A stretch of 49,201 bases of DNA from a virus, in IMG/VR virus record IMGVR_UViG_3300043449_001335, positions 1 to 49,201 of that record; one strand, written 5' to 3'. The notes under the pieces were generated by a model. That model made no database searches. It was not told where the DNA came from and saw nothing but the letters and a program-made list of their open reading frames with translations. The position numbers were made by a program, and so were the translations under genes. Shown one piece after another: positions 1 to 49,201 of the stretch. The stretch's first letter is position 1. Every line of letters starts with the position of its first letter.

Positions 1-74
1 CCTCTATTGTATTCCTGTTCCCCGATTTTATTGAAATCCTCTAGTCGCATGTTTGCTAGGTTATTGATGTTCAT
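1..74 (-). CDS. partial small protein, 5' end only
   Basis: The first 24 codons of a minus-strand gene that runs off the left edge. It begins MNINNLANMRLEDFNK and follows an AGGAAG ribosome binding site five bases before the ATG. It overlaps the 3' end of the upstream gene by 14 nt, so it is the next member of the same operon. Too little is visible to suggest a function. Confidence 0.6.
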   Translation of the reverse strand, partial: MNINNLANMRLEDFNKIGEQEYNR

Positions 75-225
75 TGTCTTCCTTTACGTTAAATTGTGTT
101 CTTAGGTACTGTGCGTACTTCCTTCCAAACTGGAAGCACCACTCTTGTGGCATATTAGAGCTCTTCTTGATGTCTAGACCAAGATTACGCTCTATATGTT
201 GAATGATTAGCTCTGCCTTATCCAT
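61..225 (-). CDS. small hypothetical protein (54 aa)
   Basis: A 54-residue reading frame that starts MDKAELIIQHIERNLG and ends KEDNEHQ. Its ATG overlaps the stop of the preceding gene by 8 nt (ATGGATAA) and follows a strong GGGGGA ribosome binding site, so translational coupling is likely. The protein is soluble and mixed-charge, with no recognisable motif. Support comes from the binding site, the overlap and its place in a packed operon rather than from homology. Confidence 0.65.
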   Translation of the reverse strand: MDKAELIIQHIERNLGLDIKKSSNMPQEWCFQFGRKYAQYLRTQFNVKEDNEHQ

Positions 226-685
226 TCTCTTCCCCCACAATATGTATACTTAGTTTACCACTATCCTGCATCTCTTGAATCCACTCAGCAGCAAACTCAT
301 CCATCTCAGCACGTGCAGCAACCTCTTCAGGAGCATTATAGTCATATGCCATCTCTTTGGCATGCCACTCACGTACGGTCTCTAGTGCCTCGTCTAGGCT
401 CTTAAAGTCCTGGCTACGTCCTTCTTCACAGAATACGTATGAGTAGATGCAGACATTCATAATAGGGACCTCAGATGGATTCTCAGAACGATCCCAATAG
501 TTTCCATACTCTAGGCTAATCCAGCCTTCAGAAGACTTACAGTGACTTTCGTAGGAGAAATAGTGCTGGTAAGCCTCATCTAGCAAACGGCTAATCTCTT
601 GTAGCTTTTCAATAGTATCCATTTTATTACTTTCTGTTATGTGGTAACAATTGCCTTCGTGGCAATTAGGGCAATCTGGCTTCAT
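218..685 (-). CDS. hypothetical acidic protein with N-terminal CxxC (155 aa)
   Basis: The frame begins MKPDCPNCHEGNCYHI, giving a small Cys/His cluster (C5, C8, C13, H15) that could bind zinc, and continues as an acidic protein of 155 aa. A GGAGAAG ribosome binding site sits just ahead of this ATG. An internal ATG at 622 with a weaker AGAAAG site would remove the cysteine cluster. The first start overlaps the upstream zinc-ribbon gene by 20 nt. I recognise no family. It belongs to the leftward operon that begins at 1417. Confidence 0.65.
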   Translation of the reverse strand: MKPDCPNCHEGNCYHITESNKMDTIEKLQEISRLLDEAYQHYFSYESHCKSSEGWISLEYGNYWDRSENPSEVPIMNVCIYSYVFCEEGRSQDFKSLDEALETVREWHAKEMAYDYNAPEEVAARAEMDEFAAEWIQEMQDSGKLSIHIVGEENG

Positions 686-938
686 TTACTTCTCCATCGA
701 TACTATCTTTCAACCATTCCAAACGGTCTACAACTTCTGGTAAATCGCTGTTTTCGATAAACTGTTCTAGCAACTTGATAATGCGTTCTACCGCTCTATC
801 ATCGCCATAGCAAATAGGACAGGTAAACATTTCAGAATAGTAATAGTCACAAAGTTTACAATACTTACGCTCATTTAGGGTACGGTCTGCCACTTCTGGC
901 TTTTTACCCCAAACTTCTGCCTGTCTTGGATCATTCAT
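666..938 (-). CDS. small zinc-ribbon protein (90 aa)
   Basis: Starting at MNDPRQAEVW, the protein has a CKLC...CPIC pair (about residues 28-43) typical of a zinc ribbon, followed by a helical acidic tail. The start at 938 is chosen because its ATG shares one base with the stop of the upstream gene (TAATG) and follows AGGAGA. Zinc ribbons of this size in phages often mediate protein or nucleic-acid contacts, but no partner is evident. Function unknown. Confidence 0.7.
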   Translation of the reverse strand: MNDPRQAEVWGKKPEVADRTLNERKYCKLCDYYYSEMFTCPICYGDDRAVERIIKLLEQFIENSDLPEVVDRLEWLKDSIDGEVNEARLP

Positions 939-1417
939 TAGTTCTCCTTGTGTGTAACCCAGTAGTACTGGCAACGGTCACAGCATGGTTCATTGTTAGG
1001 ACTGATAACAGCCTTAGCAAAGTTGTGGTAGTAGATATCGTCTTTACGATACAGGTTAGCCTTGTGTGTAGTAGTAACCTTAGCCATAATGTTCTTATCG
1101 TTATACCATTTAGGCAGTCCATTACCCCATTGGTCGATTGTACGTACACGTAGTTGGATTAGGTTATCTTTGTTCTTATCAGTCTTAATACCCCTGCGAT
1201 CTGCCTCACGTAGCATGGCTAGTATGTAGTCAAATAGGGTATTCTCATACCCACGCCACATCTTAACAGCAGGATGGTTACGCCAACCAGCTTTAGGGTC
1301 AGGATTCATAAGGACATTCATAATCTGATAGCCCTCTAGGATTTGCTTATTTAGGCGTTTACTATCCAGAGCATTAGCAGATTTGTCAAAGTCTTTATAT
1401 GGGAGAAAGGTTTGCAT
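938..1417 (-). CDS. pyrimidine-dimer DNA glycosylase-like protein (MSMEG_6728 type, 159 aa)
   Basis: The sequence MQTFLPYKDFDKSANALDSKR, then LNKQILEGYQI, GWRNHPAVKMWRGYE and THKANLYRKDDIYY matches the bacterial family annotated as pyrimidine dimer DNA glycosylase/endonuclease V-like (MSMEG_6728 type). Full family length is about 150-160 aa, so it appears intact. The start at 1417 follows AAGGAAA and gives the conserved MQTFLPY N-terminus. The predicted role is base-excision repair of UV damage in phage DNA; biochemical function of this subgroup is less certain than the name suggests. It is the first gene after a strong promoter at 1455-1483 and heads the leftward operon. Confidence 0.8.
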   Translation of the reverse strand: MQTFLPYKDFDKSANALDSKRLNKQILEGYQIMNVLMNPDPKAGWRNHPAVKMWRGYENTLFDYILAMLREADRRGIKTDKNKDNLIQLRVRTIDQWGNGLPKWYNDKNIMAKVTTTHKANLYRKDDIYYHNFAKAVISPNNEPCCDRCQYYWVTHKEN

Positions 1418-1454
1418 TATTTCCTTAAATGAAATATATTTTACGTTTAATGTA

Positions 1455-1486
1455 AGTATACTAGAGAATAGGGCTTGTGTCAAGCC
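1455..1486 (-). promoter_or_regulatory. sigma-70-type promoter with palindrome over the -35 box
   Basis: On the minus strand TTGACA (1483-1478) and TATACT (1460-1455) are separated by exactly 17 bases, a near-consensus housekeeping promoter driving the glycosylase operon (ATG at 1417). The -35 box lies in a perfect 15-nt palindrome, GGCTTG-TGT-CAAGCC (1472-1486), a candidate operator. No regulator has been matched to it. Confidence 0.7.
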
Positions 1487-1514
1487 TATGTAACCTCTTA
1501 TTTACCGCCGAGCT

Positions 1515-2072
1515 TTACAGCTCAGAAGGAACCCAAAGAACATCATTTCCGCCGTTTGCAACCCTAGCGAGAACGAACATTAAGTCAGATAATCTATTTA
1601 GATACTTTGGCACAAGAAGGTTAGTATCTCCCTCTTGCTTTACGATCTCCCAAACAGCCAGCTCAGCCTCTCTGACCTCACAACGAGCAACGTGCAGGTG
1701 AGCAGCGAATGGCGTACCACCAGGAAGCACAAATGATGTTAGATTAGCTAGCTTAGCATTGTAAGCATCAATCAAGTTTTCTAGACCAACAATATGGCCC
1801 TCAGTAATTCTCAAAGCCTTGTCACGTCTTGTATTGGTAGGAACAGATAGGTCAGCACCAAGATCAAACAGGTCATTCTGCACATGCTGAAGGATTATTG
1901 CAATACCTGGAGTTTTGCATTCAGTTGCTGCAAGTCCAATGTATGAGTTTGCTGTATCTACCTTGCCAATTGCTCTAATGCGAAGGCTGTTCTTTTCAAC
2001 TCTATCTAGGTTACCCAGAGATGTGTGACCTACGTCACCTGTCTTGGTATAAATCTTAGTTAGTCTAATCAA
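1515..2072 (-). CDS. PduO-type ATP:cob(I)alamin adenosyltransferase
   Basis: This enzyme transfers the adenosyl group of ATP to cob(I)alamin to make adenosylcobalamin. The N-terminal ATP-binding signature TKTGDVGHTSLGN (about residues 9-21) is the hallmark of the PduO/MMAB family. The later VARCEVREAE and LNRLSDLMFVLARV segments also match. At 185 aa it has full family length. The start is a TTG placed directly after the TAA of the upstream gene and preceded by GAGGA, so it is probably translated by coupling. A B12-dependent ribonucleotide reductase is encoded at 38747-40777, so this gene most likely supplies or regenerates its cofactor during infection; that link is inference. Confidence 0.9.
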   Translation of the reverse strand: MIRLTKIYTKTGDVGHTSLGNLDRVEKNSLRIRAIGKVDTANSYIGLAATECKTPGIAIILQHVQNDLFDLGADLSVPTNTRRDKALRITEGHIVGLENLIDAYNAKLANLTSFVLPGGTPFAAHLHVARCEVREAELAVWEIVKQEGDTNLLVPKYLNRLSDLMFVLARVANGGNDVLWVPSEL

Positions 2073-2243
2073 TTATTCCTCTTCCGAAATTTCATCTAAG
2101 TAGTCCTCAAATAAGGCTACGATCTCTTCTATATAATCATCATACTCTATATCAAGGATAATGTGTCCATCAGGCATTTTGTGGATTTTGATGTCCTGCC
2201 CTATCCTGAATAGCACATCGCCTATCTTGTCGTATAAGTTCAT
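2073..2243 (-). CDS. small acidic hypothetical protein (56 aa)
   Basis: Starts MNLYDKIGDVLFRIGQD and ends with an acidic tail (DYLDEISEEE). There is no ribosome binding site. Instead a TATACT box lies 6 nt before the ATG, so the mRNA probably begins at the start codon. The gene directly precedes the adenosyltransferase and is likely cotranscribed with it. Its start region is back to back with the GT8 gene promoter. No family recognised. Confidence 0.6.
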   Translation of the reverse strand: MNLYDKIGDVLFRIGQDIKIHKMPDGHIILDIEYDDYIEEIVALFEDYLDEISEEE

Positions 2244-2249
2244 AATGCA

Positions 2250-2255
2250 AGTATA
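2250..2255 (-). promoter_or_regulatory. -10 box for leaderless transcript
   Basis: TATACT on the minus strand, 6 nt before the ATG at 2243. No good -35 box is visible. Transcription would start at or next to the A of the ATG. Confidence 0.5.
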
Positions 2256-2267
2256 CACGATTTCTGG

Positions 2268-2273
2268 TATGAT
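2268..2273 (+). promoter_or_regulatory. extended -10 box for leaderless transcript
   Basis: TGG-TATGAT on the plus strand, 6 nt before the ATG at 2280; no ribosome binding site follows. It is divergent from the -10 box at 2250-2255. Confidence 0.5.
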
Positions 2274-2279
2274 TGTTAC

Positions 2280-3098
2280 ATGAGACAATGTGTTGCTTTT
2301 TCATTTGATATGAATTATTATGACGGTGCCTGTGTGGCAGTAAAGTCATTCCTAGATAATTACCATGGTACAGATGTACTAGATGTTTTCTGTTTGGTTA
2401 GACCAGACATGATGGACAAAAGAGCTGAGTTTGTTAGAGATATTGGTAATCCCAATAATGCACAGATTCACTTTGCCTATTCCCAGAAATTTTTTGATAT
2501 TGTTGAGAAGCCTAGTCTAAACGGTTCTTTACACATTTCAAGCCATGCATGGCAAAGACTATGGATGGGCTCAATCCTTGATACATACGATAAGGTTATC
2601 TATGTTGATGTTGATACTATTACACTTAGAGATGTTCAGCCAATGCTAGATTATCCATTGCGTAACAAGTTCTTGGCCGTACTAGAACATTCTGATGCCA
2701 ACTTTGAGATTTTTGGCACCTACGATAGACCATACTTTAACGATGGCGTGTTCATTACTGACCTTAACTACTGGCGTGAGATTGATATGGAAGCTTTGGT
2801 TGTTAAGGATATCCAAGAGCGTGGTGAAACTCTCTATATTGACCAAGATGCACTTAACTCAATTATCATTGATCATTGGTCACCTTTGCCAATTAGTTTT
2901 AACACTCTTTCTTGGACACACCAAGATAAGATATACTCAAAGAAGAATTGCAACCCAATCATTGTTCACTTTGTATCATCGCCTAAGCCTTGGCAGGGTT
3001 CAGACTATTCTGAGTCTCCTTGGGTAGCAAACTGGCATGAGAAGTTTAAGGAAGTTGAGTGGAATCGTGAAAACGAACCAATCTTTGAAAGTGCTTGA
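2280..3098 (+). CDS. GT8 family glycosyltransferase
   Basis: A retaining glycosyltransferase of the GT8 (galactosyl/glucosyltransferase, GT-A fold) family, which transfers sugar from a UDP-sugar. Visible hallmarks are the metal-binding DVD (residues 110-112, in KVIYVDVDTI), the acceptor-site segment YFNDGVFITDLNYWRE, DQDALN, and a C-terminal HFVSSPKPW that matches the family HxxGxxKPW metal motif. Length (272 aa) is normal. The start lacks a ribosome binding site but has a -10 box 6 nt upstream, consistent with a leaderless message. Acceptor unknown; other glycosyltransferases in the window suggest glycan decoration. Confidence 0.88.
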   Translation: MRQCVAFSFDMNYYDGACVAVKSFLDNYHGTDVLDVFCLVRPDMMDKRAEFVRDIGNPNNAQIHFAYSQKFFDIVEKPSLNGSLHISSHAWQRLWMGSILDTYDKVIYVDVDTITLRDVQPMLDYPLRNKFLAVLEHSDANFEIFGTYDRPYFNDGVFITDLNYWREIDMEALVVKDIQERGETLYIDQDALNSIIIDHWSPLPISFNTLSWTHQDKIYSKKNCNPIIVHFVSSPKPWQGSDYSESPWVANWHEKFKEVEWNRENEPIFESA

Positions 3099-3099
3099 T

Positions 3100-3273
3100 A
3101 TGCCTGAATGGAAGTCTAAGGTGCTAAATGCAGTAGCTTGGCTTCTTGGTATGCGTGGAGAGAATGTAGCATGCATTACTTTTAATTTTGATTATAGAGA
3201 TATTGGTGCATATAAACAGCATGTCTGCCAAGACTGCGGAAAGGAAGAATGTAATGTCTGCAAAAAAGACTAA
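3100..3273 (+). CDS. small Cys-rich hypothetical protein (57 aa)
   Basis: Begins MPEWKSKVLNAVAWLLGMRG just after the stop of the GT8 gene and ends with CQDCGKEECNVCKKD. That tail has two CxxC pairs that could hold one zinc ion. The N-terminal third is an amphipathic or weakly hydrophobic helix. It overlaps the start of the next gene by 20 nt. No family recognised. Confidence 0.55.
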   Translation: MPEWKSKVLNAVAWLLGMRGENVACITFNFDYRDIGAYKQHVCQDCGKEECNVCKKD

Positions 3274-3577
3274 AGAAGTACTTAATGAAATAGATGGGGT
3301 AAAGCTAGAACATAGCGAAGTTACTCTACATGTTGGACACGAGAAGGGCACTTGTCAAGAATTCTGGTGTACCCTACATAATCGATCACCACACCCTATG
3401 CGTTATATGATGCAATTCTGGCGTACAGAAAAGCAAATGATGGAGCGTATTTGTTCTCATGGAGTTGGACACCCTGACCCAGATGAGCTAATTACAAAAG
3501 ATTGGACCCATGGATGTGACGGTTGTTGTGATATTGCTATGGAATATCTTCGTATGAATAAGCGTCTTGACGTTTAA
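3254..3577 (+). CDS. hypothetical Cys/His-rich protein (107 aa)
   Basis: Starts MSAKKTKEVLNEIDGVK after a GGAAGA site. The C-terminal half holds CSHGVGHPDPDE and HGCDGCCDIAMEYL, a Cys/His cluster likely to bind metal. I believe similar small proteins occur in actinobacterial phages, but I cannot name a function. It ends convergently with the HNH gene, and the 3' ends overlap by 41 nt. Confidence 0.6.
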   Translation: MSAKKTKEVLNEIDGVKLEHSEVTLHVGHEKGTCQEFWCTLHNRSPHPMRYMMQFWRTEKQMMERICSHGVGHPDPDELITKDWTHGCDGCCDIAMEYLRMNKRLDV

Positions 3578-4055
3578 TAGCAACCTGAATGCCCTCGTAA
3601 TCTAAACTAGCATTCTTTTTATTATTGCAATACCCATGTGATGGCCTGGCATTCTCAAGAGTGTCAGGTCCTCCTTTTGATAGTGGCATTAGGTGATCAA
3701 TCTGCAACCCATATTCCCAACCATCTTTTCCACACTGTCTTGGTGCATTAAAATCAATAGGCTTATTACAAATGTGGCAGTCTGAACCATACATGTCTAT
3801 TACCTGCTGGTCTGTGTAATAACCCACCTCTACGCCTAGACTTCGTGCTCTACGCCTACTAGAGGATCTATTGTGTTCTAGTGCCTGACGCTTTCTCCAG
3901 GCCCTTCTGAGGACATTTATCTCGCTATTACGTTCCAGTCTTTGAAGCTTCCAGTGGGCCTTCATAGCCTCTCTACAAGGGTCACAGGGGATTTCTTTTA
4001 GCTTACGTGTGTGTAGGTTGTACCCACTCATTGTCCCATGCTCTATGCTAGTCAA
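3537..4055 (-). CDS. HNH endonuclease
   Basis: The C-terminal half has the zinc-bound HNH fold: CHICNKPIDF, then LQIDHLMPLSKGG (catalytic His), then ENARPSHGYCNNKK. The N-terminus carries the EHGTMSGYN...CDPC element common in phage HNH proteins. To keep that element the start is placed at a TTG (4055) that overlaps the stop of the upstream gene by 8 nt (TTGACTAG) after GGTGG. An ATG at 4031 would cut the element, and one at 4085 is also possible. HNH enzymes nick or cut DNA; here it may be a homing-type free-standing gene or act in packaging. Confidence 0.8.
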   Translation of the reverse strand: MTSIEHGTMSGYNLHTRKLKEIPCDPCREAMKAHWKLQRLERNSEINVLRRAWRKRQALEHNRSSSRRRARSLGVEVGYYTDQQVIDMYGSDCHICNKPIDFNAPRQCGKDGWEYGLQIDHLMPLSKGGPDTLENARPSHGYCNNKKNASLDYEGIQVAIKRQDAYSYEDIP

Positions 4056-4404
4056 GAACCACCACACAATACTGTGAGGTTGCATCTATGTTTGCATGTG
4101 CAAGTTTATTTGTTTGTGGCAAAAATACAAATTTGCTAGGGTTTAGCTCTACATAATTAAACTTATTTAAGATAAAGCTTAGTGATCCAACATTGTAATA
4201 CTTGTATATGTCATTATCATAGAAAAAGTTTGATATTTTTATCTTAAAAATTGTGAGAGGATCCGTGTGTTCATAGGGGCTTTCTTTTATACCAGTCATT
4301 GGTATGTTTATTGGACTAGACATATCTACCCCTGCCTCTAAGGCTTGTTGTATAACAATTCCAAACTTTGATGGTTCTGTAATAAAATTATTTATTTCAC
4401 TCAT
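4048..4404 (-). CDS. hypothetical protein (118 aa)
   Basis: Begins MSEINNFITEPSKFGIVIQQ and contains NIDATSQYCVVVLD at the end. The ATG overlaps the stop of the SGNH gene by 4 nt (ATGA), so it is coupled to that gene. No motif is recognised. Base composition is like the neighbouring SGNH gene, so the two may act together on the same substrate, which is inference from position only. Confidence 0.6.
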   Translation of the reverse strand: MSEINNFITEPSKFGIVIQQALEAGVDMSSPINIPMTGIKESPYEHTDPLTIFKIKISNFFYDNDIYKYYNVGSLSFILNKFNYVELNPSKFVFLPQTNKLAHANIDATSQYCVVVLD

Positions 4405-5258
4405 TTAATATTTGCCTTCTTGCATATAAAATCTGCATAAAAATCATGGAAAGATTCTCCAGGATGTACATTGTCTTTGGCTATAAGAGAATATTTTTTG
4501 CCCTTGTTCTTACCAGTATCATATTTAAATACTGCTTCTTCCATTTCGCTTTCACTGAAGTAATGAAATGTTTCAAAATCTTTTAGAATTTTAATTGTCT
4601 CATCACCAAGTTGCTGAGACCAATCATCTCTTTCCTCTGTAGTTCCTGGATAATACTTCTTTTCATCTTGATCTGGATAAATACTTTTAGCTTCTCCACC
4701 CTTAAATGTAGTGATATCGTCTGGCTTTAACGGCCATCCAAAAACTGGAATCTCCCAAGTAAAACTATAAAGCTTAATATTATTTGACTTACAGTATTGC
4801 TCAAGCCAAGAGTATGATCTCCATACCATAAGCTGAACATGCTTATAGTCATTTCCACAATACTCTAAATCTCTAGAAGCATTTGGAAATAGAATATAGA
4901 TTTCATCTGGGTTTCCATAGTTGTAGATATACTTAAATATTTGATCAACAATATCTGTTATTGATAGTCCAGATACGCCAATGTTGTAGTATCCAGACGT
5001 TCCAGACATTCTTTGATGTGTCTTATATGCCCAAGTTTCTTCTGGCTCTAGGGCTTCTCCTGAAGTAAAAGAACAGCCAGCAAATATTACATGCTTACCA
5101 TCATGGTCTTTTGTAAACTCATCACAGCGATACAGCCATTCTGCACCAATCCAAGAATTTAGCTTATATCCAATCTCATTACGTATTGGCTTACCTTTAC
5201 TATCATCAATTTGTCTTATTTCTTTTAGATGTGAATTTGGTCCTGTAAAGTGTTGCAT
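4401..5258 (-). CDS. SGNH/GDSL-like hydrolase (paralogue of 27224-28165)
   Basis: Block I of SGNH hydrolases is seen as HVIFAGCSFTSGEAL (nucleophile Ser about residue 63), a block-II-like glycine in NIGVSGLSITDIV, and a C-terminal DNVHPG supplying the Asp/His pair. The length of 285 aa is normal. The start at 5258 follows AGGAAAA; two upstream in-frame ATGs lack a binding site. Such proteins act as O-acyl esterases or O-acetyltransferase domains on glycans. A second copy with the same layout sits in the carbamoyltransferase operon, suggesting both modify polysaccharide, though the substrate is unknown. Confidence 0.75.
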   Translation of the reverse strand: MQHFTGPNSHLKEIRQIDDSKGKPIRNEIGYKLNSWIGAEWLYRCDEFTKDHDGKHVIFAGCSFTSGEALEPEETWAYKTHQRMSGTSGYYNIGVSGLSITDIVDQIFKYIYNYGNPDEIYILFPNASRDLEYCGNDYKHVQLMVWRSYSWLEQYCKSNNIKLYSFTWEIPVFGWPLKPDDITTFKGGEAKSIYPDQDEKKYYPGTTEERDDWSQQLGDETIKILKDFETFHYFSESEMEEAVFKYDTGKNKGKKYSLIAKDNVHPGESFHDFYADFICKKANIK

Positions 5259-5303
5259 AAAGTTTTCCTGTTCTATCACTATATATTCTACCATGAATAC
5301 GAA

Positions 5304-5335
5304 TTGTGGCGATACCGTTTCTGATACCGCCACAA
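5304..5335 (-). other. strong RNA hairpin between genes
   Basis: On the minus strand TTGTGGCG pairs perfectly with CGCCACAA and the helix extends inward by GTATC/GGTAT (two G-U pairs) around an AGAAAC loop, about 13 pairs in all. It lies just after the lysozyme-like gene and before the SGNH gene. There is no U-tract, so it may be an RNA-processing or stability element rather than an intrinsic terminator. Confidence 0.5.
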
Positions 5336-5364
5336 CCCATCTATATTCAATTGTTATTTAGTTA

Positions 5365-5943
5365 TTAGTTTGGGAACTTACCCATCCATTCCTTTACCAA
5401 AGAAGTAACTCCGTGCCATGCAGACCAGTTTTGGCCTCCATCCGACATGAAGTAGGCAATCTCAGCATTCACAATTGGATCATACAGATCTGTATATGAT
5501 TTCAAGTCGAACTTGTCCAATCGATCCTGCCCAAGCGAACCAATCATATTGATTTGAAAAATTCCATATGAATTGTCTCCTGTGCTTGCGTTACGATTGT
5601 GAGCCATTGGTCGCCCATTTGACTCCTTCATCGCAATTGCCCATGCTTCCTTTAGATCTTTGCCACGGAACCCAACGCTGTATAAAACATCTTTGAGTTC
5701 TTGAGCCGTAAGCATGTCATTAGTGTCATACTTTGTCTTAGAAACGGTTTTTGCTGTGATTGCAGCCTGTTCTAAGGGGCTTGGCTTTGTTGTCACGCTA
5801 ACATTCAAATACTTAGGTGCTGTATTTGAAGAAGCAGTTAGTGTGGCAGCGTTAGCGTTTGCACTTGAAGCAACAAATGCCAACATAACGACAATGGTAC
5901 TAAAGGCAAGGCCAATCTTACCGTTGTTTTCTGGTTGTATCAT
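5365..5943 (-). CDS. exported lysozyme-like (lytic transglycosylase fold) protein
   Basis: Begins MIQPENNGKIGLAF, giving a signal peptide with hydrophobic core and an ANANA cleavage region near residue 31. The C-terminal domain reads LKEAWAIAMKESNGRPMAHNR then NSYGIFQINMIG, the SLT/lysozyme-like fold with catalytic Glu in MKESNG. The start at 5943 follows a perfect AAGGAGG. It probably cuts peptidoglycan glycan strands outside the membrane, either for lysis or as a resuscitation-factor-like protein of the host type. Two other endolysins occur at 24159-25772. A small hairpin (5969-5988) sits in its leader. Confidence 0.82.
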   Translation of the reverse strand: MIQPENNGKIGLAFSTIVVMLAFVASSANANAATLTASSNTAPKYLNVSVTTKPSPLEQAAITAKTVSKTKYDTNDMLTAQELKDVLYSVGFRGKDLKEAWAIAMKESNGRPMAHNRNASTGDNSYGIFQINMIGSLGQDRLDKFDLKSYTDLYDPIVNAEIAYFMSDGGQNWSAWHGVTSLVKEWMGKFPN

Positions 5944-5968
5944 TCGCTTCCTCCTTAAGAAAGACAAA

Positions 5969-5988
5969 GACACCTTTTAAGGGGTGTC
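5969..5988 (-). promoter_or_regulatory. leader hairpin upstream of lysozyme-like gene
   Basis: GACACC and GGTGTC form a 6-pair stem around an AT-rich loop, about 25 nt before the ribosome binding site and just after AT-rich promoter-like sequence (TATACA and TATAGT-like boxes near 5990-6005). It may stabilise the transcript. Confidence 0.3.
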
Positions 5989-6051
5989 CTTGTATATACT
6001 ATTCTATCAGCTATTGATATTGATGTCAAATATTAGATTATAAAATGTGAA

Positions 6052-6249
6052 TTAAATCACTTCAAATGATGGATACACTTCGTTACATGAGTAGCAGTAG
6101 TGCGTATGTCCAACATCCTTTAGACCACCAAGGGCAATCTTTTCCAATTTTGCTAGATCGATCCACTTTGGTGTTGGATATCCATACAAAATTGGTGCCA
6201 TATTTTCATTGCCACAAATTGGGCATGGCGTTATTTCTAATTCTTCCAT
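6052..6249 (-). CDS. small zinc-ribbon protein (65 aa)
   Basis: MEELEITPCPICGNENMAPI contains the first CPIC, and HYCYSCNEVYPSFEVI at the C-terminus supplies a second CxxC, so a one-zinc ribbon is likely. The YPTPKWIDLAKLEKIALGG middle resembles small actinobacterial and actinophage proteins. The start at 6249 gives 7 nt spacing from AGGAG; an ATG at 6255 is too close. Function unknown. Confidence 0.65.
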   Translation of the reverse strand: MEELEITPCPICGNENMAPILYGYPTPKWIDLAKLEKIALGGLKDVGHTHYCYSCNEVYPSFEVI

Positions 6250-6262
6250 GGTCATTCTCCTA

Positions 6263-6802
6263 TCATATCTCAAAAGCATATTGCTTGTCAAGTGTGAACC
6301 ACATTGGTAATGAGTATCTATCTTGCTCTATATCTGAGACAAAGTGTTCATCTTCCAAAGAGTTAAAGATTATTAAGTCACCCATTTGTGGTGTAATCTC
6401 TATCTCAGTATCAGTGAACCCAATAGATCCATTATTGTCTAAATCATTTAAATATAGCATAGCTGTGTATTTTAAATGACCGTTTGTACCCTCGCAACCA
6501 TCCTTGTGAGGCGTTAGCTTAGACCCTGGAACCTGCTTAGACAGGAACCAGGATGTTAATACAACATCACCTTCAAGATGCTCAGTTACTTTATTAAAAA
6601 TAGATACAAGAGTATCTTTTACTGGACTAACTGCATCCATAGTAAAAATTGCTTGCTCAGGTAACTCTTCGTCATAGCCAAAGCGAAGCATATATCTTTT
6701 TCTATCATCACGATATATAAATATATTAAGATTGTTTTCGATAAAGTTGCACAATTCTTCAGCAACATCTTTGCTGATAAAATTATTAATTACCTGTATC
6801 AT
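6263..6802 (-). CDS. 2OG-Fe(II) oxygenase (prolyl-4-hydroxylase type)
   Basis: The jelly-roll iron site is clear: PHKDG gives H99 and D101, DEHFVSD gives H153, and R162 (DRYSLPMWF) would bind 2-oxoglutarate. The N-terminus MIQVINNFISKDVAEELC is typical of short prolyl-hydroxylase-like proteins. The start at 6802 is chosen because a TGATATAAT box ends 7 nt before it, implying a leaderless message; an ATG at 6811 lies inside that spacing. It is one of seven such genes here. It probably hydroxylates a protein, glycan or nucleoside; the target is not visible. Confidence 0.88.
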   Translation of the reverse strand: MIQVINNFISKDVAEELCNFIENNLNIFIYRDDRKRYMLRFGYDEELPEQAIFTMDAVSPVKDTLVSIFNKVTEHLEGDVVLTSWFLSKQVPGSKLTPHKDGCEGTNGHLKYTAMLYLNDLDNNGSIGFTDTEIEITPQMGDLIIFNSLEDEHFVSDIEQDRYSLPMWFTLDKQYAFEI

Positions 6803-6809
6803 ATTATTC

Positions 6810-6818
6810 ATTATATCA
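6810..6818 (-). promoter_or_regulatory. extended -10 box TGATATAAT for leaderless transcript
   Basis: On the minus strand TGATATAAT ends 7 nt before the ATG at 6802, directly downstream of the tRNA-Arg gene. Confidence 0.5.
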
Positions 6819-6822
6819 CGAT

Positions 6823-6899
<77 letters not shown>

Positions 6900-6900
6900 T

Positions 6901-6977
6901 TGGTAGGGCAGGTGGGACTTGAACCCACGACAACCACCTTATAAGAGTGGTGCTCTAACCGACTGAACTACTGCCCC
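6901..6977 (-). tRNA. tRNA-Ile (UAU)
   Basis: Acceptor GGGGCAG pairs with CTGCCCT, the anticodon loop CTTATAA gives UAU, the T loop is TTCAAGT, and CCA is encoded. It reads AUA directly. Most bacteria instead read AUA with a lysidine-modified CAU tRNA, so a phage-supplied UAU tRNA would relieve AUA-rich phage messages. Confidence 0.92.
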
Positions 6978-6983
6978 AAGACT

Positions 6984-7196
6984 TTATATCTTGGACTGTA
7001 TTCGTTCGATTACTGCCTTAAGATAGTAGCCATAATATGGATCTTCATCTTTATTTGCATACAGTTCAGACTCCAAATCTTTAACAATTTCGTTATATGC
7101 ATGGAGCCTTTGATGCTTTTTTTGATCATCCATTAGTTGTTGTGTAATGTGCAAATAGCCATGTGGCCAATTGCATTTTAGCTCAGTACTTGTCAT
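6984..7196 (-). CDS. small hypothetical protein (70 aa)
   Basis: Begins MTSTELKCNWPHGYLHITQQ and is mostly helical and charged, with YYGYYLKAVIERIQSKI at the end. The ATG at 7196 overlaps the preceding small membrane gene by 14 nt. No good binding site is seen, so coupling is presumed. Alternative in-frame starts lie up to 7220. No family recognised. Confidence 0.5.
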   Translation of the reverse strand: MTSTELKCNWPHGYLHITQQLMDDQKKHQRLHAYNEIVKDLESELYANKDEDPYYGYYLKAVIERIQSKI

Positions 7197-7353
7197 GGGT
7201 AATATCATGCCTATCATCAATATACTTGTGAATCTTTCTTAATGTACGTGCTTTAGAGATTCCAAAAACTGCTAAAGCAAATACAGCATTCCAAAAAAAT
7301 TCAGCAACAATATGGTCAATGCCAAATACAACTTCAAATAGATGGTGTTCCAT
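7183..7353 (-). CDS. small single-span membrane protein (56 aa)
   Basis: Starts MEHHLFEVVFGIDHIVAEFF and has one hydrophobic stretch (about residues 13-33, through WNAVFALAVFG) followed by a basic RTLRKIHKY segment, which fits an N-out or N-in single-span protein. The ATG shares one base with the groES stop (TAATG) after GAGGAA. It belongs to the thyX-groES operon. Function unknown. Confidence 0.65.
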   Translation of the reverse strand: MEHHLFEVVFGIDHIVAEFFWNAVFALAVFGISKARTLRKIHKYIDDRHDITHDKY

Positions 7354-7643
7354 TATTCCTCAATTACAGCAAAGATATCACGGTAAGGTAGGATAATTAG
7401 CTTCTCATGCTTGTGTTCAATCTCAGTACCTGAATACTTTGAATAGACAACCTTATCCCCTGGCTTTAGGTCAATCTTAACCTTGTCGCCATTTGCAGCA
7501 GTAAATCCTGGACCCACTGCAACTACGATAGCTTCGGTTGGCTTCTCACCAGCTGCTGATGTAATAATAAGACCGCTTGCACTAGTCTTTTCTGCTTCTT
7601 CGATAGGCTTAACTACTACCTTATCTTCTAGTGGCTTAATCAT
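7353..7643 (-). CDS. groES: GroES-like co-chaperonin
   Basis: At 96 aa this is a standard GroES: MIKPLEDKVVVKPIEEAEKT, the mobile loop SASGLIITSAAGEKPTEAIV, VVAVGPG, GDKVVYSKYSGTEI and a C-terminal ILPYRDIFAVIEE. It caps the GroEL chamber to help fold proteins. No GroEL gene is seen in the window, so it likely works with the host chaperonin, as T4 gp31 does. The start follows AAGGAGA. Its ATG overlaps the thyX stop by 8 nt (ATGATTAA), so the two are coupled. Confidence 0.95.
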   Translation of the reverse strand: MIKPLEDKVVVKPIEEAEKTSASGLIITSAAGEKPTEAIVVAVGPGFTAANGDKVKIDLKPGDKVVYSKYSGTEIEHKHEKLIILPYRDIFAVIEE

Positions 7644-8367
7644 TGTTCTCCTTAAATTTTGTGTACAGTTCCATTATATGTGGGAAGGCTTCATTTGTCA
7701 AGTTTCTAACTGCCTTTGCATACTCTTGAATTTCCCATTGTGCATCATGCTCTAGACGCTGGTCAAGGAATGTCATTACGCCTTGAAGCGATACCGTCCA
7801 ACGCCAACGCACATACATACCATATGCAGGCAAGAATAGACGTGCCAACTCTGGTGCAACATTGTCATCCATTGCTTGATGGTATAGGCTTGTTCCTGAT
7901 GCTACTGTTTGAATTAGCTTTTCAAAATACCAAGCACCCTTTTCTTCATCAATTGGTTCACCGCTACCCTGTTTGCTATTTTCTGGCTTACTACGCCACT
8001 CATCAGATAGTGGTATGTAAAATTTTTCATCTTCTGTAATATATCTACGAGATGATTCATTCCACCCATTCTGATCATCGACATGGGTTGATGCTACTGC
8101 GTACTTCCACCATTGTCTTGCAACGAATAGAGGTGCATAGACCTCAAAGGTGAGTGCTGCATGGCGGAAAGGGCTAGTATGTCCTTCACGGATAAGGAAA
8201 TTAACAAGTTTCTCATCTCTTGATTCAAACTCTCCTGATTCTTTATCGTATGATACACGTGCTGCATTTACAATAGATAGGTCATCGCCCAGTGTATCAA
8301 TAAGTCGTACATACCCATCATCCAGAACCTTGATTGGCTCTGGGGTTTCTTTTATCATAATTGTCAT
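7636..8367 (-). CDS. thyX: flavin-dependent thymidylate synthase, divergent active-site motif
   Basis: ThyX makes dTMP from dUMP using FAD, NADPH and methylenetetrahydrofolate. The fold is evident from AARVSYDKES, EGHTSPFRHAALTFEV, VARQWWKYAVAS, NESSRRY and the C-terminal ALQ/EWEIQEYA-type region. The classical RHR..S motif is altered: after RQW the residues are WKYAVAS, and about nine residues are inserted before NESSRRY. The start at 8367 is preceded by a TTGACT-N17-TACAAT promoter 6 nt away with no ribosome binding site, so a leaderless mRNA is likely. 243 aa, normal length. Confidence 0.9.
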   Translation of the reverse strand: MTIMIKETPEPIKVLDDGYVRLIDTLGDDLSIVNAARVSYDKESGEFESRDEKLVNFLIREGHTSPFRHAALTFEVYAPLFVARQWWKYAVASTHVDDQNGWNESSRRYITEDEKFYIPLSDEWRSKPENSKQGSGEPIDEEKGAWYFEKLIQTVASGTSLYHQAMDDNVAPELARLFLPAYGMYVRWRWTVSLQGVMTFLDQRLEHDAQWEIQEYAKAVRNLTNEAFPHIMELYTKFKENND

Positions 8368-8373
8368 ACATAA

Positions 8374-8402
8374 ATTGTATCGGAAAGTCACAAAAAAGTC
8401 AA
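8374..8402 (-). promoter_or_regulatory. thyX-groES promoter, leaderless
   Basis: TTGACT (8402-8397), 17-base spacer, TACAAT (8379-8374), then 6 nt and the thyX ATG. This is the clearest promoter showing that the start codon is at the transcription start. Confidence 0.75.
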
Positions 8403-8415
8403 GCTAGGAGTATAG

Positions 8416-8421
8416 TATAAT
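8416..8421 (+). promoter_or_regulatory. -10 box of GT61 gene
   Basis: TATAAT on the plus strand, divergent from the thyX promoter. The transcript would begin near 8428 and carry an AGGAG site (8436-8440) for the TTG start at 8448. A 12-codon ATG frame at 8425 lies in the leader. Confidence 0.5.
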
Positions 8422-8447
8422 TAGATGTATACGTTAGGAGATTGCTC

Positions 8448-9551
8448 TTGTCAGCAACGGTAAAGAATATAGTTCCAGTAAATGGATGTAATAGGCTAAA
8501 GATTCATCACTCTGAGTTTGCTCAAATAAATAGCATTGGATCAAAAGAGTTAGTCATTAGGGAACCAGCTTTTCTTTGGAGTGGCAGAGGCATTGGGTTT
8601 TACCATGTATTTATAGATTTGTTAAACGATTGGCTTATTTGTAAAGAAAACGTACCAGGGATTAAACTATATATTTTAAATGGAGGGCCTGATTCCTCTA
8701 ACATTTTAAAAGAGATGAGCAAATTTCATTACGAACTTCTCAATATGCTTCCAGTGGAAGATATCATAGTAGAAACAGAATATAAAACTATACAGTTTAA
8801 CGATTTATACTTTTGTTCTAATGAGATGAATTTTGCTATAAGCGATAAGCTATTCCCAGACCAGAGAATTGGCACTGTAAGTGGACACATGAACCCTAGA
8901 TTCTATGAATGGCATTCGTTAGCTTTTAAAAATTTAAAGAACTTTTTTAAAGATCATTTATATATTGGAGATCCATATCTAAAGCTATATGTTTCTAGAA
9001 AAGAAGAGCATAAAAAAATAAATGATTTCTTAAACATAAAAAGTGATGAAGATCGTGATTCTGTATTCCAAAAGACAATGCTTGGAGAAAGTCAGTATGA
9101 GGAAAGAAGCATATATAGGTATTTTGATCCAAAAGAAGAAGAAAAGATAGAAGATTTTTTCAGAAATATGGACTATACGATTGTAGATTTTTCTAAGATG
9201 TCCTTGCTTGAGCAGGTACTTATATCATCTTGTGCAAAAGTAATGGTTGGTTTTCATGGTGCTGGGATGCTAAATGCAGCATACATGCCAGAAGATTCTA
9301 CGGTGATGCTGATGAATACGTGTAATGTAAATACTTTTTATCATACTGAGCTACACAGGATTGATAGACATAAAGTATTTGAGTTTCCACCACGAGGTGT
9401 TGCACCATCAAAGCCAGGAATAAACGCATCTCTTAAAGAATTAAATGTAGATGCAATAAAGATCCTAGGGGTAGACCACATAGTGCAGTATACGGCACAA
9501 GATATCATTGACTATATAAATAATAATGACTTTATTATTGGTAATCTTTAA
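8448..9551 (+). CDS. GT61 family (DUF563) glycosyltransferase
   Basis: The C-terminal hallmark of GT61 enzymes is present: LYVSRKEEHKKI, then FSKMSLLEQVLISSCAKVMVGFHGAGMLNAAYMPEDSTVML. The middle reads WSGRGIGFYHVFIDLLNDW, as in this family. These enzymes add xylose, GlcNAc or other sugars to glycans. The start is a TTG with AGGAG at 8-nt spacing; a TTG at 8442 is too close. The protein has 367 aa. It heads a plus-strand run of glycan-related genes and has a paralogue at 14549-15622. Confidence 0.85.
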   Translation: MSATVKNIVPVNGCNRLKIHHSEFAQINSIGSKELVIREPAFLWSGRGIGFYHVFIDLLNDWLICKENVPGIKLYILNGGPDSSNILKEMSKFHYELLNMLPVEDIIVETEYKTIQFNDLYFCSNEMNFAISDKLFPDQRIGTVSGHMNPRFYEWHSLAFKNLKNFFKDHLYIGDPYLKLYVSRKEEHKKINDFLNIKSDEDRDSVFQKTMLGESQYEERSIYRYFDPKEEEKIEDFFRNMDYTIVDFSKMSLLEQVLISSCAKVMVGFHGAGMLNAAYMPEDSTVMLMNTCNVNTFYHTELHRIDRHKVFEFPPRGVAPSKPGINASLKELNVDAIKILGVDHIVQYTAQDIIDYINNNDFIIGNL

Positions 9552-9754
9552 TTAGCAACAGATAGTCTTTCGAGGGCCCAGCCTAGGACCTCTACTGCAA
9601 TAGTGTCATGTTGCTGATCCTTCTCTAGGATTAGCCCCTGCAAAAATTCTGTCATTGTTGCACGTTCTTCCATGGCACCAACAGTATAGATCTCAGATGT
9701 TATGCCATCTAGCCTATCCATCAGCATCTTATATTGATGATCAAAATCGTCCAT
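9548..9754 (-). CDS. small hypothetical protein (68 aa)
   Basis: Starts MDDFDHQYKMLMDRLDGITS and looks wholly helical. The ATG at 9754 lies 6 nt after TATAAT without a ribosome binding site, the leaderless pattern of this genome. Its 3' end touches the convergent GT61 gene by 4 nt. No family recognised; similar short helical proteins are frequent in phages. Confidence 0.6.
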   Translation of the reverse strand: MDDFDHQYKMLMDRLDGITSEIYTVGAMEERATMTEFLQGLILEKDQQHDTIAVEVLGWALERLSVAN

Positions 9755-9760
9755 ATACAT

Positions 9761-9766
9761 ATTATA
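9761..9766 (-). promoter_or_regulatory. -10 box for leaderless transcript
   Basis: TATAAT on the minus strand, 6 nt before the ATG at 9754, placed back to back with the plus-strand box at 9780-9785. Confidence 0.5.
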
Positions 9767-9776
9767 CAGCTAAATT

Positions 9777-9785
9777 TGATATAAT
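9777..9785 (+). promoter_or_regulatory. extended -10 box TGATATAAT for leaderless transcript
   Basis: TGATATAAT on the plus strand ends 7 nt before the ATG at 9793. Confidence 0.55.
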
Positions 9786-9792
9786 ATACTTA

Positions 9793-10041
9793 ATGAATCA
9801 ATACTCTGAATTTCAGGCATACAAGGAAAAGCTTGGATGTAAGGATTGTGGGGTCAAGTATCCGCACTATATCCTTGAATTTGACCATCGACCAGGGGTT
9901 AAGAAGATAGACCTTGTATATCGTGTTCTAAAGAAATACGGTAAAGATGCAGCTTGGAAAGAAGTAAAGAAGTGTGACGTTGTTTGCTCAAATTGTCACA
10001 AAGAGCGAACATATTTTAGAGAAAAGAATTTGTATGACTAA
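9793..10041 (+). CDS. small HNH-like nuclease (82 aa)
   Basis: MNQYSEFQAYKEKLG leads into CKDCGVKYPHYILEFDHRPGVKK and then CDVVCSNCHKERTYF. This is the compact HNH arrangement of four zinc cysteines with the FDHR catalytic His and a final NCH. It is short but complete. The start is leaderless-type. The next glycosyltransferase overlaps it by 8 nt, so the two are cotranscribed. It may be a free-standing homing or recombination nuclease. Confidence 0.75.
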   Translation: MNQYSEFQAYKEKLGCKDCGVKYPHYILEFDHRPGVKKIDLVYRVLKKYGKDAAWKEVKKCDVVCSNCHKERTYFREKNLYD

Positions 10042-10774
10042 TGGACATATCATCTATATTGGAAAGCACAAAGACCTGTATCTTGATATGTTTAAAGATG
10101 AGATAAAGTCTTTTGTTGATGTGCAAGGTGTAAACTTAAATATTTGGGAAGAGTCTGATATCCGTAATCTTTTGAGCACAAAGTTTGATGAGAGTGTATT
10201 AAAGGCCTTTGACTCCATACAGCCATATGCACTTAAAACTGATTTAGCAAGATTTTGTATTCTTTATGAATTTGGTGGAATATATTCAGATCTTGGCCTA
10301 ACCTTTTTAAACAAATTAAAGACTGATGGCTACGACCTAGTTTTGTTTCGTGACATACCAATAGAAAGTATTTATGAAATAGACTGTGCTATACAGATAT
10401 CTCTTATGTTTTCAAAACCAAAAAATGATCTTATGTATAAAACAATAATGGCTTTATCAGAGATTTATAATACAAAGCAATATGGGGATAACCCAATGTA
10501 TCCAGGTGGAGAGGTTCAGCTCGGCAAGATAATCCTTGAAGATAATCAATATTCTATATTTTTGGGTAATTTTGGAGAGAATTTTACAAATCTTGAGGAT
10601 GTTCTTGGTGATAGAATAACCCTTAGCTACTGGCAAGATGGTATAATTGTATTGTTTAAAAGCTTTAGAAAAAATGAAATCCTTAAGAATTTAGATATAC
10701 ACAAGACAAACTATATCCATTCATGGTTTCACAAAACACTCTACGAAGGGAACACAGATGAAGCTAATAACTGA
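10034..10774 (+). CDS. GT32-like glycosyltransferase (DXD sugar-binding type)
   Basis: The central PYALKTDLARFCILYEFGGIYSDLGL is the signature of the Gly_transf_sug/GT32 family, where YSDLG occupies the place of the usual YxDxD metal motif. The N-terminus NGHIIYIGKHKDLY also fits a GT-A fold. The 246-aa start at 10034 overlaps the HNH gene by 8 nt. The altered DXD (D-L rather than D-x-D) makes metal use uncertain. Donor and acceptor are unknown. Confidence 0.75.
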   Translation: MTNGHIIYIGKHKDLYLDMFKDEIKSFVDVQGVNLNIWEESDIRNLLSTKFDESVLKAFDSIQPYALKTDLARFCILYEFGGIYSDLGLTFLNKLKTDGYDLVLFRDIPIESIYEIDCAIQISLMFSKPKNDLMYKTIMALSEIYNTKQYGDNPMYPGGEVQLGKIILEDNQYSIFLGNFGENFTNLEDVLGDRITLSYWQDGIIVLFKSFRKNEILKNLDIHKTNYIHSWFHKTLYEGNTDEANN

Positions 10775-11312
10775 TCATTTAGTTGGAAGCCCTGACGCAA
10801 AAGAACTTTTTGATATGGTGATTGCTGATGCAGGAAAAAAATGGCATCTAGCATATAGAACAGATGAGCCTGGTGGAGAATCTAAAAACATTATAGATGG
10901 CATAGAAGAGTCTTATCAGTTTGTTATGGTTCCAGAACTGTGGGACCCAATATATCAAAAAGCAATAAATATTTTTGAGCAATCTGTTAAAAACAGTAAT
11001 GTGCCATTTTCCAAAATATTAAGAATTAAGTTTAATATTCTTCCCAGAGGTATTGATTCGTCAAAGTATCATACACCTCACATTGATCAGGATAGGCCAC
11101 ACAAGGTTTTTCTTTACTATGTGAATGATTCTGATGGAGACACTTTCTTTTTTAATGAGAAATTCCCAGAAAATCCACAGACATTTACCGTTGAATCTCA
11201 GGCTTCACCAAAGATGGGAAGGGCTGTATTTTTTGATGGGTATACCTATCATGCATCAAGCTCACCCACACAATCAAAAATGAGATGTATTCTCAATATA
11301 GACTTTGAATAG
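10758..11312 (+). CDS. 2OG-Fe(II) oxygenase
   Basis: The iron site is H108-x-D110 (HTPHIDQD), H165 (GYTYHASS) and R176 (KMRCILNIDF). A GRAVFFDGYTYH strand just before the second His is typical. 184 aa. The ATG follows GAAGGGA and overlaps the preceding glycosyltransferase by 17 nt, so the oxygenase is coupled to glycan genes. It probably hydroxylates a sugar or protein; the substrate is not evident. Confidence 0.82.
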   Translation: MKLITDHLVGSPDAKELFDMVIADAGKKWHLAYRTDEPGGESKNIIDGIEESYQFVMVPELWDPIYQKAINIFEQSVKNSNVPFSKILRIKFNILPRGIDSSKYHTPHIDQDRPHKVFLYYVNDSDGDTFFFNEKFPENPQTFTVESQASPKMGRAVFFDGYTYHASSSPTQSKMRCILNIDFE

Positions 11313-11319
11313 GAATAAC

Positions 11320-12072
11320 ATGCACAAGATAATTATTAACTCTGTACCAAGATCAGCATCTCAGTTTATGATGGATGCAATTAGAGACATGTTCTATCAT
11401 AACGATAGAGACCATAAGGACTATGCAAATTCTGGTGAATGGGCACATGACAATAGCTTTATCAAGGTTGCTCACGAGCCACTTCTATTCCTTGCAAATT
11501 TTGATGACATATATCAAATAAACATACTTCGTGAACCTGTAGACTGTATTTCATCACAAGTATTCAAGTCAGCGTATGGATTTGGTGGATCAACAATTGT
11601 TGGTAGGCCAGAGATTGTAGATGGAAACATGGAATTCTTTAGAACAAAAAAGAACGAATTCCTAGAAGAGTCTATGTATCAAGAATCAAAGATGTGGATG
11701 GGATACACATATGGTGCAACTAAAAATATTGCAAAAGTAATTCCATTTACATTTGAACAGGTCACGCAAAAGCCTGCTGAAGTTTTAGAAGCAATTAGAG
11801 ATATTGTTAATTCAAATGATCCTACTAGACTCCGTGACCGTGAGTATTTTGACCATTGGCTTGATGAAATTAGAAGACATCACCAGAACGACATCAACTT
11901 TACCTCTGGTGCAGCCAATGGAATTCCTACAGAAAAGCCAGAAGAATTTTCTTGGGTAAAAGAAGCAGTAGAGTCCTACAGATTGATGCCAGAAATGAAG
12001 CAGGCGTATCAGGTAGCTTTGGACACATTTAAAGCTAGACAGCAGGAGCTAGGAATCAATATTGAAGTATAG
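11320..12072 (+). CDS. sulfotransferase-like P-loop protein
   Basis: The N-terminus IIINSVPRSASQFMMDAI resembles the 5'-phosphosulfate loop of sulfotransferases (family form is PRSGST), and INILREPVDCISSQVF resembles the 3'-phosphate-binding strand. The remainder is helical, as in that fold. The start at 11320 follows AGGA at 6 nt. If active, it would move sulfate from PAPS to a glycan, in keeping with the neighbours. The PRSASQ variant leaves catalytic function uncertain. The 3' end overlaps the opposite-strand glycosyltransferase by 24 nt. Confidence 0.6.
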   Translation: MHKIIINSVPRSASQFMMDAIRDMFYHNDRDHKDYANSGEWAHDNSFIKVAHEPLLFLANFDDIYQINILREPVDCISSQVFKSAYGFGGSTIVGRPEIVDGNMEFFRTKKNEFLEESMYQESKMWMGYTYGATKNIAKVIPFTFEQVTQKPAEVLEAIRDIVNSNDPTRLRDREYFDHWLDEIRRHHQNDINFTSGAANGIPTEKPEEFSWVKEAVESYRLMPEMKQAYQVALDTFKARQQELGINIEV

Positions 12073-12999
12073 CTTTAGTGCTTCTATTACTTCTTTTTTA
12101 CCCATTTCGGCATAAAATTCTTCTGTCCCTCTTGTTTTATTTTTCAATGTGACTATGTCAGACTTGCCAGTTAGCATGAATCGTATAATTTCTTTTCTAG
12201 TCTCATCAGAATCTCTACCGCCAAATTGTTTGTCGTGATATCTAGCATTTTCTTTGCCATATAAAGATAGATTAGTTTTAGATACATTATGACCTATTGG
12301 GTATAGCAATGCATCATAGTATATGTTCCAGCCAGACATATATGTTCTTATGGTTGCCAACTGCTCCTCGCAAAACTGGTGCACATTTGGCTCAATTCCA
12401 ACTTCTGATATCCACCTAGCATCCATAAAAGCAAAGTGACTAGTAAGCCATGTAGATTTGCTAAATGGTTTGCCATCCCATTTTCCATCGAACTGTGCCT
12501 GACGTATAGCACCATTGTGATAGCTTTTTAAATGATCATCATCAATTGCTGGAATCCATTCAATATAGGTATTGATCTCTCCAGTTTCAGAAGACAAGGT
12601 TGGCAACTCGCTCATAGGCCTTGACCAGACAACGTTATTTCCAAATTCTTTTTGCATATCACTATACCTATTGATCAATATTTGGTCCCAATACATTAAA
12701 AAATGCATGTGAGAATCTATCAATAGCAGATAGTCTTCATCTTTATGGTACTGAGATAACTCATACCTAATCCTGTTTACCCCTGGCCTTGTCTCTATAT
12801 CATAAGACACAAAAGTAAATCTATCGTCTTCTTTATATTTATTAATAAAGTCATTAACATCAACAGTTTTATACTGTAGCCCAATAACAAACCTAAGTCT
12901 ATGTGGATTGTAAGCCTTAGCTATGGCATCTTCTATAGTTCTTGGTAGGTCAAAATCTTCGTAAGCTGGCACTAACAACATAATTGTTTTATTGTTCAT
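12049..12999 (-). CDS. GlcNAc-type glycosyltransferase (PF11397-like)
   Basis: MLLVPAYEDFDLPRTIEDAI opens a GT-A fold. YLLLIDSHMHFLMYWD carries the DSH metal motif seen in Skp1-type GlcNAc-transferases (PF11397), and TSHFAFMDARWISEVG plus YDALLYPIGHN match the rest of the family. 316 aa, normal length. Its ATG overlaps the upstream methylase gene by 11 nt and has no clear binding site, so it is probably coupled. The likely role is adding GlcNAc or a similar sugar to protein or glycan. Confidence 0.75.
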   Translation of the reverse strand: MNNKTIMLLVPAYEDFDLPRTIEDAIAKAYNPHRLRFVIGLQYKTVDVNDFINKYKEDDRFTFVSYDIETRPGVNRIRYELSQYHKDEDYLLLIDSHMHFLMYWDQILINRYSDMQKEFGNNVVWSRPMSELPTLSSETGEINTYIEWIPAIDDDHLKSYHNGAIRQAQFDGKWDGKPFSKSTWLTSHFAFMDARWISEVGIEPNVHQFCEEQLATIRTYMSGWNIYYDALLYPIGHNVSKTNLSLYGKENARYHDKQFGGRDSDETRKEIIRFMLTGKSDIVTLKNKTRGTEEFYAEMGKKEVIEALKLYFNIDS

Positions 13000-13639
13000 T
13001 AGGTGACACCACTATTGTAAGATATGTATAATTTTCTGGAATGCTGTCCTTAACATTACTTACAGAACATTTGATTATTCGTTGTGACTTATGGCCCATG
13101 TCAACTAATAGCTTTACTTCTCTTTCTGGAGAATATACTATATCAAGTGTAGGTAAGTAGCTATCTGTTCCTTGGTACAAAAAGACAGCCATTGTATCCT
13201 GATTTTTCATTAAGACTCTTAGAACATCTGCATTGATAAAGTCAATCATGCCAGCATATAAAAATGATTTTGTTGGGTAGCAGCTTAAAATTACTGCAGA
13301 AACTATTGCAGATACTTGTGGCAATACGTAGACAGAATGTCCACCATCTATAGCTTTTTTGATTAGTCTTCCACCAGGATCTGTTATAGCTGGATAACCA
13401 TCTCCAGTCAGAATAGATACACTTTTATTGTTTAGGTCTAGTAGATCTTCGTGCTCATCCTCAACTTTATCTACTTCAATAAGTGTTTTGTTATTTATTC
13501 CAAGAGCTTTTAAAAAATCTCCGTCTGCCTGTTCATGTTCAACAAATATCACATCAGAGGATATGAGGGCATCTATTACAGACTGTGCTGTATCTTTTAT
13601 ATTGTATCTGTTGATACCTAATGCATATAAGTTACCCAT
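12989..13639 (-). CDS. tetrapyrrole methylase family protein, RsmI-like
   Basis: The SAM-binding core SILTGDGYPAITDPGGRLIKKA and YVLPQVSAIVSAVILS is that of RsmI/tetrapyrrole methylases, followed by KSFLYAGMIDF. RsmI methylates C1402 of 16S rRNA. At 216 aa it lacks the C-terminal part of standard RsmI (about 280 aa). It may methylate rRNA or another substrate. It has a leaderless-type start (TGATATAAT, 6 nt, ATG). A second related gene lies at 32680-33399. Confidence 0.8.
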   Translation of the reverse strand: MGNLYALGINRYNIKDTAQSVIDALISSDVIFVEHEQADGDFLKALGINNKTLIEVDKVEDEHEDLLDLNNKSVSILTGDGYPAITDPGGRLIKKAIDGGHSVYVLPQVSAIVSAVILSCYPTKSFLYAGMIDFINADVLRVLMKNQDTMAVFLYQGTDSYLPTLDIVYSPEREVKLLVDMGHKSQRIIKCSVSNVKDSIPENYTYLTIVVSPNEQ

Positions 13640-13645
13640 TAATTA

Positions 13646-13654
13646 ATTATATCA
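13646..13654 (-). promoter_or_regulatory. extended -10 box TGATATAAT for leaderless transcript
   Basis: TGATATAAT on the minus strand ends 6 nt before the ATG at 13639, immediately downstream of the candidate small RNA. Confidence 0.55.
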
Positions 13655-13658
13655 GAAA

Positions 13659-13739
13659 TCCCCCACAGGCATTCAAGCACGAAGGCCACGGTCATAAAAT
13701 AGGTAACTAATCCATCCTAAGCGTAGTCCTGTGGGGGAC
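13659..13739 (-). ncRNA. candidate small structured RNA (about 80 nt)
   Basis: A perfect 11-pair stem, TCCCCCACAGG with CCTGTGGGGGA, closes an 80-nt element that has no reading frame. A TGATATAAT box (13746-13754) ends 6 nt before 13739, so by the spacing rule used elsewhere in this genome transcription would start exactly at the stem's 5' edge. Inside, TAGG/CCTA and TACG/CGTG can form smaller helices. It fits no tRNA or riboswitch I know. It could also simply terminate or insulate transcription between two genes. Confidence 0.45.
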
Positions 13740-13745
13740 ATTTAA

Positions 13746-13754
13746 ATTATATCA
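13746..13754 (-). promoter_or_regulatory. extended -10 box TGATATAAT ahead of candidate small RNA
   Basis: The box overlaps the stop codon of the gene at 13747-14076 and precedes the structured element by 6 nt. No start codon follows, unlike the other TGATATAAT boxes. Confidence 0.5.
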
Positions 13755-14076
13755 GTCTTTGAGACTTTGTGTGATCTTTTCCAAAATCAGAAAACAAAGA
13801 TTTTGGCTTTATACATTTGTCACACTTACAGTTAGCATTCTTTGGATCATGATTTAGATATTGTGGCTTCTTAATTCCTACACTTGGGTTTAAACTGTTA
13901 GATGGATTCTCTGGAACATCTGATGTTTGAACAGAAGCTTCATCTGCTTTCTCTACTGGTACACAATTAGGGACCATCTGACCATTCTCTCCCTCTTTCA
14001 TGCCACGCTGCACATAACCTTCCCAGCAAGGGTCTGCCTTGGTTATCTCATCGGGGCAGCAGGGCTGATCTGTCAT
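13747..14076 (-). CDS. hypothetical Cys-rich protein with PCWEGYVQ motif (109 aa)
   Basis: Begins MTDQPCCPDEITKADPCWEG and continues YVQRGMKEGENGQMVPNCVP. The PCWxGYxQxGMK...VPNCVP block recurs in many phage virion-associated proteins. The C-terminal part has CKCDKC, a possible zinc site. The start at 14076 shares one base with the Dps-like gene stop (TAATG) after AGGTAGAAG. Function unknown, possibly linked to the virion. Confidence 0.6.
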   Translation of the reverse strand: MTDQPCCPDEITKADPCWEGYVQRGMKEGENGQMVPNCVPVEKADEASVQTSDVPENPSNSLNPSVGIKKPQYLNHDPKNANCKCDKCIKPKSLFSDFGKDHTKSQRLI

Positions 14077-14525
14077 TAGTCTTCTACCTCTATGCTTGCA
14101 CGAATTTGCCAACAGAATTTTTGTGAAATAGTTTGGCGGTCTGCAAAGAAGTTTGCTAGTCCAAATTCAGATGCTGCAGTAGCAAGCTTGCCAGCAGTTA
14201 CTAGGTCTGCAATATGCTTTTCAATTGACATGTATAGGTCAGCAAGCATTGGCTGTGGGTCGCCAACAATTACTGGCTCTCCTACTGAGGATGTATCAAA
14301 GAAATCTACTAGTCTATACGGTGCATATACCTGGAATACTCTTAGCCATTCTGCGTATGTGTCTGTAGCAGAGTCATAGTTCTCATAGATATCCCCGAAA
14401 AAATCGTGGAACTGCTTGAAGTCATCACCCTCTACGTTCCAATGATAACCATGTGCTTTAAACTTAAGGGCAATGTTATCAGCTAGCAGTGACCTGGTTA
14501 CGTCAATAATGTTTTGATCAATCAT
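14076..14525 (-). CDS. Dps/ferritin-like protein
   Basis: The segment ALKFKAHGYHWNVEGDDFKQFHDFFGDIYENYDSATDTYAEWL is the Dps signature, with HWNV..., DxFF and DxxAE residues that form the inter-subunit ferroxidase site. The protein has 149 aa, near the usual 150-160. Dps proteins bind iron and protect DNA from peroxide, and some bind DNA. The start is leaderless-type (TGATATACT, 6 nt, ATG). A phage copy might protect DNA or be carried in virions; that is inference. Confidence 0.82.
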   Translation of the reverse strand: MIDQNIIDVTRSLLADNIALKFKAHGYHWNVEGDDFKQFHDFFGDIYENYDSATDTYAEWLRVFQVYAPYRLVDFFDTSSVGEPVIVGDPQPMLADLYMSIEKHIADLVTAGKLATAASEFGLANFFADRQTISQKFCWQIRASIEVED

Positions 14526-14531
14526 ATGATA

Positions 14532-14540
14532 AGTATATCA
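14532..14540 (-). promoter_or_regulatory. extended -10 box TGATATACT for leaderless transcript
   Basis: TGATATACT on the minus strand ends 6 nt before the Dps-like ATG at 14525. Confidence 0.55.
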
Positions 14541-14548
14541 TAATATGG

Positions 14549-15622
14549 CTATTCTATGCCGTTTAGGGCAGCAAGACGCTCATATTCTGATATCAGGTCC
14601 TGAACTGGTGTCTTGGTATCGGTGTCATCCTGAGATAGGGCTGCCCAGCTTTCTGGTTTGACTTCTATGTTCCTCAAGTGCTCAAAATATCTTTCAAATT
14701 CGTAGTTCCAAAATTTTGTTGTATATAGCATAATTACTGTTTGGTTTGGTTGCATCCAGACAGCATTAAAAATATTGCTACCCTTAATTCCAGCGACAAT
14801 CTCAGCATCTTTGAATAGCTCAATTTGTTCCCAAATTGTCATACCACTGGGATCAACTATTGTAAAGCCTTTATTTTTAAAATATTCTTCAAGTATGTCT
14901 TCGTCTGCATACCTTCTTGCTTGCTTTTCTTTTGTATAGTAATCTGTTTGCTCACGTTCACGGATCTTTCTTAAATTTTTTGAGCTTCTTGTTACATATA
15001 ATTTTTTGCCAGCAGTCACTCCATTTCCATAACGAAGTGAGTCTTTTAGATGGTTCATCATCTTTATATGCTCATCAATGACCTCTATCTGAGAGTATTG
15101 ACAGAGTTCTTTTTGTATGACAAAAGGTATTGGTCTATCTGATTGCCAAAGGCATTCATTAGGAAAAGTAATTACTTCTTCAAACAAAACGTTTTGAAAG
15201 TGCGTATCAAATACAACAAGATTAGAATAGTTTTCAACTAGGTTGGCCATGTATGGTGATATGTCTTCTGATATACCCTTAACAGATTCTTTCCAGGATT
15301 GATTGGCACAAAATATCATCTTAATGTCAGGAACATATTTTTGTATGTAGTGAAAGTGTGCAAGAATATCTGTAATTGCATGATAGTATGGAACATTTGC
15401 AGGTGCAAGGAACACAGGCCCCTTAACAGTAACATCTGGACGTTTGGACTGTACTAGTGGATTATTTCCAGGGTGTGGCTGAGCAAAAAATCTTAGATTC
15501 TTAATCCTTATAAGTGGCAGGTATGTGTCTGGTAAAAATTGCAACTCTGATGAGTCTATAATCCAGTTATGTGCGTGATAAAACTTTTTTGGATCCTGAA
15601 AGCTTTCTTCATTAGTAATCAT
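14549..15622 (-). CDS. GT61 family (DUF563) glycosyltransferase, second copy
   Basis: KKLYVTRSSKNLRKIRERE, FTIVDPSGMTIWEQIELFKDAEIVAGIKGSNIFNAVWMQPNQTVIMLY matches GT61 with IKGSN in place of the usual HGAG. The middle FLAPANVPYYHAITDILAHF mirrors the plus-strand paralogue (8448-9551). 357 aa. The ATG follows AAGGACA. Replacement of the conserved His by Lys in the loop may alter activity. It is divergent from the NTP-transferase fusion gene, with a shared AT-rich promoter region at 15623-15672. Confidence 0.8.
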   Translation of the reverse strand: MITNEESFQDPKKFYHAHNWIIDSSELQFLPDTYLPLIRIKNLRFFAQPHPGNNPLVQSKRPDVTVKGPVFLAPANVPYYHAITDILAHFHYIQKYVPDIKMIFCANQSWKESVKGISEDISPYMANLVENYSNLVVFDTHFQNVLFEEVITFPNECLWQSDRPIPFVIQKELCQYSQIEVIDEHIKMMNHLKDSLRYGNGVTAGKKLYVTRSSKNLRKIREREQTDYYTKEKQARRYADEDILEEYFKNKGFTIVDPSGMTIWEQIELFKDAEIVAGIKGSNIFNAVWMQPNQTVIMLYTTKFWNYEFERYFEHLRNIEVKPESWAALSQDDTDTKTPVQDLISEYERLAALNGIE

Positions 15623-15672
15623 GTTTTGTCCTTATCTGATATACTATTATAGCAGAGAAAGATATAGGTAAT

Positions 15673-16773
15673 ATGACCAACATTGTCATTCCTATGGCTG
15701 GCCTGGGATCCAGATTCAAGAATATTGGAATCGATACCCCAAAGCCACTCATAAAGGTTAACGGAAAAACACTAATAGAACATTCAGTAGAGACTCTTGG
15801 ACTTGGTAACAAGTTTATTTTTATCACTAGAGACTACGAGGATCCCCACTATAATGATGCCCTAACAACAGTATTCAATAAGATGAATATTGATTATGTA
15901 GAGGTTAGAGTTAATGATCAGCAGCTTGGTGCAGCACATTCTTGTCTGTATGCTTCTGACTATATTAATAATGATGAACCATTAGTAATCACGAATTGCG
16001 ATCAAAGTCTGAGCTGGGATGCCCAGGCATTCTTGAATAATCTTGATGATTCTGTAGATGGTTGTATTGTGACATACATCTCAGAAGACCCTAAGAATAG
16101 CTATGCTAGAGTCATTAATGGCAGTGTTGTTGAGGTTGCAGAAAAGAAGGTTATCAGCAATGATGCACTTGTTGGTGTCCACTATTGGAAACATGGATAT
16201 GATTTTGTATCGTCTGCAAAAGAATTGGTAAAGGACTTTAAGTCCCATGGATTGCCAGAATGCTATGTCTCTATGACATATAACTACATGATCAAGAACA
16301 ATAAAAAGATTACAACTTGGCAGATACCAAAGGCTAACTACCACTCACTTGGAACACCAGAAGATGTAGTTATATATGAATCAAAGATCAAAGAGTTTTA
16401 TACAGATAAACCACAGACTATTTTCTGTGACATTGACGGAACAATTCTAAAGCATGTGCATGGATTTAGCTATCTATATGACAATGATCCTATATCGCTT
16501 CCTGGTGTTGTCAAAAAGTTTAATGAGTGGGATTCAAAGGGACACAAAATTATTCTAACTACCGCCAGAAAAGAATCTGCTCGTGAGATGACAGAAGAAC
16601 ATCTAAAGCGTCTAGGTCTATGCTGGGACCAGCTAATAATGGGTCTTACAAGCGGAAAGCGTGTCCTTATTAATGACAAGCTAAGGGTGGAAGATCCTGA
16701 TCGTGCTGAGAGCGTAAACCTTATGACTGATGGTGGTTTTGACGTTATTGATTGGACAAGGTATAAACTATGA
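15673..16773 (+). CDS. fused sugar nucleotidyltransferase and HAD-like phosphatase
   Basis: Residues 1-240 are an NTP-transferase: MTNIVIPMAGLGSRFK, then DTPKPLIKVNGK, with GAAHSCLYA and TNCDQSL as metal/nucleotide sites. Residues 248-366 are a HAD domain: IFCDIDGTIL (nucleophile Asp), ILTTARK and LINDKLRVEDPDRAE. The fusion would activate a sugar phosphate to an NDP-sugar and remove a phosphate from a precursor. A TGATATACT box lies at 15636-15644, with a GAAAGATATAGG-type leader site. It overlaps the cupin gene by 4 nt; three genes form a coupled cassette. Confidence 0.88.
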   Translation: MTNIVIPMAGLGSRFKNIGIDTPKPLIKVNGKTLIEHSVETLGLGNKFIFITRDYEDPHYNDALTTVFNKMNIDYVEVRVNDQQLGAAHSCLYASDYINNDEPLVITNCDQSLSWDAQAFLNNLDDSVDGCIVTYISEDPKNSYARVINGSVVEVAEKKVISNDALVGVHYWKHGYDFVSSAKELVKDFKSHGLPECYVSMTYNYMIKNNKKITTWQIPKANYHSLGTPEDVVIYESKIKEFYTDKPQTIFCDIDGTILKHVHGFSYLYDNDPISLPGVVKKFNEWDSKGHKIILTTARKESAREMTEEHLKRLGLCWDQLIMGLTSGKRVLINDKLRVEDPDRAESVNLMTDGGFDVIDWTRYKL

Positions 16774-17102
16774 TAGTTAAGAGATTAGAAGACAGCATTG
16801 GTGGCTGGTATATTGGAAACTTTCCAGCAGCTGCTTACCAGACAAAAGGACTTGAAGTATCATTAAAGATACACAAGGCTGGAGAAGAATGGGACTGGCA
16901 CTATCATGAGCATCTAGATGAGATCAATCTTCTTGTGCGTGGTGAAATGATTATTCAGGGGCGTAAGCTAATTGCTGGAGATATTTTTATTCTAGAGCCA
17001 ATGGAAATTGCTGACCCAACCTTTATAACAGATTGTGAAGTAGTGTGTGTCAAGGTTCCTAATTTTACTAATGATAAAATAGTAGTTAAGAGGGACAGAT
17101 GA
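16770..17102 (+). CDS. cupin-domain protein
   Basis: The single cupin core is HYHEHLDEINLLVRGEMIIQG (metal-binding His/His/Glu) followed by LIAGDIFILEPMEIADPTF, 110 aa in all. Its ATG overlaps the preceding fusion gene by ATGA, and it overlaps the next gene the same way. In capsule clusters such small cupins often act with nucleotidyltransferase/HAD enzymes. The reaction is not known. Confidence 0.78.
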   Translation: MIVKRLEDSIGGWYIGNFPAAAYQTKGLEVSLKIHKAGEEWDWHYHEHLDEINLLVRGEMIIQGRKLIAGDIFILEPMEIADPTFITDCEVVCVKVPNFTNDKIVVKRDR

Positions 17103-17533
17103 TTACAATTGCACACCGTGGAAATATTACTGGACCAGATCCAAAATTAGAAAATAGGCCAGACTATTTGCTTGCAGCAATGGAAGCAGGCTTTGATGTT
17201 GAGATTGATGTTTGGGTTGTTAATGGAAGACCTTTCTTTGGGCACGATGAACCAAAGCATGACGTAACAGATGCACAGATAGTTTTATTTAAAAAGCGTG
17301 GATGGTTTCATTGCAAGAATGTTGAGGCTCTAAGCTATTTTGTCAAACATCATTCAGATGCAAACTTTTTCTTTCATCAATCAGATGAAGCAACACTTAC
17401 TAGCCATGGATATATTTGGACATATCCTCACCCATCAGTGAGCGATGATTCAGTTGTCGTTCTTCCAGAAATTTATGGTAACAATTACGGCAACCCTTAT
17501 GCAGTCTGTACAGATTTTTGCATAAAAAAATAG
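17099..17533 (+). CDS. short GDPD/PI-PLC-like protein
   Basis: IAHRGNITGPDPKLENRPDYLLAAMEAGFDVEIDVWVVNGRPFFGHDEP matches the N-terminal half of glycerophosphodiester phosphodiesterases (HRG, ExD and HDxP motifs). At 144 aa it is much shorter than the usual 240, but short versions of this kind are found in surface-polysaccharide gene clusters next to NTP-transferase/HAD genes, as here. It may handle a glycerol-phosphate or similar sugar. Translationally coupled (ATGA) to the cupin gene. Confidence 0.72.
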   Translation: MITIAHRGNITGPDPKLENRPDYLLAAMEAGFDVEIDVWVVNGRPFFGHDEPKHDVTDAQIVLFKKRGWFHCKNVEALSYFVKHHSDANFFFHQSDEATLTSHGYIWTYPHPSVSDDSVVVLPEIYGNNYGNPYAVCTDFCIKK

Positions 17534-17554
17534 ACCACATATTATTGTGGCCTA
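17524..17554 (-). terminator. intrinsic terminator, minus strand (partly bidirectional)
   Basis: TAGGCCACA pairs with TGTGGTCTA (one G-U) around a 6-nt loop and is followed by seven Ts on the minus strand. It ends the leftward membrane-protein operon. On the plus strand the same stem has an A-C mismatch and sits 3 nt before the GDPD-like gene's stop region. Confidence 0.75.
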
Positions 17555-17569
17555 TTCTTTATTAACTAA

Positions 17570-17860
17570 TTACTTAGTAGTTGGCTTCTTTGCAGGAGCC
17601 TTCTTCGCTACTGCCTTCTTAGCAGGAGCCTTGCGAGGCTTAACAGCCTTGAGTGCAACCTCTACCTCTTCGACCTTTGGCAAACGACCAAATGCTGAAT
17701 CATTAGGATTAATGTAGCGAATTACCACAGGAGCAATAGCACCCACTAGAGACCATACAAGGTCCTGTGGCTCTGTTACGCCTGCTAGGTATAGTGTTGA
17801 TGCAGCACCAAGAACTGATCGTCCGTATGATGCAAGCATTGCTTTTAGTTGTGTATTCAT
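17570..17860 (-). CDS. holin-like small membrane protein with Lys/Ala-rich tail
   Basis: MNTQLKAMLASYGRSVLG begins a segment with two hydrophobic stretches (about 12-28 and 33-52, DLVWSLVGAIAPVVIRYINP), then a basic tail made of KAPAKK-type repeats. This size and layout resemble actinophage holin-like proteins, though that role is inferred from shape only. The start follows GGGAGGA. The gene is last in its operon, before an intrinsic terminator. Confidence 0.6.
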   Translation of the reverse strand: MNTQLKAMLASYGRSVLGAASTLYLAGVTEPQDLVWSLVGAIAPVVIRYINPNDSAFGRLPKVEEVEVALKAVKPRKAPAKKAVAKKAPAKKPTTK

Positions 17861-17899
17861 AGTATCCTCCCTAGGACATTATTAGTATAGCATGTTTGG

Positions 17900-18322
17900 C
17901 TAGTTGTTTGGAATTTCATCTTCCTTCGGTAATACCGAAATTAGCTGGTCAAAGGCCACAGCCACGGCCTCCATAGACTTCCACTCACGAGTTTCACCCA
18001 TAACTGTTCCATATGTTCTATGGTAGGTTATGATGGGTTCTACTGCTGTCTTAAAGTCTGTGATTGCTCCTTGAGTATTTTCAATATACTCAAAAGCAAA
18101 GTCTCTGCTTTTTGTCAGGAACTGGATAAAGTCCTCTGACTGTAAAGCAAAAATTTCTTTTTCTTTTTGATCTATCTTAGCAATTAGCAAATCTTTATCA
18201 ATGATTAGCTGTGCTGCAAGTAGAGCAAGCTCTCTGTTTCTACCCTTATCTCTCAACCAATAATAAGACAAACTCATTAATGATCCAAGGTACAATATTC
18301 CAACGATGATTTCAACTATCAT
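17900..18322 (-). CDS. membrane-anchored coiled-coil hypothetical protein (140 aa)
   Basis: MIVEIIVGILYLGSLMSLSYYWL is a single N-terminal membrane helix, followed by a helical domain rich in LLAAQLIIDKDLLIAKIDQKEKE that likely forms a coiled coil. This shape resembles Rz-like or scaffold proteins, but no family is identified. Its ATG overlaps the upstream gene by 4 nt (ATGA). Confidence 0.6.
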   Translation of the reverse strand: MIVEIIVGILYLGSLMSLSYYWLRDKGRNRELALLAAQLIIDKDLLIAKIDQKEKEIFALQSEDFIQFLTKSRDFAFEYIENTQGAITDFKTAVEPIITYHRTYGTVMGETREWKSMEAVAVAFDQLISVLPKEDEIPNN

Positions 18323-18561
18323 AGATCTTTTCCGCCTTCTCTTACCAATAGAACAATTGCTCCATTATCTTCTAGAGCCTTCTTAACTCTAATCATATAC
18401 TCTACTGCACGTATTTTGTCTTCTCCAGTTAGCCTCATAAAATCTGGCTCACTAGCTTTTACAGTAAGAAAGTTTTCATTATCAATTAGAGTGACCTTAA
18501 ACCCTTGTGGAGCAAGATGCCTAAGAGAATAAAAAGCTCGCTTCATTCCATCTGTATACAT
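18319..18561 (-). CDS. small hypothetical protein (80 aa)
   Basis: Begins MYTDGMKRAFYSLRHLAPQG and ends AIVLLVREGGKDL. The start at 18561 shares one base with the upstream stop (TAATG) and follows GGGAAG. The protein has a mixed alpha/beta pattern without recognisable motifs. It is part of the operon from 20428 leftward. Confidence 0.6.
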   Translation of the reverse strand: MYTDGMKRAFYSLRHLAPQGFKVTLIDNENFLTVKASEPDFMRLTGEDKIRAVEYMIRVKKALEDNGAIVLLVREGGKDL

Positions 18562-19124
18562 TAAACTTCCCTTACTGAAAGATTGCCCCACCTACAGTGA
18601 CGCATAATTCTTCTATCTTGTAGATGAGAATCTTTGGGTATTGTTGGATGCTCCCAATCATGGATTGGAACATCGTCAGCAATCTTTAATGCCTCTTCTT
18701 CTGAATTGGCAAATACCCTAATAGTATAGTTATCCCTAATAAGAACAGACACCTCATACTCTGTATTGCCATCTCCAAATTTAGTTGCAGATCTTGGGCC
18801 ATATCCATAACTAAAGTGTCTGAACTCCACATCCTTTAGTCTTTCAAAATCTATTTCTCTTGTAGTTGCGATGAAGTCGCCTGGTGATACATGAATATTA
18901 AATTCAAATATTGAAATATCTGCATGCCCAAAGAAAACAACACCAGTTATCATATATGAATCAAGAACATCATTAAATACATTTACGTGAGTAAACTTAC
19001 TTTTCATGGCACCAAACAGCTCTTCTTTTATTCTAGAGTCGTCTGGATCATATTCAGCAAAAGTTTCTGTAGCATACATAAATGTAAGCTCTTCATCTAG
19101 AAATGGTCCAAGATTTGTATTCAT
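18561..19124 (-). CDS. hypothetical protein (187 aa)
   Basis: Begins MNTNLGPFLDEELTFMYATE, with a beta-rich middle (YMITGVVFFGHADISIFEFNI) and an ANSEEEALKIADDV segment that is a common motif in small phage proteins. No enzyme motif is seen. It follows whiB closely (one base) and is coupled to the next gene by TAATG. Confidence 0.6.
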   Translation of the reverse strand: MNTNLGPFLDEELTFMYATETFAEYDPDDSRIKEELFGAMKSKFTHVNVFNDVLDSYMITGVVFFGHADISIFEFNIHVSPGDFIATTREIDFERLKDVEFRHFSYGYGPRSATKFGDGNTEYEVSVLIRDNYTIRVFANSEEEALKIADDVPIHDWEHPTIPKDSHLQDRRIMRHCRWGNLSVREV

Positions 19125-19125
19125 A

Positions 19126-19407
19126 TTAGCCTGTCGTCAGTCTCTTCCATTTCTGACCCCAATCCTTTTTGGTCAGATGCTTGCTAAACTCTCTAGAAAT
19201 TTCTCCATTTTCTAGATAGATTCCTCCCCAGACACCCCAGGACTTTTGAGATACACCAGTAGCAAAGCAATCTCTTGCAACTGGACAGCTCATACACAAA
19301 TCTTCAACAGCAGCTCTTACATTCTCGTCTGCTTCGTATTTGTCAAAGAATACCTCGGTATCCATGCCTTTGCACAGACCCTGATCTTTCCATTCAACAA
19401 TAGGCAT
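19126..19407 (-). CDS. WhiB-family iron-sulfur transcription regulator
   Basis: WhiB proteins are actinobacterial regulators that hold a 4Fe-4S cluster and contact sigma factor. The four cysteines are here: C12, then CMSCPVARDC (C38, C41, C47), followed by the GVWGG turn (58-62) and a basic C-terminus (KHLTKKDWGQKWKR). 93 aa. It marks an actinobacterial host and could redirect host transcription; the WhiB of mycobacteriophage TM4 acts as a repressor. It is separated by only one base from neighbours on each side. Confidence 0.93.
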   Translation of the reverse strand: MPIVEWKDQGLCKGMDTEVFFDKYEADENVRAAVEDLCMSCPVARDCFATGVSQKSWGVWGGIYLENGEISREFSKHLTKKDWGQKWKRLTTG

Positions 19408-19408
19408 A

Positions 19409-19618
19409 CTAACCTACTATCTTATCTGGAATATTCCATCCTGTTTCGGTAACTGGATAAACAAACTTAGTGTACCACTTGCCCCTAACATAGGCACCAT
19501 TTGGCTTTGTGTACGCCCCAGGATTCCACTTGAGACTTACAACATCCCACCCATCCCACGATAGGTTCTTGTTGTTGCGTACGATGTTTTCCATTTCTTG
19601 CAATGACTTGATAATCAT
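19409..19618 (-). CDS. small hypothetical protein (69 aa)
   Basis: MIIKSLQEMENIVRNNKNLSWDG, then DVVSLKWNPGAYTKPNGAYVRGKWYTK. A strong AAGGAG site lies before the ATG. The W/Y-rich middle resembles small proteins often found in actinobacterial phages, without known function. It is directly upstream of whiB in one operon. Confidence 0.6.
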   Translation of the reverse strand: MIIKSLQEMENIVRNNKNLSWDGWDVVSLKWNPGAYTKPNGAYVRGKWYTKFVYPVTETGWNIPDKIVG

Positions 19619-19662
19619 TATTGCTCCTTGTATATTTTACGGTTTGATTGTTTGGTTATTAA

Positions 19663-20013
19663 TTAGTATCTATAAATCTGAACATCAACATCCTTATCAC
19701 CAATACTGGTAACAGAATCTGGAACAGTTTCCTTTGGCACACAATAGAATGCATAATAGTCAATTATTGTGTAGTTTTGCTTAATCCAGCTTGGCGGAAC
19801 CTTCACAAGCTTAGTCTTGATTCCCTTAGCCTTCATAGACCTCTCAGTTACATTGAGAAATTCCATTGCCATGCTATTAATTTTAAGTGGGCCTGCAGAA
19901 TAGACTATAAACTCTTTATCATCTTCTGCCATACGAATTAAGGCAGAGCGAATTCCTGACAAAAAGATTTCATAGTCATTAAAGTTCTTTGTTCCCTGAA
20001 CGACCACTATCAT
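19663..20013 (-). CDS. SLOG/DUF2493-like nucleotide-binding protein
   Basis: MIVVVQGTKNFNDYEIFLSGI and EFIVYSAGPLKINSMAMEFLN match the compact Rossmann-like SLOG/DUF2493 pattern (GxRxF at the start, then GxxxG-type loop and a long KAKGIKTKLVKVPPSW strand-helix). Proteins of this type bind nucleotides or their derivatives and some sense ligands in defence systems. Start overlaps the upstream gene by 35 nt after AGAGAAA. The family call is by pattern only. Confidence 0.55.
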   Translation of the reverse strand: MIVVVQGTKNFNDYEIFLSGIRSALIRMAEDDKEFIVYSAGPLKINSMAMEFLNVTERSMKAKGIKTKLVKVPPSWIKQNYTIIDYYAFYCVPKETVPDSVTSIGDKDVDVQIYRY

Positions 20014-20428
20014 GGTTTTTCTCTTCCTCTCGTAGTATTTCTACTATTTCACTAATACGTTTTAATTGTACATCATCCATGGCCATTGTGTCAACTGCAC
20101 GTGCATTTTCATGGTCAACGTGGTGATCAAGAATGTCTGCTGTATAGAATATGTTGTCTTTAATCCAGAATGCCTCATTCTCAGATATAACAACCTTAAT
20201 GTGAAGTGAGTCATAAAGCTCTTGTGCCTGAGTTTTTTTCTTAGACAACTTAACAGCATTAATCATTTCATCAATAAATCTAGTTGGCTCAGTAATTCTC
20301 CATAGACGTGCTTGTGTATGGATTGGTGCTCTTAGATTTTTGTTAGTCTTGTTAGACAGCTGAGACGTAAATCTAGTAAACAGATACATGCATATAAATG
20401 CTGATACAGAACCAAGGAAAAACTCCAT
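19979..20428 (-). CDS. membrane-anchored hypothetical protein (149 aa)
   Basis: MEFFLGSVSAFICMYLFTRF is an N-terminal membrane helix, followed by a soluble domain with a long acidic and His-rich segment (YTADILDHHVDHENARAVD). The start at 20428 is of the leaderless type, with TATAAT 6 nt upstream. It heads the leftward run to 17570. No family recognised. Confidence 0.6.
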   Translation of the reverse strand: MEFFLGSVSAFICMYLFTRFTSQLSNKTNKNLRAPIHTQARLWRITEPTRFIDEMINAVKLSKKKTQAQELYDSLHIKVVISENEAFWIKDNIFYTADILDHHVDHENARAVDTMAMDDVQLKRISEIVEILREEEKNHDSGRSGNKEL

Positions 20429-20434
20429 AGTCTT

Positions 20435-20440
20435 ATTATA
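20435..20440 (-). promoter_or_regulatory. -10 box for leaderless transcript
   Basis: TATAAT on the minus strand 6 nt before the ATG at 20428. Confidence 0.5.
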
Positions 20441-20451
20441 CTCCTGTTTAA

Positions 20452-20868
20452 CTATTTAGTTTTCTTAGCTGCGTTAGCTCTAGCTTTTGCTAGTGCATCA
20501 AAATCTTTAATTTTAGTTTCACCAAGATAGCCCCAGGCATAGCCCTCATTGATCATCTTGTTATTTAGTGATTCAGAACTATCATCTAGATATACCCAGC
20601 CAAGGATGCGACCATACTTCTCAGATGAATCCATCTTCTCAGTACGGATAACAACCTTCTTTGCTCCCTTAATGTTCTTCTTGAGGTATTCCTTAGCCTC
20701 AAGCCCAAGAGCCTTCTCTGCCTTGTCTGTTGTGCGTGACTCTGGGGTATCAATACCAGCCAGTCTTACACGTGACTTAAATAGGATATCAAACCCTAGA
20801 TCAATTACAACGTCAATGGTATCTCCATCTACTACGTTGGTTACTTCATTTACATAATACTCGTACAT
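20452..20868 (-). CDS. staphylococcal nuclease-like (thermonuclease) protein
   Basis: NVVDGDTIDVVIDLGFDILFK, RVRLAGIDTPE and YGRILGWVYLDD are the staphylococcal nuclease core, with R, E and D active-site residues. 138 aa, full length for the domain. It has no signal peptide, so it likely acts in the cytoplasm. The ATG follows GGAGAATAAA, within the last codons of the methyltransferase gene. Possible roles are host DNA degradation or RNA processing. Confidence 0.88.
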   Translation of the reverse strand: MYEYYVNEVTNVVDGDTIDVVIDLGFDILFKSRVRLAGIDTPESRTTDKAEKALGLEAKEYLKKNIKGAKKVVIRTEKMDSSEKYGRILGWVYLDDSSESLNNKMINEGYAWGYLGETKIKDFDALAKARANAAKKTK

Positions 20869-20869
20869 T

Positions 20870-22066
20870 TTATTCTCCGTTCCATACCCAGACATTTCCA
20901 GTGTATCCAAGATTGCGTAGCTTATTCTCTAGCTCGTCTTTGATATTCCATGCAAATACTATTATATCAGTTGGATCAAGTTTTAGCATCTCGTCCATAC
21001 TAACAATTGGAATATTTATTCCTGGTATGTTGTATCCTTGTTTTTCTTTTACATCGTCTGCTATTGCAGAAATCCGCTTAGTGCTAATGCCAGCAAAGTT
21101 AAGCATAACAGTTGACTTGGCTGATGCACCTACACCACAGATAACTGCTCCTGATTGCCATAGACTTTCTACCTTGCCCTTAAACTTATTAGCCTTATCT
21201 AAGATTCTTTCCTGAGTTTCTTCCCATTTAATTCTATCAATTAGGCCATACTCAATTTCCTCTCTGATTGCTGTTCTAACGCCCTCCAGAGGCTCTCCAC
21301 CCTGCTTAATCCAATATCTATTAGAACCACCCTGTGGAGGCGTTGACTGCACGTTAAACAACGATAGTCCAAACTTGTTAGCAAGTTTTGCTACTGAGTA
21401 TGCAGACAAGTAAGAATAGTGTTCATGAAAAATTACGTCAAAATGATCGTGATCAAGGATGTTCATTACTGTTGGATTTTCAATAGTAACTGTAGTATCT
21501 GATCCACAAAGAGCTGAAATACCAGCCATAAAGCTTTGGATATTTGGAGTATGTGCAAGAACATTATTTGCAATAATCCACTTTGGCTTACCCTTTAATC
21601 TAACAATCTCATTGGCTAGTTCAACGCTAAAGAAGTCAGTAATTACTGGAACCCCATCACAAATAGCATACATAGAGATATTTTCTGCAGGGTCAACACC
21701 AAGAACATCTATACCTTTTTGCTGCAAATACTTTAGTAGGTATCCATCGTTACTTGCAATTTCAAGAACCCAATCACCTGATTTTATTGTAGGTACCACA
21801 TGCTTATCTGCAAAATCATGAATGTATTCTATGTATGACTTACTTGTTGATGTACGCCAATTATAGTTTTTGTATAGTTCAGATGGAGATAGGTCGTGAG
21901 ATAGCTGACCTAAGCCACAGTCTTCGCACATAAGCATTCTATTCGGATATAGATAGCTTGGCTCTGTATCTTTAGTGAATGCCCCAGCAATTGGCTGAAG
22001 GCCAAGATCAATAGCAGGAAATAGTCTTGTGCTATTACATGCTCTACAAGTTTCTCTTACAACCAT
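20870..22066 (-). CDS. sugar C-methyltransferase (TylCIII/NovU type)
   Basis: The protein has an N-terminal zinc region (CRACNS and CEDCGLGQL), a SAM-binding core VLEIASNDGYLLKYLQQKG, the FHEHYSYLSAYS segment and a C-terminal Rossmann-like domain with ICGVGASAKS. This three-domain layout, about 400 aa, is that of NDP-sugar C-3 methyltransferases. The start at 22066 uses GGAG at 8 nt and overlaps the dehydratase gene by 10 nt. Together they would make and methylate a deoxysugar. The upstream dehydratase and nearby glycosyltransferases support a glycan role. Confidence 0.88.
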   Translation of the reverse strand: MVVRETCRACNSTRLFPAIDLGLQPIAGAFTKDTEPSYLYPNRMLMCEDCGLGQLSHDLSPSELYKNYNWRTSTSKSYIEYIHDFADKHVVPTIKSGDWVLEIASNDGYLLKYLQQKGIDVLGVDPAENISMYAICDGVPVITDFFSVELANEIVRLKGKPKWIIANNVLAHTPNIQSFMAGISALCGSDTTVTIENPTVMNILDHDHFDVIFHEHYSYLSAYSVAKLANKFGLSLFNVQSTPPQGGSNRYWIKQGGEPLEGVRTAIREEIEYGLIDRIKWEETQERILDKANKFKGKVESLWQSGAVICGVGASAKSTVMLNFAGISTKRISAIADDVKEKQGYNIPGINIPIVSMDEMLKLDPTDIIVFAWNIKDELENKLRNLGYTGNVWVWNGE

Positions 22067-23058
22067 TCTGGATGCTCCATATACCATTCAACAATTTCCT
22101 TTAGCGATTCATCAAGATCATATGGTGGTGTCCATCCAGAATCGACCAGCTTGCTATTATCAAGTCCATAGCTTGAGTCGTAACCTGGTCTTGAAATAGA
22201 TGAGTCTACCAGATTATATGAAATTGGCTTACCAATTATGTCAGCAATCTTCTGTGCCCACTCAAGGTTTGAATACTCAGCATCCCCTGCGATATTAAAT
22301 CTCAAAGGTTTGTCTGCGTCTGATGGCAGTGGAAATTCCTGCGACAATGCATGTAGCAATGCAGATGCTTTGTTTCCTGCATAAAGCCAATAACGCTTTC
22401 CAATCTTGTCGCCATCATAAGTGTGTATATCTAGAGTCTCACCATTGATAATTTTCTTAATTGCCATTGGTGTAAACTTCTCAACATTCTGACATTCCCC
22501 AACAATATTCATTATGTTAACAATACCTACTGGAATACTATATGTTCTCCAGTATGAATAGATAATGTCTTCCTGTGCAGCTTTAGATGCACTATATGGA
22601 TTGCTTGGAAGGTGTGTATCCCATTCAGTAAAATTACGACCTTGGTATGGACCAAACACTTCATCAGTCGAAACGTGGATAAACTTCTCTGGCTTAGCTT
22701 CACGTGCCCAGTCAAGCATGTGGCAGATGGCCTGAACATTATTAATAATAAATGGTGCAGGATTTGAAATACTTCTGTCTACGTGACTTTCACTTGCTAA
22801 GTTAATAACATAATCAATCTTTCCAAACTGCTTTGCAGTAACAGGTGAGATTGGTGCGGTCAAGTCACATGTTAGCAGCTTAACCCTGCTTAGCTTTTCC
22901 TCTGATCCACCAGTTGCAAAGATAATTCTATCTTGCAATCCATGGTGATGGAATGTAGTCAAACAAACTACTTCCCAATCTGTAGTATTCAGTATACGCT
23001 TTAGTACGTGGCTTCCTACAAAACCTGAAGCACCAGTCAGCAGAACTCTCTTAGTCAT
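22057..23058 (-). CDS. NDP-sugar 4,6-dehydratase-like (RmlB family) enzyme
   Basis: RVLLTGASGFVGSHVLKRIL binds NAD; HVSTDEVFG and YSASKAAQE carry the Thr-Asp-Glu and YxxxK catalytic residues of dTDP-glucose 4,6-dehydratase. About 333 aa. It would convert an NDP-hexose to a 4-keto-6-deoxy sugar, the input of the downstream C-methyltransferase. The start at 23058 overlaps the upstream gene by 8 nt (ATGACTAA). UDP-GlcNAc dehydratase or epimerase activity cannot be excluded. Confidence 0.86.
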   Translation of the reverse strand: MTKRVLLTGASGFVGSHVLKRILNTTDWEVVCLTTFHHHGLQDRIIFATGGSEEKLSRVKLLTCDLTAPISPVTAKQFGKIDYVINLASESHVDRSISNPAPFIINNVQAICHMLDWAREAKPEKFIHVSTDEVFGPYQGRNFTEWDTHLPSNPYSASKAAQEDIIYSYWRTYSIPVGIVNIMNIVGECQNVEKFTPMAIKKIINGETLDIHTYDGDKIGKRYWLYAGNKASALLHALSQEFPLPSDADKPLRFNIAGDAEYSNLEWAQKIADIIGKPISYNLVDSSISRPGYDSSYGLDNSKLVDSGWTPPYDLDESLKEIVEWYMEHPEWL

Positions 23059-23287
23059 CTCCCTTGAGCCTATTCTCTTGCAATCTTTCTCTTTCATCGA
23101 CAAATGAGTATGCAAACTTCATCATCTTGTCGTATCCTACGGCATTATCCATAACCTTGTTATAGTGATGTCCACAAAACAATAGGTCTCCAGTAACACC
23201 AGTTACCTGAACGTAGGCCTGAGCCCCACATGAGTCACAGCGATCATTTGCTGTTAGCTTATATTCCTTGGTATCTAACTGTTCCAT
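23051..23287 (-). CDS. DUF7455-type small zinc protein
   Basis: YKLTANDRCDSCGAQAYVQV and LLFCGHHYNKV match the conserved LTAADRCDRCGAQAYV...LLFCGHH block of an actinobacterial protein family. The two CxxC/CxHH clusters likely bind zinc. 78 aa. The start follows AAGGATGAG. Presence in this phage is further evidence for an actinobacterial host. Function unknown. Confidence 0.82.
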   Translation of the reverse strand: MEQLDTKEYKLTANDRCDSCGAQAYVQVTGVTGDLLFCGHHYNKVMDNAVGYDKMMKFAYSFVDERERLQENRLKGDD

Positions 23288-23705
23288 ATCTCATCCTTTG
23301 TGTTTCGTTTATAAAATCTTCAGAGCCAATGACGTAGTTCTTTCTATTTAGCTCAAACCAAAAATTTTCTAGGTTATTTCTATAGTAATCAATATACCAG
23401 TGTATTGCCTGATTGTCAACTTTATCCCCTGCAACTACTGCTCTAGAATATTTAATATCATTTACAACATCTTTAACGATTAAGATATTAGTATCTTTTG
23501 GGCCTAGGTGTTCTGGCATAGAATCATTAACTATCCACTCACACTTAAAGTCTTTACAGGGAAAATCTGGACGGTTTTCATAATCGTTACAGCCTTTTCC
23601 AATTGTTACAAAGAAACAAGGCTTGCCAGGGTACATGGAATGACCACGGACTTCTCCTTGAAGCCAACCTTCACAACATTTGGTGCAGCCTTCACAGGAC
23701 TTCAT
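23259..23705 (-). CDS. YkgJ-like Cys-cluster protein
   Basis: CEGCTKCCEGWLQGE, GKPCFFV, KGCNDYENRP and FPCKDFKCEW give a cysteine-rich pattern like YkgJ/CxxCxxCC proteins, which hold iron-sulfur clusters or zinc. 148 aa. Its ATG overlaps the FmdB-like gene by 4 nt, and its 3' end overlaps the next gene by 29 nt. The enzyme role is unknown; relatives in other phages and bacteria also lack an assigned reaction. Confidence 0.7.
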   Translation of the reverse strand: MKSCEGCTKCCEGWLQGEVRGHSMYPGKPCFFVTIGKGCNDYENRPDFPCKDFKCEWIVNDSMPEHLGPKDTNILIVKDVVNDIKYSRAVVAGDKVDNQAIHWYIDYYRNNLENFWFELNRKNYVIGSEDFINETQRMRYGTVRYQGI

Positions 23706-23884
23706 TTTCTGTTGTCTGTGTTATAAAATCCACTGCCCTTAAACTGAATAGCAGGTGTGCCAAGAACTTGACGCATTCTATATCCACACTTTTCACATAA
23801 ATGTTCTGGCGATGGATCATGAATACTTCTTGTTTCTTTAAACGAATGATCACATGATGTGCATGCATACTCATAAACTGGCAT
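23702..23884 (-). CDS. FmdB-family zinc-ribbon protein (60 aa)
   Basis: MPVYEYACTSCDHSFKETRS, CEKCGYRMRQVL and FKGSGFYNTDNRK are the FmdB/putative regulatory protein signature common in actinobacteria. Its ATG shares one base with the DUF2061 gene stop (TAATG). The family is linked to regulation but has no confirmed function. Confidence 0.88.
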   Translation of the reverse strand: MPVYEYACTSCDHSFKETRSIHDPSPEHLCEKCGYRMRQVLGTPAIQFKGSGFYNTDNRK

Positions 23885-24084
23885 TATTTAATTTTCTTTC
23901 CCCATTTAGCCCATACACGTTCGTGTACAAAATAAAGAACTGACTCCCAAAATAGTTCAGCAAGAGCTGCAATTCCTGCAATCTCCCATTCACCAGTTAG
24001 GATCAAAATTGTTCCAGCAACCATAGACATGTGCACAAGCTGCCAACTAATAGTTTTAATAAGACTTCTCTTTTTGGATTCCAT
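23884..24084 (-). CDS. DUF2061 membrane protein (66 aa)
   Basis: MESKKRSLIKTISWQLVHMS, then ILILTGEWEIAGIAALAELF and VLYFVHERVWAKWGKKIK match DUF2061: two short membrane helices and a VHERVW end. The start at 24084 follows AGGAGG. A small hairpin (CCAC/GTGG) lies in the leader near 24106-24118. Function of the family unknown. Confidence 0.82.
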   Translation of the reverse strand: MESKKRSLIKTISWQLVHMSMVAGTILILTGEWEIAGIAALAELFWESVLYFVHERVWAKWGKKIK

Positions 24085-24158
24085 ACTTCCTCCTAAAATA
24101 AATACCACAAAGGGTGGCATACTATATTAAGTATACCACCCAATGGAATAGTTGTCAA

Positions 24159-24920
24159 TTAGCCAAGCTTAATTTTCTGACCAACAGCAATCTTATTAGC
24201 ATCCTTAATTGCATTAAGCTTAACTAACTTATCAATTGTTGTCTTGTTCTTAGCTGCAATTCCTGCAAGGGTATCTCCTGCCTTAACAGTGTGTACCTTT
24301 GCTGGAGCCTTTGCAACAGCTGGCTTTGCAACTGGCTTTGGTTCTGGCTTAGGCTTCTCTTCTGGCATAGCTGAGTGTGCTGGTAGAGGCTGTGCAGGTG
24401 CGTCAGCAGGTGTTACTTCTTCTGCGGATGCCTTTACCTTTTCAGCTGCCATTAGGGCCTCTACAAAGCGAATTGGCTCAACGAATCCCTTGCCATCGGC
24501 AGACCATCCGTGCTCCTTGCCCTTCCAGATCTCCCAGTGTAGATGAACACCAGTTGACATTCCAGTAGTTCCCATCTTACCAAGAACTGTTCCAGCTGTT
24601 ACTGTTTGCCCAACCTTAACCTGTAAAGATCCTTCTACCATGTGTGCATATAGTGAGGTATATGCAACACCGTCAATCTTATGCAAAAGAACTACATAGT
24701 AGCCAAATCCACCACCTGGTGCAGTTGACTTTTGTGCTTTTAGAACTTTACCATCGGCAAATGCTTCTACATACCATGGACCTTTGCCTAGTCCAAAGAT
24801 GTCAGTACCATTGTGGTGCTTTTTAGTTTTCTGAACAGGGTGGATTCTCCATCCCATTAGGCTGCTTACCTTCCAGCCTTTGTTCTTTCCTCCGTCAATC
24901 GGATATTGATAGTTGGCCAT
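24159..24920 (-). CDS. M23 endopeptidase endolysin with C-terminal LysM
   Basis: Residues about 20-150 are a peptidase M23 domain: WRIHPVQKTKKHHNGTDIFG (zinc His/Asp) and TGVHLHWEIWKG (second HxH), which cleaves peptide cross-links. A Pro/Lys-rich linker leads to a LysM domain (HTVKAGDTLAGIAAKNKTTI...). The ATG at 24920 follows GGAGG. No signal peptide, so release needs a holin. It is one of two adjacent endolysins with different cutting chemistry. Confidence 0.92.
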   Translation of the reverse strand: MANYQYPIDGGKNKGWKVSSLMGWRIHPVQKTKKHHNGTDIFGLGKGPWYVEAFADGKVLKAQKSTAPGGGFGYYVVLLHKIDGVAYTSLYAHMVEGSLQVKVGQTVTAGTVLGKMGTTGMSTGVHLHWEIWKGKEHGWSADGKGFVEPIRFVEALMAAEKVKASAEEVTPADAPAQPLPAHSAMPEEKPKPEPKPVAKPAVAKAPAKVHTVKAGDTLAGIAAKNKTTIDKLVKLNAIKDANKIAVGQKIKLG

Positions 24921-24953
24921 TTGGCCCTCCTTCTGTACAATATATTTTAACAC

Positions 24954-24982
24954 ATTATACAGAAATGAGATCTATATCACAA
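24954..24982 (-). promoter_or_regulatory. promoter of M23 endolysin gene
   Basis: TTGTGA (24982-24977), 17-base spacer, TATAAT (24959-24954), then a leader with a GGAGGG site before the ATG at 24920. Confidence 0.65.
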
Positions 24983-24986
24983 TTAA

Positions 24987-25772
24987 CTACTTAACACCCT
25001 TTAGTCTTCTGAAAGTTTCTTCGTCAACAATGCCTGTTGGTTTGATCTTTTCTTTTGTTTGAAAAGCTTTAACAGCCTTTTCAGTTCCTGGACCAAACTC
25101 ACCATCTGCATTGATCTTAAGTAAAGCCTGAACATTCTTAACAGACTGACCCTTTGCACCCTTTTTAATTGGCTTAAAGGGTTTAACTGGTGGAACGTCA
25201 ATACCTTGTGATTTTGCGACTTCTGCAAGAGCCACCTTTTTCTCTTCAAGTGTTTTAACTTCTTGTGCTGGAGCATCTGGATAATCAACCACTCCATAGC
25301 CTGCAATGAATACTGGAAGATTTTTCTTATTTGGACCATAGGCACGAAGTTTCTTTGCACACTCGCCACCATTTGACTGGCTGCCCTTCTTGCCGTCTGC
25401 AGATGTATTTCCTTCGATGCACCACGCTGTGCCATCTCCGTTATCTTTTAACACCCATCCAACATGATCAATGTCACGTCCGCCTGGAAAATCAAAATAG
25501 ACTACCCATCCTGCTTGTGGCTTGTTACCCTTTACTGGTAACCATTTATTAGTTTTCTTAAATGCTGCTACACCTGCTGGTGTATAAACTGTATTTGGAA
25601 CTTTTACGCCAGCTTGATTTGCTGACCAGTTAACAAATGAGCCACACCATGGAAGGAAGTTTGCCTTCGTGTATGCCCCATACTTTGTTTCATTATCTTT
25701 TGGACCTTCTACGGTTCCAACTTCTTTCTGAATAATTTCTAGAAGAAGTTCTCTTGTTCCTTTTGCTGCCAT
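24987..25772 (-). CDS. CHAP-domain endolysin with PG_binding_1
   Basis: The CHAP domain shows catalytic Cys in NFLPWCGSFVNWSANQAGV and His in DIDHVGWVL, in the first 165 residues; CHAP enzymes are amidases or endopeptidases. A linker is followed by a PG_binding_1 domain (KGQSVKNVQALLKINADGEFGPGTEKAVKAFQ). The start uses GAGGAGG after a TGATATAAT box. Together with the adjacent M23-LysM protein it gives two complementary wall-cutting enzymes. Confidence 0.93.
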   Translation of the reverse strand: MAAKGTRELLLEIIQKEVGTVEGPKDNETKYGAYTKANFLPWCGSFVNWSANQAGVKVPNTVYTPAGVAAFKKTNKWLPVKGNKPQAGWVVYFDFPGGRDIDHVGWVLKDNGDGTAWCIEGNTSADGKKGSQSNGGECAKKLRAYGPNKKNLPVFIAGYGVVDYPDAPAQEVKTLEEKKVALAEVAKSQGIDVPPVKPFKPIKKGAKGQSVKNVQALLKINADGEFGPGTEKAVKAFQTKEKIKPTGIVDEETFRRLKGVK

Positions 25773-25799
25773 ATATCAGCCTCCTCTGTTGTTATACTA

Positions 25800-25808
25800 A
25801 TTATATCA
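25800..25808 (-). promoter_or_regulatory. extended -10 box TGATATAAT of CHAP endolysin gene
   Basis: TGATATAAT on the minus strand, about 28 nt before the ATG. Unlike the leaderless cases it is followed by a leader with a strong GAGGAGG site. Confidence 0.5.
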
Positions 25809-27227
25809 TTAGCGACATATCTTAGTTTTGTAAGTGTTTTCCCACTCTACAATATCATTCTCATCATTTAGCAATGGCTGCCCCTTAACATTTAGGCTTG
25901 TATTCAATAGTACTGGAACTCCTGTTGTCTCGTAGAATTTTGTTAGCAGGGCATGTAGTCCAGGGTGCTGCTCTTTAGTTACAGTCTGCACTCTTGATGT
26001 ACCGTCTACGTGAACCACAGAAGGAATCAGATCTGGCTTTAGACAGCGTGGGGTATACTGCATATATGGAGACTCATAGTTCATATCAAACCACTCAGAA
26101 GCATGCTCAGCTAACACTACTGGTGCAAATGGTCTAAAGAGTTCCCTCTTCTTAATTCTATTTACCTTATCTTTGATCTCTGGATCCCTTGGGTCTGCAA
26201 GAATACTTCTATTGCCCAATGCTCGTGGACCAAATTCTGCTTTTCCAGATGCAACTGCAACTACCTTATTTGTCATCAGCTCATCGAATAGCCTGTCTAC
26301 TGGGTATTCTCCACCAAGATCATACCCAAGGTAAGGACCTTCCCACTTTACATGTTTTCCATAAAGTGCAAGGGCAGCACCAAGTGAACTGCCAGCATCT
26401 CCAGGATTAGGCATAATCCAAACATCTTTAAATAGACTCCAAAGCTTTGTATTTGCCTTGCTATTCAAAGCACAGCCACCCATAAATACTAGGTTGCTGT
26501 ATTCTGGCAAATCTTTGCGTACCTGAAACATAAAATCCATTAGTCTTTCTTCATACACAAACTGAACAGCAGCAGCAATATCAAACTTGTCTTGCTCACT
26601 AACGATATTATATGGCCAGTCTGTTATACCTTTATGATAGTTATACTTCTGGCTATTTATGTTTGGAAAGTATGACAGCACTTCTTCGTAATAAGTTTTT
26701 GGATCTCCATACCCTGCCATACCCATAAGAATGTACTCATGCTCGTTTGGCTTTAGTCCTATTAAGTTAGTAAATGCAGTATAGAAAAGGCCAAAGCTTA
26801 GTGGATATTTAACTTCTTTAAATAATTTTATATCTTCTCCATCTGCAGTCCAAACCGTAGATGTGGCAAATTCTCCCATTGCATCAAGAACAACTATTGC
26901 TGCCTTGTTAAAGTAACTGGTATAGTATCCAGCACAAGCATGCGAGTAATGGTGCTTAAAAGATACGTCATATCTATGTGTTGGCTTCCAGTTAGCAGCA
27001 CCACCATGTCTAAATAGTCTAAAACGCTTAAGCCATGGCTTTTCATAGTATGCAGTTACATCTGGCTTGCCATACTGCAGGGCATCTTTCCATAGCTCAC
27101 TGTTTGTGTACCAATCATTCTTTTCTTTGCTATATCGTTCAGCGTGACCTGCAAACAAAATCTTGCCGTCTTCGACTACAGCTAGAGCTGCATCGTGGGA
27201 TGTTTCATTGAATCCAAATACTCTCAT
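25809..27227 (-). CDS. NodU/CmcH-type O-carbamoyltransferase
   Basis: MRVFGFNETSHDAALAVVEDG and FKHHYSHACAGYYTSYFNKAA carry the N-terminal HDAA/HHxxHA metal motifs, and the C-terminal part has the SGKAEFGPRALGNRSILADPRD and KKRELFRPFAP elements. 472 aa. It would transfer carbamoyl from carbamoyl phosphate via carbamoyl-AMP to a hydroxyl group. The ATG at 27227 overlaps the SGNH gene (ATGA) after GGAG. It is last in the operon. The acceptor could be a sugar or a hydroxymethylated base; adjacent glycan genes favour a sugar. Confidence 0.93.
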   Translation of the reverse strand: MRVFGFNETSHDAALAVVEDGKILFAGHAERYSKEKNDWYTNSELWKDALQYGKPDVTAYYEKPWLKRFRLFRHGGAANWKPTHRYDVSFKHHYSHACAGYYTSYFNKAAIVVLDAMGEFATSTVWTADGEDIKLFKEVKYPLSFGLFYTAFTNLIGLKPNEHEYILMGMAGYGDPKTYYEEVLSYFPNINSQKYNYHKGITDWPYNIVSEQDKFDIAAAVQFVYEERLMDFMFQVRKDLPEYSNLVFMGGCALNSKANTKLWSLFKDVWIMPNPGDAGSSLGAALALYGKHVKWEGPYLGYDLGGEYPVDRLFDELMTNKVVAVASGKAEFGPRALGNRSILADPRDPEIKDKVNRIKKRELFRPFAPVVLAEHASEWFDMNYESPYMQYTPRCLKPDLIPSVVHVDGTSRVQTVTKEQHPGLHALLTKFYETTGVPVLLNTSLNVKGQPLLNDENDIVEWENTYKTKICR

Positions 27228-28165
27228 CTTTTTACTCCAAAACAATTATCAAGTATATAATCACTCCACATTGTATGAAAATGTTCTCCAAAGTGAGAGT
27301 CATCTCTTGCTACCAAGCCAAAGTCCTTGTGCCCATCTCTTATTTCAATCATGTGAACTTTTTCAAATATATCGCCTTCAGTAACCTTATGAAATGACTT
27401 TAGTTTGTGATCAGCCAGCTCATCTATTGTATTTTCGTCACCCCAGCTATCCCATGTAATCATAAATAGATCTATTCCTGCTTCTTTGCATAACAACTCA
27501 AGCATCTCTATTTGCTGAACTGTTAAAAATTTAATCAACATTTTTGTTGCTGGGCTCATCTTTAGCGGTGACTGCCTTATATCTGTTCCAGGCATTGTTG
27601 TTCTATCGTCACTAGTTGCACACAAACTAAGATCAACGCCCTCTGTAGTTACACTAGCATTGACTCCATAAAACCTATATATTTGTGGAAGATTGATAAT
27701 TATTTTATCTGGCTTTCCAAACCTTTTTATATATTCAACAACCATATAGATTATTTGAATGATGCTTAGGCCAGGAAATGATATGTTAAAGTATCCACTA
27801 CACTTGGTTTGTTCAGATATTTTGTTGTATACCTTTTTTGCCCAAACTTCATCTTCAAATAATCCGTCACCCCATGTAACAGAACATCCAGCAAAAAGAA
27901 TATGCTGACCATCATGCTCTGATGTAAAATCATCACACCTATATCCAAAATTATTAAATCTTGATATTGTTTCTTTTGCCCATGGATAAGTCTCTCTATC
28001 TGAATACTCAACATTAAGAATGTCATTGTTTTCATCAGCAATATTAACAATGGTGTGATGTAAATATCCAACAGTAAATGGAATGAGATCTGCTAAACCA
28101 TTTTCTGGTTCAAAGTAGTATTGATCTCCTTTAGGAATACTGTGTCTGAAAGGTGCAATTGGCAT
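27224..28165 (-). CDS. SGNH/GDSL-like hydrolase (second copy)
   Basis: HILFAGCSVTWGDGLFEDEVWAKKV carries block I (Ser after GC), NISFPGLSIIQIIYMVVEYI a block-II/III region, and DDSHFGEHFHTMW the catalytic Asp/His. 313 aa. Its layout is the same as the protein at 4401-5258. The ATG overlaps the preceding peptide gene by 1 nt. A role in acetylation, deacylation or esterification of the same glycan as the carbamoyltransferase is plausible. Confidence 0.75.
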   Translation of the reverse strand: MPIAPFRHSIPKGDQYYFEPENGLADLIPFTVGYLHHTIVNIADENNDILNVEYSDRETYPWAKETISRFNNFGYRCDDFTSEHDGQHILFAGCSVTWGDGLFEDEVWAKKVYNKISEQTKCSGYFNISFPGLSIIQIIYMVVEYIKRFGKPDKIIINLPQIYRFYGVNASVTTEGVDLSLCATSDDRTTMPGTDIRQSPLKMSPATKMLIKFLTVQQIEMLELLCKEAGIDLFMITWDSWGDENTIDELADHKLKSFHKVTEGDIFEKVHMIEIRDGHKDFGLVARDDSHFGEHFHTMWSDYILDNCFGVKR

Positions 28166-28251
28166 TAGTATATAAACTCTTTCTTTTTCAACTTCTTTTT
28201 ATTCTTAATCTTCCATATTTTAAATCTTATTTTCCAAATAATAGATTTCAT
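28165..28251 (-). CDS. 28-residue very basic amphipathic peptide
   Basis: The frame MKSIIWKIRFKIWKIKNKKK then LKKKEFIY starts after a clear CAGGAG site. It lies 1 nt after the upstream oxygenase stop, and its stop overlaps the SGNH start (TAATG). Alternating Ile/Trp and Lys/Arg positions would give an amphipathic helix followed by a Lys-rich end. This resembles membrane-active peptides, but coupling to the SGNH gene could also be its only role. No homologue is known to me. Confidence 0.6.
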   Translation of the reverse strand: MKSIIWKIRFKIWKIKNKKKLKKKEFIY

Positions 28252-28252
28252 G

Positions 28253-28900
28253 TTACTCCTGACCGTTTGACATAATTGGCTTTGCCATATTGTGATACCA
28301 ATGTGGCATAGCATAACGAGATCCATCTGTAACCTCAAATACTTCGTGTACGTAAAGGAAGTTTGATGGGAAAAATACAATGCTTCCAGCTTCAGGCTTT
28401 ATCTTTACTCCAGACTGCCTAAACTCAATCTCTCCGCCATCATAATTATCATTTAGATACATCACTGCAGAAAGGACTCTGCTAGATATACCATGGTCCT
28501 GATGTGGAGGAAGATGCCCACCACCATCATATCTTAGTAACGTACTTCCTAGCTCTTCAGACTTTATGTTATTTTTAGCAAACGGATATATTGAACAGTA
28601 ATGTTCAAATGCCCTATCTAGTGCACCAAATACAGTATCTCCAAGCTCCATCATTTCGTCTTTATAATAACATTCTGGAGAGATATCCCTTGATCTAAAT
28701 ATATTTTTTCTATAGTTAAATGGTTTTGGCATATGTTCATCCCACCAAGGCTCCCAACCATCTGCCTGAGCAGTCTGTGCTCCATGCTCTTTTGCTTCGA
28801 CACGTCTTGCAACATCCTCAGCCAAGTCAATAACTTTTTGTGGGTTATCCATAACGTTTGTATAATATACAAGACCTAAATCTAAAACTTTAAAGTCCAC
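28253..28900 (-). CDS. 2OG-Fe(II) oxygenase (prolyl-4-hydroxylase type)
   Basis: The canonical triad is complete: HLPPHQDHG gives H133 and D135, LYVHEVFEV gives H185, and DGSRYAMPHWY gives R195. RVLSAVMYLNDNYDGGEIEF is the typical strand pair. The start is GTG at 28900, with AGGAAGAGC upstream and an 11-nt overlap with the preceding oxygenase gene. 215 aa. Together with its neighbour it forms a tandem pair of distinct oxygenases inside the carbamoyltransferase operon. Confidence 0.9.
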   Translation of the reverse strand: MDFKVLDLGLVYYTNVMDNPQKVIDLAEDVARRVEAKEHGAQTAQADGWEPWWDEHMPKPFNYRKNIFRSRDISPECYYKDEMMELGDTVFGALDRAFEHYCSIYPFAKNNIKSEELGSTLLRYDGGGHLPPHQDHGISSRVLSAVMYLNDNYDGGEIEFRQSGVKIKPEAGSIVFFPSNFLYVHEVFEVTDGSRYAMPHWYHNMAKPIMSNGQE

Positions 28901-29498
28901 GCTCTTCCTCTTCCATATCGTATTCAGCTGCTGCATACCCAAGATAGTCATCTGGCTCAACCATATCTGGGTCTGCATATTGTGGATCACTAGTTAAGCA
29001 AACCACAACAGAAAATCTTTCTCCAGATTTCATCTCTGAAATTCCGTGCATATATTCTCCACCAGCTGATGGAAAAATAACACCATCAAGGTCTACTGGC
29101 TTATAGATAAATCCTTGATTTGGAAAGTGAAGGTTTGCACCAGTAAATTTTCCACCAGGATACAAAACTGCACTCCACTCAATCCATGGCTCAGGGTCAA
29201 CTGAGTCAGTGTGTACTCCGCCAGAGTATCCAACCTGTGTTGTATAGTTCATAAAAACTTTATAAACATAAACTGGATTTTTAAATCCATAAAGCTCTTT
29301 AACATATTCAGCAGCTTTGCGTCCATACTTCTTATTCAAGTATCTTGTATTTTCGTTGTAAGGAAGAGCTGTGCCACCAAACCTATCCTTGTAGTATTCT
29401 GGAAATGGCTCAACCTTAGAAGGTTTTCTTGCCTCATCCATGTAGAGCTGTGCATCGTTTGGCTCTATAAAATTATTAATTATCTTTATACTATTCAT
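28890..29498 (-). CDS. 2OG-Fe(II) oxygenase
   Basis: GGVHTDSVDPEPWIEWSAVLYPGGKF gives H96 and D98; GEYMHGISEMKSGERFSVVV gives H151 and R161. The N-terminus MNSIKIINNFIEPNDAQLYM is like the others. 202 aa. It is distinct in sequence from the next gene, so it is an older duplication or separate acquisition. The start at 29498 abuts the glycosyltransferase stop. Confidence 0.85.
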   Translation of the reverse strand: MNSIKIINNFIEPNDAQLYMDEARKPSKVEPFPEYYKDRFGGTALPYNENTRYLNKKYGRKAAEYVKELYGFKNPVYVYKVFMNYTTQVGYSGGVHTDSVDPEPWIEWSAVLYPGGKFTGANLHFPNQGFIYKPVDLDGVIFPSAGGEYMHGISEMKSGERFSVVVCLTSDPQYADPDMVEPDDYLGYAAAEYDMEEEERGL

Positions 29499-30373
29499 TA
29501 GTAGATCGCCTTTACTCCAACTATAAATCTTCTAGCATCAACGCTGTGCATGTCAAGTTTGTATGGATCATAGCTGACATCGTTAGTCTGATATGGAAGA
29601 TAGTTAATTGATTCTGGATTGATATTATATGAATTTATGAATGCAAGTCTTCCTTGCTCATTCATTTCATACCTTTCAAGATCAATACCCTTAATAAGTC
29701 CAACAACTATATTGTAATTATGTTCCTTTGACCAAATACAATATTTATTTTCAATTGATCTTTCTTTATTATCAGACATCATACTTGATGGCATTGAGCA
29801 AATCTGATAACCCTTTGATAGAAAAGCAATAGATAGATACTCTTGCTCTCCAGCATACTTCAAAAAATCTGGGTAGCGAATTTGATTGAAAGCTTCACTA
29901 GATCCAAATATAAAATTTCTGTCTATAAAGTTAGTGACCTTATAATTATCCCAGTCTGACCATTCTGGCTTTATGTCAAATAGGTTTGGCTGAGTTACTT
30001 CAACTTTTCCAGCACCAGAAATAATAGTTGGAACATCCTGAGACTCAACATATTGCACCAACTCCCTATCCCATCCGTCAGACAAAGTTATGTCTGGTGA
30101 TATTAGACAAATATAGTCTGCACCCCTCATATCATGAAGCTTATTATGACGTGCTCTACAATGACCAGCTATATCATCCCAAATCTTGTGGTCATAAGAG
30201 CAATACTCTTCTATGTCCTTGAAGTCATTTCTATGATCAATTGCGTTTTGGTCAAATATATTAAACCTAACTTCATGGTATGACCTAGACTTTATATCAT
30301 CTACCATGGCCCTTAGATTCTTATCTTTATAGCCCACTATGATTACAGCAATTGACTTAGTCTGATTCATCAT
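29498..30373 (-). CDS. GT-A glycosyltransferase-like protein
   Basis: IAVIIVGYKDKNLRAMVDDI then GHCRARHNKLHDMRGADYICLISPDITLSDGWDREL fit a GT-A fold with a DIT-type metal site, like the GlcNAc-transferase at 12049-12999 but shorter (291 aa). NFIFGSSEAFNQIRYPDFLKYAGEQEYLSIAFLSKGYQIC resembles the acceptor domain. The start follows GAGGTAAAGC. The donor is unknown. Confidence 0.7.
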   Translation of the reverse strand: MMNQTKSIAVIIVGYKDKNLRAMVDDIKSRSYHEVRFNIFDQNAIDHRNDFKDIEEYCSYDHKIWDDIAGHCRARHNKLHDMRGADYICLISPDITLSDGWDRELVQYVESQDVPTIISGAGKVEVTQPNLFDIKPEWSDWDNYKVTNFIDRNFIFGSSEAFNQIRYPDFLKYAGEQEYLSIAFLSKGYQICSMPSSMMSDNKERSIENKYCIWSKEHNYNIVVGLIKGIDLERYEMNEQGRLAFINSYNINPESINYLPYQTNDVSYDPYKLDMHSVDARRFIVGVKAIY

Positions 30374-31142
30374 GCTTTACCTCTTTAAACAATTTGCCAG
30401 CAAGACCAAAGATCTTTCTTCTCCATGCAGTTTCTTTATAGTAACCATATAGTCTTGATCTTCTGTTTTCTGCCCTGAACCAATGTTTTTCATGTGCCTC
30501 TGGCGTATGATCTGTCTCAAGCTCCCAGTTATCTCTCTTAAATGGTATCATTTGAAATATTGGTGTGCCCTTTGGAATTACCCCACGGAAGCCACGCTTA
30601 AGGAAGAATGCAGTAAATACTGGAAGCCCCCAAATATCTGCCTCAACGATTCCTGACAAGGTGTAGAAGGGCAAGTCGTGCCTATTCATTGGATGAGTTA
30701 TTAATACAGAATATCCTGGTGGTGTTTCGTAGTACCAGTTCATTCTCCAGCCATAGTGAATTGGATGGCAATTATCTGGAAGGGGAACATCAAAAATTGG
30801 CCTTGTGTCAACTAACATTACATCACCATTCCAATACAATATTGGGTGTCCATTTTCATCCATATCTACATATAGATCATCTTCAAGACAGTATTGGTAG
30901 CCAGCAGTTAGTGCATCAAAATATGGCATACACATTTTTGTAGACACCATTGCACCATCATTGCCAATGTTATTTTTAACCCCAAGTGTTGTGTCGTCAT
31001 TAGACTTATCAAATCTTGCCAAGTGACGATACCACTCTGGAACATGCTTAGCAGCTGGTTCTGGTGGATACAACACAGGATGTCCTGGCTTCTGTGGGTT
31101 GCCAGGTACAAATGTAATCTTCTGTGTTACATCCTTAGCCAT
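30357..31142 (-). CDS. hypothetical protein, tandem paralogue of 31142-31864 (261 aa)
   Basis: Conserved with the next gene are KMCMPYFDALTAGYQYCLED, GYSVLITHPMNRHDLPF and FFLKRGFRGVIPKGTPIFQMIPFKRDNWE. These blocks suggest a beta-rich fold that binds a ligand; I think this family occurs in marine and actinobacterial phages (possibly DUF6065), but this is not certain. No catalytic motif is evident. Its start shares one base with the upstream stop. Confidence 0.6.
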   Translation of the reverse strand: MAKDVTQKITFVPGNPQKPGHPVLYPPEPAAKHVPEWYRHLARFDKSNDDTTLGVKNNIGNDGAMVSTKMCMPYFDALTAGYQYCLEDDLYVDMDENGHPILYWNGDVMLVDTRPIFDVPLPDNCHPIHYGWRMNWYYETPPGYSVLITHPMNRHDLPFYTLSGIVEADIWGLPVFTAFFLKRGFRGVIPKGTPIFQMIPFKRDNWELETDHTPEAHEKHWFRAENRRSRLYGYYKETAWRRKIFGLAGKLFKEVKHDESD

Positions 31143-31864
31143 TACTTATACTCTTTACGGCTTCTAAACTTATTCTTATACCCATTACTAAAGGTACTAC
31201 GCAAACTGTGACGCTGAGGAATGATGTCCTTCTTGGTTGCTTCATAGCTCTCAATCTTCATCTGCCAGTCTTCTCTCTTAAAAGGAATTACCTGAGCGAT
31301 TGGCGTTCCTTGTGGGATTACGCCCTTGAAGCCTTTTTCTACCCAGAACGAGAAGTGCCCATCAGTAGCAAACCCATCTGTATCTACAAGTCCTGCCACA
31401 GCAAACAGTGGAGATGTATCGCCATGTAGCGGTTGCATAATTAGTGTGCTATAGCCCTTTGGTGTCTTTACCATCCAGAATGGCATAATTCTTAGAAGAT
31501 CTTGGTGCCACTTTTCTCCATAAGGATATTTTTCGTACTGTCTACGTTCATGCGAAGCGAACATATCACCCTTGAACTTTGACATAGCCAAAGGAATTTG
31601 CCAAGTAAGCTTTTCTCCAGTTGCATCTACAAAGACATCCATAGGAAGTCTTAGCGTATATCCTGCTGTAATTGCATCAAAAATTGGCATACACTTCTTT
31701 ACAGTGCTTGCAGGCTGACCTGTCTGTGCCATCATTTCACCTGAATCAATTGATCCTGGTGTATCCTTGTACCACTGTGGTAGATTCTTAGATCCTGGTG
31801 TTGGCTCTGGTACGAAACTTTCTACATCATCATTCAATGGGTAGAACTGTATTATATTTGTCAT
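31142..31864 (-). CDS. hypothetical protein, tandem paralogue of 30357-31142 (240 aa)
   Basis: Shows KKCMPIFDAITAGYTLRLPM, GYSTLIMQPLHGDTSPLF and FWVEKGFKGVIPQGTPIAQVIPFKREDWQ, matching the next gene block for block. MPEWYRHL-type and LPQWYKDTPG segments also correspond. The pair arose by duplication. A role in the operon's chemistry is possible but unproven. A TGATATAAT box overlaps the upstream gene near 31884-31892. Confidence 0.62.
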   Translation of the reverse strand: MTNIIQFYPLNDDVESFVPEPTPGSKNLPQWYKDTPGSIDSGEMMAQTGQPASTVKKCMPIFDAITAGYTLRLPMDVFVDATGEKLTWQIPLAMSKFKGDMFASHERRQYEKYPYGEKWHQDLLRIMPFWMVKTPKGYSTLIMQPLHGDTSPLFAVAGLVDTDGFATDGHFSFWVEKGFKGVIPQGTPIAQVIPFKREDWQMKIESYEATKKDIIPQRHSLRSTFSNGYKNKFRSRKEYK

Positions 31865-32519
31865 AGAATTCCTTTACTCTTTCTACTATTATATCACTTG
31901 CATAAAAAACTATGTCGAACATAGCTGATTGTCTTGGTATCTTGCCAAAATCTGGACTAACCATGTGTGGGCCAACTTTCCTAAAATTAAAAGGAACAAA
32001 CGGAGGCTCTACATATTTTACTGATTGATCTATCTTGGCAAACCTATGTCTAATCGGATAAGTATTAAATGGTGTAACTATTGGAGATGGCTCAATAAAA
32101 ACTTCAACGTTCTCATCTATTATCCATGGAACATAAAATTTGTAGGTTCCATCAAAACAATCCTGTGCTTTTAGATCAAGTTTAGTATTGTAATACTGCC
32201 TCATCCAAGGTCTATCTCTATTTATAAATCCTTCGTGCTCGTGGATTAAAAGAAACATTTCTGCATGGTTGCCTTGGCGAAGTCTAACTATATTATTTTC
32301 AATACTAATAAGCTGTGGTGGTGGAACCAAAGCTTCTACGTATTTATTAATAGGCTTGATTACTTGATCTAAATATGGACCAGTTCTTATTCTATTAAAG
32401 TTCATCCAGAATTCGGGTATGCCAGACTTAAAGCATATGTCCACAAACTGTGGGTCTTTGGTGTCATACCATACTGTAAATGTTGGTGCTTCACCAGTTG
32501 TTATCTGAGGCTTTTCCAT
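31830..32519 (-). CDS. hypothetical protein heading the modification operon (229 aa)
   Basis: MEKPQITTGEAPTFTVWYDT, EFWMNFNRIRTGPYLDQ and WIIDENVEVFIEPSPIVTPF. The YPIRHRFAKIDQSVKYVEPPFVP segment is beta-rich. The start at 32519 follows GAAAGG at 7 nt. It overlaps the next gene by 35 nt and is the first gene of the chain of overlapping genes that ends with the carbamoyltransferase. A TATACT box lies about 20 nt upstream. No family recognised; a distant relation to the two following genes cannot be excluded. Confidence 0.55.
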   Translation of the reverse strand: MEKPQITTGEAPTFTVWYDTKDPQFVDICFKSGIPEFWMNFNRIRTGPYLDQVIKPINKYVEALVPPPQLISIENNIVRLRQGNHAEMFLLIHEHEGFINRDRPWMRQYYNTKLDLKAQDCFDGTYKFYVPWIIDENVEVFIEPSPIVTPFNTYPIRHRFAKIDQSVKYVEPPFVPFNFRKVGPHMVSPDFGKIPRQSAMFDIVFYASDIIVERVKEFYDKYNTVLPIE

Positions 32520-32567
32520 ATCCAAACCTTTCTAAGTAACAAGTATACCACTTTTACTGGTGATTTG

Positions 32568-32638
32568 CACTCTCCCCTGGATTCGAACCAAGATTCCCAG
32601 GGCCAAAACCTGGTGTCCTGCCATTGGACGAGGAGAGT
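32568..32638 (-). tRNA. tRNA-Gln (UUG)
   Basis: Acceptor ACTCTCC pairs with GGAGAGT, the D stem is GTCC/GGAC, the anticodon loop TTTTGGC gives UUG, and the T arm is CTTGG-TTCGAAT-CCAGG. CCA is not encoded. It lies between the modification operon and the plus-strand methylase gene. Confidence 0.93.
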
Positions 32639-32663
32639 CTAGAAAGCATTGCCTTCTATATAA

Positions 32664-32672
32664 TGATATACT
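32664..32672 (+). promoter_or_regulatory. extended -10 box TGATATACT for leaderless transcript
   Basis: On the plus strand, TGATATACT ends 7 nt before the ATG at 32680. Confidence 0.55.
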
Positions 32673-32679
32673 ATTTTTT

Positions 32680-33399
32680 ATGGGATTGCTGACGGTTGGA
32701 TGTTTTCATCTTGGGAATAAATTAGACATATCTTTTACTACAAGAAATGCTATAGACTCTGCAGACTTGCTAGTTATAGAAAATAATGTAGATCATAGAT
32801 TTAGCTATAAGACAATGCTAGAAGACAACATGGACATATTCTTTAATGATAATACAAACAAAGATAGGGTTATTATTGAATACAAAACAGCTATGTTAGA
32901 CTTACTACCCGAAGCTGAGATATTTAAAAGATACCTTAGTGAGGGCAAGAATGTTGTAATTCTAAGTGATGAGGGATCTCCTTTGATAGATGATAGTGGA
33001 ACTTTGGCAATTAAAATGGCTAGAAGTCTTGGACATGAAGTTAAATTCTTACCTGGACCAGTAACTCCAATACTTGTTTATTCTAATGCTTTTAAATTTA
33101 TACTAGAGTTTCCACATTTAGTTAATGGATTTTGCTTTATTGCAGCAAGATCACATGATGAAGAAAGTTTAAACAAAGTTAGAAAAGCACTTGATGCAGG
33201 GATTAGTGTTGTCCTAAACTTTACACAGACTTGGGAAAACTCTAGATTAGATCTTTTATTTGGAAATAGAAAAGTAATTCTTTGTCTTGACTTAACCCTA
33301 GATACTGAGAAGGTTTGGGTTTCTCAGCTTAGCAAAGTTAATACTTACACATCTAATGGTGGAGTTTTATCTATGCTTCTTTTACCAGACCTTGCATAA
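32680..33399 (+). CDS. second tetrapyrrole methylase family (RsmI-like) protein
   Basis: GKNVVILSDEGSPLIDDSGTLAIKMARSLGHEVKFLPGPVTPILVYSNAF matches the RsmI/tetrapyrrole-methylase SAM-binding core; FCFIAARSHDEESLNKVRKA follows the pattern of the later RsmI strand/helix. 239 aa. The two RsmI-like proteins in the window are dissimilar enough to suggest separate substrates. The start is leaderless-type. It could methylate rRNA, tRNA or a small molecule. Confidence 0.75.
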   Translation: MGLLTVGCFHLGNKLDISFTTRNAIDSADLLVIENNVDHRFSYKTMLEDNMDIFFNDNTNKDRVIIEYKTAMLDLLPEAEIFKRYLSEGKNVVILSDEGSPLIDDSGTLAIKMARSLGHEVKFLPGPVTPILVYSNAFKFILEFPHLVNGFCFIAARSHDEESLNKVRKALDAGISVVLNFTQTWENSRLDLLFGNRKVILCLDLTLDTEKVWVSQLSKVNTYTSNGGVLSMLLLPDLA

Positions 33400-33403
33400 C
33401 TTG

Positions 33404-33475
33404 TAGTCCCAAGGGGAATCGAACCCCTCCCACCGCCGTGAAAGGGCAGCGTTCTAACCGATAAACTATGGGACC
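33404..33475 (-). tRNA. tRNA-Glu (UUC)
   Basis: Acceptor GGTCCCA/TGGGACT, anticodon loop CTTTCAC giving UUC, T loop TTCGATT. No CCA encoded. It is the last of the leftward array. Confidence 0.93.
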
Positions 33476-33476
33476 C

Positions 33477-33551
33477 TGGAGCCTTCTGTCAGGATTGAAC
33501 TGACGACCTACGCATTACAAGTGCGTTGCTCTACCACTGAGCTAAGAAGGC
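33477..33551 (-). tRNA. tRNA-Thr (UGU)
   Basis: Acceptor GCCTTCT/AGAAGGC, anticodon loop CTTGTAA giving UGU, T loop TTCAATC. CCA is encoded. One base separates it from tRNA-Glu. Confidence 0.93.
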
Positions 33552-33552
33552 G

Positions 33553-33626
33553 TGGCAGGGATAGTAGGAATCGAACCCACATCAACGGGTTTGGAAGCCG
33601 TTGTGTTACCATTACACTATATCCCA
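33553..33626 (-). tRNA. tRNA-Trp (CCA), alternative reading Gly (UCC)
   Basis: Encoded CCA, G73 discriminator and the TATCCCT acceptor strand, with canonical D-arm spacing, place CCA in the anticodon (loop TTCCAAA), as in tRNA-Trp. The 1:72 position is T-T and the 31:39 pair is C-C. Shifting the loop by one base would give UCC (Gly), which fits the stem less well. Confidence 0.7.
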
Positions 33627-33627
33627 G

Positions 33628-33701
33628 TGCTCCTCACAGGAGTCGAACCTGTAACACCTAGATCCTAAATCTAGTGCCTCTACCAATTGGGCTAGAGAAG
33701 C
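33628..33701 (-). tRNA. tRNA-Leu (UAG) with short variable loop
   Basis: Acceptor GCTTCTC/GAGGAGC, anticodon loop TTTAGGA giving UAG, variable region only GTGTT, T arm ACAGG-TTCGACT-CCTGT. Bacterial leucine tRNAs normally have a long variable arm, so this is unusual; amino-acid identity rests on the anticodon. No CCA encoded. Confidence 0.8.
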
Positions 33702-33872
33702 ATTTGCCAATCGTGGTCACCTTTTGGTTAAGGAACTATTCCCATTGGCTGTTATACCTAGTGGATTAGCAGAGCAATCTCCATCGGGCTGAATCCCTTC
33801 GTATGATGCGTCCACAGAGTAGGTTTCGGTATAACAATCTCCACATAAGTTATTCAGACTTATGCTTCTGAG
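33702..33872. other. spacer in tRNA array with 9-bp inverted repeat
   Basis: No long gene. TGTTATACC near 33753 and GGTATAACA near 33828 form a perfect 9-bp inverted repeat, CATAAGT/ACTTATG form a 7-bp hairpin near 33843-33863, and CAATCTCCA occurs twice. A protein-like frame without a good start lies on the minus strand at 33717-33815. Confidence 0.4.
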
Positions 33873-33946
33873 CGATCCTGACCAGACTTGAACTGGCGAC
33901 CCCTACCGTGACAGGGTAGTGCTCTAACCAACTGAGCTACAGGACC
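33873..33946 (-). tRNA. tRNA-Asp (GUC)
   Basis: Acceptor GGTCCTG/CAGGATC (one G-U), anticodon loop CTGTCAC giving GUC, T loop TTCAAGT. CCA not encoded. Confidence 0.93.
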
Positions 33947-33954
33947 AAAAGTGA

Positions 33955-34025
33955 GTAGGTGGATTGCCTTTTACCACCAGTGCCTAGTCAATACGGTTCT
34001 CAAGTACCGCTTTGAGCACACCTAC
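33955..34025 (-). ncRNA. tRNA-sized structured element, not a standard tRNA
   Basis: On the minus strand GTAGGTG and CACCTAC close a 71-nt element with a 7-pair stem. It is followed by TG and a D-arm-like hairpin CTCAA-AGCGGTAC-TTGAG. No T loop (TTCRA) and no convincing anticodon arm are present. It sits between tRNA-Asp and tRNA-Asn, so it may be a decayed or highly divergent tRNA. Confidence 0.35.
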
Positions 34026-34134
34026 CGTTTGTCCGCTAAGACGATCCGCTAAGATCCGATAGTACCTTATTCCCCCCATTTGACTTTAGGAATTATTCGG
34101 TCATACTCCACACCAACCGTCATTGATGTGTTTG

Positions 34135-34207
34135 CTGCCCCACCTGGGATCGAACCAGGGACCTGCCGATTAACAGTCGGACGCTCTGCCAGCTGAGCTA
34201 TAGGGCA
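34135..34207 (-). tRNA. tRNA-Asn (GUU)
   Basis: Acceptor TGCCCTA/TGGGGCA (one G-U), anticodon loop CTGTTAA giving GUU, T loop TTCGATC. CCA not encoded. It is the first tRNA of the leftward array. Confidence 0.93.
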
Positions 34208-34325
34208 TTAGTGATGGGAGAAGACAACGCCCATCTCGTCAGAGTAATTACCTCACGCAGCCCCCTAATACTTTACCTAGGAATATTAACGAACTTACGG
34301 TCATGCTCTCTATTTTGTTATAATA
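34208..34325 (-). other. leader region of tRNA array with hairpin
   Basis: No gene. GATGGG and CCCATC (34213-34235) form a 6-pair hairpin with an 11-nt loop. The array transcript probably enters from the right; a weak TTGACA...TACCAT promoter may lie in the end of the subtilase gene. It could be a processing site. Confidence 0.35.
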
Positions 34326-35129
34326 CTATGGTATCACAAACACAATACCTTTGTCAAGCTTCTCAGACAAATATTTTGTAGCAACTGCAACATTTGCAGA
34401 TGAAGTTGTCTGCGGAACAAGTCCAAAGATATTTGACTTGTATGAAAATACGTTTGCTGGTAGTGAACCAACCATATCAGTATTGATATCACGACTTGAT
34501 GATGGGATATAGGCACCACCAACACCAGAGCCAACAGATACGGTCTCAGTAATGCATGCTGGATATGATACTGGCTTTGATGCTCCGTTATTTCCAGTTG
34601 CAGCAAAGAAAGGAATGCCAGCACTCTTTAGGGTAGCAATGCTTGTACGAATCTGTGGATCAACTACCGCAATGTTGGTTAGTCCAAAATTAGAAAGCTT
34701 ACAGTCGCCAATCTTTGTCATGTTGCCACTAAGACTATATGAGAATGAAACTGCACCAACGGTTGCTTTGTTTGCCTCTACCCACTTAAGTGCCAAAAGT
34801 AAAGTATTGCCAGACACGCCAGAAACAGCACCCTTAGTTGATACATCTGATGCACGAATAACTGTAAGACTAAGTGTTGGATTCTGCTTTAGTGCAATCT
34901 CAGCCATTGCTGTTCCATGGTTGGATGCGTCAGATACTGACTTTGAGATGGCTCCCTTATTCAAACACTTGTCAGATGCAACACAAACCTGAGTTACAGA
35001 TAATGGCAACTTGGACAAATCAAAATAGCTGTCAATGATAACAAGTGATTTTGTGTCTGCCTGTGCTGGTGTTGCGAATGATGCAGCAAGTAATGCTGCA
35101 GAAATTACTGCATAGATTGTTTTCTTCAT
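34326..35129 (-). CDS. secreted subtilase-like serine protease (S8)
   Basis: A signal peptide MKKTIYAVISAALLAASFAT...AQA precedes a subtilase core with Asp in VIIDSYFD, His in NHGTAMAEIAL, the oxyanion Asn in FFAATGNNGAS, and Ser in TTSSANVAVATK. At 267 aa it is compact and lacks a propeptide. It would act outside the cell, and is uncommon in phages. It may degrade a host surface protein, process virion parts, or act on competitors. No clear ribosome binding site (AAGGG two bases away). Confidence 0.82.
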   Translation of the reverse strand: MKKTIYAVISAALLAASFATPAQADTKSLVIIDSYFDLSKLPLSVTQVCVASDKCLNKGAISKSVSDASNHGTAMAEIALKQNPTLSLTVIRASDVSTKGAVSGVSGNTLLLALKWVEANKATVGAVSFSYSLSGNMTKIGDCKLSNFGLTNIAVVDPQIRTSIATLKSAGIPFFAATGNNGASKPVSYPACITETVSVGSGVGGAYIPSSSRDINTDMVGSLPANVFSYKSNIFGLVPQTTSSANVAVATKYLSEKLDKGIVFVIP

Positions 35130-35143
35130 ACCCTTTTGTCTCT

Positions 35144-35323
35144 CTATTCTTTGATCTTAATTACTGGGCAACACGGATCTCCACCGTCTTCCCACTCTTG
35201 TTCTTCTTCTTCTGTCATGTATGGATCACCGTCATGGGTGTAGCAGAATGGTTCAGTTACCCATCCCTTTTCAATACCGTGTTGTAGCCAATCCCACAAC
35301 TCATCAAAGTTTTTATCTGTCAT
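35144..35323 (-). CDS. small acidic actinophage-type protein (59 aa)
   Basis: MTDKNFDELWDWLQHGIEKG, then WVTEPFCYTHDGDPYMTEEE and EQEWEDGGDPCCPVIKIKE. It resembles small proteins often seen in actinophages and actinobacteria (WVTEPFC..HD, EEEEQEWE..GDPC). Two C-terminal cysteines. The start has a TTGACA-N17-TATTAT promoter 6 nt upstream and no binding site, a second clear leaderless example. Confidence 0.72.
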   Translation of the reverse strand: MTDKNFDELWDWLQHGIEKGWVTEPFCYTHDGDPYMTEEEEQEWEDGGDPCCPVIKIKE

Positions 35324-35329
35324 ATAAAT

Positions 35330-35358
35330 ATAATAACACTAAAGGCTGACAATGTCAA
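35330..35358 (-). promoter_or_regulatory. strong promoter for leaderless small-protein transcript
   Basis: TTGACA (35358-35353), 17-base spacer, TATTAT (35335-35330), then 6 nt and the ATG at 35323. It overlaps the 3' end of the Ntn-hydrolase gene. Confidence 0.7.
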
Positions 35359-35860
35359 CTTGACCACGACAACTTGGTGAGAATTTTACTGCTGCCTCAA
35401 CAGCTTTCTCGACACGCTTCTTTGGATCTTTAAGGTGTTCTGTTGTAAATAGAGATCCATATGCATATGATGCACCAGAACCCATAGCAATGTAATCTTG
35501 TGTGTATTGGTTTAATGACATATCAACAGCATCATGTTCGTATATCTTACCCTTAACAGCAATGATCAGTGCAAAGTCTGAATCTTTTCCTGTATCTACC
35601 CACCAATTTTCATAAAATACTTTAAGAGACATTAAGAAGTCAGTGTACATAAATTTATCTAAATCGCCTTTGGGTGCTGGTGGCTTAAAGTTATATCGCA
35701 TTCTATCGCCATCCATTGCACCACAGTAACCAAACAGGTACTCTCCAGTTTTCCAAACTTTGGGGGATGTTAGTGTCATAATTACATCATCAGTGGATGC
35801 AGCACGTTCACCTGCCATAAATATTTTGTCATCTTGACGGACTACAGCAATACAGGTCAT
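35339..35860 (-). CDS. Ntn-hydrolase, proteasome beta/HslV-like
   Basis: MTCIAVVRQDDKIFMAGERAASTDD, LTSPKVWKTGEYLFGYCGA and DYIAMGSGASYAYGSLFTTE match proteasome/HslV-type Ntn hydrolases. The second residue Thr (after Met removal) would be the nucleophile. 173 aa. Phage members are known but untested. It has its own strong promoter. Possible roles are protein turnover or amidase-like chemistry. The Thr-Cys pair at the N-terminus leaves the nucleophile open. Confidence 0.78.
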   Translation of the reverse strand: MTCIAVVRQDDKIFMAGERAASTDDVIMTLTSPKVWKTGEYLFGYCGAMDGDRMRYNFKPPAPKGDLDKFMYTDFLMSLKVFYENWWVDTGKDSDFALIIAVKGKIYEHDAVDMSLNQYTQDYIAMGSGASYAYGSLFTTEHLKDPKKRVEKAVEAAVKFSPSCRGQVDIVSL

Positions 35861-35864
35861 GAAA

Positions 35865-35930
35865 AATGTCCCCCAGCTTTCTGTGTTTTAGGTACATACC
35901 TATTATACATGAGCCAGGGGACATTGTCAA
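35865..35930 (-). promoter_or_regulatory. consensus promoter enclosed by 9-bp inverted repeat
   Basis: TTGACA (35930-35925), 17-base spacer and TATAAT (35907-35902) form a consensus promoter for the Ntn hydrolase. AATGTCCCC in the spacer and GGGGACATT in the leader (35917-35925 and 35865-35873 on the plus strand) are inverted copies flanking the -10. A GGGGGA binding site precedes the ATG. Confidence 0.7.
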
Positions 35931-35946
35931 TGACTATCGATAATGT

Positions 35947-36237
35947 CTACTTAACTTGTTTCTTATCGACTGTTGCAAAAGCGTCATTAATTTCAGCGAT
36001 TGTGAGCTTGCCATCGTCAAGAAATGCTCGTGCAAGCTTTTCTACGACTGTGGCTACGCCCAACAAACCTGCAAGAAATACTGCCTGTGCGGTATCAATA
36101 CCTACGACAGCTCCTGCTCCAAGAACTCCAAGACCATTTGCAGCAAATACTGCAACGATTCTCATGAGAACATTAGACAAGGCCTTCTGACCCTGGGGTT
36201 TTGCTGGCACTGTTCCTGCTTCTTTTTTAATTGCCAT
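35947..36237 (-). CDS. holin-like membrane protein (96 aa)
   Basis: MAIKKEAGTVPAKPQGQKAL leads to two hydrophobic stretches (about 24-48 and 50-66, through AANGLGVLGAGAVVG and QAVFLAGLLGVATV) then a helical tail. Small actinophage proteins of this type are often called holins by position and topology; that is inferred only. ATG shares one base with the stop of the next small membrane gene, after GAGGAAG. Confidence 0.6.
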   Translation of the reverse strand: MAIKKEAGTVPAKPQGQKALSNVLMRIVAVFAANGLGVLGAGAVVGIDTAQAVFLAGLLGVATVVEKLARAFLDDGKLTIAEINDAFATVDKKQVK

Positions 36238-36410
36238 TAGTCTTCCTCTTCTCTATTTCTAATCGGATAGGTAACAACCCATGCGAACAGGGTTCCTAAT
36301 ATCGCATACCCAACAATCGTTTTGGCACTACCATCAAGGACTACCCAGGCAATAAACATGCCAAGAAGTGTCCATAGCTGGTCTACCATATCTTTAAAGA
36401 ATTTAACCAT
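36237..36410 (-). CDS. two-span membrane protein (57 aa)
   Basis: MVKFFKDMVDQLWTLLGMFI, then AWVVLDGSAKTIVGYAILGT and LFAWVVTYPIRNREEED: two membrane helices and an acidic end. The ATG overlaps the previous stop by 8 nt (ATGGTTAA) after AGGAGATCAA. It is coupled to the following holin-like gene, so both may act as a membrane pair. It is easily missed for its size. Confidence 0.68.
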   Translation of the reverse strand: MVKFFKDMVDQLWTLLGMFIAWVVLDGSAKTIVGYAILGTLFAWVVTYPIRNREEED

Positions 36411-38637
36411 TTGATCTCCTCATATTGTTAGACCCACCAGTAGTACCACCAGTCGTTGCTACTGAAGCTGCATTCATTGCTGCACCTGCAGCGACAACAG
36501 TTGCTACGACCATGTGTTGAGCCTCTTCTCTCTCAGCTGGGCTCATATCTGCACCAATAGATCCAAGGGCAGCAATAGCTGCTCCAGGATTTGACAGCAA
36601 TTCCCCTACGAATGCTGCTGGGTCAGAAATCAATTCAATGTTTGCTGCTACTGCAGCAGTGATAACTACGGCATTTCCATTCTCATCAGTTCTAACATCA
36701 ACTGGTGTTTGTGGTGGAAGATCAGAATATGAAACTCCAGCTGCCTTAATATCTTCGCTTGACAATGCCTCTCCTGGCTTAAGGTCTTCTACTAGAGATG
36801 AAACAATTGCTTCCTTCTCTGCTTCTGTAACTACCCCGTCTGCCTGAGCATCATCAACAATGTTTTCAGTTTTTGCTGCTTCTTCAGCAGCTTTTTCTTC
36901 AGCCTCTAGCCTTGCTTTTTCTTCAGCTAGTCTCTCTGCTTTTGCAAGTTTTTCTGCTTCTATTCTTTCTGCCTCAAGCTTTGCAGCCTCTTCTGCAGCC
37001 AATCTTTCTGCCTCTAGTCTTGCCTCTTCCTCAGCTTTAGCCAATGCTTCTGCTTCTGCTTTAGCTTTAGCCTCTGCTTCTGCAGCAAGTCTTGCCTCTT
37101 CTTCAAGTCTTAGTCGCTCTTCTTCTGCTGCTTTAGCTTCTGCTTCAAGTCTGAGTCTCTCTTCTTCTGCAGCTTTTGCTTCAGCAGCTAATCTTTCTGC
37201 TTCTGCCTTTGCAGCTGCTTCTGCAGCAGATCTAGCTTCAGCTTCTAGCCTAAGTCTTTCTGCTTCTGCCCTTGCTGCAGCCTCTGCTGCCAATCTAGCT
37301 TGCTCTGCAGCTATGGCAGCTTGTCTAGCAGCCTCTTCTGCTGCTGACTGCTGTGCAATAACAGTAGACAAATTACTAACTGATCCACTTGCATTTTGAA
37401 CTGCTGAAACTGCAATTGCTGACAAGTTAACGGCTGTTGCTATTGCCTGATTGGCATCTTGAATTGCAACTTCTTGTTCGGCCTGTGCTGACACAACTGC
37501 CTCTTCTGCAATGGCAACTTCAGATGTGACTGATGACACTTCGGCTAATGATCCATTTTCAATCTGAATTAAGCTATTTAGCAATGTGTTGCTAGATTGT
37601 AATTGATTGTTTGCATTTGCCAAATCTTGAACTTGTTGTTGTGTAGGGCTTGATGTGGTTCTAGAAAAAGCTGTTGTAGGAACTATTGACCAACTACCAC
37701 CCTGAGTCCACATAAAATGGACATTTGCTCCGCCACCATTTTCGTAATAATATAATGTCATTGGTATTGGCTGGCCAGCTTGTACGTTATATGTGATTGC
37801 AGTTCCACCACCACCTTTGTCATACCAGTCATTTATAACTGTTTCTCCATTTAGTTTTAGGATAACGCCATCGTCTGCTGGAGCATAAAGGCCAATTGTT
37901 CCAGTATATTGAGATGTAATGTTGCCACTAAACTTAACAATAAAATCTTCTGCTATCAGATTGAAGGCTGCTCCACTCCCCCAGTCAAAACTGATTTGTG
38001 TTACGGTGGTTGTTAATGTTGGTGATTTACCAATCTGTTCTGGAAGTGGTGGGGCATTATTGTATCCACCCATATTATAAATTTCTGCTTTGAGTCCAGA
38101 AGACAGGCCTATTGTTTGATTAATAGCAGTCTGTACGGATTGAACATTTTGAATGTCTGTTGCAACTACAACTTCTTGTGCATCAACATTTGCAGAAGCT
38201 TCTGCTAGATTTGCTGTAGCATCGACTAGGTTCTGCTGAGCATTATTTAAATTGGACTCTGCTTGAGTTACTGTTGCTGTAGCACCATCTACTACAGAAA
38301 TCTTAATGTTGGCTTGCTCTACAGCTGTCTCTGCAGAATCTACTGCATTGGAGGCAACCTCAATTGCCTGTGTCGCTGTAGTAATTGCTGTAGAGATTGC
38401 TTCTGTTACTGATATTGATCCTGAGCTTTGTACCGCTGATTCCATATTTTGAGAAACAATTACTAGGTCAGTATTTGCTGTTTGTAGCTGAACAACTACT
38501 GTTGACAAATCCCCCTCTTGAACAACAGTTACGGTAGCAGAATTTACCACTTCATCAGCTGATGCAGCAGCAAGTGGCCACAAGATCATGGCTCCAGTTA
38601 GGACAAATAGGGCAATTACTGCCCAAGACTTCTTCAA
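36403..38637 (-). CDS. secreted PA14-domain protein with long Ala/Glu-rich coiled coil (744 aa)
   Basis: Signal peptide (MKKSWAVIALFVLTGAMILWP...). Residues about 180-320 are a PA14-like domain: GLKAEIYNMGGYNN, YTGTIGLYAPADDGVILKLNGETV, YYENGGGANVHFMWT. A very long coiled coil follows, with many repeats of EAERLAAEAK/AEEERLRLEAE. The C-terminus has hydrophobic segments (ITAAVAANIELI, ATVVAAGAAMNAA). The start is TTG with AAGGAG. It probably acts at the cell surface or in the virion as a carbohydrate-binding stalk. TolA-like coiled coil resemblance is compositional. Confidence 0.82.
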   Translation of the reverse strand: MKKSWAVIALFVLTGAMILWPLAAASADEVVNSATVTVVQEGDLSTVVVQLQTANTDLVIVSQNMESAVQSSGSISVTEAISTAITTATQAIEVASNAVDSAETAVEQANIKISVVDGATATVTQAESNLNNAQQNLVDATANLAEASANVDAQEVVVATDIQNVQSVQTAINQTIGLSSGLKAEIYNMGGYNNAPPLPEQIGKSPTLTTTVTQISFDWGSGAAFNLIAEDFIVKFSGNITSQYTGTIGLYAPADDGVILKLNGETVINDWYDKGGGGTAITYNVQAGQPIPMTLYYYENGGGANVHFMWTQGGSWSIVPTTAFSRTTSSPTQQQVQDLANANNQLQSSNTLLNSLIQIENGSLAEVSSVTSEVAIAEEAVVSAQAEQEVAIQDANQAIATAVNLSAIAVSAVQNASGSVSNLSTVIAQQSAAEEAARQAAIAAEQARLAAEAAARAEAERLRLEAEARSAAEAAAKAEAERLAAEAKAAEEERLRLEAEAKAAEEERLRLEEEARLAAEAEAKAKAEAEALAKAEEEARLEAERLAAEEAAKLEAERIEAEKLAKAERLAEEKARLEAEEKAAEEAAKTENIVDDAQADGVVTEAEKEAIVSSLVEDLKPGEALSSEDIKAAGVSYSDLPPQTPVDVRTDENGNAVVITAAVAANIELISDPAAFVGELLSNPGAAIAALGSIGADMSPAEREEAQHMVVATVVAAGAAMNAASVATTGGTTGGSNNMRRSNG
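36860..37330. repeat. low-complexity coding repeats of the coiled coil
   Basis: Degenerate Ala/Glu/Arg codon repeats (gct-tct-gct and similar on the plus strand) repeat every 15-30 bases. They encode heptad-like coiled-coil units and are prone to copy-number change. The opposite-strand serine/alanine frames here are shadows. Confidence 0.7.
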
Positions 38638-38678
38638 AGTAGGGGTCTCCTTTGTAGGGGTAGAAGCTTAACAAAATA

Positions 38679-38687
38679 ATTATATCA
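38679..38687 (-). promoter_or_regulatory. extended -10 box TGATATAAT of PA14 gene
   Basis: TGATATAAT on the minus strand, about 41 nt before the TTG start at 38637; the leader carries AAGGAG. Confidence 0.5.
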
Positions 38688-38702
38688 CGCTTTGATAAAA
38701 GT

Positions 38703-38723
38703 AAAGGGGCACCGAAGTACCCC
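38703..38723 (-). terminator. intrinsic terminator with UUCG loop
   Basis: GGGGTAC-TTCG-GTGCCCC on the minus strand, a stable C(UUCG)G tetraloop hairpin followed by TTTACTTTT. It ends the nrdJ transcript. Confidence 0.75.
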
Positions 38724-38746
38724 AATACCTTATCCGATCTATTTAA

Positions 38747-40777
38747 TTAAGAGATCTTTAGTTCACACGCATCTGTTGTGCAGTATGCCTCTCCCTGTGC
38801 TTCAAGATTGTCTACGCCATCATAGATAGCTGACCAGTTAATCTTTTTGACGGAGCCTACGTAAGAGTTGTATTCCTCTTCTGTGATCTCTGTGTATGGT
38901 TGCTGTGGATATACTGTGTTACCCATTGGCAGGAATGATACAGCTTTTAATTGCCCCTCATACATATTGAGAACTGATGCAATGTGCTGCTTTTCTGTTT
39001 CCTTGTCAAATGATAGAGTTACAGAAACTCCATTATCTGACCAATACTTTTGTGTAGTTGCTGCAAGACCAATCTTTTCAAATAGTGTTACTTGCTTTTC
39101 TGCTCTCTTCTGTCCAGATGCAATAGGGAAGTATACTACTGAAGTGTTAGCTGACACTAGGTCATCTTCAATCTTATACCCTGCTGCTCTGAATAGGTGC
39201 ATCATTGGATCGTTATTACCAAAACGAATTGCACGTAGGTAGAACTTTCCTCCAGGTCCCCAGTGAACTCCAGGAGTTGCACCAGAAAGAATTGATACAG
39301 AGCCAGATGGCTTAACAGTTGTTACACGAATTGATTCACGAACACATAGCCATTCTGAGTACTGCTTGTCGTAGAAACGAATCTTATTGTACCCTTCGTC
39401 CATCCACTCACGAACAGTTGGCAAGCCATGGTCATCAGCGAACGAAGCGATGCCAGTTAGAGAAGTACCAATACGGCGGTTTCTCTGCATAATGCCGTTT
39501 GTCTGCTGCCAGTGTGTTGGAAGAAGAGTAACAGTTTTGCCATACAAGTATGCAAACTTTAGAGTGCGTAGGAAGTCTTCCTTTGACTCGTGGCGGTTTA
39601 GGTGTACCTCAACTAGGGTACATAGTTCGTAGGACTCCAGAGGCTGTTCTGCACATGGATTAAAGCCCATTACACGATAGTCCTTGCCATCTGCTGGATC
39701 AGCCAAGCGACCATAGTTACGTGCAACATCAAGCCAAATAAATCCTGGCTCTCCATTGTCTGCAATGCGGTCTACATATTTTGAGTAATCCATTCCAACA
39801 GTTGCTGAGATAGAGTTATTTGACATCCAGGCCCATCCTGGGTTCTCTGGGTCATACGAGTTACGCTCTGGGAATGCCTCTGCATTCTTTAGGTTTAGGA
39901 AGTCTTCATCTCCATCAACACCCAGTGCAAGGGTAGCAGAGCGTCTTACGTTACCTGCAACAACACATGTACCAATAAGGTTAATGATATCAACAATAGC
40001 ACGTGAGTCTAATGTCTCTCCAGCTCTTGATCCAACTGCCTTACGGACTCTCTCATGTAGATCCATAAGTGGCTTAGGTCCTGAAGCAGTTCCTCCAAAG
40101 CCCTTGATAGGAGCACCTTCTGGTCTAATCAATGAATAATCAAAATGCTGAATATTCTGGTTTGGACGCAAGAATGAATTGATCAAAAGTCGTACTGACT
40201 CTACCCATCCTTCACGAGTGTCTGGAATTTCATAAGTCACTGTAGGCTCTGTAGGGGCATAGATTGGGAAATTCTTATCCTGTCCTAGGGTATCGAAGCC
40301 AACGCCAATACCAAGCATTAGAGCGTCCATGACCCAAGCAAATAGGGCTCCTGGATCATTCTTGTCCAAGTCCTTTGTAGAAACAACTGCACAGTTCTGA
40401 AGAGCAGCTGAGTTACGCTTTTCCATAGTCAGAGGTGTTCCAAAAGACCATAGTCCACGTCCTGGTGGTGTCCACTTGAGGTTAAACATTCTATCGAATG
40501 CTTCCTGTGCAGACTTCTGTGCCTTATAGTCATTCCATGGTAGGCGGTTTTCCTTAGCGTGATTCTTCTGAACTGAGTACATACCCTCAATTACACGGCG
40601 ACATACTTCGTGCCAACGCTCTTTGGTTCCGTCTTCCTTTACTCTTGAATATGTTCTAATAAAGGTAATCTCTCCAAGTGAGTTTGAACCTACGTCCTTA
40701 AATCCGAATGGTGATTCTGCTAAAGAATATTTATCAATAAACTCATCTGTGAGTTTGAATGAAAAGAAATCTGACAT
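38747..40777 (-). CDS. nrdJ: adenosylcobalamin-dependent class II ribonucleotide reductase (monomeric type)
   Basis: Makes deoxynucleotides from ribonucleotides using adenosylcobalamin. The active-site loop FNPCAEQPLESYELC (Cys375, Glu377) and the N-terminal TPPGRGLWSFGT plus NCAVVST are diagnostic. The C-terminus YCTTDACELKIS has the CX4C redox pair of the monomeric ribonucleoside-triphosphate-type enzymes. 676 aa, full length. The ATG follows AGGAG at 8 nt. B12 dependence ties it to the adenosyltransferase gene at 1515. A class II enzyme works with or without oxygen. Terminators flank the gene on both sides. Confidence 0.95.
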   Translation of the reverse strand: MSDFFSFKLTDEFIDKYSLAESPFGFKDVGSNSLGEITFIRTYSRVKEDGTKERWHEVCRRVIEGMYSVQKNHAKENRLPWNDYKAQKSAQEAFDRMFNLKWTPPGRGLWSFGTPLTMEKRNSAALQNCAVVSTKDLDKNDPGALFAWVMDALMLGIGVGFDTLGQDKNFPIYAPTEPTVTYEIPDTREGWVESVRLLINSFLRPNQNIQHFDYSLIRPEGAPIKGFGGTASGPKPLMDLHERVRKAVGSRAGETLDSRAIVDIINLIGTCVVAGNVRRSATLALGVDGDEDFLNLKNAEAFPERNSYDPENPGWAWMSNNSISATVGMDYSKYVDRIADNGEPGFIWLDVARNYGRLADPADGKDYRVMGFNPCAEQPLESYELCTLVEVHLNRHESKEDFLRTLKFAYLYGKTVTLLPTHWQQTNGIMQRNRRIGTSLTGIASFADDHGLPTVREWMDEGYNKIRFYDKQYSEWLCVRESIRVTTVKPSGSVSILSGATPGVHWGPGGKFYLRAIRFGNNDPMMHLFRAAGYKIEDDLVSANTSVVYFPIASGQKRAEKQVTLFEKIGLAATTQKYWSDNGVSVTLSFDKETEKQHIASVLNMYEGQLKAVSFLPMGNTVYPQQPYTEITEEEYNSYVGSVKKINWSAIYDGVDNLEAQGEAYCTTDACELKIS

Positions 40778-40809
40778 TTTGTACGCTCCTAAAATAATGT
40801 AGAAGTTAA

Positions 40810-40839
40810 TTATAGCATAGTGTTTTTATTTTTGTAAAA
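40810..40839 (-). promoter_or_regulatory. nrdJ promoter
   Basis: TTTACA (40839-40834), 18-base spacer and TGC-TATAAT (40815-40810) on the minus strand. The leader is about 30 nt with AGGAG before the ATG. No cobalamin riboswitch-like structure is visible. Confidence 0.68.
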
Positions 40840-40888
40840 CTCTCCTTCAAGTAATGCTTTAGAGTTTTTAAAATAACAAAACGGTAAC

Positions 40889-40914
40889 AAAAAAGGGACC
40901 AGTTTCCTGGTCCC
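40889..40914 (-). terminator. intrinsic terminator with GAAA loop
   Basis: GGGACCAG-GAAA-CTGGTCCC on the minus strand (perfect 8-pair stem, GNRA loop), followed by TTTTTT. It ends the upstream secreted-protein transcript and insulates nrdJ. Confidence 0.9.
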
Positions 40915-40932
40915 CTTAGTGTTAAGCATTAA

Positions 40933-41931
40933 TTACTTAAGTGTTGCAACCTTAGCCTTTGGGAACTTCTTGTTCCACTTTGCAGCAAGTGCATTGTACT
41001 TTGCCTTTGCAGACGCAGTGTTCTTAGCCTCAGCAATAGCCTTTGCCTTCTCAAGCTCAAGCTCTGCCTTTACCTTTGCAAGTTCTGCCTTAGTTGCATC
41101 GTGTGCAACCTTTTCTGCAGCAAGTTCTGCAGTCTTAGCAGTTACTTCTGATGCAAGGTCACGAACTGTAACGTCTAGAATCTTCTGTCCTGCTGGAGCA
41201 TTAAGTCCAGTAACAGCAGATGCTACAGTTGCAGTTGCAAGCAAGCGTACAGTTCCTGAAGCAGGAAGAGTAATTTCCTTAGTCTTTGAACCAAGAGTTG
41301 CTGTTGCAGTGTCTGTAGTTAGAGCGTATGTGTCGTTTGTAGTGCTTGTAGTAACCTGAAGGTTAATAGTTGCACCACCCTTAGCGTTACCGAATACATC
41401 CACACCACGAACGGTTGCAGTGTATACAGTACCAGCAGCACCAGTTGCAGAGCCAGCAAGTTCAATTGCGTTCAATGCACCAGCAGTACCTTGGAAGTAG
41501 TATGTAGTTGTGTTTCCACCAACAGTTACTGCAACAGAACCAACTGCTGTAGTTGTAGTGAATACAAAAAGGTCAGCAGATGTACCAGTACCAGTTGAAA
41601 CTGATACAGATGATGAACCTGCAGAAGCAGTTACTGGAGCACCTGCAGCAGCAAGTGCAGTAACGATCTTACCGTTAGTTGCGACAGCAGAAACAGTAGT
41701 TCCAGTGTCAAGGCCTGTTAGGGCAATCTTTAGTGCGTCTGTAGCATCTACAGAGTTATCTGCAGGAACTGGTAGAGCGACTGGTGCTGAAATAGCAGTA
41801 CCGCCAGTAGCAGCAGAACCGCCAACTGTTAGAGCAGTAGATACTGCAGCACTTGCAGGTGTTGCGATTACTGATGTTGCAAGGGCAGTAGCTGCAACCA
41901 CTGCGAATGCGATCTTCTTAATTGAAGTCAT
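40933..41931 (-). CDS. secreted Ig-like/coiled-coil surface protein (332 aa)
   Basis: Signal peptide MTSIKKIAFAVVAATALATS...ASA, then Ala/Thr/Val/Gly-rich beta-sandwich-like sequence (SVSTGTGTSADLFVFTT, GSVAVTVGGNTTTYYFQG, VYTATVRGVDVFGNAKGG) and a C-terminal coiled coil (AELAAEKVAHDATKAELAKV...). The composition is like actinobacterial surface-layer or cell-surface proteins. A strong AAGGAG site and terminator suggest high expression. Function unknown; could alter the infected cell surface or be a virion protein. Confidence 0.72.
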   Translation of the reverse strand: MTSIKKIAFAVVAATALATSVIATPASAAVSTALTVGGSAATGGTAISAPVALPVPADNSVDATDALKIALTGLDTGTTVSAVATNGKIVTALAAAGAPVTASAGSSSVSVSTGTGTSADLFVFTTTTAVGSVAVTVGGNTTTYYFQGTAGALNAIELAGSATGAAGTVYTATVRGVDVFGNAKGGATINLQVTTSTTNDTYALTTDTATATLGSKTKEITLPASGTVRLLATATVASAVTGLNAPAGQKILDVTVRDLASEVTAKTAELAAEKVAHDATKAELAKVKAELELEKAKAIAEAKNTASAKAKYNALAAKWNKKFPKAKVATLK

Positions 41932-41953
41932 ATATATATTCTCCTTATATCGT

Positions 41954-43732
41954 TTATATTAGTTTTAATCTATCCAAGTAGTCTTTAACTTCTTTTGGCA
42001 TAGGTTTATATTGTAGCACAGGCTCCTTAGCCTTGTCAAGTTCAGTCTTGGGTCTATCTCTGAATGTATGAATCTCTACTTCAAGGTTTAGATCCCTTGG
42101 AGTGTGACTTATAGCACCAAAAATGGAACCACACACAGCGTCAGCCAAGTCTTTTGAGAGTTTTCGTGGGTGGTCTACATTCTTACCATTCTTAGTAATC
42201 TTTAGCTCTGTGAGTTCTTCGAACAAAAGTTCGATTGCTGGCATAGCCAATCTATCCTCATAGATGAGCATAGCCATGTCCTCATAGTGCTTTTTACCTA
42301 CAGAGACAGTTTCTGTTCTCATGCCCACCTCTGTAAGTTCCTTCTGAATATCAAAAGACTGCCATCTGTCAAACGACACCATTCCGATATTAAAGCCTAG
42401 TCTTCTTAGGTTCTGAATCCATTGCTTAACTTCTGATAAGTCTACAGGACCTTCAATCTTTGGCTCCCACCAAGCAACTGCATCTACAACAACAATTGGA
42501 GATACTTGCTGGTAATCTTTAATTACCTGAACATTTACCCATTTATCTACGTGGGCAATTGCAACAGCACACTTGTCATGTCTCTGTGCAAGGTCAGCAT
42601 GAACATAATAAATCTTGTCTGGGTCTGGCTGGAAGGCTGGCTCAAATCTTCTAAATTGATCAAGAGGATTCCTGATGCTCATTGAGCTTCTTACCTTATC
42701 ACGCTGTCTAAAGAATGCATCTGTCATGTATGTAGGTACACATGCAAAACGCTGCATTGCATCTCCCATATCAGTAAAGAATGAAGTTTTAAAATCATCA
42801 ATCTTACGTGTTGGATTTACTACCCATGTAGGTCTCTTTAGTGCAAACACTCCTGGATATTTATATGATACAACCTCATCCTCATCCCACTCAATTTCTA
42901 GTGAGTTACCTTCGGCATCTGCAGGAAGATCTTCATTCATAATAAACTTATGTGTCTTGTGGATAACATTCTTGTCTGCAATAACATCATCATATCTCTG
43001 GGAGATAAAGTCCCCAGGAAAACGAGGAAAAGATAGCAGTGCTACCTTGCCAAGGTCAGGGAAGCGAGAATCTACAGAAGCTCGGAAAGCTTTGTAGATA
43101 TTATCTGCAGTCTTACCCTGTTCGTTACCAGTTCCAACTTCTGTAGCAAAACCAGAGATCTCATCAAGCACTGCAAGGATAAGGTTAAGACCCTCATGTG
43201 ACTCTCGTTCGGAATGACCTGAGTAAACTGTGATGGAGTGATCAAATTCGATAGACTCTGCCTTTGCATTAAACTTTCCTGCAAACCATGGCGACTTTTC
43301 AATCTTTGTTTTAAATCCTTTAAAGAAGACGTTCTTTGCTTGCTGTGCGTTAATAGCAACGTTAATGATATCAATGGCATCGCCACTTGGTTTTCCAAAA
43401 TACCTTGCAGGATCCTTAAGACATAAAAGTTTATATACAATGTACGCACACGCAACCGTTGAAGTAAAGTCCTTACCAGATCCTTTACCAAGCTGAAGAA
43501 TGACCTCATTCTTTGTATACTTTTTATAATAGCGTCTTCCTTCTTCTTCTCCCAGAAGATCAATCACATCTTCTAGTTTATAAATTTGTGACATCGCTTC
43601 TACGATATCATATTGTATCTGAGATAGTGGTGGCTGATTGAGAAAGTCTTCACCTTCCACAAATTCACGGGCATTGACTGGTCTTTCTTTGAAGTTATCA
43701 GCCTGTAGGGCATCTAGGAATTCATCAAACAT
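41954..43732 (-). CDS. terminase large subunit
   Basis: The ATPase has Walker A QLGKGSGKDFTS (residues 80-91) and Walker B LILAVLDEISGF; the nuclease has HADLAQRHDKCAVAI and SFDRWQSF and DLADAVCGSI with metal-binding Asp residues. 592 aa. It packages phage DNA into the prohead. Its ATG overlaps the small-subunit gene by 8 nt, as expected for a terminase pair. Confidence 0.95.
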   Translation of the reverse strand: MFDEFLDALQADNFKERPVNAREFVEGEDFLNQPPLSQIQYDIVEAMSQIYKLEDVIDLLGEEEGRRYYKKYTKNEVILQLGKGSGKDFTSTVACAYIVYKLLCLKDPARYFGKPSGDAIDIINVAINAQQAKNVFFKGFKTKIEKSPWFAGKFNAKAESIEFDHSITVYSGHSERESHEGLNLILAVLDEISGFATEVGTGNEQGKTADNIYKAFRASVDSRFPDLGKVALLSFPRFPGDFISQRYDDVIADKNVIHKTHKFIMNEDLPADAEGNSLEIEWDEDEVVSYKYPGVFALKRPTWVVNPTRKIDDFKTSFFTDMGDAMQRFACVPTYMTDAFFRQRDKVRSSMSIRNPLDQFRRFEPAFQPDPDKIYYVHADLAQRHDKCAVAIAHVDKWVNVQVIKDYQQVSPIVVVDAVAWWEPKIEGPVDLSEVKQWIQNLRRLGFNIGMVSFDRWQSFDIQKELTEVGMRTETVSVGKKHYEDMAMLIYEDRLAMPAIELLFEELTELKITKNGKNVDHPRKLSKDLADAVCGSIFGAISHTPRDLNLEVEIHTFRDRPKTELDKAKEPVLQYKPMPKEVKDYLDRLKLI

Positions 43733-44255
43733 TGTTATTCACAATCACTATTGTTTCTTGATTCTTGCTTAGTCTAGAAAGTCTACGCATAATCTCATCA
43801 CGAATCTCAGGGTATTCTGATGCAATATCCTTTAGGATTTGGATAAGTGCTTCCTGTCTTTCTTCAATCTCAATCATTTCTTCTGCAAGCTCTTTGTTCT
43901 CTAGGAGTCCTGCCTTCTGTAGCATCTCTATACGAGTCTTCTCTAGGTCCATTACAAGCTTAATACCCTGCGTCTTTGCACCAAGGTTAGCAGTTGTTGT
44001 TGCCTCGTCAATTACCTCGTAGGCCTTTGATATAAGCTTGCTATAGTGTGTGTCTGCACCAACCAATGCCTCCTTGGCACGTGCACGGATTGCAGCGTTA
44101 TCTGTTGCCATCTGTCGCCACTCGCTAATATAGCTGACAACAGTTTGTCTTGGAATTGCTAGTTCCTTAGAAATTTGTGTTGGATCGCTGCCAGAGAGGT
44201 ACTTCTCTACAACCTTATTAACATTATCCAAATGCTCTACTAGTTTATCTTCCAT
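43725..44255 (-). CDS. terminase small subunit-like protein
   Basis: N-terminal helix-turn-helix (SGSDPTQISKELAIPRQTVVSYISEW) is followed by long helices for oligomerisation (LEKTRIEMLQKAGLLENKELAEEMIEIEERQEALIQ). Position directly upstream of the large subunit and the 8-nt overlap support small terminase. It would bind the packaging site on DNA. 176 aa. Confidence 0.8.
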   Translation of the reverse strand: MEDKLVEHLDNVNKVVEKYLSGSDPTQISKELAIPRQTVVSYISEWRQMATDNAAIRARAKEALVGADTHYSKLISKAYEVIDEATTTANLGAKTQGIKLVMDLEKTRIEMLQKAGLLENKELAEEMIEIEERQEALIQILKDIASEYPEIRDEIMRRLSRLSKNQETIVIVNNNV

Positions 44256-44985
44256 ATTTAAAAGCCGTTCTCATTCTTTCTTCATTCTTCAGGACGAGAT
44301 CTGGATTTGCTTTTTGCTCTTCTGTTAGTGCAAAACGTGCTCTAGTTGGCATATCCAAGTTATCTTCATTCTCTATATAATAGAATACAGCAATACTCTC
44401 TCTATTTTCCCCATTTGGTGCAGCAATCATTTCAGGTAGTCCATGCCAGAAATCTCCATCAGTTTGGAAGATTACTGCCCTATTGAATACTGGACTTATG
44501 GACACAATCTTTTCCCCTGGCTCTCCATCTTTGTCATCCCAAAAATCTAAACTACCTCCCCAAGATTCTTCCCAATTCTTGTTTAGGTATACTATTAGAT
44601 TTAGTTTTCTGACTAATCCCAGTTTGGGATGTAGCTTTGCATCTTGGTGTAGGTTCAGTCTTCCATTACTTGCATGTAGATGCATACCACCTGCATGTAG
44701 GCCATAATCTGCAACTAATTTGCGAATACCAGTTAGGTCCTCAAGGGTATTTACAAAATCATTAGATACTAGCTCAAAGAATGTTCTATAGAAAGCACCA
44801 GGATACCAGTCCCAGTGAGTAGACAGAAGCTTTTCCTCAAACTCAGAATTGTTGCGAGTCAGCCATCTCTCATCTTCATATGTGTAAAATTGATCAGAAA
44901 GTTCTTCTGCCAATGCAGGGTCAAAGAAGTTATCAATTACCCAAATATTTGTTGGGTGGTTAATATGTTCAATCTTTGGGGACAC
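44245..44985 (-). CDS. 2OG-Fe(II) oxygenase next to terminase
   Basis: GRLNLHQDAKLHPKLGLVRKLNLIVYLN gives H113 and D115; GDFWHGLPE gives H181; NRESIAVFYY gives R195. The start is GTG with GAGG upstream. 246 aa. Its end overlaps the small terminase by 11 nt. Placement with packaging genes suggests late expression and perhaps virion-linked targets, but DNA is possible. Confidence 0.85.
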   Translation of the reverse strand: MSPKIEHINHPTNIWVIDNFFDPALAEELSDQFYTYEDERWLTRNNSEFEEKLLSTHWDWYPGAFYRTFFELVSNDFVNTLEDLTGIRKLVADYGLHAGGMHLHASNGRLNLHQDAKLHPKLGLVRKLNLIVYLNKNWEESWGGSLDFWDDKDGEPGEKIVSISPVFNRAVIFQTDGDFWHGLPEMIAAPNGENRESIAVFYYIENEDNLDMPTRARFALTEEQKANPDLVLKNEERMRTAFKYGR

Positions 44986-45262
44986 TTCTACGACCTCTTT
45001 TGCCTTTCTGCGGAATACGCTTAATCCTGTCTACCTGAAAAGATCTGTAGCTATGGCTTTGGCCACGATATAGCTCAAAGCAATCTACCCAGATTGATCC
45101 AGTTTCAGTGTTTGTGACTACAGAATCAAACTTAAATTTGAGACCATATTCTCCACTTATCTTAATTATATCACCACGGACAATTTCAAAGCCATCTACA
45201 TGGACTATGTCTGACCTAACAAACTTAGTCTCTACAAGCTTTACAGAGATTTTTTTTGCCAT
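44969..45262 (-). CDS. hypothetical actinophage-type protein (97 aa)
   Basis: MAKKISVKLVETKFVRSDIV, DIIKISGEYGLKFKFDSVVT and SFQVDRIKRIPQKGKRGRRS. Beta-rich with a very basic C-terminus, which could bind nucleic acid. Its start shares one base with the stop upstream (TAATG). Not assigned. Confidence 0.6.
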   Translation of the reverse strand: MAKKISVKLVETKFVRSDIVHVDGFEIVRGDIIKISGEYGLKFKFDSVVTNTETGSIWVDCFELYRGQSHSYRSFQVDRIKRIPQKGKRGRRSVPKD

Positions 45263-45498
45263 TAAGCATCGCCCTTAAGCCTCTTGATTTCATCCTGAAT
45301 GTAAAAGATTGCCTTCTCAAGGTCTTGAATAGTCTTGGTCTCATCCTTAAGTCCTGCTCTCCACAAGTACTTAAACGCATTTCCAATATTAAAGTTTCTA
45401 TGTCTAGTAATCTGAATACACTCTACGCCACTAGGGTCAGATGTGTAGTGCGGTGGATGATTAACCTGGTCTACAGTAATTTTAAGATCATTAGTCAT
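45262..45498 (-). CDS. DUF3310 protein
   Basis: VNHPPHYTSDPSGVECIQITRHRNFNIGNAFKYLWRAGLKDETKTIQDLEKAIFYIQDEI is the DUF3310 signature (NHPxHY... GN.KYxxR...K). 78 aa. The family is common in phages and may be nucleotide-related. The start at 45498 overlaps the previous gene by 8 nt. Confidence 0.88.
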   Translation of the reverse strand: MTNDLKITVDQVNHPPHYTSDPSGVECIQITRHRNFNIGNAFKYLWRAGLKDETKTIQDLEKAIFYIQDEIKRLKGDA

Positions 45499-46003
45499 TT
45501 GGGAACCTATTCTCTTCGTTAGCAGTAAATACAAGTCCAATGGTATCTCCTGGAGATAGCATAACCTGGTCAGCACCAGTCTCTGCCCACTTCCAACCAG
45601 TAGCAAAGTCAAGTGGGACATTTACATTCTTATATGGCTTTACAAATACAGCCCAGTAGCCAAAGGCTGGTGGCATGTCAGCACATGTCTCTACATACGT
45701 TTCATGACCTTCAATATTAATTGGTAGGTCTGCAGCAGGCTTGCTATCTACACGGCAAATGACAGCATTTCCATACTTAGCGGTTCCTTCAATATCAATC
45801 CCTGCGTAGTTGAATACATCGATTGCAGACATCTCTCTGTTGGCTGAAACACATTTAGTTGCCTTGGCATTATTATCCAAAACACCATAATCAATATAAA
45901 CATGCACACAACTATCTGGTGCAATCGCTGGTGCAGCAACCCACAGCCCACCAGCAACAAGTGCTGCAACTACAGCAATCTTAGCAATAATACTTTTCTT
46001 CAT
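45491..46003 (-). CDS. secreted DUF4430 (transcobalamin C-terminal)-like protein
   Basis: Signal peptide or N-terminal anchor (MKKSIIAKIAVVAALVAGGL...). The mature part VHVYIDYGVLDNN...MSAIDVFNYAG...KYGNAVICRVDSKP...YWAVFVKPY...SPGDTIGLVF follows DUF4430/transcobalamin-like C-terminal order. 170 aa. It lies in an operon with DNA-metabolism genes. A role in B12 binding at the cell surface would fit the B12-dependent reductase, but many DUF4430 proteins do not bind B12. Confidence 0.6.
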   Translation of the reverse strand: MKKSIIAKIAVVAALVAGGLWVAAPAIAPDSCVHVYIDYGVLDNNAKATKCVSANREMSAIDVFNYAGIDIEGTAKYGNAVICRVDSKPAADLPINIEGHETYVETCADMPPAFGYWAVFVKPYKNVNVPLDFATGWKWAETGADQVMLSPGDTIGLVFTANEENRFPND

Positions 46004-46152
46004 CTTCTTGATTTCCTTAATCCAAACTTAGCCAAATAAACATAGATAGTCTCTACGCTGACACCACACTCTCTTGCAATGTCTTCTGGAGACTTTCTAT
46101 CTATGTGGAATCGTTTCCTCAACCACATCTCATTAGTATACAGCTTTGCCAT
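46000..46152 (-). CDS. small HTH DNA-binding protein (50 aa)
   Basis: MAKLYTNEMWLRKRFHIDRK, then SPEDIARECGVSVETIYVYL and AKFGLRKSRR. SPEDIARECGVSVETIYVYLAKFG is a classical helix-turn-helix. It overlaps the preceding and following genes by TAATG and ATGA. It could be an excise-like, repressor or recombination accessory protein. Too small for homology by eye. Confidence 0.72.
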   Translation of the reverse strand: MAKLYTNEMWLRKRFHIDRKSPEDIARECGVSVETIYVYLAKFGLRKSRR

Positions 46153-46712
46153 TATTTTGTCAACTTCTCCCAGTTGTTTATAGCATAATGCCCAATGCCA
46201 ATAGCATCAGCAACGTCATTATCAGTAACCAACCTATCATATTGAATGTTAATATAGTTAATAGTTTTTTCTTTTCTGAGATTTCTCTCATAGGTTTTAA
46301 ACCAAGAATCACTCTTATCTGGGAACTTTTTCTTAAGATCAAATTTTTCTTCTTTACTTAGTTTTTTATTTCCAATATAGTTTTGCCATGTTATAGGTGC
46401 TACTGATTTAATCTCGTTTGCACCAGATATTCCAGCTGCCCCCAAAATAGCACCCTGAACCAATGCCAGATCAGCAGCAGTTTTTGGACTATTAATAAAT
46501 ACTGTGTGCTCAATGACAATAGCATCTGGAGCACCATACTCCTGAACAAAAGCTTTTGTCTTTTTACATGCATCAATTACTTTTTTGTAGGTGGTTGCAC
46601 CAACAAAGTTAATCTTCCCAAAAGCAACCAAAGCCTTGCCCTCAAATACACTGAAGGCAAAGCTGTTGGTACTAGCATCAATCGCCCAGATCTTCTGTGG
46701 CTGGTTTGTCAT
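46152..46712 (-). CDS. RuvC-like Holliday-junction resolvase
   Basis: IWAIDASTNSFAFSVFEG (first Asp), IVIEHTVFINSPKTAADLAL (Glu) and TDNDVADAIGIGHYAIN (Asp/Asp) give the RuvC catalytic set. 186 aa. It would cut branched DNA before packaging. The start at 46712 overlaps the zinc-protein gene by 35 nt; an ATG at 46730 preceded by GGGAT is a second option. Confidence 0.88.
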   Translation of the reverse strand: MTNQPQKIWAIDASTNSFAFSVFEGKALVAFGKINFVGATTYKKVIDACKKTKAFVQEYGAPDAIVIEHTVFINSPKTAADLALVQGAILGAAGISGANEIKSVAPITWQNYIGNKKLSKEEKFDLKKKFPDKSDSWFKTYERNLRKEKTINYINIQYDRLVTDNDVADAIGIGHYAINNWEKLTK

Positions 46713-47001
46713 CAAGGATAAATTTACCATTTGCCATCCCCTTTATCTGTCTCAATATCTTGCTAACTTCTTTTGGAACAATTATGCAGCTCTCACAAGT
46801 GGGATCATCGTTATAGATTGACAAAGTAGTATCACAAATTTTGCAATTGCGAATCTTTGTTTTTCTTCTCTCACGCCTTGTTTGCTCATAGCGTAGAGCG
46901 ATCTTTTCCTTAGTTGCGAGTTCTCTACAACCTACAGAACAATAGATCTGGTAGGATGTAGCTGGTGTGAATTGTGCATCACAGTACTGACAGTGTTTCA
47001 T
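46678..47001 (-). CDS. zinc-finger protein (107 aa)
   Basis: MKHCQYCDAQFTPATSYQIYCSVGCRELATKE and CKICDTTLSIYNDDPTCESC give two CxxC...C zinc sites. Between them is a basic helix (RYEQTRRERRKTKIR). The start at 47001 follows GGAG at 7 nt. Possibly binds DNA and works with the adjacent nuclease and resolvase. Confidence 0.65.
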   Translation of the reverse strand: MKHCQYCDAQFTPATSYQIYCSVGCRELATKEKIALRYEQTRRERRKTKIRNCKICDTTLSIYNDDPTCESCIIVPKEVSKILRQIKGMANGKFILDDKPATEDLGD

Positions 47002-47812
47002 CGATTGGCTCCAGAGATTTAATTTTGATTTCTCCCTTGCCAGCCTCTGCACATGCTGCCTGAATAGGACATGTCTTACAGATTTTTGAATTTGAACGGT
47101 AGTTCTTTTCTGGTAGGGTTCTATCAACCCATGCCTTACGAACCACTCTCATCCAATCAAAAGCTTGATTTACCCACGATACCAAGTAACTTCCTGGTGT
47201 TACCTCTACAGGCAAAATCAGCAAGTCGTGGTTGTTCTTATTCTCATATATAAGAACACCCTTAGTCTTTCCTAGAATCTTCATATAGATTAGTAGCTGA
47301 ACTAGGTGGCCCTTTTTAGGCTTACCTGCTGCTTTTCTATACTCAAATCCTTCACTAGGCATGGTTTTAATTTCACCAACGATTTCCTCGCCTGCCCAGT
47401 TTAGCATTGCATCACCATATCCAAAAATAGGTGGGTCCTGATTTGTAATCTTAAACTCAGTAGTTCTGTTGCCATCATCGTCAACAAAAGCTTTAGCAAG
47501 ATTAGAATTAAGCATTGCAGTTTGGATTCTGTCGTGAGACAAAGTTCCAGCTGTCATGTTTGCCACACCATAAGCATCAGCATTGTCTTCAAATGTTTGA
47601 CCATCAAATGCTAGATACCAATATCTTGGGCACTCACCATGCGAGAATGCAATCGTAGATGGTGCAAAAGTTTTCTTTTTCTGAAACTTTGCAACACGTG
47701 TAACTGTATATCCCTCATGGATTTTTGCAATGAATTCGTCAGAGTTAATAAAAGTACTAGCTTTTGCTTCGATCTTTTTTAACATTACCTGACTTAGTAA
47801 ATTTTTAGCCAT
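46979..47812 (-). CDS. Cas4/RecB-like PD-(D/E)XK exonuclease with Fe-S cysteines
   Basis: FGYGDAMLNWAGEEIVGEIKTMPS (Asp then ExK), GHLVQLLIYMKILGKTKGVLIYENK and a Cys set (ECPRYWY and CKTCPIQAAC) match Cas4-like exonucleases with a 4Fe-4S cluster. 277 aa. In phages it works in recombination and end processing. No CRISPR genes are near, so it is not part of a CRISPR system. Confidence 0.88.
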   Translation of the reverse strand: MAKNLLSQVMLKKIEAKASTFINSDEFIAKIHEGYTVTRVAKFQKKKTFAPSTIAFSHGECPRYWYLAFDGQTFEDNADAYGVANMTAGTLSHDRIQTAMLNSNLAKAFVDDDGNRTTEFKITNQDPPIFGYGDAMLNWAGEEIVGEIKTMPSEGFEYRKAAGKPKKGHLVQLLIYMKILGKTKGVLIYENKNNHDLLILPVEVTPGSYLVSWVNQAFDWMRVVRKAWVDRTLPEKNYRSNSKICKTCPIQAACAEAGKGEIKIKSLEPIDETLSVL

Positions 47813-47819
47813 AATACCA

Positions 47820-48122
47820 CTAGCGAGTTATGTACTTAAGTGCAGCAACCAAGTTATTGATTGACTCTGCAGCTGTGAAGTACAAGTTTTTCTTCGCTCT
47901 ATCTCCCTTATCTACGTTTGCCATCCAGGTTGCTTTAAAAGACATCTTTGCAGCAATTGCCTGTAGGCGTACTATTTCGATTGTAGCCACATTCAATGGA
48001 ATATCTGGCTTGACGATTAGCTTTGCAATAAATGTCAAAGCTGTTGTTAATTCTTCATCCTGCATGTAGTCTGCAATTTCTGCAAGACCATTAATCATGT
48101 CTAGTGTTGTTTCATTATTCAT
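47820..48122 (-). CDS. helical hypothetical protein (100 aa)
   Basis: MNNETTLDMINGLAEIADYMQDEELTTALTFIAKLIVKPD... An all-helical protein found near phage recombination genes. It may be a single-strand annealing accessory or nuclease partner; not assigned. The ATG overlaps the oxygenase stop by 8 nt. Confidence 0.6.
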   Translation of the reverse strand: MNNETTLDMINGLAEIADYMQDEELTTALTFIAKLIVKPDIPLNVATIEIVRLQAIAAKMSFKATWMANVDKGDRAKKNLYFTAAESINNLVAALKYITR

Positions 48123-48948
48123 CTGCAAAGCCTGCAATCTGGCTTTGATCTAGACCAATATCAAATCCTCTAGAATTGTAGATGTCCCATCCCTCTTGAA
48201 ACAATGGGTGGTTAGCAAGTTCAATTTGGTATGCTTCTCTACCTTCGTAATTCATCAAAGGATCTAGAGGGTTGTCCTCTCCTGTCCAACGATAATTGGT
48301 AACTGGGCAATAGTCAAAGCTTACAATCTCAACAAATTCTCCTGGCTTCCACTTACGCTTATCTCTCCAGTGAACCTGATTAACTGCACTAAAGATAATT
48401 GCATCTCCAAGCTTTAGGTCATAAGGCTTATCTTCTACCCAAAGAGTCCAGTCATCTACGTTACCGCCAATCATATAGTTGAATGTAACAAGGTTTTCAT
48501 CTGCATCAAGATGTGGTGGAAGCGATGGAGCCTTTACACCATTGCCATAGATTGGATTATAGTCAATGTAGTTGTAGTGTGTAAGTCTGATCGGATCCTT
48601 ATGCAAAGGCTTGCAATATGAGTCCATGATATTTTCAATTACTGGTGGACAGTCAAACTCAATTAGCAATCTTGACATGTGGGTAATCTTCTTTGGGTGA
48701 TATCTAGTAGAGCCGTAATACTCTTCCTGGCTACCAGGAGTTGGTGTATAGTTGGCATCGCCATCCATAAGCCTTCTATTCTTTTCAATCACATCACGAA
48801 GAATCTGTACCTCTTCATCGCTGAAAGGCTTTTCAATGTAGACTGGCAGTTCTTTTGTATATCTGTCAAATCCAGTTAGATACTTATGCATCGGTGCTGG
48901 GTTAAAAGGTTTCCCAGTATGTGGGTGTCTTTTTACTTCATTATCCAT
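48115..48948 (-). CDS. 2OG-Fe(II) oxygenase-like protein with altered 2OG-binding residue
   Basis: LPPHLDADENLVTFNYMIGG gives H146 and D148; NQVHWRDKRKW gives H193. The Arg expected about 10 residues later is replaced by the KPGEFVEIVSF segment, so 2OG binding may differ. 277 aa. The start at 48948 follows AAGGAG at long spacing. A related truncated copy is at 48993-49201. Confidence 0.72.
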   Translation of the reverse strand: MDNEVKRHPHTGKPFNPAPMHKYLTGFDRYTKELPVYIEKPFSDEEVQILRDVIEKNRRLMDGDANYTPTPGSQEEYYGSTRYHPKKITHMSRLLIEFDCPPVIENIMDSYCKPLHKDPIRLTHYNYIDYNPIYGNGVKAPSLPPHLDADENLVTFNYMIGGNVDDWTLWVEDKPYDLKLGDAIIFSAVNQVHWRDKRKWKPGEFVEIVSFDYCPVTNYRWTGEDNPLDPLMNYEGREAYQIELANHPLFQEGWDIYNSRGFDIGLDQSQIAGFADE

Positions 48949-48992
48949 TTTTTTTGTTTTCTCCTTGTATATATTATAGTACAAAAATCGTT

Positions 48993-49201
48993 TTACTGCT
49001 TGGACTGCCACACCTTTAATAGTTCTGCTTCTTTTTCCAGCATAGCTTTCCTATGATCATCTGAGATCTTTTCTGCCCCCACCTTTGAAAAATGACAAAA
49101 AATCATTTCAACAAAATCGGAGTCCTTAAAGGGTTTATCCACTCTCCAGTGGATCTGGTGAGTTCCGCTAAACATTAGTCCTTGGTTATCTTTTAAAACA
49201 T
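48993..49201 (-). CDS. partial 2OG-Fe(II) oxygenase-like protein
   Basis: The frame continues past the right edge. The visible C-terminal 69 aa contains GLMFSGTHQIHWRVDKPFKDSDFVEMIFCHFS, matching the SAVNQVHWR...GEFVEIVSF region of the adjacent gene. It is thus the C-terminal end of a tandem paralogue, not a whole gene. Confidence 0.65.
   Translation of the reverse strand, partial: VLKDNQGLMFSGTHQIHWRVDKPFKDSDFVEMIFCHFSKVGAEKISDDHRKAMLEKEAELLKVWQSKQ

Follow-up and report, generated by a model that had tools for sequence, protein, structure and literature searches.

A phage gene block that couples dUTPase-fold paralogs with a glycosyltransferase and two 2OG-Fe(II) oxygenases: a candidate hydroxylation-glycosylation cassette

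What does a phage modify with nine closely packed genes that include a carbamoyltransferase, an SGNH-like protein, a glycosyltransferase and two oxygenases, and is the target its DNA or some other material? The window, i.e. the whole stretch of DNA that was analysed, is IMG/VR virus record IMGVR_UViG_3300043449_001335 (49,201 nt, positions 1 to 49,201), possibly a fragment. The nine-gene operon lies at 25809-32519 on the minus strand, and the coordinates confirmed the first-pass annotation of a single minus-strand chain in which neighbours overlap by 1-35 nt or leave a 1-nt gap. The genes and two context genes are listed below.

31830..32519, minus strand: U0 (229 aa), the gene that opens the core, a distant member of the dUTPase-fold (D) family
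31142..31864, minus strand: D1, dUTPase-fold protein, DUF6065/phrog_7084-like; 35-nt overlap with U0
30357..31142, minus strand: D2, tandem paralog of D1; 1-nt overlap with D1
29498..30373, minus strand: GT, GT-A-type glycosyltransferase, weakly GT60 (PF11397)/GT2 (PF00535); 17-nt overlap with D2
28890..29498, minus strand: OX1, 2OG-Fe(II) oxygenase, prolyl-hydroxylase-like; 1-nt overlap with GT
28253..28900, minus strand: OX2, 2OG-Fe(II) oxygenase (PF13640), homolog of OX1; GTG start; 11-nt overlap with OX1
28165..28251, minus strand: 28-aa basic ORF between OX2 and the SGNH-like gene; 1-nt gap to OX2
27224..28165, minus strand: SGNH-like gene (GCSxTxG ... D..H), a variable, multi-copy tailoring gene; 1-nt overlap with the 28-aa ORF
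25809..27227, minus strand: O-carbamoyltransferase of the NodU/NovN/TobZ type; 4-nt overlap with the SGNH-like gene
22057..23115, minus strand: context, NDP-sugar epimerase/dehydratase (PF16363, E 2e-42; PF01370, E 8e-41)
20870..22087, minus strand: context, sugar C-methyltransferase-type protein (PF08421/PF13489/PF08484)

The carbamoyltransferase starts at an ATG, where the raw list of ORFs gave a TTG. At the site of the 28-aa ORF, no fewer than two close relatives, L002 and L084, have a recognisably similar ORF, and L087 has a partial one. A promoter scan of the operon gave no informative signal.

Relatives were collected as 75 usable, non-redundant IMG/VR loci anchored on U0. The core order U0-(D1)-D2-GT-OX1-(OX2) was kept in 75/75 loci, except that D1, OX1 or OX2 is now and then missing or displaced; D2 and GT were each present in all 75, OX1 in 73, D1 in 68 and OX2 in 66. 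An arrangement retained to this extent is beyond chance. The carbamoyltransferase (63/75 loci) and the SGNH-like gene (44/75) are found close by in varying order and occur also without the core block, and in 12 of the 75 loci no carbamoyltransferase was present within about 7.5 kb. The operon is a composite of a tight six-gene core and loosely linked SGNH-like and carbamoyltransferase genes. Thus, the search of relatives for the same gene set, suggested earlier with the possibility in mind that the genes are unlinked in all of them, revealed strong linkage, but the nine genes described as one modification operon are not one evolutionary unit. The uncultured phages carrying the block appear to have actinobacterial hosts.

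Three of the genes had been regarded as coding for unknown proteins. U0, D1 and D2 are instead dUTPase-fold paralogs of one family, a homology that was absent from the earlier description. The hhalign comparison gave E 9e-61 for D1 and D2, and E 4e-6 (prob 87%) for U0 against the pooled D sequences, U0 being the remote member. D1 and D2 matched phrog_7084 (E 8e-47 and 2e-31, respectively), U0 had no family match, and none of the three matched PF00692 or PF22769 at E<=0.05. The AF2 model of D1 (pLDDT 88.8) confidently predicts the trimeric dUTPase/dCTP-deaminase fold: dUTPase/DCD structures accounted for all 50 matches listed in the fold search of PDB, the best being 3ecy (E 4e-4, prob 1.00). 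With the U0 model (pLDDT 87.6), the Foldseek matches in PDB of probability >0.5 were dCTP deaminases/dUTPases with weak E-values. In the viral structure library its own family came first, followed by uncharacterised phage proteins and then herpesvirus dUTPase (prob 1.00, E 7e-4). Trimeric dUTPases, dCTP deaminases and the herpesvirus dUTPase-related proteins thus share the fold of D1 and, weakly, of U0. Because the hhalign comparison of D and U0 with dUTPase or DCD was uninformative (no signal; the profiles were small and one contained the wrong ORF), it is solely the fold that provides this link. D1 retains [VI]DxD and GxxIxQ (GxxIAQ in D1) with dUTPase-like spacing. Motif 2 (RSG) and motif 5 (GFGSTG) of dUTPases were not recognisable in the alignment, and the DxD with the motif 3 Asp is absent from U0. 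In contrast to the trimeric dUTPases, the D family has an extra invariant K-x-C...D ahead of motif 1 and occurs as tandem divergent copies. The three proteins probably assemble into homo- or heterotrimers that act as a partner and would bind a nucleotide or the modification substrate.

D relatives in haloviruses adjoin nucleotide genes: in HSTV-2 these are thymidylate synthase and DNA polymerase, in HF2 ribonucleotide reductase. This context suits a nucleotide role of D better than a protein-glycan role. The bacterial D genes stand alone, not with GT or oxygenase genes; in Phenylobacterium the gene is directly downstream of a MarR-like gene, as read by eye. No information on DUF6065 was found in the literature searched. 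It could be argued that U0, D1 and D2 are nucleotide-pool enzymes and that the genes from GT to the carbamoyltransferase are separate decoration genes, co-transcribed with them by chance. D proteins do occur without GT or oxygenases in haloviruses and bacteria, and D1 is sometimes displaced or missing in the 75 loci. However, U0, D2 and GT always occur together there, OX1 nearly always, and consecutive genes overlap or almost touch, and we consider such a coincidence improbable.

The two oxygenases noted in the first-pass annotation were both upheld, OX2 solidly by PF13640 (E 4e-18) and OX1 through its best profile matches, to prolyl 3-hydroxylase 1, a collagen enzyme (E 2e-9), and bacterial P4H. 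They are homologous to each other (hhalign E 6e-19), and the HxD...H iron triad and the 2OG-binding Arg are invariant or nearly so in both alignments. OX2 matched PKHD-type hydroxylases and P4H in PDB, and Tet_JBP weakly (E 4.5e-4). OX1 and OX2 are thus prolyl-hydroxylase-like 2OG-Fe(II) oxygenases by sequence, with putative prolyl activity. A defence system was also considered and rejected, PADLOC returning a generic 2OG profile only. The assignment of GT is weak but consistent: in its family, 8/19 members matched PF11397 (E<=0.1, best 2e-5) and 8/19 matched PF00535, which agrees with a GT-A-type, GT60/GT2-like glycosyltransferase as annotated, although the window protein itself scored 20.2 bits against PF11397, below the cut-off of 21.

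The carbamoyltransferase call is solid. Both the N-terminal PF02543 (E 2.5e-38) and the C-terminal PF16861 (E 1.5e-56) domains and the motif EFGPRALGNRS are present, upholding the first annotation and placing the protein among NodU/TobZ-type O-carbamoyltransferases. The best PDB match was decarbamoylnovobiocin carbamoyltransferase (E 2e-58), and the nearest solved relatives, NovN, GdmN and TobZ, act on small-molecule sugars and antibiotics. The cyanophage 'Nol-like' carbamoyltransferase belongs to the same family, phrog_1601 (E 5e-103 for the window protein), the best matches in phage records being 28-44% identical. These records, however, lack the U0-D-GT-OX block, as U0, GT and OX1 had no match among 50,697 phage records. 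The SGNH-like protein conserves GCSxTxG and D...H across an alignment of 127 sequences; the SGNH designation is drawn from these motifs only, as no Pfam or NCBIfam model and no informative PHROGs model identified it.

It had been suggested that the operon provides a route to a decorated sugar or a hypermodified nucleoside. A multi-step decoration route that would involve hydroxylation, glycosyl transfer and carbamoyl transfer was supported, but the nucleoside half of the suggestion was not. In a DNA pathway an oxygenase would hydroxylate a base (to 5hmC or, as in base J, to 5hmU), GT would glycosylate it, the carbamoyltransferase would carbamoylate it and the dUTPase-fold proteins would manage the dNTP pool. 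The dUTPase/DCD fold of D1 and U0, the halovirus D genes beside thymidylate synthase and ribonucleotide reductase, and the Tet_JBP match of OX2 are in line with this. Furthermore, an enzyme of the same TobZ-like superfamily, likewise from an uncultured phage, carbamoylates 5hmC (PMC8670742). However, DNA-modifying carbamoyltransferases co-occur with thymidylate synthases, whereas on unmodified contigs they stand beside genes such as glycosyltransferases (PMC8670742). Here the gene is linked to a glycosyltransferase and oxygenases, and neither PF00303 (hydroxymethylase/thymidylate synthase) nor PF00145 (C5-methyltransferase) was found in any of 16 relatives of 100-125 kb. The window carbamoyltransferase is 25% identical to the characterised 5hmC enzyme, which has C and T at TobZ positions 421 and 423 (PMC8670742); of TobZ W408, G421 and R423, the window enzyme has V for W and keeps G and R, i.e. 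two of three non-DNA-type residues. For the oxygenases, Tet_JBP is also a far poorer match than the prolyl/PKHD hydroxylases, and ThyX is present. DNA hypermodification is thus not supported and seems unlikely, and the 5hmC type is disfavoured by the absent hydroxymethylase and C5-methyltransferase and by G421 and R423. A base-J-like route may still be used. The target is probably phage or host-surface material rather than DNA.

The explanation that we tentatively prefer, at somewhat less than an even chance, is that U0-D1-D2-GT-OX1-OX2 is a cassette for hydroxylation followed by glycosylation, with exchangeable neighbours that tailor the glycan. It draws on the prolyl-hydroxylase-like oxygenases with HxD...H...R, the GT60/GT2 matches of GT, the conserved core order and the lack of a hydroxymethylase and a C5-methyltransferase in the 16 relatives. 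OX1 and OX2 would create hydroxyls to which GT would attach a sugar; the likeliest carriers are amino-acid side chains of a protein belonging to the phage or to the host surface. U0, D1 and D2 would probably be a trimeric partner. The SGNH-like protein, the carbamoyltransferase and other sugar genes may decorate that glycan or others, e.g. by O-carbamoylation of sugar hydroxyls. Such decoration is suggested by the sugar and antibiotic substrates of NovN, GdmN and TobZ and by the richness of the phage in sugar genes: GT61, GT8, PF04488 and PF11397 glycosyltransferases, an NDP-sugar epimerase, a nucleotidyltransferase and a sugar C-methyltransferase. Substrate, step order, protein acceptor and the role of D and U0 are all inferred here. 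The GT score under the Pfam cut-off, the nucleotide-gene neighbours of halovirus D and the loci devoid of a nearby carbamoyltransferase are observations that speak against this explanation.

Protist Skp1 carries GlcNAc on hydroxyproline, transferred there by a GT60 enzyme. The Skp1 prolyl 4-hydroxylase and Gnt1 (GT60) of Dictyostelium and Toxoplasma likewise pair a prolyl-hydroxylase-like 2OG oxygenase with a GT60-like transferase. The phage operon differs in having two oxygenases, a GT only weakly of GT60 type, a putative acceptor, and additional dUTPase-fold, SGNH-like and carbamoyltransferase proteins. A hydroxyproline-linked glycan of Skp1 is described in PMC11570480. Collagen-like proteins, the classic prolyl-hydroxylase substrates, are encoded in 14/16 block-bearing records of >=100 kb, the other two being without. 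They are not specific to the block, since 2/4 large records lacking it also encode them (Fisher p 0.16), and they were dropped as proven substrate and kept as candidates only. The literature search found no paper combining prolyl hydroxylase, collagen-like, phage and tail fiber.

It is also conceivable, if rather unlikely, that the operon remodels host-envelope glycans, i.e. that it makes or tailors a polysaccharide of the cell surface, or a glycan on a secreted protein, so as to block superinfection or alter adsorption, the oxygenases acting on sugars or lipids. The operon adjoins endolysin genes (CHAP/PG-binding and peptidase-type) and is situated among many sugar genes, and the carbamoyltransferase and SGNH-like genes are swapped between relatives as in variable surface-glycan loci. 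The core block, however, is almost invariant, OX1 and OX2 resemble protein/peptide hydroxylases, and neither a membrane flippase nor a polymerase turned up in the scanned window genes.

A core that hardly varies within a large group of uncultured phages, and has no counterpart in the annotated collection, points to a widespread viral function that is as yet undescribed. Placing DUF6065/phrog_7084, a family found also in haloarchaeal viruses and bacteria, in the dUTPase/dCTP-deaminase fold provides a testable start. It is doubtful, though, that the strongest form of the proposal holds, namely phage-encoded, hydroxylation-dependent and optionally carbamoylated protein glycosylation that needs an exapted tandem dUTPase-fold heterotrimer and is widespread in phages of aquatic actinobacteria. 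If protein hydroxylation and glycosylation are indeed carried out by the cassette, prokaryotic viruses would possess a counterpart to the chemistry known from protist Skp1 and collagen.

A minus-strand chain of nine genes occupies positions 25809-32519, its junctions being, in order, overlaps of 35, 1, 17, 1 and 11 nt, a gap of 1 nt, and overlaps of 1 and 4 nt. The recomputed junctions agree with the first-pass annotation, which had described overlaps of 1 to 35 nt or a 1-nt gap. The smallest member is a 28-aa basic ORF, with same-place counterparts in close relatives. Relatives were collected by scans with the carbamoyltransferase, the first two operon genes (U0 and D1) and the first 2OG-Fe(II) oxygenase (OX1), and by tblastn of the window genes on the fetched loci. 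U0 was found in 181 loci, 82 of them non-redundant, and the 75 with enough flank were used for counting. Around U0 the third operon gene (D2) and the glycosyltransferase (GT) were present in all 75 loci, OX1 in 73, D1 in 68 and the second oxygenase (OX2) in 66, and the order U0-(D1)-D2-GT-OX1-(OX2) was constant. The carbamoyltransferase was present in 63 and the SGNH-like gene in 44. The position of the carbamoyltransferase varies: it lies after OX1, after OX2, after SGNH-like genes or ahead of U0, and some loci have none nearby. Within the stretches fetched, many other contigs carry carbamoyltransferase and SGNH-like genes without the core block. U0 was found in none of 14 records with only carbamoyltransferase/SGNH-like genes or only D genes that were searched whole, some of these records being fragments. 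The chain is therefore a six-gene core with loosely linked tailoring genes: the linkage proposed earlier is borne out, the single nine-gene unit is not. OX1, U0 and GT had no match in annotated phage records; the core linkage is real, conserved and new to that record. Up to three SGNH-like genes occur in tandem near the carbamoyltransferase in relatives, and the window encodes a second SGNH-like protein (4401-5333, minus strand), a paralog of the operon gene at 27224-28165.

The three proteins first listed as unknown are U0, D1 and D2. D1 and D2 are paralogous (hhalign E 9e-61), with a strong match to phrog_7084 and a weak one to DUF6065. An AlphaFold2 model of D1 (44 sequences; pLDDT 88.8, pTM 0.85) matched dUTPases or dCTP deaminases in 50 of 50 PDB matches listed (best E 4e-4, probability 1.00). 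Sequence elements are consistent with this: in one dUTPase used for comparison, motif 1, the turn before motif 2, motif 3 and motif 4 have their counterparts in TAGY, PKGY, VDTD and GTPIAQ, which come in the same order and at similar spacing. U0 is a remoter relative (profile against the pooled D profile, E 4e-6). Its model (pLDDT 87.6) had dUTPase/DCD folds among its PDB matches with weak E and probability of at most 0.80; in a viral library a herpesvirus dUTPase (probability 1.00, E 7e-4) ranked below the U0 family itself and below two phage proteins that are uncharacterised. Classification as dUTPases proper was set aside because motifs 2 and 5 are unrecognisable and K56, C58 and D63 are invariant ahead of motif 1. 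The tandem array suggests that the three may form a heterotrimer.

Tailed viruses of haloarchaea also encode D-family proteins, with identities of about 30%. In HSTV-2 the D gene adjoins thymidylate synthase and DNA polymerase genes and in HF2 ribonucleotide reductase; HF2 additionally carries canonical Dcd, and D is therefore no replacement for it. Bacteria have D copies that stand alone. Of the arguments that D has a role related to nucleotides, these gene contexts weigh most. The bacterial genomes with D-family genes are L123, L128-L133 and L137; by eye, the Phenylobacterium gene directly follows a MarR-like gene, and L123, a gammaproteobacterium, has a tandem pair.

OX1 and OX2 are homologous, and HxD...H...R is conserved in both. 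The OX1 profile best matched prolyl 3-hydroxylase 1 (E 2e-9) and bacterial P4H, and OX2 matched PKHD-type hydroxylases and P4H. Among 19 GT-family members, PF11397 (GT60) was found in 8 and PF00535 in 8. The carbamoyltransferase has both family domains, its nearest solved structures being decarbamoylnovobiocin carbamoyltransferase, GdmN and TobZ. The records of loci L024, L039, L060, L055 and L081 (G024-G026, G029, G031) contain 7-13 OX1-profile matches each, an unusually big 2OG oxygenase set per phage.

A hypermodified nucleoside had been suggested as one possible product, next to a decorated sugar. A phage-type 5hmC carbamoyltransferase has been described; those of its relatives that modify DNA are found together with thymidylate-synthase homologs, and they depart from the other carbamoyltransferases at the positions of TobZ W408, G421 and R423 (PMC8670742). 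Neither PF00303 nor PF00145 was found in 16 relatives of 100-125 kb, in searches whose built-in control genomes were mostly positive. The TobZ residues were mapped to the motif GWA...ALGNRS via an apparent six-residue chain offset, inferred from match positions. At 421 and 423, which are C and T in the 5hmC enzyme, the phage enzymes retain G and, in all but rare cases, R. These results argue against a 5hmC-type product, while a base-J-like route is possible since it needs neither missing enzyme.

The window is an IMG/VR virus record of 49,201 bases and possibly a fragment. Among its products is a WhiB factor (PF02467), which is regarded as an actinophage marker (PMC10202952) and suggests an actinobacterial host. 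The window also encodes ThyX, a cobalamin adenosyltransferase, ribonucleotide reductase, lysis-type enzymes and nine tRNAs. A manA RNA (RF01745, 65 bits; 33948-34128, minus strand) lies within the tRNA array, directly upstream of the operon, whose strand it shares. Further sugar genes lie at 8442-17533: two GT61, a PF11397 and a PF04488 glycosyltransferase, and a fusion of a nucleotidyltransferase with a HAD phosphatase. Apparent signal-peptide proteins directly upstream of the operon (34326-41931, minus strand), putatively secreted, are retained in many block-bearing relatives.

Features upstream of the operon
32560-33399, plus strand, TP_methylase (PF00590) protein; listed GTG start overlaps tRNA-Gln
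34326-35129, minus strand, apparent signal-peptide protein
36403-38637, minus strand, apparent signal-peptide protein with PA14 domain
40933-41931, minus strand, apparent signal-peptide protein

The real start of the TP_methylase gene is probably further inside (MGLLTVGCF...). The stretch at 12989-13639, with no Pfam match, resembles by eye a second, diverged copy.

Collagen-like proteins were present in all three near-complete relatives read. Among records of at least 100 kb, 14 of 16 with the block had them, compared to 2 of 4 without it (Fisher p 0.16); they are a plausible candidate substrate. The system likely functions in hydroxylation of a putative acceptor followed by its glycosylation, a route to which carbamoylation would be an optional addition.
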